Shown here one piece after another: positions 1 through 39,017 of a DNA stretch of 39,017 bases (position 1 is the stretch's first letter; each line of letters starts with the position of its first letter). The stretch is from Candidatus Gottesmanbacteria bacterium RBG_16_52_11 (GTDB lineage Bacteria; Patescibacteriota; Microgenomatia; UBA10105; UBA927). The stretch spans positions 1,873 through 40,889 of the forward strand of contig MFJD01000008.1 in assembly GCA_001779095.1 (NCBI GenBank), in the 5' to 3' direction. The notes under the pieces were generated by a model that did no database searches, was not told the DNA's origin, and worked only from the letters and a program-made list of their open reading frames with translations. Made by a program: the position numbers and the translations under genes.

Positions 1-366
1 GAGAAAGCGGTTTTTTTTGAAAAGTGCCTTGAATTGTCTGCCACTGCCGCAGACGAATCAGGACTGACACCGAAAAAACTGGCGAGCCTGATAGTCAACC
101 GGAAAATCGATACCGCGCATACCAAACCGGCTGTAATTGTCGGGGACATTCTGAAATCCCTGCGGAAAGCCAGTATCGATCCGCAGCTGGTCAAAACAGC
201 CGTGGCAGAAGTTATCCGCGAACAGGCCAAAGCGGCTGCAGACTATAGAAGCGGCAAGGAACAGGCGATAATGTTTCTCATCGGTATGGTCCAGAAGAAA
301 CTCGGGGGCAAGGGCGATCCGGCCGAGGTCCGGAACACAATCGGAAACATGCTAAAATCAGGATAA
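1..366 (+). CDS. gatB: Asp/Glu-tRNA amidotransferase subunit B, C-terminal part (5' end outside window)
   Basis: The reading frame is open from base 1, so this is the 3' end of a longer gene. The visible 121 residues match the GatB tail (YqeY-like helical domain): a stretch near LTPKKLASLIVN, then ADYRSGKEQAIMFLIGMV followed by GKGDPAEV, which is the usual end of GatB. By family knowledge, GatB works with GatA and GatC to amidate Glu-tRNA(Gln) or Asp-tRNA(Asn), and the tail domain contacts the tRNA. The catalytic kinase-like domain lies upstream of the window. The stop is one base from the ATG of the next gene, so the two are probably co-transcribed and translationally coupled. The TTG at 34 is an internal codon, not the start. 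Confidence 0.9.
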   Translation, partial: EKAVFFEKCLELSATAADESGLTPKKLASLIVNRKIDTAHTKPAVIVGDILKSLRKASIDPQLVKTAVAEVIREQAKAAADYRSGKEQAIMFLIGMVQKKLGGKGDPAEVRNTIGNMLKSG

Positions 367-367
367 C

Positions 368-1507
368 ATGGGGGAGCAGGCGAGTCAGGAATTAATTGGC
401 AGGAAACTCAGAAGCAATTTCGAAACAGCCAAGCGCCGGGAGCACCGGCTCATCGAAAAAACGCTTTCAGTACCGCCGCCCGGTTTAACGGATGCCCAGC
501 ATCGCTACCGGGAGCGGGCGGCCGGTCACCGCCAGAAAGCACTGCAGCTGATTGCCGAAGGCAAAGCGACCACCATCCAGCATGCGCGTGATATGGTTGC
601 CGCGGAAGCCAAGGCCGAACACGAACGCCTGACACTGGACGAAAAAACCCGGCTGTTCCGGTCTACAACATACAGTGCCAATCAGAACAAGGCAATCAAT
701 GAATATCTGGCCGGAGTCAGGTCATACTACAGCGAGCTAAAACTCGATTTTGATAAATTCAGCTGGTTCAATGACCTGATTTCGGATAAATTCGGCGACC
801 TGGTGCTGTCCGAAGTCGGCCGGCAGTTTGCCGCCGTCAAACGGGCGAACGACATCGGCGTCCGCAAGGGCGGTGAGGAACTGCATTTTTTCTTCAATTA
901 CGGCGCACAGACCCAAGCCGAGCTGGCAGCCCAGCGGCTGATGTCAGCCGTCAGGGATAATGTTTTAAGTCAGGTAATCAATATCATCCGGGACGGACAG
1001 CGGACCGTACCGGTGACCTGGGATGGCAGAAAAGTCCCGGAACGCGAGGGCACAGTCATTCTCAGGGATATCACCGGGGCACTTCTGGAGCGGGCAAAGC
1101 CGGGCGGTCTTGACAGGTTCCTACAGACAGGCAAAGGCGAGATTACTCAGAAACTGGAGATAGCCCGCAAATTCGACGGATTCTTCGGCGGAAAACAGGC
1201 ATATGGGGAATTGGAAAGTTATGCCCGGGACGGCAGGCCGTCTGAGCTTTTGACGCCGGATGAGCGTCAGGCGCGAAGCGTTGCGGAAAAGAAAATATCG
1301 GATTTTCTGTCCGGCCTGTTCGGGTCGGTGACATCAAGCGGCGGCATGGTGATTTACGGACCGGAAGACAGGGCTTTCATGCCACCGGGTGAAACGGTGA
1401 CTACAGTGCTCGGAGAGCATGTGAAGAGGTCCAAAAGCGAAGGCCGGGGATTTCTGTCGGTTCAGGTCGGTACCCGCGGTCCGATAAGGACATATCAGGT
1501 GAAATAA
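368..1507 (+). CDS. Conserved-looking hypothetical protein, 379 aa, between gatB and dnaE
   Basis: I do not recognise this family. The protein is soluble, with no signal peptide or membrane segment. Residues 1-110 are rich in Lys, Arg, Glu and Ala and look helical or coiled coil (many RR, EH and AEAKAEHERL patterns). The middle (about 110-215) has aromatic-rich helices such as FDKFSWFNDLISDKF. The C-terminal third contains Gly-rich turns and a beta-like end (GFLSVQVGTRGPIRTYQV). It starts one base after the gatB stop and ends two bases before the dnaE ATG, with host-like codon use, so it is a genuine member of a tight gatB-dnaE operon. The context suggests a housekeeping role in translation or replication, but nothing in the sequence gives a catalytic motif. 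Confidence 0.8.
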   Translation: MGEQASQELIGRKLRSNFETAKRREHRLIEKTLSVPPPGLTDAQHRYRERAAGHRQKALQLIAEGKATTIQHARDMVAAEAKAEHERLTLDEKTRLFRSTTYSANQNKAINEYLAGVRSYYSELKLDFDKFSWFNDLISDKFGDLVLSEVGRQFAAVKRANDIGVRKGGEELHFFFNYGAQTQAELAAQRLMSAVRDNVLSQVINIIRDGQRTVPVTWDGRKVPEREGTVILRDITGALLERAKPGGLDRFLQTGKGEITQKLEIARKFDGFFGGKQAYGELESYARDGRPSELLTPDERQARSVAEKKISDFLSGLFGSVTSSGGMVIYGPEDRAFMPPGETVTTVLGEHVKRSKSEGRGFLSVQVGTRGPIRTYQVK

Positions 1508-1509
1508 TC

Positions 1510-4500
1510 ATGGCGGATTTCGTACATCTTCACGTACACAGCGAGTATTCCCTGCTTGACGGGCTGGGCAAGCTCCAGTCCCTGATCGATACAGCCAAGG
1601 GCATGGGGATGAAAACGCTTGCCTTGACTGATCACGGGGCGATGTACGGTGCTTTCAAGTTTTATCTCCGGGCTACTGAAGCCGGCATCAAACCGATTAT
1701 CGGTGTGGAAACCTACGTTGCCCGCCGTAGCCGGTTCGACAAGGAGTCCAAGGTCGATACCGACCCTTTCCATTTGCTGCTTCTGGCTAAAAACGAAAAC
1801 GGGTACCGGAACCTCTTGAAACTGGTGACTCTGGCACACCTGGAAGGTTATTATTACCGGCCGCGGATTGATTGGGAACTCCTGACCGTATACCACGAAG
1901 ACCTGATCGCAACCAGCGCGTGCCTCCAGGGCCAGGTGCCGTACCTGTTGCGGTACGGAAAACCGGATGAGGCCGAAGCTGTCGCCCGCAATTATGCCGA
2001 ACTGTTCGGTAAGGATCATTATTATATCGAACTCCAGATGCATCCGAATATACCCGAACAGGAGGAAACCAATGAGAAACTTGTAGCATTGGCGCGCAGG
2101 CTGGGATTGCCGCTGGTTGCCACCAATGACGTGCATTACGTTAACGCTGATGATGCGGAAGCACAGGAAATTCTGCTGTGCGTCCAGACCCAGCGGACCA
2201 TCACCGAAAAGAACCGGCCGCTGTCGATGCTCAGTTCGCCGGATTTCTACCTGAAAAGCGCCGGAGACATGACGGAAATGTTTGCCCGGTATCCGGAAGC
2301 GGTCGCCAATACTGTCCGCATCGCCGACATGTGCGATATAAACCTGTCGGTCGGCAAATGGATCCTGCCGGATTTTCCGATTCCGGAAGGAGAAACTCCG
2401 CAGAGTTACCTGCGGACGCTGGTTTATGAGAGGCTGCCGGACCGTTATCCGCAGTTGCCGGCAGAAGTCAAAGACAGGGTGGAATACGAGCTGGATATTA
2501 TAAATACCAAAGGTTATTCCACGTATTTTCTGATCGTCGCCGATTTCGTCAACTGGGCCAAGGATCACGGGATAGCCGTAGGGCCGGGCCGGGGATCGGC
2601 AGCCGGCAGCGTCGTTTCATATATCCTGAGAATTACCGGAGTAGACCCGCTCTATTTCCGGCTGCCGTTCGAACGGTTCCTCAATCCGTACCGTCCGAGT
2701 CCGCCGGACATAGATCTGGATTTTGCGGATGACCGGCGCGATGAGGTGATTGCCTATGTCACCGAAAGGTACGGCGCAGACCGGGTAGCCCAGATCTGCA
2801 CATTCGGAACCATGGAAGCCCGGGGTGCAGTACGCGATGCCGGCAGGGCATTGGGGATGCCTTATGCCCAACCGGACCGGATCGCCCGGCTTATCCCTCC
2901 GGGGTTTCAGGGAAGCCAGATGACCATCGAAAAGGCGCTCACCCAGTCACCGGAACTGGCGCTGGCTTATAAAACAGAACCGGAAACCAAACGGCTCCTG
3001 GATGTAGCCCGCAAGCTTGAAGGCGTTGCCCGACACGTTTCGGTTCATGCTGCCGGCGTAGTCATCGCCGATAAGCCGCTGGTCGAGTATACACCGCTGC
3101 AGCGGGAAAGCCGGGGTGAAAAAATCGTGACCCAGTACGATATGTACACCGTCGGTGAAGACGGGGTGGGACTTCTGAAAATGGATTTTCTGGGGCTGAG
3201 AAATCTGACCATCATGTCCCGGGCGCTCCAGATAATAAGGTCCGCCGAAGGTGAGGATATAGATCTCTCAAAAATCCCGCTTGACGACGCGAAGACATTT
3301 GCCATGCTCTCCAAAGGGGAAACAACCGGCGTATTCCAGCTCGAATCCGCCGGCATGCGCCGCCATATTAAGGAACTGAAACCCACTACGATTTTCGATC
3401 TGATGGCGATGGTTGCGCTGTTTAGGCCGGGACCGATGCAGGTAATTCCCGAATTCATCGCCCGCAAGCACAACCCGAAACGGATAATTTATCCGGATCC
3501 CCGGCTGAAGGATGTGCTGGATCAGTCTTATGGCATTATTGCCTATCAGGATGACGTACTTTTAACGGCGATAACCCTGGCCGGATATTCGTGGGGTGAT
3601 GCTGACAAGCTCCGAAAGGCCGTCGGGAAGAAAATTCCGACGGAAATGAAAAAACAGAAGGAGAAATTCGTGGCTGGCTGCATTAAAAACGGATTATCAA
3701 CCGAGCGGGCCGAAGAAATATTCCATCTCATCGAACCCTTCGCAGGATACGGGTTCAATAAAGCCCATGCCGCCTGTTACGCAATCATTGCTTATCAGAC
3801 GGCCTACCTCAAAGCAAATTACCAGGTCGAATATATGACGGCGGTGCTGACGGCGGAATCCAGAGCTAATACCGGCCCGGCGCGGGACGAGAAAATTACC
3901 AGCATCATTTCCGAATGCCGGCGGATGGGAATTTCCGTGTTACCGCCGCACATCAACAAATCGGAAGTGGATTTTTCGATAGAGGACAACCGGATCAGGT
4001 TCGGTCTTTCGGCTGTCAAGAACGTAGGCACCGCGGCAATCGACAGTATTCTGGAAGCCCGCACCTCCGGCGGAGCTTTCCGCGGACTGACGGATCTTTT
4101 CAGCCGGATTGAAATCGCCAAGGTCAACCGGAAAGTGACGGAAAGCCTGATAAAATCCGGCGCAATGGATGAATTCGGTAACCGGGCAACCCTGCTGGGT
4201 GCTCTGCCCGGTGTTTCCGAACAGGCTCAGAAACGCAGGAAAAATGCCTCGGCGGGGCAGACAGGTTTATTTGACGAGGCATCAAGCGGAGCCGACATAC
4301 CGGCTGACGCCTTCACCGTGACGGAAGAACTGCCGAAATCGGTTCTGTTGGCTTATGAGAAGGAGTTGTTGGGATTTTACCTGACGGAGCATCCGCTGCA
4401 GTCTTATGCCAGCGCGCTGTCGGATCAGGGTGTCCTGCCGCTGTCGGAGGTTACGTCCGGCCGGGTGGGAGAACGCATTCTGATCGGCGGAATTATCACC

Positions 4501-4716
4501 CAGGTGAAGAAGATCACCACGAAAACAGGAAATAACGAAATGGCATTCGTGCGGATTGAAGACCTGCACGGGAATATTGAAATCGTCGTGTTTCCGAAGA
4601 TTTTTGCCCAGACGTCAGCCATTTGGAGGCCGGATACGGTAGTGGTTGTCAGCGGCCGGGTGGATGAGAAGGAAGACCGTCTGACGGTTCTGGCCGACGA
4701 TGCCAAACGTCTCTGA
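1510..4716 (+). CDS. dnaE: DNA polymerase III alpha subunit
   Basis: Replicative polymerase of the C family, 1068 aa, slightly shorter than the usual 1100-1160. The PHP domain is at residues 1-270 with its metal-binding motifs intact (HLHVHSEYSLLDG, LALTDHG), so it may retain proofreading-type or pyrophosphatase activity. The palm has GPGRGSAAGSVVSYIL (about 358-373) and the catalytic acidic motif PDIDLDFADDRRDEV (about 399-413). The finger region includes FRPGPMQ and GYGFNKAHAACYA. An OB-fold is visible at the C-terminus (ILIGGIITQVKK to VVVVSGRVDEKEDRL). The protein ends shortly after this, so the tail found in longer DnaE forms is reduced. It starts at ATG two bases after the preceding stop. 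No frameshift or missing catalytic residue was seen. Confidence 0.97.
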   Translation: MADFVHLHVHSEYSLLDGLGKLQSLIDTAKGMGMKTLALTDHGAMYGAFKFYLRATEAGIKPIIGVETYVARRSRFDKESKVDTDPFHLLLLAKNENGYRNLLKLVTLAHLEGYYYRPRIDWELLTVYHEDLIATSACLQGQVPYLLRYGKPDEAEAVARNYAELFGKDHYYIELQMHPNIPEQEETNEKLVALARRLGLPLVATNDVHYVNADDAEAQEILLCVQTQRTITEKNRPLSMLSSPDFYLKSAGDMTEMFARYPEAVANTVRIADMCDINLSVGKWILPDFPIPEGETPQSYLRTLVYERLPDRYPQLPAEVKDRVEYELDIINTKGYSTYFLIVADFVNWAKDHGIAVGPGRGSAAGSVVSYILRITGVDPLYFRLPFERFLNPYRPSPPDIDLDFADDRRDEVIAYVTERYGADRVAQICTFGTMEARGAVRDAGRALGMPYAQPDRIARLIPPGFQGSQMTIEKALTQSPELALAYKTEPETKRLLDVARKLEGVARHVSVHAAGVVIADKPLVEYTPLQRESRGEKIVTQYDMYTVGEDGVGLLKMDFLGLRNLTIMSRALQIIRSAEGEDIDLSKIPLDDAKTFAMLSKGETTGVFQLESAGMRRHIKELKPTTIFDLMAMVALFRPGPMQVIPEFIARKHNPKRIIYPDPRLKDVLDQSYGIIAYQDDVLLTAITLAGYSWGDADKLRKAVGKKIPTEMKKQKEKFVAGCIKNGLSTERAEEIFHLIEPFAGYGFNKAHAACYAIIAYQTAYLKANYQVEYMTAVLTAESRANTGPARDEKITSIISECRRMGISVLPPHINKSEVDFSIEDNRIRFGLSAVKNVGTAAIDSILEARTSGGAFRGLTDLFSRIEIAKVNRKVTESLIKSGAMDEFGNRATLLGALPGVSEQAQKRRKNASAGQTGLFDEASSGADIPADAFTVTEELPKSVLLAYEKELLGFYLTEHPLQSYASALSDQGVLPLSEVTSGRVGERILIGGIITQVKKITTKTGNNEMAFVRIEDLHGNIEIVVFPKIFAQTSAIWRPDTVVVVSGRVDEKEDRLTVLADDAKRL

Positions 4717-4734
4717 AACGGCGCGATCTGGCTG

Positions 4735-4763
4735 TTGACTTGAATCCCAGCCCAAAGTAAAAT
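4735..4763 (+). promoter_or_regulatory. Sigma70-type promoter for the atp operon
   Basis: TTGACT (4735-4740) and TAAAAT (4758-4763) are separated by exactly 17 bases, just after the dnaE stop and 65 bases before the first atp gene. Transcription would start near 4770. This is the only strong promoter seen ahead of the ATP synthase genes. Confidence 0.75.
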
Positions 4764-4770
4764 TCAGTTG

Positions 4771-4809
4771 CCCAGTAGCACACTTAACCGGACTGGGATT
4801 TTTAATTTT
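4771..4809 (+). terminator. Intrinsic terminator or attenuator at the start of the atp leader
   Basis: CCCAGT (4771-4776) and ACTGGG (4792-4797) form a hairpin followed by ATTTTTAATTTT. An earlier CCCAG at 4746-4750, lying between the promoter boxes, can pair with the same downstream arm as an 8-bp stem (AATCCCAG/CTGGGATT). A dnaE readthrough transcript carries both options, while a transcript from the atp promoter carries only the terminator-type hairpin, at its very 5' end. It may end dnaE transcription or attenuate atp. Confidence 0.5.
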
Positions 4810-4827
4810 GGTGAAGTGTAAACTGTT

Positions 4828-5148
4828 GTGGCAAACGACAGGGGAGTCACCAAGCGGTATTCGCTGAAGGCGGACAAATCCGGAAGGTTATCCGCCACTG
4901 AAGACGAAACCAAATCCGACCGGCATACCCGTATCCAGTGGGATGCCCTGTTTCTGTTCAGCGGAGTCGGTTTCGGTATAGTCATTCCCCTGATTGCCGG
5001 AGTTCTGCTGGGGAATTACGCCGACACCAGATTGGGTTCGCGGCCGGTTGCTACCATCACCGGACTATTGATCGGAACCGTATTATCGGTTGCCAGTCTG
5101 ATTTCGACGTTTTCGGCATTTCTGAAAAAAACGAAAACAGGGGACTGA
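4828..5148 (+). CDS. atpI: ATP synthase accessory protein AtpI/AtpZ-like
   Basis: A 106-aa protein placed first in the ATP synthase operon. It has a charged N-terminal tail of about 38 residues and two hydrophobic helices (FLFSGVGFGIVIPLIAGVLLG and ATITGLLIGTVLSVASLI), the hairpin layout of the AtpI/AtpZ family. By family knowledge, such proteins help assemble the c-ring or carry Mg/Ca ions, and they are poorly conserved. The start is GTG at 4828 and no strong Shine-Dalgarno is present. The stop is five bases before atpB. Function is inferred from position and membrane topology more than from sequence identity. Confidence 0.75.
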   Translation: MANDRGVTKRYSLKADKSGRLSATEDETKSDRHTRIQWDALFLFSGVGFGIVIPLIAGVLLGNYADTRLGSRPVATITGLLIGTVLSVASLISTFSAFLKKTKTGD

Positions 5149-5153
5149 TTATA

Positions 5154-6068
5154 ATGTTACACATTTCGCTCGCAGCCGAAACACTTTTTCACCTGGGGCC
5201 GCTACCGGTCACCAATTCGCTGCTGATGACCTGGCTTGTCATGGCAGTCCTGACACTTTTGGCATATGCGGTTACCCGCAATCTTAAGCGCATTCCTACG
5301 TCATTTCAGCTGATATTCGAACTGGCGGTCGGAGGTCTTCATGATTTTTTCGGGCGGATACTTGGGAAATTTACGGATACCCTCTATCCCCTGGTGGCAA
5401 CGCTGTTTCTTTTCATCATACTTTCCAACTGGATGGGGCTGTTGCCGGGCGTAGGTACGGTCGGATTTTACCGGGAAAAAGAGCATGCAGTGAATGTCAA
5501 TCCGCCGCCGCCCGGACACTCCGGGCAGATTTATGTTGCATACGCATCCGAATCGACAGAGCCGGTGACACAAGTTCAGGAGAGAGCGGCGCCCGGTACA
5601 GTTTCCGATCCTGAGGCAGCCGCCAAGGACAAAGATTCCGAACCGTCGCGGATATTCGTGCCGCTTCTGCGGGCTCCGACGGCTGACCTGAACATGACCC
5701 TCGGTCTTGGACTGATTGCATTCTTCACCATCCAATATTTCGGCTTCAAAGCATCGGGTCTGGCCTACGGAAAGAAATTCATCAATCTGACAAATCCGAT
5801 ATTCTTTTTTGTCGGATTTCTGGAAATCATATCGGATATTTCCAAAATCATATCTTTCGCATTCCGGTTATTCGGCAACATATTCGCCGGTGAAGTGCTG
5901 CTGGCTGTAATTGCCTATCTGGCCCCGTTTTTCCTGCCGATCCCGTTTCTGGCGCTGGAACTTTTCGTCGGTCTGATCCAGGCCCTGGTTTTTGCCATGC
6001 TGACGGCAGTTTTCATACAGATGGCAGCCTCGCACGGGGACCACGGGGCAGGTACGGAGCATGCGTGA
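5154..6068 (+). CDS. atpB: F-type ATP synthase subunit a
   Basis: Membrane subunit a (304 aa) forms the proton half-channels against the c-ring. ATG at 5154 is chosen because the frame continues upstream only through atpI coding sequence. The family signature is clear in the C-terminal half: SKIISFAFRLFGNIFAGEVLL carries the essential Arg, and FVGLIQALVFAMLTAVFI carries the conserved Gln region. An unusual feature is a polar insertion of roughly 60 residues (about 102-165) between WMGLLPGVGTVGF and the helix LNMTLGLGLIAFF. It is rich in Pro, Glu, Asp and Ala (NPPPPGHSG, DPEAAAKDKDSEPS) and probably forms a loop outside the membrane. The rest is of normal length, so the insertion is not a frameshift. 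It sits between atpI and atpE. Confidence 0.95.
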   Translation: MLHISLAAETLFHLGPLPVTNSLLMTWLVMAVLTLLAYAVTRNLKRIPTSFQLIFELAVGGLHDFFGRILGKFTDTLYPLVATLFLFIILSNWMGLLPGVGTVGFYREKEHAVNVNPPPPGHSGQIYVAYASESTEPVTQVQERAAPGTVSDPEAAAKDKDSEPSRIFVPLLRAPTADLNMTLGLGLIAFFTIQYFGFKASGLAYGKKFINLTNPIFFFVGFLEIISDISKIISFAFRLFGNIFAGEVLLAVIAYLAPFFLPIPFLALELFVGLIQALVFAMLTAVFIQMAASHGDHGAGTEHA

Positions 6069-6104
6069 ACCACTCAGGTGTCAGATAGTATTGTAGTAGG
6101 ATAA

Positions 6105-6353
<249 letters not shown>

Positions 6354-6387
6354 GAAAGGAATTTAAACGGAAGCGAGGTGAGTTCAG

Positions 6388-6876
6388 ATGGAAGCATTAG
6401 GAGTTCAGCCGATATTACTTTTAGCACAGATAATCAACTTCGTCATTATCATGGCGGTGCTTAAGAAGCTGCTTTACAAGCCGGTTATCCGGTTTCTGGC
6501 AAAACGGAAGCAGGAAATCCAGACCGGGCTTGAGTTGTCCCAGAAAATGAAGGAAGAGGATGAAAAACTGAAGGAGAAACAGAAAAAGATGCTGGAGACC
6601 GCGCGTGTGGATGCGCTGGAGATAATCAATAAAGCCAAAAAGGACGCTAAAGCCGATGCCCGGAAAATTCTTGAGGATGCCCAAAGTGAGGCCTCCCGCA
6701 TGATGGAAAAACGGCGCGAAGAAATGGAAGACGAGTACCGGGTCATGCAGAAAAAACTGCAGTCGGAAACCGTGGATCTGGCCGCTGCCATGGTAGAACG
6801 GATTCTGCCGTCACTGATTACGCGGGATGGCCACCGGAAACTGCTGGAGAACCAGTTGAAACAACTGAAACAGTAA
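6388..6876 (+). CDS. atpF: F-type ATP synthase subunit b
   Basis: Peripheral stalk subunit, 162 aa. One N-terminal membrane helix (ILLLAQIINFVIIMAVLKKLLY) is followed by a long charged helix rich in Lys, Glu and Ala (about 40-150) that dimerises as the stator coiled coil. The heptad-like KMKEEDEKLKEKQKKMLETA pattern is typical. The C-terminus (MVERILPSLITRDGHRKLLENQL) would contact delta, which is unusually short here. A strong Shine-Dalgarno (GAGGTGA) lies upstream of ATG 6388. Length is normal. Confidence 0.95.
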   Translation: MEALGVQPILLLAQIINFVIIMAVLKKLLYKPVIRFLAKRKQEIQTGLELSQKMKEEDEKLKEKQKKMLETARVDALEIINKAKKDAKADARKILEDAQSEASRMMEKRREEMEDEYRVMQKKLQSETVDLAAAMVERILPSLITRDGHRKLLENQLKQLKQ

Positions 6877-6886
6877 AAATTTGTTT

Positions 6887-7153
6887 ATGAAAAGAAATCG
6901 AAAGGATCCGTTAATTCCGGATACTCCAAATGAGGCCGACACAGCCGTGGTTACCAGCGCTGCACCACTGGACGGCCGGTTGAAATCCTTAGTCAGTTCC
7001 GTGGTCAGCCGGATCGGAACAGTACGGTCGATCGAGTACCGTGTCGATCCGGAAGTCCTCGGGGGGATCCGCATCCGGATCGGAAACCGGGTCCTGGATA
7101 CAAGCCTGAAAAGACAGCTGTCAGAAATTGTAAAAAGCCTGAAGTCAGATTAA
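6887..7153 (+). CDS. atpH: F-type ATP synthase subunit delta, short form (C-terminal part only)
   Basis: Only 88 aa against about 175-185 for usual delta/OSCP. The recognisable part is the C-terminal domain: IEYRVDPEVLGGIRIRIGNRVLDTSL corresponds to the family signature (VDPxLxGGxxIRIGDxVID). The N-terminal six-helix domain that normally caps the alpha subunits is absent, replaced by about 35 polar residues. There is no leftover coding for it between atpF and this gene (a gap of 10 bases), so this is a compact gene rather than a broken one. ATG at 6887 is preferred over TTG at 6881. The stator link may depend on other parts of b or alpha. Identification rests on the motif and on gene order b-delta-alpha. 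Confidence 0.85.
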   Translation: MKRNRKDPLIPDTPNEADTAVVTSAAPLDGRLKSLVSSVVSRIGTVRSIEYRVDPEVLGGIRIRIGNRVLDTSLKRQLSEIVKSLKSD

Positions 7154-7162
7154 GCAGATATC

Positions 7163-8674
7163 ATGAAACGCACAGTCAATACGAATATCACCGGACCTCT
7201 GAAAAAGCACCTGGCCGCCTTTACGCCGGAATTTTCCGTCAGTGAAATCGGTACAGTGACATCTGTGGGTGACGGCGTAGCCAAAGTCGATGGTCTGGAA
7301 GGCTGCGGTTATATGGAAATAGTCGAATTTGCCGGTGGCATTAAAGGGGTTGCGATTAATCTGGAAGAAAAATCAGTCGGAATAATTGTAATGGGTGAGG
7401 TGCTGGGTATCCGCGAGGGCGATGAAGTCAGGGCTACCGGACAGATACTGTCGACACCGGTCGGTGACGGGTTCTTAGGCCGGGTGGTTAATCCGCTGGG
7501 TGAACCGGTTGACGGCAAACCTAATGTAGCTACCAAAACCAGATATCCACTGGAAAAAATCGCACCGGGTGTCGTGTTCCGGCAGCAGGTCAACACTCCG
7601 CTTCAGACCGGTATCAAAGCTATCGATGCCATGATTCCGATCGGCCGCGGCCAGCGGGAGCTGATAATCGGGGACCGCAATACCGGCAAAACAGCCATTG
7701 CCGTTGATGCCATCATTAACCAGAAAGGTGAGGATGTGATCTGTATTTACGTAGCCATCGGACAGAAAACTTCCCGCGTAGCGCAGGTGATTAATGCACT
7801 GGAAAAGTTCGATGCCATGTCCTACAGCATCGTAGTGTCGGCCACATCATCGGATCCGGCCTCCTACCAGTACATGGCCCCGTATACCGGTTGTGCCCTG
7901 GCAGAATATTTCCTCGACCGCGGGAAGGATGTCCTGGTCGTATATGACGATTTATCCAAACACGCCTGGGCGTACCGCCAGATATCCCTGATTCTGCGGC
8001 GTCCCAGCGGACGGGAAGCATACCCGGGAGACGTCTTTTATCTGCATTCCCGGCTTCTGGAGCGGGCTGTCCGCCTGAATGACGACCATGGCGGCGGATC
8101 CATCACCGCACTGCCTATTATCGAAACGCTGGCCAATGACCTTTCGGCATATATTCCGACAAACGTCATTTCCATTACTGACGGTCAGATATTCCTCGAA
8201 TCGGATCTTTTTTACGCCGGTCAGCGGCCGGCAATCAATGTCGGGCAGTCGGTTTCCCGGGTCGGATCTTCAGCGCAGATCAAAGCTATGAAAAAGATCG
8301 CCGGCAGCCTCCGGGTTGACCTGGCCCAATACCGGTCACTGGCGGCATTTGCCCAGTTTTCGACGGACGTTGACGAAATTACCAAAAAGCAGATCGATAG
8401 GGGCAGCCGTCTGGTGGAACTTCTGAAACAGCCGCAGTTCGTGCCGATGAGTGTTGAACGTCAGGTGGTTTCAATCTGGGCCGGCACCAAAGGCCACCTG
8501 GATGATATTCCCCTCAGCCGGATCGGCGACTTCGAGCAGCAATTCCTGGATTTTATGGAACGCGAACACCGCAAGATCCTGACCACAATCGCCCGTGACA
8601 AGGCGTTGTCCGAAGAAACCGAGAAACAGCTGAAACAGGCAGTCGAGATCTTCCGGAAAGGATTTGTAGTCTGA
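7163..8674 (+). CDS. atpA: F-type ATP synthase subunit alpha
   Basis: Non-catalytic nucleotide-binding subunit of F1, 503 aa, normal length. The N-terminal beta-barrel (about 25-95) is followed by the P-loop [11 protein letters not shown] (about 170-180), the Walker B strand [16 protein letters not shown] with conserved downstream [16 protein letters not shown], and the alpha signature [14 protein letters not shown] with its conserved Arg. A C-terminal helical bundle follows. The N-terminal helix, which normally docks with delta, is present but diverged. It starts nine bases after the atpH stop and ends six bases before atpG. Confidence 0.98.
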
Positions 8675-8680
8675 AAATAT

Positions 8681-9535
8681 ATGGCTAATATCCGGCTGAT
8701 TAAAGGCAGAATTAAAACGGCGAAAAACATCGCCCAGATTACCAAAGCCATGGAACTGGTAGCGGCATCCAAAATGAAAAAAGCCCAGGCTGAAGCCCTG
8801 GCCGGACGGGTATATGCCGGTAAAATTCACGAAATGGTGCACAGCCTGGCAGCCAGGACAGATTCCAAGCATCATCCGCTCCTGACGCCGCCCCGCAGCG
8901 ACGCCGGAAAGTTACTGGTGATACTCGTTTCCACGAACAAAGGTCTGGCCGGAGGTCTGAATACGAATTTATTCCGGTATCTGATGAAGACGGAAACGGC
9001 AGATGCCGGACATGAGTATATAACGCTCGGCAAAAAGGGTGCGGACTTCCTGGTCAGGATCGGCCGGGAAGTAGTGGCGGATTTTTCGGACACTACTCCC
9101 TGGGTCAGTGCGGTACCGCCGGTCATAGAATTGGCTACAGGTAAATTTCTGAGCGGCACTTGCCGGAGAGTTGATATTGTTTATAGTGATTTCATTTCCG
9201 CACTTATTCAGGTACCGACCCGGAAAACCGTGCTACCGCTGTCTCTGGCAAAAGTCGAAAGTCAGGCTGTCAGACCGGCGGATATCGAAATTGAACCTTC
9301 AGTTGAGGAAGTGTTCAGTACCCTTCTGCCGCACTATATCGAAAACCAGCTGCGGGATGCGGTTCTTGAGGCTGAAGCCAGCGAGCATTCCGCCAGAATG
9401 ATTGCCATGCGCAATGCAACCGATAATGCAGTTTCACTGATGCAGGAACTGACACTCGTATATAACAAAGCCAGACAGGAGAAAATTACTTACGAAATAA
9501 CCGATATGATCACCGCCCGGCTGGCAGTCAGCTGA
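8681..9535 (+). CDS. atpG: F-type ATP synthase subunit gamma
   Basis: Central rotor shaft, 284 aa. The N-terminal helix (IKGRIKTAKNIAQITKAMELVAASKMKKAQ) and the C-terminal helix (MIAMRNATDNAVSLMQELTLVYNKARQEKIT) are highly conserved and form the antiparallel coiled coil that rotates inside alpha3beta3. The central Rossmann-like domain (about 75-210) contains LLVILVSTNKGLAGGLNTNLFR. Length is normal. It lies six bases after atpA and is followed by an AAAGGAG ribosome-binding site for atpD. Confidence 0.97.
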   Translation: MANIRLIKGRIKTAKNIAQITKAMELVAASKMKKAQAEALAGRVYAGKIHEMVHSLAARTDSKHHPLLTPPRSDAGKLLVILVSTNKGLAGGLNTNLFRYLMKTETADAGHEYITLGKKGADFLVRIGREVVADFSDTTPWVSAVPPVIELATGKFLSGTCRRVDIVYSDFISALIQVPTRKTVLPLSLAKVESQAVRPADIEIEPSVEEVFSTLLPHYIENQLRDAVLEAEASEHSARMIAMRNATDNAVSLMQELTLVYNKARQEKITYEITDMITARLAVS

Positions 9536-9543
9536 GACGTTAA

Positions 9544-10965
<1,422 letters not shown>

Positions 10966-10966
10966 C

Positions 10967-11072
10967 GTATATAAGTATATATGTATTCAGGTATATAGGT
11001 ATTAAGGCAAGGTTCAGAATAATTTATTATAACCAAATACCCGGATACCTAGATACTTAAATACCTAAATAC
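10967..11072 (+). repeat. Phased 8-nt repeat forming an inverted repeat between atpD and atpC
   Basis: The left arm (10967-11002) has GTAT at exactly every eighth base, five times (10967, 10975, 10983, 10991, 10999). The right arm (11037-11072) has ATAC at exactly every eighth base, five times (11037, 11045, 11053, 11061, 11069). The arms are inverted copies separated by 34 bases, so the RNA could form a long imperfect hairpin. It ends three bases before the atpC ATG, leaving no room for a normal Shine-Dalgarno. Confidence 0.9.
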
Positions 11073-11074
11073 CT

Positions 11075-11506
11075 ATGGCTACATTCATGCTCGAAATCGT
11101 CACACCCCAGCGGATCGCATTTACCGAAAGCGTTGAAGCCGTCTATGCACCGACACCGGCCGGCAGAGTGGGCATACTGCCGCGTCATATGGCACTGTTC
11201 ACCTCACTTTCAGAAGGGGAAGTTAAAATAAAAACTCCGACCCGGGAGTATTTTCTGGCAATCGGGGGCGGATTCATGGAAGTCACCCGGGATAAGGTTT
11301 CCATTCTTGTCTCCCGCGCAGTTCACGCGGATGAGGTGAATGTATCGGAAATCGAAAAAGCCAGACATGCAGCACAAGAAGCCATCAGCAGGCGCGTAAA
11401 GGGTGAGGAACTGGCAAATGCCCAGGCGATCCTGCGCCGCAGCTTAATCGAACTCCGGGTCGCCCGGCGGCACCGGCGCTACACACCGCCGACGCTCGAA
11501 GTCTGA
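11075..11506 (+). CDS. atpC: F-type ATP synthase subunit epsilon
   Basis: Epsilon subunit, 143 aa, which joins gamma to the c-ring and can inhibit ATP hydrolysis. The N-terminal beta-sandwich is clear (FMLEIVTPQRIAFTESVEAVYAPTPAGRVGILPRHMALFT, read as overlapping pieces, then EYFLAIGGGFMEV). The C-terminal helical hairpin is present (ARHAAQEAISRRV, ANAQAILRRSLIELRVARR). The ATG at 11075 directly abuts the inverted repeat and has no Shine-Dalgarno. Translation may depend on atpD coupling or on the hairpin bringing the sites together, which is inference. It is the last gene of the operon. Confidence 0.95.
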   Translation: MATFMLEIVTPQRIAFTESVEAVYAPTPAGRVGILPRHMALFTSLSEGEVKIKTPTREYFLAIGGGFMEVTRDKVSILVSRAVHADEVNVSEIEKARHAAQEAISRRVKGEELANAQAILRRSLIELRVARRHRRYTPPTLEV

Positions 11507-11511
11507 TTACC

Positions 11512-11576
11512 GGGGTCTTTTTCAGCTTATTGACACTTCTTGTATCACTACGTTAAACTCCGCTAACGGAGACCCC
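11512..11576 (+). promoter_or_regulatory. Promoter and start-masking inverted repeat before the CBS gene
   Basis: TTGACA (11530-11535) with TAAACT 18 bases downstream is a plausible promoter. GGGGTCT (11512-11518), upstream of the promoter, is a perfect complement of AGACCCC (11570-11576), which overlaps the GGAG ribosome-binding site and touches the ATG at 11577. Readthrough RNA from atpC could mask the start, whereas RNA from the local promoter lacks the left arm. Confidence 0.45.
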
Positions 11577-12065
11577 ATGAATGTCAGTGACGTCATGAGT
11601 AAGAGTGTTACGACCGCACCTCCGACCATGAAACTGAAGGAGGTTTGGAAACTCATTTTCAGTAAAAACATCAACGCCCTTCCGGTCATCGATGCCAATA
11701 AAAAACTGGTCGGCATCGTCACAAAGGATGACCTACTCTCCAAGCTGTATCCGGACTATGACGAATTTATTGCGGATTTCGCTTCAGCAAGCGATTTTGA
11801 GGCAATGGAAAATAAGCTTCAGGAAATCTTAACTTCGACTGCCCGTGATGTCATGAATAAGCGGGTAGTCTTTACCAGGGTGGACACTCCGGCACTGCGG
11901 GCGCTGTCGCGGATGATCGCCCGGCACGTGAATCAGCTGCCGGTACTGGGTGAGGGAGACAGGGTAATCGGCATGGTAACCAAGGGTGATATTTTCCGGG
12001 CATTATTCCAGCAGAAATTCGCAACGATAATTCCGGGTAAAAAGCAGCCGAAACGGAAGTCCTGA
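11577..12065 (+). CDS. CBS-pair domain protein
   Basis: A 162-aa soluble protein made of two CBS motifs in tandem: the first at about 1-60 (VSDVMSKSVTTAPPTMKLKE, LPVIDANKKLVGIVTKDDLL), the second at about 88-150 (ARDVMNKRVVFTRVDTPALRAL, LPVLGEGDRVIGMVTKGDIF). Such pairs form a Bateman module that binds adenosine nucleotides. No catalytic domain is fused. Coming directly after the ATP synthase operon, it could sense ATP/AMP, but that is an inference. It ends with a basic tail (GKKQPKRKS). ATG 11577 follows GGAG at a suitable distance. Confidence 0.9.
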   Translation: MNVSDVMSKSVTTAPPTMKLKEVWKLIFSKNINALPVIDANKKLVGIVTKDDLLSKLYPDYDEFIADFASASDFEAMENKLQEILTSTARDVMNKRVVFTRVDTPALRALSRMIARHVNQLPVLGEGDRVIGMVTKGDIFRALFQQKFATIIPGKKQPKRKS

Positions 12066-12085
12066 TCATTTATAAACCGTGGTAC

Positions 12086-12132
12086 CGGTCTGACCGGTGC
12101 GTTAGCACTCATTAATCATAGTTGCTAACCGG
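12086..12132 (+). other. Stem-loops in the CBS-pyrG intergenic region
   Basis: ACCGG/CCGGT forms a small hairpin at 12084-12098. GTTAGCA (12101-12107) pairs perfectly with TGCTAAC (12123-12129), and the stem can extend through CCGG. No T-run follows directly, so this is not a classical terminator. It may end the CBS transcript or be a regulatory element of pyrG. Confidence 0.4.
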
Positions 12133-12203
12133 AAAAACTGCCGCCCACTGAGCGGTTAATTGTGTTTGTTATTCGGAAATCCCGCTGATACCGCTGCGCT
12201 CCA

Positions 12204-12232
12204 TTGACGATAGACAGCTGTTTTGGTATCTT
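12204..12232 (+). promoter_or_regulatory. pyrG promoter, probably giving a leaderless mRNA
   Basis: TTGACG (12204-12209) and TATCTT (12227-12232) are separated by 17 bases. The pyrG ATG begins at 12238, five bases after the -10 box, which is where transcription would start. No Shine-Dalgarno is present. Confidence 0.6.
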
Positions 12233-12237
12233 TGGCT

Positions 12238-13905
12238 ATGCCCACTAAATACATCTTCGTTTCCGGCGGGGTGATCTCCGGAATCGGTAAAGGAAACGTC
12301 ACAGCCGCCATTGCTCTGCTTCTTCAGAACCGCGGTTTCAGTGTCACCTGCGTTAAGTGTGAAAACTACCTGAATATCGATGCCGGTCTTATCAATCCCG
12401 TAGAACACGGTGATCCATATCTCATGGAGGACGGAACGGAATCCGACATGGACATGGGTACTTATGAAAAATACCTGGGCAAAAACATGCATCGGCACAA
12501 TTTCGTCACCATGGGGCAAATTTATAAGGCAGTCATCGACAGGGAGCGGAGCTTCGGTTATAAAGGCGAGGACGTCGAAGCCATACCGCATGTCACCGAT
12601 GAAATCATCAAAAGGATCGGTGAAGCCGGACAGAAGGAAAAAGCCGATATAGTCATAATCGAACTCGGCGGGACTGCCGGGGAATACCAGAACATGCTTT
12701 ATTACGAAGCGTCACGGATTTTATCAAGGATTAAAACCAACAGCGTCATACATGTGCATGTCAGTTACCTGCCGACACCGATTCACCTGGGTGAACCGAA
12801 AACCAAACCGACACAGCTTTCGGTCCGGACCCTGAACTCAATGGGTATACAACCGGATTTCATAGTTGCCCGGTCAGAAAAGCCGGTTGATGACAGGCGA
12901 CGCGAGCGGTTTGCCCTTTTCTGTAATGTCGATCCGGACCATATCATTAACAGTGTTGATCTGACGACACCATATGAAGCCCCGTTACATTATGCCCAGC
13001 AGAAATTCGATGAAAAGATCCTGACCATGCTGGGACTGCCGCTGGGCAGGCTCAGGCTCGGGGATTGGAAGCAGATGGTAGGCAAAGCCCTGGCCAAAAA
13101 ACGGGATGAGATTACCATTGCCATCGTCGGCAAGTATTTTGCCACCGGTGAATATCAGCTGCGGGACAGTTACGCAGCACTTCTGGATGCGATCAGTCAT
13201 GCCGGATGGGAATCCGGAGTGAAAGCCGTGACCAAATGGATTCAGGCTGAAAAGCTGGAAAAAGGAGACCTCAGTCAGCTGGAAGGCGCGGACGGTATTA
13301 TCGTTCCGATTGGCTGGGGCCCGCGGGGCGTGGAGGGCAAAATCACCGCTGTCGGGTATGCCCGGACGCGGAAAGTACCATACCTGGGACTCTGCTACGG
13401 AATGCAGCTGGCTGTCGTTGAATACGCCAGAAACGTACTCCGGCTCGAAAACGCGCATACTTTGGAATGCGACAGCGATACGGCGTATCCGGTAATCCAT
13501 ATGGTTACCGGTCAGGATGAGATGCTGAAACGGCGGGCATACGGCGGAACGATGCGGCTGGGCCGCTGGGACTGTAAAGTGAAACCCGGGACGATGGCAG
13601 ATGAAATTTATAGCTCCCGGAACGGTTTTTCAGATCCCGGCAAGAAAGTTGTAGGTGAGCGCCACCGGCACCGGTATGAATTCAACAACAAATATGCCTC
13701 GGATTTTGAAAAGGCCGGGCTGGTTCTGGCCGGTCGGTCGGTGGTCGAAAATCTCGTGGAAATCATCGAGCTGCCTAAATCTGAACATCCTTTCTTTTTC
13801 GGAACCCAGTACCATCCCGAATACCGGTCACGCCCGCTGGAACCCCATCCGGTATTCCTGGCATTCATCGAAGCTTGTCGTAAACAGTCCGAACTGGTAA
13901 AATAG
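12238..13905 (+). CDS. pyrG: CTP synthase
   Basis: Makes CTP from UTP, ATP and glutamine; 555 aa from ATG 12238. The synthetase domain opens with KYIFVSGGVISGIGKGNVTA. The usual bacterial sequence is GGVVSSLGKG, so the P-loop is diverged but keeps the GKG lysine. The INPVEHGDPYLMEDGTESDMDMG region is the UTP/Mg site. The C-terminal class I glutamine amidotransferase has the nucleophile Cys in YLGLCYGMQLAV and His-Glu in QYHPEYRSRPL, so it should use glutamine. TTG at 12223 in the same frame is rejected because it would lie before the predicted transcription start. It is followed 24 bases later by rplS. Confidence 0.95.
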   Translation: MPTKYIFVSGGVISGIGKGNVTAAIALLLQNRGFSVTCVKCENYLNIDAGLINPVEHGDPYLMEDGTESDMDMGTYEKYLGKNMHRHNFVTMGQIYKAVIDRERSFGYKGEDVEAIPHVTDEIIKRIGEAGQKEKADIVIIELGGTAGEYQNMLYYEASRILSRIKTNSVIHVHVSYLPTPIHLGEPKTKPTQLSVRTLNSMGIQPDFIVARSEKPVDDRRRERFALFCNVDPDHIINSVDLTTPYEAPLHYAQQKFDEKILTMLGLPLGRLRLGDWKQMVGKALAKKRDEITIAIVGKYFATGEYQLRDSYAALLDAISHAGWESGVKAVTKWIQAEKLEKGDLSQLEGADGIIVPIGWGPRGVEGKITAVGYARTRKVPYLGLCYGMQLAVVEYARNVLRLENAHTLECDSDTAYPVIHMVTGQDEMLKRRAYGGTMRLGRWDCKVKPGTMADEIYSSRNGFSDPGKKVVGERHRHRYEFNNKYASDFEKAGLVLAGRSVVENLVEIIELPKSEHPFFFGTQYHPEYRSRPLEPHPVFLAFIEACRKQSELVK

Positions 13906-13929
13906 CTTTCTGATTCGCTGAGATCGCCT

Positions 13930-14352
13930 ATGGCAATAAAAATCACGTGGACACAGCCGGACAAGCAGGATGCCAAGCCGACCGTCGCCGGAATCGGTGA
14001 CACGGTCAGGGTTCACTACAAACTGATTGAAAAGGAAAAAGTATCCGGCAAGGCAAAGCGGGAAGTGCATGTAACGACACGGGAAAGAATCCAGGTTTTT
14101 GAGGGCATCCTGATTGCTGTCCGGGGTTCCGGATCCGACACGATGATGACGGTCAGACGGATCGGTACCGGTGCGATCGGCATTGAGCGGATTTTTCCCC
14201 TTACATCACCATGGATCAGGAAGCTGGAAGTCAAAAAACGTGCCGATGTCCGCCGGGCTAAGCTGTATTATCTGCGCGCCCGGAAAGGCAGACTGGCGAG
14301 CAAGCTGAATGAAGCCGATGTTCGGAAAAACGCCACGGCAGGTGTTGGGTAA
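13930..14352 (+). CDS. rplS: 50S ribosomal protein L19 (bL19)
   Basis: A 140-aa protein of the large ribosomal subunit at the 30S-50S interface. The core is clear: GIGDTVRVHYKLIE, RIQVFEGILIAVRGSG, TVRRIGTGAIGIERIFPL, then VRRAKLYYLRARKGRLAS. Compared with classical bL19 there is an added basic segment of about 15-20 residues after KLIEKEK (VSGKAKREVHVTTRE) and a longer N-terminus, which is common in CPR versions as far as I recall. The 3' end overlaps the following yraN gene by about 40 bases. No Shine-Dalgarno is obvious. Confidence 0.95.
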   Translation: MAIKITWTQPDKQDAKPTVAGIGDTVRVHYKLIEKEKVSGKAKREVHVTTRERIQVFEGILIAVRGSGSDTMMTVRRIGTGAIGIERIFPLTSPWIRKLEVKKRADVRRAKLYYLRARKGRLASKLNEADVRKNATAGVG

Positions 14353-14692
14353 TAACGGAGAAGACCTGGCAGCTAGCTACCTCACCAAAAACGGGTACCG
14401 CATCTTAACCCGTAATTTCCGGACCAGATTCGGGGAGCTCGATATAGTCTGCCTTAAAGCCGGGACGGTGGTTTATGTTGAAGTCAAAACCCGGATAGGG
14501 AGGCTGTTCGGTACACCGGAAGAGGCTATCACTACCCGTAAGATCAGACGGATACTGACGGCGGCAAACATTTTCCAGTCCGCACATCCGGAACTACCTG
14601 AATCGATACGGCTGGATTGCGTGTCAGTCGAGTTTGATCCAAGTTCGGGAAAACTGGCCCGGCTCGAACACATAGAAAATATAACCCAGTGA
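14309..14692 (+). CDS. yraN: YraN/UPF0102 family endonuclease-like protein
   Basis: A 127-aa protein of the UPF0102 family, which has a Holliday-junction-resolvase/PD-(D/E)XK-like fold. Typical blocks are LGNNGEDLAASYLTKNGYRI, then the active-site-like RFGELDIVCLKAGTVVYVEVKTR (Glu, Asp and the E-V-K triad) and PEEAITTRKIRRI. The start is uncertain: ATG 14309 or ATG 14318 both overlap the end of rplS, and the rplS-yraN pair is a common bacterial neighbourhood. The biological role of the family is not settled. The stop lies nine bases before the extended -10 of the tRNA-Lys promoter. Confidence 0.9.
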   Translation: MKPMFGKTPRQVLGNNGEDLAASYLTKNGYRILTRNFRTRFGELDIVCLKAGTVVYVEVKTRIGRLFGTPEEAITTRKIRRILTAANIFQSAHPELPESIRLDCVSVEFDPSSGKLARLEHIENITQ

Positions 14693-14700
14693 GTAATTTT

Positions 14701-14709
14701 TGATATAAT
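14701..14709 (+). promoter_or_regulatory. Extended -10 promoter, original tRNA-Lys promoter
   Basis: TGATATAAT gives a TGnTATAAT extended -10 with no clear -35. Transcription would start near 14716, eight bases before the tRNA-Lys-like fragment at 14724. It now reads into a hairpin followed by CTTTT rather than into the intact tRNA. Confidence 0.6.
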
Positions 14710-14723
14710 GAAGTGTCGTTAAA

Positions 14724-14773
14724 GGGCCCATAGCTCAACGGCAGATCCGCCGGCTGGCGGACTTTTAAGCTAT
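14724..14773 (+). repeat. Hairpin-interrupted duplicate of the tRNA-Lys 5' part
   Basis: Bases 14724-14745 are identical to the first 22 bases of the intact tRNA-Lys (15022-15043). Then comes a 16-base perfect hairpin TCCGCC-ggct-GGCGGA (14746-14761) where the tRNA has the eight bases 15044-15051. Then CTTTTAAGCTAT (14762-14773) again matches the tRNA anticodon loop and stem (15052-15063). The tRNA 3' half is missing. The next base completes the ATG of the GIY-YIG gene. Confidence 0.9.
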
Positions 14774-15050
14774 GACGACTTGGGTGTACGTTATAATGGA
14801 TGACACCGATAGAATTTATATTAGTCAAACCAATAATCTTGAAAAGAGATTATTACGGCATAGTGGCTACTTAAGTAGCAAGCAGAGTAGTCATACCAAG
14901 AGACGGAAAGGAAAATGGGCAATTAAATATACTGAAAAGTTCAATAACCGCCCAGACGCAATCAGGCGTGAAAAAGAGTTGAAGTCGTACCGAGGAAGAG
15001 AGTATATTAGGCAAATACTTCGGGCCCATAGCTCAACGGCAGAGCAGTAG
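14772..15050 (+). CDS. Small GIY-YIG nuclease-like protein inserted at tRNA-Lys
   Basis: A 92-aa single GIY-YIG domain protein of the UvrC N-terminal-like superfamily. Motifs are WVYVIMDD (for GIY), RIYISQTNNLEKRL (for YIG and the catalytic Arg) and DAIRREKELKSYRGREY (catalytic Glu). The YIG motif reads YIS, a Gly-to-Ser change that may affect activity. The start codon is built from the end of the tRNA-like duplicate, and the last eight or so residues (AHSSTAEQ) and the stop are encoded by the 5' part of the intact tRNA-Lys. The gene therefore fits exactly between two tRNA-derived sequences, a sign of insertion as a cassette. It is A+T-richer than the genes before it. Whether it cuts tRNA genes or another target is not known. 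Confidence 0.8.
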   Translation: MTTWVYVIMDDTDRIYISQTNNLEKRLLRHSGYLSSKQSSHTKRRKGKWAIKYTEKFNNRPDAIRREKELKSYRGREYIRQILRAHSSTAEQ

Positions 15051-16768
15051 CCTTTTAAGCTATTGGTTGGAGGTTCGAATCCTCCTGGGCTCACTGATAG
15101 TGTTTTTGAAGTGTTGTACTTATCGTTTAGCTCGAAAAGAGGGGCTAAATTGAGTGTTCCATTTTCTAATTCTGTGTAGGTTGGCAGGTCTTCAAAAACT
15201 AGCCCGAACATGGCAGCATTTTGGAAGGGATTAGTGCTTCCGAACAGTAAATCTTTGAGGTGTTCCATGAAGTACTGGGTGTAGTTTATGAGTATCTGAA
15301 TATCAATCTGCTCTTTCTCTTTCTTTTCTCGTACACCCACGAGACTTACCTTCTCATGCTCCAGTTTTTCTATGTCATCCTCAATCAGTTTGATTGTAGT
15401 TGGAAGTGAGAGCATCTTGATTTTATCTTTCAGCTCATGGATTTCATGCTCAATGCTGATAAGTCGTTCGTTGAGTTTGACAGTTACATCTGATACCTGG
15501 TGCTCCCGTTTGTTCCATTCCCCTAGGAATATATCTCTGAATCTTTTTACAAAGCTCTCATCAAAGTCTACATGCTCCATAAACGTCTCTACACGGGTTT
15601 CTAGTGCGTCTACGGGTATTCTGAAGTATTTATGACCACGGCTACAATGGTAAGCAGGGAAGTGTTTACCAGACTTACCCTTTGAAGCGCTGGCAAGTAG
15701 AGGGTTTCTACACGTCGGGCATAAAATATATTGTTTGTACGGGTAGAGTGGATTCTCCTTCTGCTTCCTCAATCTCCAAGGGTCAACCTTGCCTCGATAA
15801 ATCTTCACAGTGTCGCCATCTTCAACAATAGTTATTTTCCCACGATTAGCCCGATTGAACGTGTCTATTGAAACAAGACCAGGAAACTTACATTTTGTTG
15901 GTTCACCATCAAGCCACTTTTCAGTGTTTACACCAGCGTAAATAGAATTCTGAATGTAGCGCTGCATCTGTTTGATGGTAAGTGGTACTCCTCCCATTTT
16001 ATCAATAATTTTTTGCTTATCAGTTTTATCATGGAGCTTTCTCATTCTCGACTTGTAACCAATGGCGTTTACTTGTTCGACAATCTGTAAATCCGTCAAA
16101 GTTCCTTGTTCTCGAAGTTCAAACATCTTGATAAACCACTGAGCTTCTACAGGGTGAGGTGCAAGAATAACTCTCATGCCATGGGTTGTTTCAATCTTTT
16201 CATTCTGATAACCAGGTGGTGCTGGCCTAACACGATAACCCATACGTACATACCTGACTTCCGCACCTATCATCCTTGTAAGAATGTCCCTTACCTCGCT
16301 TTTACCTCTCTCTGCTTCCAACATTTCAGTCACCCAGGTGGGACTATACTCTGACCAGTTATACTTGAGACCAAGATGGTCGAGAGTATTTACTGTTTGC
16401 GTTCCGATTACTCCATACACGTCAATAAATTGAACCCCATACTTAGCAAACTGAGACTTGAGCAATCCATACATCGTAGCTCCGCCTCTCGTGCCCCTGT
16501 CAATGCTTTTTATGAAAGCGTAGCTGATTTTATTGTGGGGATTTTTACAGTGTTCGAGAGCTTTGAGAATAGGTTGTCTATCTAGCTCTCCCGAAGCCGA
16601 CTCAGTGAACTCGAAAAACTTACTAATAGTAATGTTGCGATTGATGGTCAAACCTAATTGTTCTGCCCGCCGGAGTAGTTGCTGTTTCTGGTCTTCGTGG
16701 CTATCACCCATAAGACCTTGCTTGGTAGAAGATACTCGTAAAATACCGATAGCGTATTCTGTTTTCAT
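14891..16768 (-). CDS. Large serine recombinase (integrase), reading through the attachment site
   Basis: A 625-aa frame. The resolvase domain (about 1-160) starts with YAIGILRVSSTKQGL, whose Ser after Arg-Val is the nucleophile, and includes SYAFIKSIDRGTRGG. The Recombinase domain (about 170-300) has GYRVRPAPPGYQNE and LREQGTLTDLQIVEQVN. A zinc ribbon (about 345-385) has CPTC and CSRGH. A coiled coil (about 430-490) follows. About 558 residues belong to the island; after base 15094 the frame runs antisense through tRNA-Lys (SPGGFEPPTNSLKG is the usual product of such reading) and into the GIY-YIG gene. The original C-terminus was thus probably replaced on integration. The start overlaps the preceding gene by four bases. 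Expected role: integration and excision of the island. Confidence 0.9.
   Translation of the reverse strand: MKTEYAIGILRVSSTKQGLMGDSHEDQKQQLLRRAEQLGLTINRNITISKFFEFTESASGELDRQPILKALEHCKNPHNKISYAFIKSIDRGTRGGATMYGLLKSQFAKYGVQFIDVYGVIGTQTVNTLDHLGLKYNWSEYSPTWVTEMLEAERGKSEVRDILTRMIGAEVRYVRMGYRVRPAPPGYQNEKIETTHGMRVILAPHPVEAQWFIKMFELREQGTLTDLQIVEQVNAIGYKSRMRKLHDKTDKQKIIDKMGGVPLTIKQMQRYIQNSIYAGVNTEKWLDGEPTKCKFPGLVSIDTFNRANRGKITIVEDGDTVKIYRGKVDPWRLRKQKENPLYPYKQYILCPTCRNPLLASASKGKSGKHFPAYHCSRGHKYFRIPVDALETRVETFMEHVDFDESFVKRFRDIFLGEWNKREHQVSDVTVKLNERLISIEHEIHELKDKIKMLSLPTTIKLIEDDIEKLEHEKVSLVGVREKKEKEQIDIQILINYTQYFMEHLKDLLFGSTNPFQNAAMFGLVFEDLPTYTELENGTLNLAPLFELNDKYNTSKTLSVSPGGFEPPTNSLKGYCSAVELWARSICLIYSLPRYDFNSFSRLIASGRLLNFSVYLIAHFPFRLLV
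14980..15008 (+). promoter_or_regulatory. Promoter inside the GIY-YIG gene reading into tRNA-Lys
   Basis: TTGAAG (14980-14985) and TATATT (15003-15008) are 17 bases apart, with a predicted start near 15015, seven bases before the mature tRNA 5' end. It lies in the conserved KELKSYRGREY coding stretch and would replace the original promoter cut off by the insertion. Confidence 0.55.
15022..15093 (+). tRNA. tRNA-Lys(UUU)
   Basis: A complete 72-nt cloverleaf: acceptor GGGCCCA/TGGGCTC (15022-15028 with 15086-15092, one G-U pair), D stem GCTC/GAGC, anticodon stem GTAGC/GCTAT with loop CTTTTAA and anticodon TTT (15054-15056), five-base variable loop, T stem GGAGG/CCTCC with loop TTCGAAT, and discriminator A at 15093. 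CCA is not encoded. Its 5' part overlaps the end of the GIY-YIG gene, and its antisense strand is read through by the recombinase frame. It is the probable attachment site of the island. Confidence 0.97.
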
Positions 16769-16968
16769 TTTCTATTTCTATGTTGGTGTTCCATAATAAG
16801 ATTACTAGATTTTACAACAAACTTCAACTGTCCGTTTCGGTAGTCCTCCAGGACTCTATCTATCATCAAGTTAGCCATTATACGCATACGTTCATCCTGG
16901 CTAAGCGTAACCTTGAACTTTGTTTTCTTCTCTACAATCTGGTCAGTGTAAGATTTATTGTTACTCAT
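16765..16968 (-). CDS. Small hypothetical protein of the recombinase operon
   Basis: A 67-aa protein if started at the ATG at 16968, which overlaps the previous gene's stop by a few bases; an upstream in-frame ATG at 16995 would add nine residues. It is charged and mostly helical (VEKKTKFKVTLSQDERMRIMANLMIDRVLEDY) with no membrane segment. The recombinase start overlaps its end by four bases, so the two are probably translationally coupled. I do not recognise the family. A recombination directionality factor or small DNA-binding partner is possible, since such proteins often sit next to serine integrases, but there is no clear helix-turn-helix. Confidence 0.6.
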   Translation of the reverse strand: MSNNKSYTDQIVEKKTKFKVTLSQDERMRIMANLMIDRVLEDYRNGQLKFVVKSSNLIMEHQHRNRK

Positions 16969-17212
16969 AGCGTTTAGTGTTCCATCTGAGACCACGTTTT
17001 TGGATTTCTTGCATGACGCACCCGTTGTAGTAAGCGGCTGGAGATTTTTTCAACTTCCCTCGACGTTCCATATCTAGTGTGTGGGAACTAAGTTCGTAGC
17101 AAGTTTGAGGGCCAAGTAGATAGATAGCCTTACAATGAAAACCTAAGCCATTGAGGTCATTCAATTTTTCAGCAATAATCCTAGCTTCGGCCTCTATACG
17201 TTCGTGATTCAT
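16961..17212 (-). CDS. Small hypothetical protein of mobile-element type
   Basis: An 83-aa soluble protein. The C-terminal part, KKSPAAYYNGCVMQEIQKRG, resembles the ends of replication-initiation or DnaD-like proteins, where a short 'P-A-A-Y-x-x-G' helix occurs. It follows the winged-helix gene with a four-base overlap, so it might be a detached C-terminal module of that protein. The N-terminal half (RIEAEARIIAEKLNDLNG) is helical. Function unknown; assignment to the island operon is firm from the overlaps. Confidence 0.6.
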   Translation of the reverse strand: MNHERIEAEARIIAEKLNDLNGLGFHCKAIYLLGPQTCYELSSHTLDMERRGKLKKSPAAYYNGCVMQEIQKRGLRWNTKRYE

Positions 17213-17772
17213 GTACCTTGCCCTCCCTTCTTTTTTTGGAGGAACGAGTACTTTTCCCGAATCTTGCCTATTGAGTCCGATAGGGGTTTGTTCTTATAAG
17301 AAGGCGATTTTTCTTTGTCTGTCTCAAATCGCGAATATAAATTCTTATCTTTGTTTTCATTATTATTAGTGGTTGTTGGTTGGTTGCTGGTTGGTAATTC
17401 TGATGGTTGTTCGGATGGTTGATTGGCAGCGAGATTCAATCCAAAAATGCCATCCGCCAGATATTCACCAACGGTGTAGCGCTTGGTTGCTCGGATGGTT
17501 CGAATGAGACGGAATCGAACTAACTTCTCATAAGCAGACCTGTATTCACCTTGCGTAAGTCCCAACTCCAGAGATAACTTGATTCTTCCTGTAATAAATT
17601 GACGGGGTAGTAAATGAATGTTTTCACCATTCCAGGCTACATCTCCTTCGACTCTCCTGGCTCTACGGGCAAACTCAGCAAGGAGATGAAATGTTTTAGG
17701 TGATTGCCGAAGCCAATCTGGAATCTCTCGATAGTGGTATATGTAGGTAGATTTACTTGTAGCTGTCTCCAT
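17209..17772 (-). CDS. Winged-helix replication-initiator-like protein
   Basis: A 187-aa protein. Residues about 10-105 look like the N-terminal winged helix of phage replisome organisers and DnaD-like proteins: IPDWLRQSPKTFHLLAEFARRA, LPRQFITGRIKLSLELGLTQ, YRSAYEKLVRFRLIRTIRATKR, ending in YTVGEYLADGIFG. After it comes a disordered linker of Asn, Gln, Pro, Thr and Ser (about 115-145), then a basic tail. By family knowledge such proteins bind an origin and load helicase, which suggests that the island can replicate, or derives from a replicating element. It overlaps the DUF5659-like gene by 20 bases. Confidence 0.65.
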   Translation of the reverse strand: METATSKSTYIYHYREIPDWLRQSPKTFHLLAEFARRARRVEGDVAWNGENIHLLPRQFITGRIKLSLELGLTQGEYRSAYEKLVRFRLIRTIRATKRYTVGEYLADGIFGLNLAANQPSEQPSELPTSNQPTTTNNNENKDKNLYSRFETDKEKSPSYKNKPLSDSIGKIREKYSFLQKKKGGQGT

Positions 17773-18046
17773 ATAAGCCTCCGTTTCGGTATCCGTCTCT
17801 ATTTCTCATCAGCCCCAAAAGCTCCTCCCTTCTGGAGAAAAGCTCTCGTGCCACAGCAGTCCCGCCGTTTACATACTCCTGGACTAACTGCCTGCATTTA
17901 CTGGGGTCTTGAAAAACAAAAGTGAAATGTCGTGGCGTGTCGGGGATAATATCTACAAGGCGGGCTTGATTACAAAGCAGAAAACTACAGACGAGCAAGT
18001 CATCACTTCTATACAACTGATTTTCGGTATCGGTTTGATTTTTCAT
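17753..18046 (-). CDS. DUF5659-like protein
   Basis: A 97-aa protein. The arrangement YRSDDLLVCSFLLCNQARLVDI, then FTFVFQDPSKCRQLVQEYVNGG and a helical tail resembles the DUF5659 family, a small domain found in phages and mobile elements with no settled function. It is the first gene of the five-gene minus-strand operon ending in the recombinase. Its ATG is only about 17 bases after the intrinsic terminator of the upstream candidate RNA, without a Shine-Dalgarno, so its expression may depend on readthrough of that terminator. Confidence 0.6.
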   Translation of the reverse strand: MKNQTDTENQLYRSDDLLVCSFLLCNQARLVDIIPDTPRHFTFVFQDPSKCRQLVQEYVNGGTAVARELFSRREELLGLMRNRDGYRNGGLYGDSYK

Positions 18047-18062
18047 AGTAAGCGTTAGGCCA

Positions 18063-18306
18063 CAAAAAAAGCAGCTCCTTTGAGCTGCTCATCAGTTACA
18101 CTCAAACGGTTGTCCTGATGACACACTCAAAGTGTGCATTTCATCAGGGCTAGGGATTTAGGGTTGTCTCTCGAATTACTCTCCGAGGTTTTGCCTTCCT
18201 ATCCTTTTTCCCTTACGAACCGTTTTGGGCCTAGCTAGCGTCTACTTGAAACTTGAGGTTTCGTTCACCTAGCAATATCCGCTTACTTGGCTATTCAATT
18301 TTCAAT
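18063..18306 (-). ncRNA. Candidate structured RNA of about 240 nt with its own promoter and terminator
   Basis: No convincing coding frame lies here. The minus-strand promoter at 18313-18341 would start transcription near 18306, and the intrinsic terminator at 18064-18089 would end it. Between them the sequence can form a long hairpin (CCTGATGA 18114-18121 with TCATCAGG 18141-18148, continued by CACACT/AGTGTG at 18122-18136) and a long-range helix (AAACGGTT 18104-18111 with AACCGTTT 18218-18225). A GAAAC/GTTTC hairpin lies in the 5' half. Two GCTAGG copies (RNA sense) could compete for one CCTAGC. I do not recognise it as 6S RNA, tmRNA or a known riboswitch. It may be a regulatory RNA of the island or an attenuator leader for the recombinase operon. 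Confidence 0.6.
18064..18089 (-). terminator. Strong intrinsic terminator
   Basis: On the minus strand AGCAGCTC and GAGCTGCT form an 8-bp stem with an AAAG loop, followed by a run of seven T. It lies 17 bases upstream of the DUF5659-like start codon. Confidence 0.85.
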
Positions 18307-18312
18307 AATTTT

Positions 18313-18341
18313 ACTGTAGCAATATATAACTAAAATGTCAA
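18313..18341 (-). promoter_or_regulatory. Consensus -35 promoter for the candidate RNA
   Basis: On the minus strand, a perfect TTGACA (18336-18341) and TACAGT (18313-18318) are separated by 17 bases. It is the best -35 box in the island. Confidence 0.7.
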
Positions 18342-18556
18342 TATAGACCGATATGACGGGATAAACCATGTAATAAATATCAGACTCTGAAGTGCTAGAA
18401 GCAGGAAAAGAAACTAGTGAAAGATTCAAGCATCATCAAGGTATCCCGTACCTTCACTCACTTATAATAAGCCACATAGATTTATATATAAATAATCCAT
18501 ATATGATTTATATAAATATAAACAATATAGAGATACGTCCTACTTTTTCGTCTCCA
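18342..18556. other. Non-coding A+T-rich stretch
   Basis: About 215 bases between the candidate RNA promoter and the end of the XRE gene. Bases 18480-18535 are almost only A and T, with alternating TATATA and ATAAAT runs, which could be an unwinding element or UP-element. A plus-strand frame crosses it (18392-18685) but runs antisense to the XRE gene and looks spurious. No repeats typical of iterons were seen. Confidence 0.4.
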
Positions 18557-18787
18557 TCAGAAGGGCAAGAGCTTGGTCGAAGGTACTCCGAGCGCGGTAG
18601 CAATCTTGAAAATAGTATTGAGTTTTGGATTACGATGACCATTTTCAATTTCGTTTATCGAAGTCAAGTCCATCCCTATATCTAGCGCTAAATCCTCTTG
18701 AGATTTCTTGAGCTTCAATCGTACTGCTCGCACGTTCTCACCAAACGTTCTTCTCACCTCGTTTTCTTTCAATTTACTGCCTGGCAT
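18557..18787 (-). CDS. XRE-family transcriptional regulator
   Basis: A 76-aa protein from the ATG at 18787: FGENVRAVRLKLKKSQEDLALDIGMDLTSINEIENGHRNPKLNTIFKIATALG, read in pieces, is a standard five-helix Cro/C1-type HTH (SQEDLA for helix 2, SINEIENGHRNP for helix 3 and the following turn). The in-frame ATG at 18910 would add about 40 residues with no domain and would cross the operators, so it is rejected. The gene lies back to back with the plus-strand cargo genes and just upstream are palindromic TTATGCCAAA-type sites, so it probably represses the facing promoter and its own. Confidence 0.9.
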   Translation of the reverse strand: MPGSKLKENEVRRTFGENVRAVRLKLKKSQEDLALDIGMDLTSINEIENGHRNPKLNTIFKIATALGVPSTKLLPF

Positions 18788-18788
18788 A

Positions 18789-18840
18789 TTGTCTTTATGC
18801 CAAACTGGAGCTATAATGTCTTTGGCATAAATGCCATATC
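18789..18840 (+). promoter_or_regulatory. Promoter with palindromic operators for the XRE regulator
   Basis: TTGTCT (18789-18794) and TATAAT (18812-18817) are 17 bases apart and read towards the gene at 18888. TTATGCCAAA (18795-18804) and TTTGGCATAA (18821-18830) are perfect 10-bp inverted copies that flank the -10 box. A further overlapping palindrome TGGCATAAATGCCA (18823-18836) gives a third half-site. Binding there would block RNA polymerase. Confidence 0.75.
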
Positions 18841-18887
18841 GAAGCTGAGCGCACACGCAGGCAACTAGTGATAGTTGCTGTTTTTGT

Positions 18888-19409
18888 ATGAAGAAGAAAA
18901 TTGTCATCATTACCGCAATTTTAGTTATGGCGTTACTTGTAGTCGTAGTTAGTCAATCGAAAGAAAAACAGACCACACAGGGCGCTACAGACTGCCAGAA
19001 AGTGGCCATCAATCCACAACCTACCCCTTTTGTGATGAGCGAACCGTTTGACCCGACCAAAGCGCCAGAAGGCAGTGAGTTCTATATGCTCTCCAACCAA
19101 TCGTCTCCCTGGACAAAAGAGTCGTTTGATGTAGACGGGGACGGCGACCCTGAAGACATAATGACTGCAAACCTGGCCATGAATCATACTCCGCACTTAC
19201 TCAAGATTGTAAGAGATAACAAAGTTATCTTTGAAGCTGAAGGTGCGAACATTTATGCAGAAGCTGTAGAAGACGGCGATGGTTTTGTTCTTGGTCTAAC
19301 TACAGACTGGAATACCAATCAAACCAAGCGCACCATGTACGAGTACAAAGATGTCGGTTTTATGCCTACCTGGTATCAAGAAAATTGCAAAACCTATGAC
19401 AATAACTAA
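18888..19409 (+). CDS. Membrane-anchored extracytoplasmic protein, unknown function
   Basis: A 173-aa protein with an N-terminal signal anchor (KKKIVIITAILVMALLVVVVS) and no lipobox Cys, so it is probably tethered or cleaved by signal peptidase I. The external part has a calcium-loop-like stretch FDVDGDGDPEDIM (about 82-94) followed by beta-like segments (HLLKIVRDNKVIFEAEG, GFVLGLTTDW), reminiscent of FG-GAP/VCBS-type repeats, although only one unit is visible. Two Cys residues (36 and 167) could form a disulfide. It is the first gene after the XRE-controlled promoter and overlaps the next gene. Specific function not recognised. Confidence 0.65.
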   Translation: MKKKIVIITAILVMALLVVVVSQSKEKQTTQGATDCQKVAINPQPTPFVMSEPFDPTKAPEGSEFYMLSNQSSPWTKESFDVDGDGDPEDIMTANLAMNHTPHLLKIVRDNKVIFEAEGANIYAEAVEDGDGFVLGLTTDWNTNQTKRTMYEYKDVGFMPTWYQENCKTYDNN

Positions 19410-19617
19410 TCCACTTACAAGTCTTGTTATCTTTACTGTTGCTCTTTTTAGCATTATCCTGGCTTTTGCCATCTGGGGTGCAATGAGCAGTAAGGGCGCA
19501 AGGACTACTCAGTTCAAAGAAAATCTAATAATCGTATTCGGTCTCATCCGTAGTTATTTTGTGTATCTAGTGATAATTGCACTGATAGCTCTGGCATTCC
19601 GCTTTCTAACGAAATAA
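19396..19617 (+). CDS. Small two-helix membrane protein
   Basis: A 73-aa protein from ATG 19396, which overlaps the end of the previous gene by 14 bases. Two transmembrane helices (LTSLVIFTVALFSIILAFAIWG and YFVYLVIIALIALAFRFL) flank a short charged loop (SSKGARTTQFKEN). The upstream in-frame ATG at 19351 lies deep in the previous gene and is less likely. It may be co-translated with the anchored protein before it. Function unknown; holin-like or partner-of-nuclease roles cannot be told apart from sequence. Confidence 0.55.
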   Translation: MTITNPLTSLVIFTVALFSIILAFAIWGAMSSKGARTTQFKENLIIVFGLIRSYFVYLVIIALIALAFRFLTK

Positions 19618-19637
19618 GCCGCTACCAGGCGTATTTC

Positions 19638-19646
19638 TGGTATAAT
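19638..19646 (+). promoter_or_regulatory. Extended -10 promoter for the nuclease gene
   Basis: TGGTATAAT (TG at 19638, TATAAT 19641-19646) lies 22 bases before the ATG at 19668, and a TAGGAT ribosome-binding-like site follows. No strong -35 is seen. Confidence 0.5.
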
Positions 19647-19667
19647 CGGGGCGTTACTTAGGATGAA

Positions 19668-20660
19668 ATGAAACAATTATTTACAGGTAAAAAGAAGCTG
19701 ATAACAATACCTCTTGCCATTCTTTTGGGCTTGGCGTTTCTCCCGTTTGCTATTGCTGTTTTGTTAGTTTGGTTAGTAAATAAAAAAGTAAGTAATAAAA
19801 AGACTCGTTACGCTTCATTCGCCACAATAGGTTTATTTACTTTGTTCTTTGGAAGCGCTTGGGTAGTGGCTATGTCTTCACCGAGCAAGCCTACTCAACA
19901 AAAAGAACAACCCACAGTACAAGTTGACCAAAACGTCTCACAGGCGACAAAACCGATAGAACCTGAAACCTCCCCTACAGTCTTCAAAGCACAAACAGCG
20001 CCGAACAATCCTAACCTGGCACTCGCAAAAGTCGTGGCTGTGATTGACGGAGACACAATAGATGTTGACTTGGGCGAGGGAAATGTAAAACGGGTGCGCT
20101 ACATTGGAGTTGATACTCCCGAGAGTGTTGACCCAAAACAACCGGTGCAGTGTTTCAGTAAGGAAGCGACAGCCAAGAACAAAGAGCTGGTTGAAAATGA
20201 AATTGTAGGGCTTGAGAAAGACGTATCTGAGACAGACCGATACGGTAGACTTCTGAGATACGTTTATATGGGCGATTTATTCATCAATCATGTCCTAGTA
20301 TCTGAGGGTTACGCCAGCGCCATTTCGTATCCTCCCGACGTAAAATACCAAGATAAACTACGAGAGGCAGAACAGCAAGCCAGAACATCTTACAAAGGAC
20401 TCTGGGGTTCGTGCAAAACTGCCACACCTATGCCCACAACTTCCACAAGTACAACAAACAACAATACCTCAACTGGAACTACTACGGGCAGCGGTGCATG
20501 TAAGTATTCATGTACGAGTCCTGATAGGGACTGTTCTGATTTTTCATCTCACGATGAAGCCCAGGCGTTTTTCAACTGCTGCGGATTTACGGCTCAGAAT
20601 GACCCGATGAAACTAGATGCAGTTGGTGTGGGTGATGGAATAGCTTGCGAAAATATCTAA
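19668..20660 (+). CDS. Membrane-tethered staphylococcal-type nuclease with Excalibur domain
   Basis: A 330-aa protein. Two to three N-terminal helices (LITIPLAILLGLAFLPFAIAV, then ASFATIGLFTLFFGSAWVVAM) anchor it; a Gln/Pro/Thr linker follows. The thermonuclease domain spans about 118-248: AVIDGDTIDVDLGEG, RVRYIGVDTPES (catalytic Arg and Glu) and DRYGRLLRYVYMG (second catalytic Arg), so active-site residues look intact. After a Thr/Ser/Asn linker comes a Cys-rich Excalibur-type calcium domain (about 276-330, CSDFSSHDEAQAFFNCCG, ending GVGDGIACE). It should degrade DNA or RNA outside the cytoplasm, for nutrient uptake, competition or DNA processing. It converges with the 1102-aa gene. Confidence 0.9.
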   Translation: MKQLFTGKKKLITIPLAILLGLAFLPFAIAVLLVWLVNKKVSNKKTRYASFATIGLFTLFFGSAWVVAMSSPSKPTQQKEQPTVQVDQNVSQATKPIEPETSPTVFKAQTAPNNPNLALAKVVAVIDGDTIDVDLGEGNVKRVRYIGVDTPESVDPKQPVQCFSKEATAKNKELVENEIVGLEKDVSETDRYGRLLRYVYMGDLFINHVLVSEGYASAISYPPDVKYQDKLREAEQQARTSYKGLWGSCKTATPMPTTSTSTTNNNTSTGTTTGSGACKYSCTSPDRDCSDFSSHDEAQAFFNCCGFTAQNDPMKLDAVGVGDGIACENI

Positions 20661-20687
20661 GGAGCGACTGAATAATTTCTTATTACC

Positions 20688-23600
20688 CTAACCTTCTTCT
20701 TTTACTTCTAGAGCAATACCGGCATTCTCGTCCTTCAGCTCAAACTTCGTACGCTGAAATACTTTGAGGTGCACACGCTTCTGATATTCTCGATATACCC
20801 CCGCTTTGTCCTTTGTCTCTCCAGTTTGTTTATCTTTTAGAATGTCTGGGTTATCCCGTATCATCGTCTCAAACAGTGATTCCGTCATGGGCTCAATCGA
20901 AAACTTGAATTGTCCATCAGTCTTTTTATCCACTCTCAGTTGATGTATCCGTCCAAACTTCCTAATGTCTATCAAGATAACCTTTTCCTCATCTCCTGGC
21001 CCTGGTACTTGAAAAATAGGAACTCTCATAAATAGTCCATAAAATCCATGTAAGTCTGACTTTTCTGGCACTTGCCAACGCTGCGTGAATTTCTTGCTTC
21101 CATGTAGTTTTTCAGTAACCTTCCAACTACTTACCAAAATTGCATCGCAGTGATAGCCCAGAGTGCGTAATACTCTTATTCTCTCCTCAAGCTCCTCCTC
21201 TATATTTACCGAACTAATGTTTTGTTTTTGTTTTGTTTTTTTATAAATTTCATTGAAAAAATGGACATCATCGCTTTGTCCCATGGATGAGCCATAGTGG
21301 TCTCCGAATCCACCATAATCCTTGCTACTGTTGGCGATAAACAATTCCTTTAGTTCAAGCCTATTGTATCCTAAAGTACCGGTTTTTCTCCCTCTCAGTA
21401 CCACGTCGGTCTCATCCAGAAAAGCCTTTTTAGCCTCAAACAGTTTCCTTATGGTTACGTTTTTTGTCCAGGCTTTCATAAATTCTTCACGGAACTTTTC
21501 TATTGCCTCTTCTTCAAGTTCAGCATCTATGACATGCTGCTCTTCCTTTTCCTTTTGCGCCACTACACCTCTCTCGTGAGCTTGTATCAAAACATCACCT
21601 TTCACTAATTCATCGGTAGTTATGATGCCTTCAAACTTCCCTATGTTATCTTTTATTTTCTGTACCATCTTTTGCAGTTTTTCTTTGACGTAATTTAGAC
21701 CGCCTGAACTAAAGTATTCATCATCCTCCGGCGTAGGAAGTGCGACAAGATTCGCGTTGCCCGCAATTCCGATAGCTTTGATTCCAGCAATACAATAGAA
21801 CTCATCTAACCAACTGTCATCAATCCAGTGACCCTCTTCATCATCAAACTGGTCTGAGTCCCACCAGTGCCACCCATAGGTATCACCAAAGCTCCTTTTA
21901 TCAAGATGAAAGTACAACTCATAAATATCTTTGAATGAACCGAGTGCATAGAACTTGGGCAGGTTCTCAATTCCAAACCTCCCCTTTGTGCTCCCCGCAA
22001 GCCTGCGGCGTAATAGCCACGCTCCAAGGCCAAACTTGATGCCTTTCTTATGTTGCGCAATTAGCTTGTTTATTCCAGCTACCCGTTTTGCTATCGAAAG
22101 CTGTACTTCTAGTTGAGCCTTACGGTCATCATCCTTCTCATGCAGTAAATCAAACTCAATCATATCTACATCATGCCTAGTGCTCCTGAAATCACGAGTG
22201 AGATTCTTGAATAACTTCTCGAATCCACTCATAAACTCGTTGAACGCCTTTGTGTCCGAGTAATCAATCGAGCTTTTTATCAGATGTTGTAATACGAGAA
22301 GTATTTCGATTACATATCCAGCGACAAGTTCCTTGTCTTCATCTGATTCCATCAGATGGTTGAACTTTCGACCTAACTCATAGTCGCTGAACTCTTTTAG
22401 ATGTCGCCATACACGGTCAACGATGAGGCTGTCGTTTGTTTTGTAATGCTGTTTGTAAAAAAGATAGGCGTTGTAATATAGATATACCGCCTGTTTGAAT
22501 AACAAGTGGTCCCTATTACTCATCGAAAGCTTCATCATGCGAACAGGGAAATACAATACATCGGTTATCAAGTCTTTGTTTTGACTTTTTATGGCTTCTC
22601 CAATTACCTCCCTTAGGTTACTTTGAATAAGAACCATGGAACGTGTCTCAAGAAACGCTTCTCTTGAAGCTTTGAAGTCAAAACGTGCACCAATTTTCGC
22701 CAAGGAGCTATATATTATTTCTAAAGCGAGATAAAAGTTATCAAGACTCATCGAAAGGTTTGCTTTTACTCCCTTCGTTATAGCCGATACGGCCTGGTCT
22801 CGAATCAAGTCAAAAGTACTGCCCACATCCTCAGTTCTGGCAGATTCGGCCTCTCTCGTTTTGTAGAGTCTACGGATTCCTTTCTCTATGTCCTTGGAGT
22901 AGTCATCTTCGTGGAGCCTTGCCATAACATTGTCATCGGGCACAACCTCGTATCCAACTTGTTTGGTAATGACCAACTTCTGGCCCTTCCCGCTAATTGT
23001 CTTTTTGAGTCGTTTCACTACATTGGGTATTGCACCAATCTTTATATCTGAAACGAACAACTTCCTCTCGGTTGGTAATCTTATGGGGTAAAGCTCGTCT
23101 CTGAAATCTGAACCAAAACCGATATACCCTTCTTTTTCACCTGTATTCATAAGCAGGTTTCCAGCAATTCGGTGAAATATCTCTTCAACAATAGCCTTCT
23201 TGATGATTCCCTCCAGCGCTTTGTTTGTTGCCTGTATTATTTCACTTGGCTCAACAAGTCGGACAAGCCTCATAAGTAAATAAACAGTTGAGAAGATGGT
23301 GATGCAGAATATCCAAAGCGAGAGACCAGCAAGTAACACAGTCCAACTGTTGCCGTCTTTGTCAACAAACGTAGATATTCCTAACGGTATCAGCGCAACA
23401 AGGTTTACCAACAAGATTTCTTTGTACCGAAGTTTTCTAACGACAAACGAAAACGTTTTAGCGGCAATACTTTCTCCGCTGCGTAGAAGTTCAAAGATAA
23501 ATGTGATGCTAATGAAGGTTACTGCCACTACCGCCGCATCAATCTGCCAGAGAGTTTTCAAAAAAGATGAATCGCCGTGTATCTCGATGAAAGTCTTGAG

Positions 23601-23996
23601 ACTCGGAAAACTACCTATTCCTGACCTCCCCCACACAATTATCAGAAGTAGAGCAGACAAAACCCAGAAAATCATCCCTCCAAGGTTCGATGGGTTCAGC
23701 AAGTTAGCGATTCTCAATTCAAGCCGAGGTGCAATTACTGGCGCAAGCGTAAGGTACACTTGTGATGATAGCCACCGCAACTGATTCTTGAAGAAATAAT
23801 TTACACCACTCAACAATAAAATCCCTGCCACTATTATCAATGCAGTCTGAGGTAACACACTCGCGAATGAGAATATGTAAGCAAGAAGCAGTAGAGAAGC
23901 TACTAAGAAAAGACTCAAAACGAGGTAAAATCTATCTCTATGCTTTTCAAGAAACTGTAAAAACCTTGTGTTTGAAAATAAATAATACCAGCCCAT
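20688..23996 (-). CDS. Very large membrane protein of unknown function, 1102 aa
   Basis: I do not recognise this family. The N-terminal 250 residues carry about six transmembrane helices (for example FYLVLSLFLVASLLLLAYIFSF cut after 20, MIFWVLSALLLIIVWG, LLAGLSLWIFCITIFSTVYLL in part). The remaining 850 residues look cytoplasmic, charged and largely helical, with no P-loop, HNH, PD-(D/E)XK or GIY-YIG motif that I can see. Residues about 730-760 are acidic and Trp-rich (YGWHWWDSDQFDDEEGHW). The C-terminal 150 residues contain a compact beta-rich block (HCDAILVSSWKVTEKLHG, EKVILIDIRKFGRIHQLRV). Its size and place among island cargo suggest a sensor or defence protein, which is speculative. It is read from a promoter near 24044. 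Confidence 0.75.
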   Translation of the reverse strand: MGWYYLFSNTRFLQFLEKHRDRFYLVLSLFLVASLLLLAYIFSFASVLPQTALIIVAGILLLSGVNYFFKNQLRWLSSQVYLTLAPVIAPRLELRIANLLNPSNLGGMIFWVLSALLLIIVWGRSGIGSFPSLKTFIEIHGDSSFLKTLWQIDAAVVAVTFISITFIFELLRSGESIAAKTFSFVVRKLRYKEILLVNLVALIPLGISTFVDKDGNSWTVLLAGLSLWIFCITIFSTVYLLMRLVRLVEPSEIIQATNKALEGIIKKAIVEEIFHRIAGNLLMNTGEKEGYIGFGSDFRDELYPIRLPTERKLFVSDIKIGAIPNVVKRLKKTISGKGQKLVITKQVGYEVVPDDNVMARLHEDDYSKDIEKGIRRLYKTREAESARTEDVGSTFDLIRDQAVSAITKGVKANLSMSLDNFYLALEIIYSSLAKIGARFDFKASREAFLETRSMVLIQSNLREVIGEAIKSQNKDLITDVLYFPVRMMKLSMSNRDHLLFKQAVYLYYNAYLFYKQHYKTNDSLIVDRVWRHLKEFSDYELGRKFNHLMESDEDKELVAGYVIEILLVLQHLIKSSIDYSDTKAFNEFMSGFEKLFKNLTRDFRSTRHDVDMIEFDLLHEKDDDRKAQLEVQLSIAKRVAGINKLIAQHKKGIKFGLGAWLLRRRLAGSTKGRFGIENLPKFYALGSFKDIYELYFHLDKRSFGDTYGWHWWDSDQFDDEEGHWIDDSWLDEFYCIAGIKAIGIAGNANLVALPTPEDDEYFSSGGLNYVKEKLQKMVQKIKDNIGKFEGIITTDELVKGDVLIQAHERGVVAQKEKEEQHVIDAELEEEAIEKFREEFMKAWTKNVTIRKLFEAKKAFLDETDVVLRGRKTGTLGYNRLELKELFIANSSKDYGGFGDHYGSSMGQSDDVHFFNEIYKKTKQKQNISSVNIEEELEERIRVLRTLGYHCDAILVSSWKVTEKLHGSKKFTQRWQVPEKSDLHGFYGLFMRVPIFQVPGPGDEEKVILIDIRKFGRIHQLRVDKKTDGQFKFSIEPMTESLFETMIRDNPDILKDKQTGETKDKAGVYREYQKRVHLKVFQRTKFELKDENAGIALEVKEEG

Positions 23997-24022
23997 GTGT
24001 TTCGTTCCGGTTTGTAGCTAAT

Positions 24023-24049
24023 GGGCAGATTCAAGCTGCCCTAATTATA
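24023..24049 (-). promoter_or_regulatory. -10 box and leader hairpin of the 1102-aa gene
   Basis: On the minus strand a perfect TATAAT lies at 24044-24049 without a good -35. Just downstream GGGCAG/CTGCCC (24023-24028 with 24036-24041) forms a hairpin at the very 5' end of the mRNA, about 30 bases before the ATG. It could stabilise or regulate the message. Confidence 0.45.
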
Positions 24050-24121
24050 CGACTTTTGGCTTGATAGTTCTACTTCATCGGGTAGATTTTGTGTTAATTT
24101 TGTAGTTCATTTTTATTTATC

Positions 24122-24127
24122 GTATAA
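24122..24127 (+). promoter_or_regulatory. -10 box before the secreted protein gene
   Basis: TATAAT lies 18 bases upstream of the GTG at 24146, facing away from the 1102-aa gene. No clear -35. Confidence 0.4.
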
Positions 24128-24145
24128 TCCACTTATAAGATAAAA

Positions 24146-24658
24146 GTGAAAAAGCAATTATTTATTTTTCTTTTGGTGGGACTTGTAATCGGCGGTGCAT
24201 CGGTTTATTTCTCCCTTCAATTCAAACCGATGCCCGTAAAAGAAACCGTTTACAACACAGGAATTGATAGAAAAGCCAACATTCAATTCTCTTGTTCACC
24301 ACTAATTGGTACTACACTTTTTCCTGAAACTCGACCAGGAGATGAGCAGTTTGATGTTGAAGCAAGCGCGGTAAGAGATTCTACGTCCATAGCGCTCGAG
24401 GTTGAAGGTGATACTCTGAAGTTTCTCACAAACACATCCGTTGAAACTGGAAGTATGGAGCCTGCTAAGTTCCAGATTATTGAAAACACAGACAAGAGGC
24501 TTACGGCTCTTGGTCTAACCGAGGGAACTACTGACCGAACCATAAACGCCCTGGTTGTTGATAAGAAAACTGGATTAGGTGTATGGTCGAAAACATCAAC
24601 AACGAGTCTCATCCCAGACGTTCCTAACAGCCAAGCGTATTACTACTCCTGCAACTAG
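24146..24658 (+). CDS. Secreted or anchored protein, unknown function
   Basis: A 170-aa protein with an N-terminal hydrophobic signal or anchor (QLFIFLLVGLVIGGASVYFSL) starting at GTG 24146. The external part is Thr/Glu-rich and beta-like (TSIALEVEGDTLKFLTNTSV, TDRTINALVVDKKTGLGVWS). Two Cys residues (about 50 and 169) near each end could form a disulfide; the last two residues are Cys-Asn. It lies back to back with the 1102-aa gene, about 150 bases away, so the two may share regulation. No family recognised. Confidence 0.6.
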   Translation: MKKQLFIFLLVGLVIGGASVYFSLQFKPMPVKETVYNTGIDRKANIQFSCSPLIGTTLFPETRPGDEQFDVEASAVRDSTSIALEVEGDTLKFLTNTSVETGSMEPAKFQIIENTDKRLTALGLTEGTTDRTINALVVDKKTGLGVWSKTSTTSLIPDVPNSQAYYYSCN

Positions 24659-24794
24659 CAGACTCCTAAGTTCGAGTACCTCAACTAGAAGTAATAATTT
24701 TCACTGCGGACTCTTTCGAGGTCTTATACCCTTTGGGATTCTGAAAAACTGGGTGGGTGGGCCCTATTTCTGACGTTCTCGTGCCTCTGGAAGT

Positions 24795-24803
24795 TGATAT
24801 ACT
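24795..24803 (+). promoter_or_regulatory. Extended -10 promoter of the Imm5-like gene
   Basis: TGATATACT (TG 24795-24796, TATACT 24798-24803) lies 22 bases before ATG 24826, followed by an AGGA ribosome-binding-like site at 24809-24812. Confidence 0.5.
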
Positions 24804-24825
24804 AAGATAGGACAAAACACACTAT

Positions 24826-25308
24826 ATGGAAAAACCTAAATTTTCAATTACACACAAAGACGAGGAAATGCTGGAGCTTGTAAAAGATAGTCAACATAAA
24901 ACGTTAGCCATCTGGGCTATTGACTGTGCTGAGAGAGTATTACCATATTTCGAAGAACAATATCCAGAAGACCAACGTCCTCGAAAAGCCATCGAGGCAT
25001 TGCATGAGTGGATAAAATCAGGTATGTTCAGCATGGCTGTTATCCGCAAGGCATCACTTGACTCCCATACTGCTGCTAAGGAAATTGGAAACGATAATCC
25101 AGCTAGTTCCGCTGCCCATGCTGCTGGCCAAACAGTGGCAACTGCACATGTTCCCCGACATGCTTATGGCTCTGCTGTCTATGCCCAACAGGCTATCTTT
25201 AGGGCCACTGACTTGTCCAAAGCCAATTCTGCCGTCACTAAGGAACGAGACTGGCAATACCAACACCTGCTTGAGCTAGGTAGGAATGCTCTAAAACCAA
25301 AACAGTAA
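24826..25308 (+). CDS. Imm5-like putative immunity protein
   Basis: A 160-aa soluble helical protein. The pattern WAIDCAERVLPYFEEQYPED, RPRKAIEALHEWIKSG, VIRKASLDSHTAAKE and AHAAGQTVATAHVPRHAYGS matches the Imm-5-like 'putative immunity protein' family. By family annotation these neutralise toxins of polymorphic toxin systems, although many members sit alone in genomes and direct evidence is thin. No toxin with a recognisable delivery domain is next to it; the only nuclease nearby is the tethered staphylococcal-type one about 4 kb away. It has its own promoter. It may act as an orphan immunity gene carried by the island. Confidence 0.75.
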   Translation: MEKPKFSITHKDEEMLELVKDSQHKTLAIWAIDCAERVLPYFEEQYPEDQRPRKAIEALHEWIKSGMFSMAVIRKASLDSHTAAKEIGNDNPASSAAHAAGQTVATAHVPRHAYGSAVYAQQAIFRATDLSKANSAVTKERDWQYQHLLELGRNALKPKQ

Positions 25309-25339
25309 GCATTTACACGGTAGCATAGGTGTATTGTGG

Positions 25340-25368
25340 TTGTAGGTCAAACCGCTTGAGGGTATAAT
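25340..25368 (+). promoter_or_regulatory. Promoter for a candidate small RNA
   Basis: TTGTAG (25340-25345) and a perfect TATAAT (25363-25368) are 17 bases apart. Transcription would start near 25375. No gene follows within 290 bases. Confidence 0.6.
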
Positions 25369-25374
25369 AGACAC

Positions 25375-25478
25375 GTTCGAAGTAAGCCAGTAATGAGTTC
25401 CAGTTCTGACTCAACTGGCTCACAAGTAAGTACTTCAGACCGGGTACAACGGCAGATCCGGCGCAGCCGGAATTTTTT
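25375..25478 (+). ncRNA. Candidate small structured RNA ending at the tRNA-like hairpin
   Basis: About 104 nt between the promoter at 25340-25368 and a terminator-type hairpin at 25457-25478. Within it GAAGTA (25379-25384) can pair with TACTTC (25431-25436), enclosing a hairpin with CCAGTT (25400-25405) and AACTGG (25413-25418), loop CTGACTC, extended by GAG/CTC. The hairpin resembles a tRNA anticodon arm (five to six pairs, seven-base loop), but no D or T arm is found around it. No open frame of useful length is present. Function unknown. Confidence 0.5.
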
Positions 25479-25485
25479 AAGCTAC
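25441..25485 (+). repeat. Second hairpin-interrupted tRNA-Lys-like fragment and terminator
   Basis: AACGGCAGA (25448-25456), a hairpin TCCGGC-gca-GCCGGA (25457-25471), then TTTTAAGCTA (25475-25484). This is the same layout as 14737-14772, with identical flanks and a different hairpin. The ATTTTTT after the stem makes it a good intrinsic terminator. It lies about 10.7 kb from the first copy and may mark the right side of the island. Confidence 0.7.
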
Positions 25486-25666
25486 TTTTAAGTAAACGCA
25501 AGAACATCGTCCTCCTCAATTAATTACGAAGCTTATTCTCCTGTGTTAAATACACGAATAGAGATAAAAATTCAAAGTTAATGAATTTACTATCAATTCA
25601 TAAAATCTTCAAAAGGAATAACTAATAAATACTGCTCTAATCAAACGATTAAGATATAATAATATT
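25485..25666. other. Non-coding A+T-rich stretch before the HAD gene
   Basis: Low-complexity A/T sequence with no frame or repeat of note. It ends with TATAAT at 25655-25660, six bases before the ATG at 25667, which is read as a promoter giving a leaderless mRNA. Confidence 0.5.
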
Positions 25667-26305
25667 ATGACAAAACCAAGGAATAAGATTAAATTCATCT
25701 ATCTTGACGTAGGTGGTGTCTCAATATTGGATTTTTCCGGCACTGATCGCTGGGTACGAATGTTAGAGTCTATGGGCGTGACAAGTGATATTTATCCAGA
25801 ATTTATGAATATCTGGAATAGCCATCATAGTGAGATCAATACCATATATGACGTTGAGCTTATGATTAATGAATTTCGTGAAATCGGATTAAATTTACCC
25901 GACGATTACTGCTTTAATGACGAATTTGTTAAGCGCTTTACACCAAATGAAAGTATTACAAAACCAATAAATAAAGCTATAGAATATGGCATAAGTGTTG
26001 GACTACTTACGAATATGTATCAGAGAATGTTCAAAAAAATATCTGATGCAAATTTATTACCCCGAATAAACTTTTATCCAATTATTGATTCAAGCTTACT
26101 TGGTGTAGCAAAACCTGATATAAAAATATATGAAATTGCATTGAAGGAAATAAGTTATAAACCTCAAAATGTATTATTTGTAGATAATTCCATACCCAAT
26201 ATAAAAACTGCACAACTACTGGGATGGCAAACTTACCTTTATAATCCCAGAAATCCGATTAAATCATCAAATGAATTATTAGATATTATAAATATATCAA
26301 GATAA
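25667..26305 (+). CDS. HAD-superfamily hydrolase
   Basis: A 212-aa haloacid-dehalogenase-type protein of the IA subfamily. Motif I is IYLDVGGVSI: the nucleophilic Asp is present but the second Asp of DxDxT/V is Gly, as in some IA members written DxGGV. Motif II is VGLLTNMYQ (T for the usual S/T), motif III lies around GVAKPDIKIYEIAL (Lys), and motif IV is VLFVDNSIPNIKTAQLLGW (Asp with downstream Asn). The cap is helical (about 15-90). Substrate unknown; sugar phosphates and nucleotides are common. It is very A+T-rich compared with its neighbours, so it was probably acquired separately. It is likely leaderless. Confidence 0.85.
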   Translation: MTKPRNKIKFIYLDVGGVSILDFSGTDRWVRMLESMGVTSDIYPEFMNIWNSHHSEINTIYDVELMINEFREIGLNLPDDYCFNDEFVKRFTPNESITKPINKAIEYGISVGLLTNMYQRMFKKISDANLLPRINFYPIIDSSLLGVAKPDIKIYEIALKEISYKPQNVLFVDNSIPNIKTAQLLGWQTYLYNPRNPIKSSNELLDIINISR

Positions 26306-26729
26306 TAAATCATACCGTCTAGTACATCAGAATCTATTCTTCACGAAACAGTATATCCACAAAAATAAACCAAATCTAAATCTTCATTAGATGTTGGAAT
26401 CGGATTTGGCAAACGTGCTTTTTAAATACTTGAATTTTTTTAATGGTTCGCTCACTGATTCCGTTATTTTATCAACTGACCGCTTTGCTATTTTTGTTAA
26501 ATATGTTGACGCATACTATTTTGAGTATATTCAGCATTTCTGTTTAGCATACCGTAATTAATAGTCCCGTAAAACGCAAAATATTCACTTAGATTTCGCA
26601 AATAACTGTAGAAATTACGTACATTTAGGAAAATTGAAGACAGTAATACCTGATTCCGGAGAATGATAGGTATTCTTATACCTTGTCAACGGGAGTCAAG
26701 TATATTATTTTATACTTGGAGCGTAATTT
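26306..26729. other. Intergenic region with palindromes before the beta-propeller gene
   Basis: About 420 bases without a gene. A+T-rich and featureless up to 26640. Then come AATACCT/AGGTATT (26645-26651 with 26668-26674), the overlapping palindrome AGGTAT-tctt-ATACCT (26668-26683), and the promoter region. The AGGTAT/ATACCT words are the same as those in the atpD-atpC repeat. Confidence 0.5.
26683..26718 (+). promoter_or_regulatory. Promoter with a palindromic operator
   Basis: TTGTCA (26683-26688) and TATTTT (26706-26711) are 17 bases apart. A perfect inverted repeat CAAGTATA (26697-26704)/TATACTTG (26711-26718) surrounds the -10 box and probable start point, a good place for a repressor. 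Confidence 0.5.
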
Positions 26730-26780
26730 ATTTCCGATATTTATTTAGTTTATTCTAAAATCACTGCTGCAATTATTTTA

Positions 26781-29150
26781 TTGCTGGCAGGGTATTATTT
26801 TTGTATTTTCCCCCCGGAACAGGTATTCTCTGCATCATCATATGGTTGGACGAAATTGGTGACTGCACCAGACCAGCAGCATGTATCCGATGTTGCCGTA
26901 GACGCTTCGGGAAATGTCTATTTCACGGGGTCTTTTTACGGAACAGTGAATTTCAATCCTGCCGGTTCTGACGAGTACACGGCCAGCGGTGTCGGAGACG
27001 TATACATAACCAAATACAGCAGTGACGGTACCTATGATTGGACAAAAACGTACGGGGCCGGAGGCTCAGACAGTGGTAGCCATGTCGGGTTTGATAACTC
27101 CGGAAATATGTATTTGCTAGGCGGATTTTCAAATACCGTTGACTTCAATCCCGGAGGAGATGATGGAGTTCTGTCCGATGGCGGATCGCTTAAATCGTTT
27201 TTAATAAAATATACGATTGACGGTACTTTTGTCTGGGTAAAACTGCTGCAGGGCAGTAACCAATTTGAAATTGAAGTTTCAGGCAGTATTTTCTTGGTTG
27301 GTTCTTTTCAGGGCACTAAAGACTTCGATCTTGAGGGGACGGGGGACAGCCATTCGTCCGACAGCTCAACCCGTGACGCATTCATTACCAAACTGGATAC
27401 CGACGGAAACTATTTCTGGACAAAGACCTGGGGCAGCACGGGAGCAGATTATGCTTACAGCATATCTCTGGATAATTCAGAAAATATGTATATATCCGGC
27501 ACCTTTGTGGATACTGTTGACTTCGATCCCGGTAGCGGTACGGACAATCAAGTTTCACTTGGTTTAAGTGATGTATTTTTGACCAAATACAGTAGTGACG
27601 GTACTTATGATTGGACCAAAACGTACGGCACTGCCGACGATGAAAATATTTCCCAAAATTATCTTGCCGTAGAACCCGCCGGCAATTCGTATATTGGGGG
27701 ATATACGAGTCTTTCCGGAAGCTGCATGGCGCCACCGTGCAGCAGCGGATTTCTCCTGAAGTATGACAACGACGGTACACAGGTATGGACAAAGTCGTTC
27801 GACGGTGCCGACTCCAACGCCCCCGGTCCCGTAGCCGCGGACGCATCGGGAAACGTATATTTGGCCGGGTATTTCGGAGAGGGGCTTGACGATTCCGCTC
27901 CTTCTATAGACCTCAACCCCGACGGAACACCACAGGTCAGGACAGGAACCGGAGCCGAGGAAATTTTCCTGGTCAAATACAAGAATGACGGTACATTTGA
28001 TTGGGCTTATACTATTGGCGGCACTACGCCATGGGATCCGGACTGGGGTTATACCTTTTTTGAAACCGCTATACCCAACGACGTCACAGTCACCGACAGC
28101 GGTACCCTCTACATTACAGGTACCCTATCCTCGGGTACGGGCACAGGATTCGTGAAAGATCCGGATGATGTAACTCACACAATAAACGGTATAAACAGCG
28201 ATCTCGACGATTATTACAATGTAATCCTGACAAAAATTTCCGCTGCAGCTTCTCTTTCTGTCAGCTCATCTTCCATTTCCGACTTGCTTAACTCCAATGT
28301 CTTCGAAGCCCAGTCCGATACCGATACGGATGAAATCAACGTCAACCAGGACGTACGAATAACCGTATCATCGGGCAGCAATACCGATGAGGTGCTAATA
28401 AACGACGGTACGGTCATTTCCTCAACAGACGGCTTAAACATCAATCCGAGTCTGCTCGAGGTATCAATACCGGAATTAACACAAATGCAGAATTTAGGCA
28501 GCGACGATTCACTGATAGGGGCTCTGCAGTGGGGAATACCGAGTATCGGGTTACAGTTTAGTGAGCCTATAACAATAAAATCGTACGTCGGTACGCAGTA
28601 TGACGGTGAGACGCTGGAAATAAAAAGATCCATTTCCGGGACTTCGGAATGGACTACGGACGGCATTGTAGCACCCGGTACCTGTGTTGTAGATGATGGC
28701 TATTGTGAGTTCCAGACAACAAAGGCTTCATATTTTGCCGTATTAAGAAATAATGTAATTGAAGCGGCAGTATCGGGCAGTTCTTCAGGTGACGCTTATT
28801 CCTGCGGAGACGTGAAACCCATCGGTGTGCCGGATCTGTTTCAGATAGATACTTATAATGGAAAAGCAGCCCTTTATTTCACGCCGTTAGCGGACACCGA
28901 CAGATATTTTATATCTTTTTCGACCAAATCCTTTGCTGAAGAACACGGAGCGGACATTATTCTCGGTAATCTGGGAGTGCAGTTATTCGAAGCCAATTAT
29001 TTGACTCCTGACACAACATACTATTTTAAGGTACGGGGACAAAACGGCTGCATGCCCGGGGACTGGAGCACTACCATGAAAATTACAACTCCCAACAAGC
29101 ATAAAAAGACTCCAAGTATTTTCTACAAATATTCGTTTTTATTGTTATAA
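26781..29150 (+). CDS. Secreted SBBP-type beta-propeller protein with a C-terminal fibronectin-like domain
   Basis: A 789-aa protein built of 50-60-residue repeats such as GNVYFTGSFYGTVNFNPAG, VYITKYSSDGTYDWTKTYG, GNMYLLGGFSNTVDFNPGG and VFLTKYSSDGTYDWTKTYG, the 'SBBP' (beta-propeller) pattern, covering about residues 25-480. Next come beta-rich segments (about 490-660), a Gly/Ser linker and a fibronectin type III-like domain (about 685-765, ALYFTPLADTDRYFISFS, YYFKVRGQNGCMPGDWS). The start is uncertain: there is no ATG. TTG 26781 leaves only part of the hydrophobic segment, while an ATT at 26730 would give a full signal peptide (ITAAIILLLAGYYFCIF) and lies just after the promoter. The short basic-hydrophobic end (KTPSIFYKYSFLLL) may be a truncated anchor. 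Probably an adhesin-like surface protein. Confidence 0.8.
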   Translation: MLAGYYFCIFPPEQVFSASSYGWTKLVTAPDQQHVSDVAVDASGNVYFTGSFYGTVNFNPAGSDEYTASGVGDVYITKYSSDGTYDWTKTYGAGGSDSGSHVGFDNSGNMYLLGGFSNTVDFNPGGDDGVLSDGGSLKSFLIKYTIDGTFVWVKLLQGSNQFEIEVSGSIFLVGSFQGTKDFDLEGTGDSHSSDSSTRDAFITKLDTDGNYFWTKTWGSTGADYAYSISLDNSENMYISGTFVDTVDFDPGSGTDNQVSLGLSDVFLTKYSSDGTYDWTKTYGTADDENISQNYLAVEPAGNSYIGGYTSLSGSCMAPPCSSGFLLKYDNDGTQVWTKSFDGADSNAPGPVAADASGNVYLAGYFGEGLDDSAPSIDLNPDGTPQVRTGTGAEEIFLVKYKNDGTFDWAYTIGGTTPWDPDWGYTFFETAIPNDVTVTDSGTLYITGTLSSGTGTGFVKDPDDVTHTINGINSDLDDYYNVILTKISAAASLSVSSSSISDLLNSNVFEAQSDTDTDEINVNQDVRITVSSGSNTDEVLINDGTVISSTDGLNINPSLLEVSIPELTQMQNLGSDDSLIGALQWGIPSIGLQFSEPITIKSYVGTQYDGETLEIKRSISGTSEWTTDGIVAPGTCVVDDGYCEFQTTKASYFAVLRNNVIEAAVSGSSSGDAYSCGDVKPIGVPDLFQIDTYNGKAALYFTPLADTDRYFISFSTKSFAEEHGADIILGNLGVQLFEANYLTPDTTYYFKVRGQNGCMPGDWSTTMKITTPNKHKKTPSIFYKYSFLLL

Positions 29151-29255
29151 AGACTCTGTTTTAATGATCAGTTAAGTCGGAATAATCTTTCCATAATAAC
29201 CGTACATCCGTTGCGCCGATCCCGTATCAGCACAAAAGCCGACGCACACCGGCAA

Positions 29256-29302
29256 TTTCCTGTCCTCAGCAGGACGGAAAATCGTTTCATTTCCGTTCTT
29301 TT
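29256..29302 (+). terminator. Probable terminator after the beta-propeller gene
   Basis: ACGGAAA (29274-29280) pairs with TTTCCGT (29290-29296), followed by TCTTTTA. An upstream arm (TTTCC-TGTCCT at 29256-29266) can instead pair with AGGACGGAAA (29271-29280), so two exclusive hairpins are possible. The rest of the gap to 29389 shows nothing notable. Confidence 0.5.
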
Positions 29303-29389
29303 ACTCCGTCCAGCCTCCTAACTGGTAAATACGGGCCATTATGAGAAAATACGACTGTGGCATAAAAACTCCCGGGTAATAAATTGCAT

Positions 29390-31369
29390 ATGGCCGGAAT
29401 TATTTTATTCAGGATACCGGAAACCGTCTGGTTTGTCCTGTTTGTGACACTGGTAATATATCTTCCGGGAAGATTCGTCAATTTAAGCCTGTCACTTAAA
29501 CCCAAATCTTACCTGCGCCCGTTTCTGGATTTCATGACCGGGATCGTCATGTTCACGCTAACGGCATATGCCTTCGCTTGGCTCAGGGCGGATTTCCTGA
29601 CGCCCGCCGCACTGATTGTGACCGCAGTTATCTCTGTTATCAGGTTTCCATTCGGCAGAATACGTCTTCCCCCGAATTTCTGGTACGTATTTACGTTTCT
29701 GATTGTGTGTGCCGTGCTTTTCAGTCTCCCGCTGACCCTGACCGGAAGGATCGGGGATACGTTTCTTCAAAGAGGTGACGATCTGGTCCATCTTTCCTAT
29801 ATCAACGAATTCAGATTTGCTTTCCCGCCGCAGAATCCGAATCTGGCCGGTACCAGGCTTCTCGGATATCATTTTTTCTATGATTTCCTGGTAGCCAGGA
29901 TTTCGGTAGTGTCGCATATTTCACCGCTGTCAGTTTATTATCAGCTGATGCCGCTGACGGTATCATTCCTTTGGGCTCTGGGGTCATATTCGCTGCTGAA
30001 ACAATGGGCAGGAAATAATGTTACGGCCGTTGCCGGAACGTTACTGATCATGTTCGGAGGGAGTTTCGGCTATATTCTCGGTTTCCTCGGTCATCCGGCT
30101 CCTGATTTAAGCAGCGTATTCGGCATTAACCAGCCGGCTTCGGCGCTCCTGAATGTTCCGTTTGCTTTTTCCGTCCCTCTCATCCTGTCTGTTATCGGAA
30201 TCCTTTTTGAATATTACCGGACCGGTAACCGGAATATTCCTTATCTGCTCATACCGGTTGTCGGAAGTTCCCCGATGTTCAAAATCTATGCCGCAATGAT
30301 TGTGTTTTCCGCAATGGGAATTTTTACCTTAATGGAATTATTCAGAGGTAATTACCGGATTCTGCTGGTCGATTTCGGAATAGCATTGACAGCCGGTCTG
30401 ACATACGGATTATTTTCCGTATCAGGATCGGGTCTCACCTACTACCCGCTTTGGCCGGTTTACCGGATGCTTGAGCTAAATCTTCCGTGGTACGGGTTTA
30501 CCGAAAAGATGTATACATTCACCCGGCTCCATGTCGTCCGGGGCATCATTTCGGTACATGCATACGGATTATTATTATTTTTCGTAGGCAATATAGGGAC
30601 AAGATTTATCGGAATTATACTCATATCCGCTTCGCATCTGGTCAAAAAAAAGCTGCCTTCACGTATTTCTGTGACAGTCATCACAATGGGTTTAGCATCG
30701 GTCGGGATACCCTTATTTTTCATCCAGACGATTAAAGGTTTTGAAATGATCCAAATGACATGGTACTATCCGTTATTCTGCTCCATTCCAGCTGCATTCG
30801 GTATCGGACTTCTGGCCGGAAAAAAATACCCCCTGAAATTCAGGGTTATCACCGGTTCGGTTTTATTTTTCCTAACGGTACCTTCAGCGTATGAAAATTA
30901 TGCCAGATTCATTTATCCGTTGCTATCAATCCCCAGGGTGAGTGTTAACAGTCCGGTCATGAAGGCTATGACATTTCTTCAAACACACGGAACATATGAT
31001 GATACGGTTCTGGAAATCCCCCCAAAGGATTTTAGCAGAGGACAGGATGTCGATAATTGGTACCGGAATGTCTCTACAATGTTTATTCCCGCCCTGGGCA
31101 ACAAGCGGGTTTATATTTCCGATCGGGATGTGGACTATCCGGGACTTGATGTAGGCACGCGGCTTAAGATTTTAGCACAGGTATTGGATTTAGAATTCGG
31201 ATATTCAGGCATTAACCGGTCAGATACGGTAAAAGAAACATACGGGGAGCTCAGGAAAGCCGGTATTAAATACATATATTCGCCGGGACCTCTGGCATCC
31301 TTAAAGGGACTGTCTCAAGCCAGTGAAGTTTTCGGTGAAGCGGGCTATTATATTTATGAGCTTCGTTAA
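29390..31369 (+). CDS. Polytopic membrane protein, GT-C glycosyltransferase-like
   Basis: A 659-aa protein from ATG 29390 (TTG 29384 is two codons earlier and less likely). It has about 12 membrane helices. After two helices a loop contains GDTFLQRGDDLVHLSYINEF, with acidic residues in the first large external loop as in GT-C enzymes, then YHFFYDFLVARIS. The C-terminal 170 residues form a soluble outer domain (FLQTHGTYDDTVLEIPPKDF, NKRVYISDRDVDYPGL, YGELRKAGIKYIYSPG), similar to the sensing or substrate-binding tails of large CPR membrane glycosyltransferases. The likely role is transfer of lipid-linked sugars to surface polymers, inferred from topology. No exact family recognised. Confidence 0.7.
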   Translation: MAGIILFRIPETVWFVLFVTLVIYLPGRFVNLSLSLKPKSYLRPFLDFMTGIVMFTLTAYAFAWLRADFLTPAALIVTAVISVIRFPFGRIRLPPNFWYVFTFLIVCAVLFSLPLTLTGRIGDTFLQRGDDLVHLSYINEFRFAFPPQNPNLAGTRLLGYHFFYDFLVARISVVSHISPLSVYYQLMPLTVSFLWALGSYSLLKQWAGNNVTAVAGTLLIMFGGSFGYILGFLGHPAPDLSSVFGINQPASALLNVPFAFSVPLILSVIGILFEYYRTGNRNIPYLLIPVVGSSPMFKIYAAMIVFSAMGIFTLMELFRGNYRILLVDFGIALTAGLTYGLFSVSGSGLTYYPLWPVYRMLELNLPWYGFTEKMYTFTRLHVVRGIISVHAYGLLLFFVGNIGTRFIGIILISASHLVKKKLPSRISVTVITMGLASVGIPLFFIQTIKGFEMIQMTWYYPLFCSIPAAFGIGLLAGKKYPLKFRVITGSVLFFLTVPSAYENYARFIYPLLSIPRVSVNSPVMKAMTFLQTHGTYDDTVLEIPPKDFSRGQDVDNWYRNVSTMFIPALGNKRVYISDRDVDYPGLDVGTRLKILAQVLDLEFGYSGINRSDTVKETYGELRKAGIKYIYSPGPLASLKGLSQASEVFGEAGYYIYELR

Positions 31370-31430
31370 AGCCATCCATAAATGTTAACAACGGTGCCGA
31401 ACCTGAGGTTTTTAAGAACATCGGATCGCA

Positions 31431-31504
31431 GGTTACTTGGCACAGCTGGTCACTGCGTTTCTTTACACATACAAAAACCCGGGGTACGAATCCCACCGCA
31501 CTCA
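31431..31504 (+). other. Possible degenerate tRNA-like remnant
   Basis: The order D-arm-like GGCACAGCTGGTCACTGC, anticodon-loop-like CTTTACACA and T-arm-like GGGGTACGAATCCC has the spacing of a tRNA (resembling tRNA-Val UAC), but the acceptor ends do not pair, the D stem has a mismatch and the T loop reads TACGAAT. It is thus a decayed tRNA or chance. The rest of 31370-31610 holds nothing else notable. Confidence 0.25.
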
Positions 31505-31610
31505 ACGTGCCATATTACCGGTTCAGAATTTCCGGATATGGCGGAAATATTTAAGGTAATCAATAATTACCGCTTGAAAATTTTTATAATTTGTAATATG
31601 AATAATACTA

Positions 31611-32987
31611 ATGTTCCGTAAAATTATCAGCACACTCATTACTACCCTCGCAATTCTTTTTATAGGGTCATCAGTTTACGCGCAGACTGCGACCCACGTG
31701 CTGTACGATGATGCACTCCGGAATTCCTGGGTGTCCTGGTCATGGGGTAGTACCGTTAATTTCAATGACACATCGAAGCCCTTAGCCGGTACCAATAACA
31801 TCCGCTGGACAGTAAACAGCGGGTATGCCGGTCTGTACCTGCATAAGGATGGCGGTGTGAATACCTCGGGCTTTTCATCCGTCAGGTTCGCGGTTCAGTC
31901 AGGACAGTCGGGGGACGAATTGTCGGTACTTGCATACGGGGCAAACGACCGGGAAATCGGTCCGCAGCTTTTTCTCACCAATTACGGAGGGAATCCCGTA
32001 ACGGGAAGTTATAAACAGTATGCGATACCGTTGGCTGATCTGGGAGCCGCCAATACACAGCTGTACGGGTTTCAGATCGAGGACGAGACCGGCTCCTCCC
32101 GGCCGGCCATATTCGTCGATTCAGTCGAACTCGCCGGAACCGGCGGCATTGCGCCTACACCGACTCCGACGCCGGCCTCCGGACCTACTCCGACGCCCAC
32201 CCGGACGCCGACACCTGCCCGGACACCGACGCCCACCCGGACGCCGACTCCGGGAATCACTAATACTCCGGTTCCGACACCGGTGGTATCGGCAACGCCT
32301 TCACCCACCCCGCAGCCTGGTAACGGCTTCAACCGCGCCGTTGTGAGCCTTACATTCGATGACGCATCCAAAACCCAATATACGAACGGCTGGCCGGTAC
32401 TTTCAAAATACGGATTCCGGGCGACTTTTTACCTGACTACCGGCAGCCTGGACGGCTACTGGTATATGACACCGGCCATGGTTGTCGCTTTGGCAAACTC
32501 AGGTAATCATATGGGGAGTCACACCATCAACCATCCGGATCTGACAACTCTGACTTACAACCAGGTCGAAAACCAGCTCAGCCAGCCGAAAAACTACCTG
32601 GAAAATCTGCTGGGTGTGGCAGTTAACGATTTCGCAACTCCTTACGGCAGTTATAACGCGATAGTGCTGTCACAGATTATGCGTTATAACCGGTCACACC
32701 GGACCGTAACCAGCGGGTACAATACCAAAAACGGGATGAATTTTTCGCTGCTTAAAGTTCAGAATGTCCTTCGGTCAACGTCCGCCACCCAGATCACCAA
32801 CTGGGTCAATCAGGCCAAATCTGACCGGAGCTGGCTGATTCTGGTATATCATGAGGTGAAACCGAGTCCCTCGCAATGGGATGTAACCTCTGCCACGCTG
32901 GATAGCCACCTGAATGCCCTTAAAAATTCGGGCGCCGCGGTCGTTACGGTCGGACAGGCGATAGCCGAAATATCCCCCCAACTTTAA
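31611..32987 (+). CDS. Secreted polysaccharide deacetylase with CBM-like domain and Thr/Pro linker
   Basis: A 458-aa protein. The signal peptide is [20 protein letters not shown] with likely cleavage after VYAQ. Residues about 25-175 form a beta-rich carbohydrate-binding-like module ([29 protein letters not shown]-like [12 protein letters not shown]). A linker of Pro-Thr repeats (about 180-238) follows, encoded by near-repeats of a CCGACGCC type. The NodB domain (about 240-455) has [11 protein letters not shown] (catalytic Asp pair), the metal site HTINH within [10 protein letters not shown], and the late motif WLILVYHEV. The usual R-x-P-Y-G motif reads A-T-P-Y-G, lacking Arg. It probably removes N- or O-acetyl groups from cell-wall or external polysaccharide. 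Confidence 0.92.
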
Positions 32988-33037
32988 CTACACGGTAAAT
33001 ACCCGGGAACGATGAGACCGCTTTGGATTGACTGATT

Positions 33038-33046
33038 TGGTATGAT
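33038..33046 (+). promoter_or_regulatory. Extended -10 promoter giving a leaderless mRNA
   Basis: TGGTATGAT (TG 33038-33039, TATGAT 33041-33046) is followed by six bases and then the ATG at 33053. No Shine-Dalgarno is present. Confidence 0.55.
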
Positions 33047-33052
33047 ACTGGC

Positions 33053-33427
33053 ATGTATGAATTTCTGGAGGAAATCCGGGACGAAGCGGAGGATTTTTTT
33101 GAAGATATATGGGAATACTTCCTGCACCGGAAACACCCGAAAGTCCGGAAAATCAGGCAGGTTGAGGTTAATGGAGTCCTGACGAAAGTCCGCCCGGCTT
33201 ACCTGTTTGCCGAACGGATCGACAACCTGCTTAAGATGGTTTTCGCGGCATCGATCACGTTTTCCGCATTCATGGCTTCATATCTGGGTTATACCAAACT
33301 TTCTGACCTTCTGGACGTCCTGATCCGGACCTTTGCCGGGCGCATACTGATGATTGTCATCGGTGTCAGCATGCTGCTTTCATCTTTCTGGAAGCTAATA
33401 AACCTCAGGGCTGCTGATACAGCTTGA
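33053..33427 (+). CDS. Small membrane protein with acidic N-terminus
   Basis: A 124-aa protein. The first 30 residues are strongly acidic and aromatic (FLEEIRDEAEDFFEDIWEYF), then comes a basic segment (RKHPKVRKIRQVEVNG) and two membrane helices (MVFAASITFSAFMASYLG and ILMIVIGVSMLLSSFWKLI). No family recognised. It faces the PspC gene in convergent orientation. The start is fixed by the -10 box just upstream. A membrane-stress or scaffold role is only a guess from the PspC neighbour. Confidence 0.6.
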   Translation: MYEFLEEIRDEAEDFFEDIWEYFLHRKHPKVRKIRQVEVNGVLTKVRPAYLFAERIDNLLKMVFAASITFSAFMASYLGYTKLSDLLDVLIRTFAGRILMIVIGVSMLLSSFWKLINLRAADTA

Positions 33428-33461
33428 TATTTCCCCGGATACCGTCATTACGCTTATAAAT

Positions 33462-33650
33462 TCAGGTTTTTTCGGACGGAATGATTATCCAGCAGATGAT
33501 ATAAGGCAGTAGTCCGGGAATTCCGCCGGGGACTAGCGCCAGAAACCAAAGTATCCGGACAACCGATACGTCGATCCGGAAATAATCGGCAAATGCCAGA
33601 CAGACACCCGCCACCTTTCTGCCCCTCGCCGGACGTATAAGTTTTTTCAT
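33462..33650 (-). CDS. PspC domain protein
   Basis: A 62-aa protein consisting of one PspC domain: RPARGRKVAGVCLAFADYFRIDVSVVRI (read in pieces) followed by LWFLALVPGGIPGLLPYIICWIIIP. By family knowledge PspC senses membrane stress in the phage-shock response. The usual G-V-C-x-G-L-A motif reads G-V-C-L-A-F-A. PspA is not seen nearby. It is the last gene of the minus-strand run from 35718, separated by 34 bases from the glycosidase. Confidence 0.9.
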   Translation of the reverse strand: MKKLIRPARGRKVAGVCLAFADYFRIDVSVVRILWFLALVPGGIPGLLPYIICWIIIPSEKT

Positions 33651-33684
33651 ACAGGTTCAGTATACACGACGGTTTTCGGCCATA

Positions 33685-34482
33685 CTACCTTACGCAAATG
33701 AAACTGCCGACAATTGAAATTTCGGATAATGACGCGTCGCGGCTCACGAATGCCGATGCGCTACCGCCGTCAAGATTGACTGCAGAAACAAAACGCCGGG
33801 ATTCCTGGATGCCGATATCATAGATTACTCCAGGCAGTTCCCCTAAAAGAGGGCCGGAATACATCTGCGTGCTGCCGAAAACCGATAGGAGAATCAGCTG
33901 ACCGTTATTATCAACTGCTGCAACGCTGCGCCTGGATGGCTCATCATTACGGATGATTAGCGGCAGCCGGCTTTCCTGACTTAGTAAAATCGGGCCGGTC
34001 TGGAAAGCCCAATCGACCGGATCCTCCGGCAATTCACTACCTATGCCGTGAATGTCGCCGCTTCGCCAGATATATCCGTTAATCAGCTGGTTAGATTGCG
34101 GGGACGATAGGATATCCGGTCCTGCAGCAAAGTATCCCAGGGGTTTATGGTCGGTAGTATAGAATCCTCCGTTGATGAGTATTTTACAGTTGTACGTCTC
34201 CCGGATCCGTGCGCTTGAGGAAGCCTGCCGGAAGTTGGGTATCAGGATGGTGTCCGCGTCTCTTCCGGCTGCCGCCAGAGCAAATGACCATATAGTACCG
34301 GCAAGCACCCGTCCGGCCGGAATCGGTATTTCCGTCACCGCCGGTTGTGCTGTAGCTGCGGACTCAGGGGGAACGCCCGGTGCAGATACTGAAAAGAAAC
34401 GGATCACAAAAAAAAATATTACCGGAATCAGAATAAGCAGCAGATATTTCAGGGTTTTCTCCGTTCCCGGCGTTTCCGCCAA
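33685..34482 (-). CDS. NAGPA-type phosphodiester glycosidase family protein, membrane-anchored
   Basis: A 265-aa protein. The N-terminal anchor is LKYLLLILIPVIFFFVIRFF. The outer domain (about 60-260) matches the phosphodiester glycosidase/exopolysaccharide family (NAGPA-like): CKILINGGFYTTDHKPLG near the start, DWAFQTGPILLSQ, SRRSVAAVDNNGQLILLSVFG, and NLDGGSASAFVS near the end. The conserved N-G-G-F/Y and L-D-G-G-x-S motifs are intact. In the family it removes GlcNAc from phosphodiester-linked sugars or acts on exopolysaccharide, fitting the nearby deacetylase. TTG at 34482 is the apparent start and overlaps the CofE-like gene by 34 bases; the exact start is uncertain. Confidence 0.87.
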   Translation of the reverse strand: MAETPGTEKTLKYLLLILIPVIFFFVIRFFSVSAPGVPPESAATAQPAVTEIPIPAGRVLAGTIWSFALAAAGRDADTILIPNFRQASSSARIRETYNCKILINGGFYTTDHKPLGYFAAGPDILSSPQSNQLINGYIWRSGDIHGIGSELPEDPVDWAFQTGPILLSQESRLPLIIRNDEPSRRSVAAVDNNGQLILLSVFGSTQMYSGPLLGELPGVIYDIGIQESRRFVSAVNLDGGSASAFVSRDASLSEISIVGSFICVR

Positions 34483-35207
34483 ATTGGCGTATCGATAAGC
34501 GGAGCATACAGGTCCTGAGCCGGTGATATAGTAAGTTCCTTAATTTCCCCGGCTGTCGGCGGCAGGTCATTGAAACTGACACCCGGAATGTCGCTAATGA
34601 GTGCCAGCGGAGTCCGTTCGTTTCCTTCACCCATTACCGTTACCGCGGCGGCAGCCAGGCCGTCCAGCATGCTCGCTTTCGTGACCCGGAGCACCTGCCC
34701 GAACAGGTCGGGCGCTCCGATATAGTTTTTCAGAGGTATAAATCCGCACCAGGACAGTCCGAATCCGGTTGTGCCCCATCTTAAAGGCAGCACCCGGCTG
34801 TCGGTGATGATGACACCGGTCCGGGACTGTGGGAATTTCGACCTGAGAACTGCCCAAATATTCCGGGCGCTTTTAAAAGGATCATCAGGCCAGAGGATAT
34901 AGGAGCCGTTGCCGTTGGACTCGTCAATCCCGGCATTCGGTATCAGAATATTGCTTTTCACCGTGAGTACCAATCCGAAGCGCCTGCTAGAGGGCGTGTC
35001 GATATAATAATCTGCTTCGCGTTTGGCCAGGTTTATCTTATCTTCCCGCCGGCCGGCAGGTGCTATCCGGTTTTCAGTCAGGCTGACGATTTTTGAAGTC
35101 ACGGCGAGGATGCTGCGGTCGGGCATGCCGGTTACGAACCGGTTTATGATCCCCTCCATCAGGTCACCGGGGAGGATAATACCGGTCCGGATCGGTTCAA
35201 TTTGCAT
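34449..35207 (-). CDS. CofE-like F420-0:gamma-glutamyl ligase family protein
   Basis: A 252-aa protein of the CofE fold. Motifs are IEPIRTGIILPGDLM, ILAVTSKIVSLTENRIAP, NAGIDESNGNGSYILWPDDP, VIITDSRVLPLRWGTTGFG and GDLFGQ-like PDLFGQVLRVTKASMLDGLA, the usual metal- and GTP-binding regions. Classical CofE adds glutamates to coenzyme F420-0. No other F420 gene is in the window, and CPR genomes are not thought to make F420, so the substrate here may differ (some other glutamyl ligation). A minus-strand TATAAT (35220-35225) lies 12 bases before the ATG, giving a very short leader. Confidence 0.85.
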   Translation of the reverse strand: MQIEPIRTGIILPGDLMEGIINRFVTGMPDRSILAVTSKIVSLTENRIAPAGRREDKINLAKREADYYIDTPSSRRFGLVLTVKSNILIPNAGIDESNGNGSYILWPDDPFKSARNIWAVLRSKFPQSRTGVIITDSRVLPLRWGTTGFGLSWCGFIPLKNYIGAPDLFGQVLRVTKASMLDGLAAAAVTVMGEGNERTPLALISDIPGVSFNDLPPTAGEIKELTISPAQDLYAPLIDTPIWRKRRERRKP

Positions 35208-35250
35208 ACGGCTGCCCTGATTATACCGTATGAGCTGTGTGAGAAGGGTA

Positions 35251-35718
35251 TTACCGGTTGCGGGTGGATTTCCGGATCAGTTTGGCGACGTAGACTATTT
35301 CGCGGACCGTGCCGTCATCGGTTTCGATTTCATTTGAACCGCTCAGGCGCTGGTATTCCCGGAGGTAATCGGAAAGCGCCATATCCATTTCCTTAATTTC
35401 GCCCGACAATTCCTTGACCTTTTCGTTGATTTTGACGTTGGCCTGCTGTTTCAGGATTTCGGACCGGGTGGCATTGCGGATTTTCACCGCTTTTTTCACT
35501 TCATCGTCCTGGCCGGTATAAGTTTCGTCGTTGGCAAGTGCAGATGCGAGCATTTCCCGGTGTTTTCTGAGTTCCGATTTCCGTTTATCGATTCCGGTGA
35601 TGTGGCTTTTAATCATCGATTCCAGGTCGGTCAGCACGACTCCGGCTGCGTTAGCGCTTTCCGGAGGACCGGCGACGATATCGGCCTCTTCAACTTCGGA
35701 TCGGATCGTATCAGCCAT
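35251..35718 (-). CDS. Coiled-coil hypothetical protein
   Basis: A 155-aa charged helical protein. After an acidic N-terminus (DTIRSEVEEADIVAGPPE), long helices run through about residues 25-145 (LESMIKSHITGIDKRKSELR, RSEILKQQANVKINEKVKEL, GEIKEMDMALSDYLREYQRL), with heptad-like spacing suggesting a dimeric coiled coil. It ends in a beta-like tail with a basic end (REIVYVAKLIRKSTRNR). No membrane segment. I do not recognise a family. It lies back to back with the phosphoribosyltransferase gene, 26 bases apart, so their promoters overlap. Confidence 0.65.
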   Translation of the reverse strand: MADTIRSEVEEADIVAGPPESANAAGVVLTDLESMIKSHITGIDKRKSELRKHREMLASALANDETYTGQDDEVKKAVKIRNATRSEILKQQANVKINEKVKELSGEIKEMDMALSDYLREYQRLSGSNEIETDDGTVREIVYVAKLIRKSTRNR

Positions 35719-35744
35719 ATATTAGACTATAGTAAATTCCCACT

Positions 35745-36377
35745 GTGAAAAGCAAGAGGGATCTGCATATACTTGGAGTGGTATCCGGTATGGACTTCTT
35801 TGAAATCGATTTCTACGGTTATCGCCGGCGGCTACCGCTGACGAATATCAGTTCGGATAAACAGATTGCCACTTTTACCATCATCGGTGATGTGGAATTC
35901 ACCGAAAAAGCCGGACAGGAACTGGAAAAGATACTTCATCAGCAGAATTTAGTCCCTGATTGTTTCGTCGGCCCGGGCACGAATATCGTAAATTTTGTCC
36001 ATCATATGGCCAAACGGGCCGGACACGCACGGTATGTATGCCTGCGGAAATCCATTCGTAATTACATGACAACACCGGAGGTGCAGCTGCCGTGGCGCAG
36101 CGCCCCAAAACATGCCAGGAAGCTGGTAATCAACGGTACCGACGCTGCATACCTGAAGGGGAAAAACGTCGTGCTTCTCGACGATGTTGTATCAACCGGA
36201 GCCACTATGAAAATGTTAAGCCTGCTGATGGAAAAGATCGGTGCCCGGGTGCTCGCACAATGTGCGATATTCAAACAGGGGGATCGTAAATCCGACCGGC
36301 TTATATATTTAGCCATACTGCCGATATTTGTACGGACCAGGACCGGCCTGAAAAAGCTATTGACAGAGGAACGGTAA
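35745..36377 (+). CDS. Phosphoribosyltransferase-family protein
   Basis: A 210-aa protein of the type I PRTase fold. The PRPP-binding motif is clear: NVVLLDDVVSTGATMKMLSLL (about 144-164, first residues shown without the leading Lys). Other family parts are PDCFVGPGTNIVNFVHHMAK and RYVCLRKSIRNYM. The N-terminal 60 residues form an extra beta-rich hood (FFEIDFYGYRRRLPLTNI). It resembles adenine or orotate phosphoribosyltransferases, but the base specificity cannot be fixed. GTG at 35745 is the start; a TATAGT box lies 11 bases before it, so the leader is very short. Likely nucleotide salvage, useful in a host with few biosynthetic pathways. Confidence 0.85.
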   Translation: MKSKRDLHILGVVSGMDFFEIDFYGYRRRLPLTNISSDKQIATFTIIGDVEFTEKAGQELEKILHQQNLVPDCFVGPGTNIVNFVHHMAKRAGHARYVCLRKSIRNYMTTPEVQLPWRSAPKHARKLVINGTDAAYLKGKNVVLLDDVVSTGATMKMLSLLMEKIGARVLAQCAIFKQGDRKSDRLIYLAILPIFVRTRTGLKKLLTEER

Positions 36378-36852
36378 GGGTTTACTGTGGGATTAATAGC
36401 GCAATAGTCTCTATCGTTTGCCGGAGACCGATATTAAATCCAAATGGCAACGACACTACACTATCGTCAGTGTAATAAATCAAGTAGTGTCATAACCTGC
36501 CTCAAAAGTCTTCACAAGTTTACGTTTTCGTTTATAACTGTTCTTCTTTGTTCCCGGCATCGTCCTTATCGGCGGTTACCTCCCTATGTGCAGGGTGTTA
36601 AACCGTTATCCCGATTTTAACCGGACTGATGCGGCACTTTAACAAGTTGAAGACTGATAATAAGCCGTAAACGTACCTGTTCCGGTTACGGAATAAACAG
36701 CAGCAGCATGCCCGGTTTTTCCGGCGGATGTGCTCCTGTTGTTTATTCTATAACGCATATACGAAAGTGAGGTGCTTATACGGTTAAATATTATTCTAAG
36801 GCCCAAAAGCAAGTTACCTTATCCGACTTAATTCGCATGTGGAGGCATTCAA
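36378..36852. promoter_or_regulatory. Long leader region with stem-loops before the ECF transporter
   Basis: 475 bases without a gene. GACACTAC (36452-36459) pairs with GTAGTGTC (36484-36491), with a smaller competing hairpin inside. TTCCG-GTTA-CGGAA (36680-36693) is followed at once by a long stem: GAATAAAC (36691-36698) with GTTTATTC (36741-36748), continuing through CAGCAGCA/TGTGCTCCTG and closing with CCGG-ttttt-CCGG (36712-36724). The two hairpins share bases 36691-36693. A TPP riboswitch was looked for and not seen. GGAGG lies before ATG 36853. Confidence 0.5.
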
Positions 36853-37620
36853 ATGAACGCGTGGATTACTGCCTTACCCGCAACAATCCGTAACAAGCCG
36901 TTTCTGTTCTTTTCGGCGCTTTTGGGGATCGTGGCTTCAGTTGCGATCCGAAACTCCAGCCTGGCGACGCTAATCGTTGCTTTGGTTTGGGGTATAACCT
37001 TCTATCTGGTGGTAAGCTTTTTCTTTGCCTGGGCCCGCAAATCCGGTGCAGGCCAGTTCATGGCCGACTATACCACCCGGGACATCGTCGTAATGGCGGC
37101 GCTTATTGCCGTCGGAGGCGTGGCCAAAGCCTACTGGGGACAGGCACGGCTGCTATTGGAATCCATGTTCGGCCCCTACGCCGTTTTCGTCATCGGTCCG
37201 GGGTTCTACATGTGGGGTGTTCTGGCCTGCATATTGGTCAGAAAACCCCTGTCCGGAACAATCAGCATGGTGCTGGGCGGCGTGGTCGAAATCCTGGCAG
37301 GCAATCCCTTCGGATTACCGGTCCTTCTCTTTAATTTCTGGGAAGGATTCGGCCCTGATTTGGCCTATCAGGGCGTCTTTAGGGGCAAACGGTACGACTG
37401 GCTTCCGGGAATCGTGGGGGGATGGTTCAGTGCGATTTTCGGGCTGTGGTATGGCTGGGTATATTTCGGTTTTAGCCAGTTGCCACTATGGGCCTTCATC
37501 ATCTACCTGCTGGAAGTGTTTGTTGCCGGCATTCTCGGCGGCATTGCCGGGTATCTGCTGGCTAAAGGCCTCGAGGCAATCGGAGTCAAACAACCGGCTC
37601 CGGCGGTTATCGAATCCTGA
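36853..37620 (+). CDS. YkoE-type substrate-binding membrane component of an ECF transporter
   Basis: A 255-aa protein with six or more membrane helices. The features are those of the YkoE family (annotated for thiamine or its hydroxymethylpyrimidine part): YTTRDIVVMAALIAVGGVAKAYWG, MFGPYAVFVIGPGFYMWGVL, RKPLSGTISMVLGGVVEILAGNPFG and NFWEGFGPDLAYQGVF, where conserved Trp and Glu line the pocket. N-terminal residues 1-65 contain an additional helix pair. It precedes the double ATPase by 90 bases, so the two form one transport operon, and the T component should follow. A strong GGAGG sits before the ATG. A vitamin-importing role is inferred from the family. Confidence 0.88.
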   Translation: MNAWITALPATIRNKPFLFFSALLGIVASVAIRNSSLATLIVALVWGITFYLVVSFFFAWARKSGAGQFMADYTTRDIVVMAALIAVGGVAKAYWGQARLLLESMFGPYAVFVIGPGFYMWGVLACILVRKPLSGTISMVLGGVVEILAGNPFGLPVLLFNFWEGFGPDLAYQGVFRGKRYDWLPGIVGGWFSAIFGLWYGWVYFGFSQLPLWAFIIYLLEVFVAGILGGIAGYLLAKGLEAIGVKQPAPAVIES

Positions 37621-37709
37621 CCGGTACTGCTGCCGATCCGAAAGCCGGGTCGTACCTGATTTTCTTTGGGTGCGGCCCGGTATTTTTTCTTTCCACAGGA
37701 AGGTGTGGC

Positions 37710-39017
37710 ATGGGTCTATTAGACCTGGGTAACGTCAGTTTTTTCCATGGGAACAGGCAGATTCTTGATCAGGTAACACTATCTGTCAATGCTGGTGATG
37801 TAATACTGGTTATAGGCCCCACCGGTTCGGGCAAATCGACACTGCTTCAGGTCATGGCAGGAGTTGCCCCCCAAGTCACCGGTGGCCGGATTAAGGGTAA
37901 AGTAACGCTTGAGGGGAGTGATATTCTGCATGATCCGGTTGCCTGCCGGGGGAAAATCGGACTGGTTTTGCAGGATCCTGAGCCGCAGCTAATCAATTTG
38001 ACGGTTGGGGATGAAATTGCATTCGGTCCGGAAAACCTCCGTCTTGACCGAGACGAAATCAGAGCCCGTGTCAGATGGGCAACCGATGCCTGCCGGCTGA
38101 CTGGACTGGAGAATGCACCGGTCTATACCCTTTCCGGCGGCCAGAAGCAGCGGATTGCCATCGCTGCCGGACTGGCTATGAAACCGGACATCCTGCTTCT
38201 TGACGGTCCGATGACGAACCTCGATCCGGTCGGTGCGTCCGAGGTCTTGGACACTATCACCGGCTTACTTGAAGAAAAATCGGTAAAAGCGGTGGTGATC
38301 GTCTCAAACAAGGCCGACACCCTGCTTTCCCTGGTGACCCGGGTAATCGTACTTCAGAGCGGCAGGATAATACTGGACGGTACTCCCGAAGAGGTATTCG
38401 GTAAACACCGGATGTTGCTGATGGGTGCCGGACTTTTTCTGCCTGAGGTCACTTATCTCTGGCCTGATATCCCACAGACTGGTGAAAGCTCTTCTTTGCC
38501 GCGTACCGCGGAACAGGCTATAGCGGCCCTGAAACCGCTTCAGCCGTCACTGAATTTCAACCACCGGCAACCGGCACCGAACAACCATACATCGGTGGTC
38601 ACTGTGAAAGGCCTGGATTTTTCGTATGGCAGCAACCGGGTGCTCCGGGATGTGTCTCTTGAGATAAGGAAGGCAGAGTTTCTGGCAGTCGTAGGCCAGA
38701 ACGGCAGCGGGAAATCGACGCTCATGAGCCTGATTACCGGGCTCAAAAAGCCGCAGTCAGGTGCCATAACCGTGCTGGGGCGGGATACGGTAACGTCCCC
38801 GCCGCAGGGACATGTCGGTTACGTTTTCCAGTATCCGGAACATCAGTTTGTGGCTACAACCGTCGGCGATGAACTTGCCTACGGTCTGAATAACCGGCTG
38901 GATCCTGATGAGGTCACTTTCAGGGTAAATGAGATTCTGACCCTGTTCGGTTTGAATGAGAGGCGTGACGAGTCCCCTTACACGCTCTCTGTCGGGGAAA
39001 AACGGATGCTGTCCGTT
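37710..39017 (+). CDS. Energy-coupling factor transporter ATPase, two fused ABC domains (3' end outside window)
   Basis: Open to the window end, 436 codons visible. First ABC domain (about 1-240): Walker A GPTGSGKST, Q-loop VLQDPEPQ, signature LSGGQKQRIAIAAG, Walker B ILLLDGPMTNLDP. The residue after the Walker B Asp is Gly, where the catalytic Glu is normally found. Second domain from about 287: FSYGSNRVLRDVSLEI, Walker A GQNGSGKST, Q-loop VFQYPEHQF, signature LSVGEKRMLSV (G-to-V and Q-to-E against LSGGQ). Such fused CbiO/YkoD-type proteins power ECF vitamin uptake with the upstream YkoE-like protein. The first site may be degenerate and the second is the likely hydrolytic one, but its Walker B lies beyond the window. 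Confidence 0.93.
   Translation, partial: MGLLDLGNVSFFHGNRQILDQVTLSVNAGDVILVIGPTGSGKSTLLQVMAGVAPQVTGGRIKGKVTLEGSDILHDPVACRGKIGLVLQDPEPQLINLTVGDEIAFGPENLRLDRDEIRARVRWATDACRLTGLENAPVYTLSGGQKQRIAIAAGLAMKPDILLLDGPMTNLDPVGASEVLDTITGLLEEKSVKAVVIVSNKADTLLSLVTRVIVLQSGRIILDGTPEEVFGKHRMLLMGAGLFLPEVTYLWPDIPQTGESSSLPRTAEQAIAALKPLQPSLNFNHRQPAPNNHTSVVTVKGLDFSYGSNRVLRDVSLEIRKAEFLAVVGQNGSGKSTLMSLITGLKKPQSGAITVLGRDTVTSPPQGHVGYVFQYPEHQFVATTVGDELAYGLNNRLDPDEVTFRVNEILTLFGLNERRDESPYTLSVGEKRMLSV

Follow-up and report, generated by a model that had tools for sequence, protein, structure and literature searches.

How can a mobile gene occupy a tRNA gene of which the host has a single copy? The window analysed here, a 39,017-nucleotide stretch of contig 8 of the 1.47-Mb genome of Candidatus Gottesmanbacteria bacterium RBG_16_52_11, raises this question. 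Downstream of pyrG, rplS and yraN (as read; yraN = UPF0102) and of a native -10 box lie, in 5' to 3' order, a 5' fragment of tRNA-Lys (hereafter the stump, 14724–14773), an open reading frame (ORF) for a small GIY-YIG nuclease (14772–15050) and a complete tRNA-Lys(UUU) gene (15022–15094). The features of the locus, and what identifies each, are as follows.

14704–14709, plus strand: TATAAT, the native -10 box of tRNA-Lys, which the insertion has left 5' of the stump (sequence; promoter enrichment upstream of stumps over 67 cassettes)
14724–14745, plus strand: stump segment A, tRNA-Lys positions 1–22 (exact duplicate of 15022–15043)
14746–14761, plus strand: perfect hairpin TCCGCC-GGCT-GGCGGA replacing positions 23–30 (sequence; likewise placed in Lys cassettes from other bacteria of the Candidate Phyla Radiation, CPR)
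14762–14773, plus strand: stump segment B, tRNA-Lys positions 31–42, CTTTTAAGCTAT (repeat comparison)
14772–15050, plus strand: small GIY-YIG nuclease ORF, 92 amino acids (PF01541, 41.9 bits; Tyr, Tyr, Arg and Glu conserved)
14979–15008, plus strand: candidate new promoter TTGAAG-18-TATATT proposed by an earlier, sequence-only reading (chance-level match; not a conserved feature)
15022–15094, plus strand: complete tRNA-Lys(UUU), single genome copy, the rescue copy (Rfam; genome tRNA search)
25447–25485, plus strand: second, decayed hairpin-tagged tRNA-Lys fragment CAACGGCAGA-TCCGGCGCAGCCGGA-ATTTTTTAAGCTA (sequence; lies 10.4 kb further on, close to where a low-GC island ends)

The stump is an altered copy of the start of the tRNA. 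Its first 22 nucleotides recur exactly 298 bp downstream and a second common block recurs at 15052–15063, while the eight bases between them have been swapped for a 16-nt hairpin (TCCGCCGGCTGGCGGA), a motif expected 0.01 times in the window by chance. The duplicate's final two bases form part of the ATG of the nuclease ORF, whose TAG stop coincides with tRNA positions 27–29. These coordinates agree with the sequence-only reading that the gene is framed on both sides by tRNA-derived DNA, with its start in the duplicate and its stop in the tRNA. That reading had also identified the 22-base duplication, which is indeed exact, but the duplicate extends further, to positions 31–42. The complete tRNA scores 72.9 bits against Rfam and is the sole Lys(UUU) gene among 45 tRNA genes that our search detected in the genome. 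Its destruction by an insertion would therefore be expected to kill the cell. The earlier proposal that the insertion keeps an essential tRNA functional is supported.

We consider it likely that the locus belongs to a widespread group of small, mobile, homing-type GIY-YIG cassettes, each of which disrupts a tRNA gene and carries in a rescue tRNA; the cleavage and homing steps are those we infer.

The same arrangement recurs within the genome and far beyond it. In this genome the single tRNA-Asn gene is associated in the same way with a second GIY-YIG gene (L003), a pseudogene interrupted by one TGA. Across the family (24 genomes, 100 distinct small GIY-YIG genes), we scored same-strand tRNAs starting no more than 300 bp downstream. 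Such a tRNA lies just 3' of 47 of the 100 genes, against a chance level of about 0.7%, and none lies there on the opposite strand. Sixteen tRNA isotypes are struck. A cognate stump upstream of the gene, defined as at least 10 matches to the first 12 tRNA bases, was present in 24 of 48 cases, versus 1.6% with mismatched isotypes. This cognate-isotype test took the place of a general flanking-repeat scan, which was uninformative because common palindromes and conserved tRNA motifs inflate its null. Among 55 genes sampled from across the phylum, 13 are followed by a same-strand tRNA and none by an opposite-strand one; seven have a cognate stump.

Relatives of the window nuclease show the pattern too. 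Scanning 85,000 prokaryote genomes with its Lys/Asn clade yielded 384 loci; we retained 80, and a locus on a viral contig (L236) brought the set to 81. The 80 come mostly from CPR bacteria (Doudna-, Magasanik-, Curtiss-, Moran- and Shapirobacteria, among others), and a few are labelled Bacteroidota, Ignavibacteria or other phyla. A same-strand tRNA follows the gene in 59 of the 81 (33 Asn, 21 Lys, 3 Met, 1 His, 1 Pro), none lies on the opposite strand, and 53 of the 59 also have a cognate stump. The search of CPR genomes for GIY-YIG genes with tRNA halves that the sequence-only reading had suggested thus finds a recurrent arrangement, spread over 16 isotypes in the family and over many CPR genomes. 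Isotype also tracks clades of the nuclease: the number of isotype changes on the nuclease tree is 28, versus 35.8 in shuffled data (minimum 31 of 2000 shuffles). In the Lys/Asn clade, isotype changes 5 times (22.4 when shuffled) and hairpin position 6 times (19.4 when shuffled).

The cassettes sit inside tRNA genes, and they do so in three anatomies. The displaced native part of the tRNA, which may be a 5' stump, a 3' remnant or both, stays beside the nuclease gene in hairpin-altered form, and a complete tRNA lies on the gene's other side. The window locus belongs to the first type, in which stump, GIY-YIG gene and tRNA follow one another. The second is its mirror image, a tRNA followed by the GIY-YIG gene and a hairpin-tagged 3' half, and occurs at Lys (L157, L172), Asn (L178, L184, L226) and Ile (L225) tRNAs. 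Among 36 genes with an upstream tRNA, the last 14 tRNA bases are found again downstream in nine, whereas the null is 0.9%. In the third, nested type, a stump is followed usually by a GIY-YIG gene, then by a complete tRNA and then by the native 3' half; five nested loci (L208, L175, L168, L116, L144) have a hairpin-bearing, 31–47-bp piece of the native tRNA on both sides.

The complete tRNA is foreign to the split tRNA in several loci. At L116, L159, L252, L253, L161, L152 and L180, the outer acceptor strands pair with each other at 7 of 7 positions but with the complete tRNA at only 3–6 of 7, from which it follows that a native tRNA has been split around a different, complete one. We count at least seven such loci, six of them independent, as L252 and L253 are the same locus in two congeners. 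L116 and L144 come from different genera and are alike in nuclease and complete tRNA-Val, whereas the acceptor ends of their outer stumps and their flanks differ.

These anatomies bear on a simpler origin. tRNA genes are recombination hot spots, and ordinary tandem duplication or recombination at such sites, tolerated by a GIY-YIG gene that is only a passenger there, might leave partial copies behind. Stump arrays at L156 and L173 fit such an origin, as do duplications that extend past the promoter in L175, L191 and L212. It would not, on the other hand, lead one to expect the strict orientation with one small nuclease family, the cognate stumps or the hairpin tag, nor the mirror and nested forms, the isotype-tracking clades and the foreign rescue tRNAs. 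We regard it as quite improbable.

Comparison with uninterrupted relatives, another suggestion of the sequence-only reading, yielded a clean empty site. In a His-Arg-Lys tRNA cluster, one genome (G007) has a 307-bp cassette at tRNA-His, whereas in three congeners (G017, G019, G023) the same kind of promoter, near-identical in G017, is joined directly to an uninterrupted tRNA-His. Occupied and empty alleles of one site, a pattern expected of free-standing homing endonuclease elements, therefore exist at tRNA-His. The yraN/tRNA-Lys site of the window shows turnover: order-level relatives L046 and L062 carry two unrelated GIY-YIG lineages and hairpins there, and at L040 all that is left beside a stump is the final ~45 bp of a GIY-YIG gene, which makes it look like a deletion remnant. 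At L252 and L253, the nuclease gene has been lost or was never present; these could be remnants or non-autonomous copies. The sequence-only reading had held that a duplicate lacking any GIY-YIG gene would speak against insertion. Such duplicates do occur (L040, L252, L253), and they qualify the insertion reading without overturning it.

Presence and absence among congeners also weighs on the idea that stump and hairpin form a conserved RNA leader, vertically kept and immobile, with a regulatory effect on either the nuclease gene or the tRNA. The hairpin does lie just 5' of the start codon, and homing endonucleases of phage T4 are hairpin-regulated (PMC2988022). An immobile leader is nevertheless hard to reconcile with the many isotype switches, with mirror types whose hairpin lies 3' of the gene, and with decayed stumps, and we hold it to be highly improbable.

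The hairpin is a consistent mark of the displaced copy. A 6-bp GC-rich inverted repeat occurs within 75 nt in 62 of 67 distinct stumps. Under the same test it occurs in 9 of the complete tRNAs, in no coding stretch and in 4 far-upstream stretches, and shuffling gives an expectation of 7.2. In 62 of 67 stumps, tRNA sequence picks up again past the hairpin, which places it inside the duplicated tRNA, not at a junction with the nuclease gene. In Lys and Asn relatives, the stump is usually interrupted by TCCGCC-AGCT-GGCGGA, which follows position 13 in Asn and position 22–24 in Lys. Both isotypes have been struck by more than one nuclease lineage, with differing hairpin positions. Hairpin position thus appears to go with nuclease lineage, on trees many of whose forks such short proteins leave unresolved. 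L182 and L199, which are Lys loci with the D-loop hairpin position, fall outside the Asn clade, so hairpin position is not fully separable from isotype.

Might the hairpins themselves be the mobile unit? They could be REP- or MITE-like elements mobilised by the GIY-YIG protein, as REPs are by RAYT, with tRNA insertion one outcome among others, seen only where a tRNA copy survives. Nearly all genes in the Lys/Asn clade come with a TCCGCC-NNNN-GGCGGA hairpin. The window's genome (G000) holds eleven copies of TCCGCCNNNNGGCGGA (L237–L247), against 0 for a reversed-pattern control; most lie away from tRNAs, and the one in the window is alone in visibly belonging to a tRNA fragment. Moreover, about half of the family's small GIY-YIG genes have no detectable adjoining tRNA, and several such genes are located within inverted repeats or dispersed palindromes. 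This last observation also implies that tRNA genes are one target class among several. Set against a mobile palindrome are three points. Hairpin sequences are wholly unlike between lineages while the tagging of the displaced copy stays constant, nested loci require a foreign complete tRNA to have arrived with the gene, for which palindrome transposition alone is insufficient, and no insertion-target consensus emerged for the stand-alone palindromes. We judge this alternative unlikely.

The nuclease itself is minimal. The window ORF matches PF01541 with 41.9 bits (E 1.3e-10), above the curated cut-off of 22.6, and the active-site residues Y2, Y12, R22 and E63 are invariant throughout group A1, the window protein included. 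Nuclease genes are under purifying selection, with a median dN/dS of 0.16. The window protein departs from the intact motif in having YIS for YIG, where relatives mostly have YIG or YTG, and this particular nuclease may be losing activity. Cassette proteins comprise little more than a catalytic domain, which counts against the homing reading as regards target recognition. The GIY-YIG ORF is the only gene in the cassette, which contains neither a recombinase, as an integrase-plus-att element would, nor a Y1 (tyrosine) transposase, as a REP/RAYT system would. Group I or II introns and other RNA elements were likewise rejected as candidates, since only the tRNA exceeds its Rfam gathering score between 14400 and 15400.

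Phages are not the main carriers. A tblastn search of 50,697 phage records returned no match to the window protein, and IMG/VR gave a single relative (L236); a phage origin was set aside on these grounds.

How is the restored tRNA transcribed? The sequence-only reading proposed that the insertion carries a new promoter, placed in a conserved coding stretch, that drives it. TTGAAG (14979–14984) and TATATT (15003–15008) do end 13 bp 5' of the tRNA, although their spacer counts 18 bases and not the 17 first given. We scored 60-bp windows in 67 cassettes for at least 9 of 12 promoter positions. Promoter-like matches occur in 42% of windows 5' of the stump but in 9% of those 5' of the complete tRNA, compared with 17% of shuffled sequences and 13% of coding background. 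The window's internal match and its native promoter both score 9/12, a score that is common by chance here. The internal promoter is thus at chance level, and we give the proposal hardly any credence. Nor does the hairpin serve as a general terminator for the old promoter that was said to read into it: a T run follows it in Lys cassettes only, where it is the tRNA's own anticodon loop. The further suggestion that the trick works wherever such a gene lands stands as far as generality across isotypes goes, and falls with the promoter as its means. On the simplest reading, the complete tRNA-Lys is probably kept transcribed by read-through from the native promoter, coupled with tRNA 5'-end processing.

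In the homing-type reading that we favour, the nuclease would cut an uninvaded tRNA gene near the hairpin position. The break would be repaired from the invaded allele, copying in nuclease gene and rescue tRNA, and the rescue tRNA would allow the cell to survive and the element to spread. The hairpin would tag the displaced copy as non-functional and, probably, as immune to cleavage. The part displaced in the window is the 5' half. Counting against this scheme, it offers no account of how the complete tRNA escapes the cut.

Our case for homing draws on three known systems. In fungal mitochondrial mORFs, an essential gene is invaded by an endonuclease gene, which supplies it with a new, often foreign end and displaces the native one (PMC3630166). 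These elements, known from atp6, atp9, cox2 and nad3 in Allomyces macrogynus and Glomus, encode LAGLIDADG enzymes, or a GIY-YIG enzyme in atp9 (PMC3630166). The cassettes similarly carry a replacement part of the host gene and displace the native part, and the replacement is foreign at the seven loci with unmatched acceptor strands (PMC3630166 for the mORF pattern). Unlike mORFs, which affect the C-terminus of mitochondrial protein genes, they lie in bacterial tRNA genes of nearly every isotype and replace either tRNA half or the whole tRNA, leaving a hairpin-tagged displaced copy. The second system is SegB of phage T4, a GIY-YIG homing endonuclease with a site between tRNA genes. As described in the available part of PMC2988022, free-standing GIY-YIG genes of T4, SegB above all, resemble the cassettes in being small, beside tRNAs and equipped with RNA hairpins near the gene start, and they are preferentially inherited in mixed infections. 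SegB differs in leaving tRNA genes whole; a stump, a hairpin-tagged copy and a rescue tRNA are not among the features that this part of the source describes. Third, some insertion sequences in CPR rRNA genes carry GIY-YIG genes and are not introns (PMC11270868). They share CPR hosts and the GIY-YIG domain with the cassettes but target rRNA and bring no replacement gene copy, and the text of that paper mentions neither tRNA, nor duplication, nor palindromes.

Two further systems offer partial parallels. REP/RAYT elements, in the available excerpt of PMC2817692, likewise tie short palindromes to a small DNA-acting gene, but RAYT is a tyrosine transposase, whereas the cassettes have a GIY-YIG protein, tRNA targets and a rescue tRNA. 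Engineered home-and-rescue drives, as far as the accessible portion of PMC7968924 describes them, follow the same logic of disrupting an essential gene and supplying a working replacement in one element; the cassettes differ in being natural, bacterial and known here from sequence alone.

We put forward more tentatively, at somewhat under even probability, that the cassettes form an undescribed CPR-wide break-and-rescue class. A minimal nuclease would destroy a tRNA gene, a lineage-specific hairpin would immunise the displaced copy and a complete replacement would be supplied, making a natural home-and-rescue drive that swaps tRNAs horizontally. The open-access literature gave no earlier description of GIY-YIG genes with tRNAs in CPR, of GIY-YIG genes with palindromes, or of the palindrome string, which is weak evidence. 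If the proposal is correct, it helps to account for the abundance of small GIY-YIG genes in CPR, many of which end in tRNA sequence, and it provides a natural selfish element that breaks an essential gene while supplying a replacement. It would also open a route for the exchange of whole tRNA genes between lineages, with a bearing on tRNA phylogenies and annotation. The 5', 3' and nested anatomies, together with lineage-specific hairpin positions, give cleavage-site predictions that are directly testable in vitro.

Several other arrangements were noted among these genomes. Stump-like 5' copies with hairpins lie upstream of tRNA-Thr(UGU) (L019) and tRNA-Pro(CGG) (L022) in the window's genome, with no GIY-YIG gene. 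Tandem or repeated hairpin-tagged tRNA fragments with no nuclease gene between them occur at L156 (84-bp period), L173, L190, L206 and L224, and may be non-autonomous derivatives or the result of repeated invasion. In three genomes (L002, L155, L121), a GIY-YIG gene accompanied by palindromes lies directly upstream of an apparent comF, which may mark a target site at a protein gene. A 19-bp inverted repeat, CCGGGTAGTGAAACTTCAG ... CTGAAGTTTCACTACCCGG, flanks GIY-YIG genes at L074, L107, L109, L106 and L103 in the manner of a minimal transposon. At L137, L131, L104, L127, L138 and L136, GIY-YIG genes lie within dispersed palindromes, GTCATTGCGAGG...GCAATCTC and GTCATTCCGGGCTTGACCCGGAATCC, of which they may represent the autonomous form.

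Immediately 3' of tRNA-Lys in the window is a low-GC island (15095–26800). A large serine recombinase (Pfam Resolvase) is encoded on the minus strand by an ORF at 14891–16768, which crosses the tRNA in antisense orientation. In an order-level relative (L046/L181), the equivalent position is occupied by a 54%-identical recombinase that adjoins the relative's own GIY-YIG cassette. The recombinase appears to belong to a separate island and not to the cassette. At the island's far end, 26445–26460 is a possible remnant of a tRNA 3' end (GGTTCG..CTCACTGAT). Together with the decayed fragment at 25447–25485, it may mark attR, or a nested split-tRNA cassette that the island interrupted. The island also encodes an Imm5-like immunity-type protein (24826–25308; PF21805, 140 bits).
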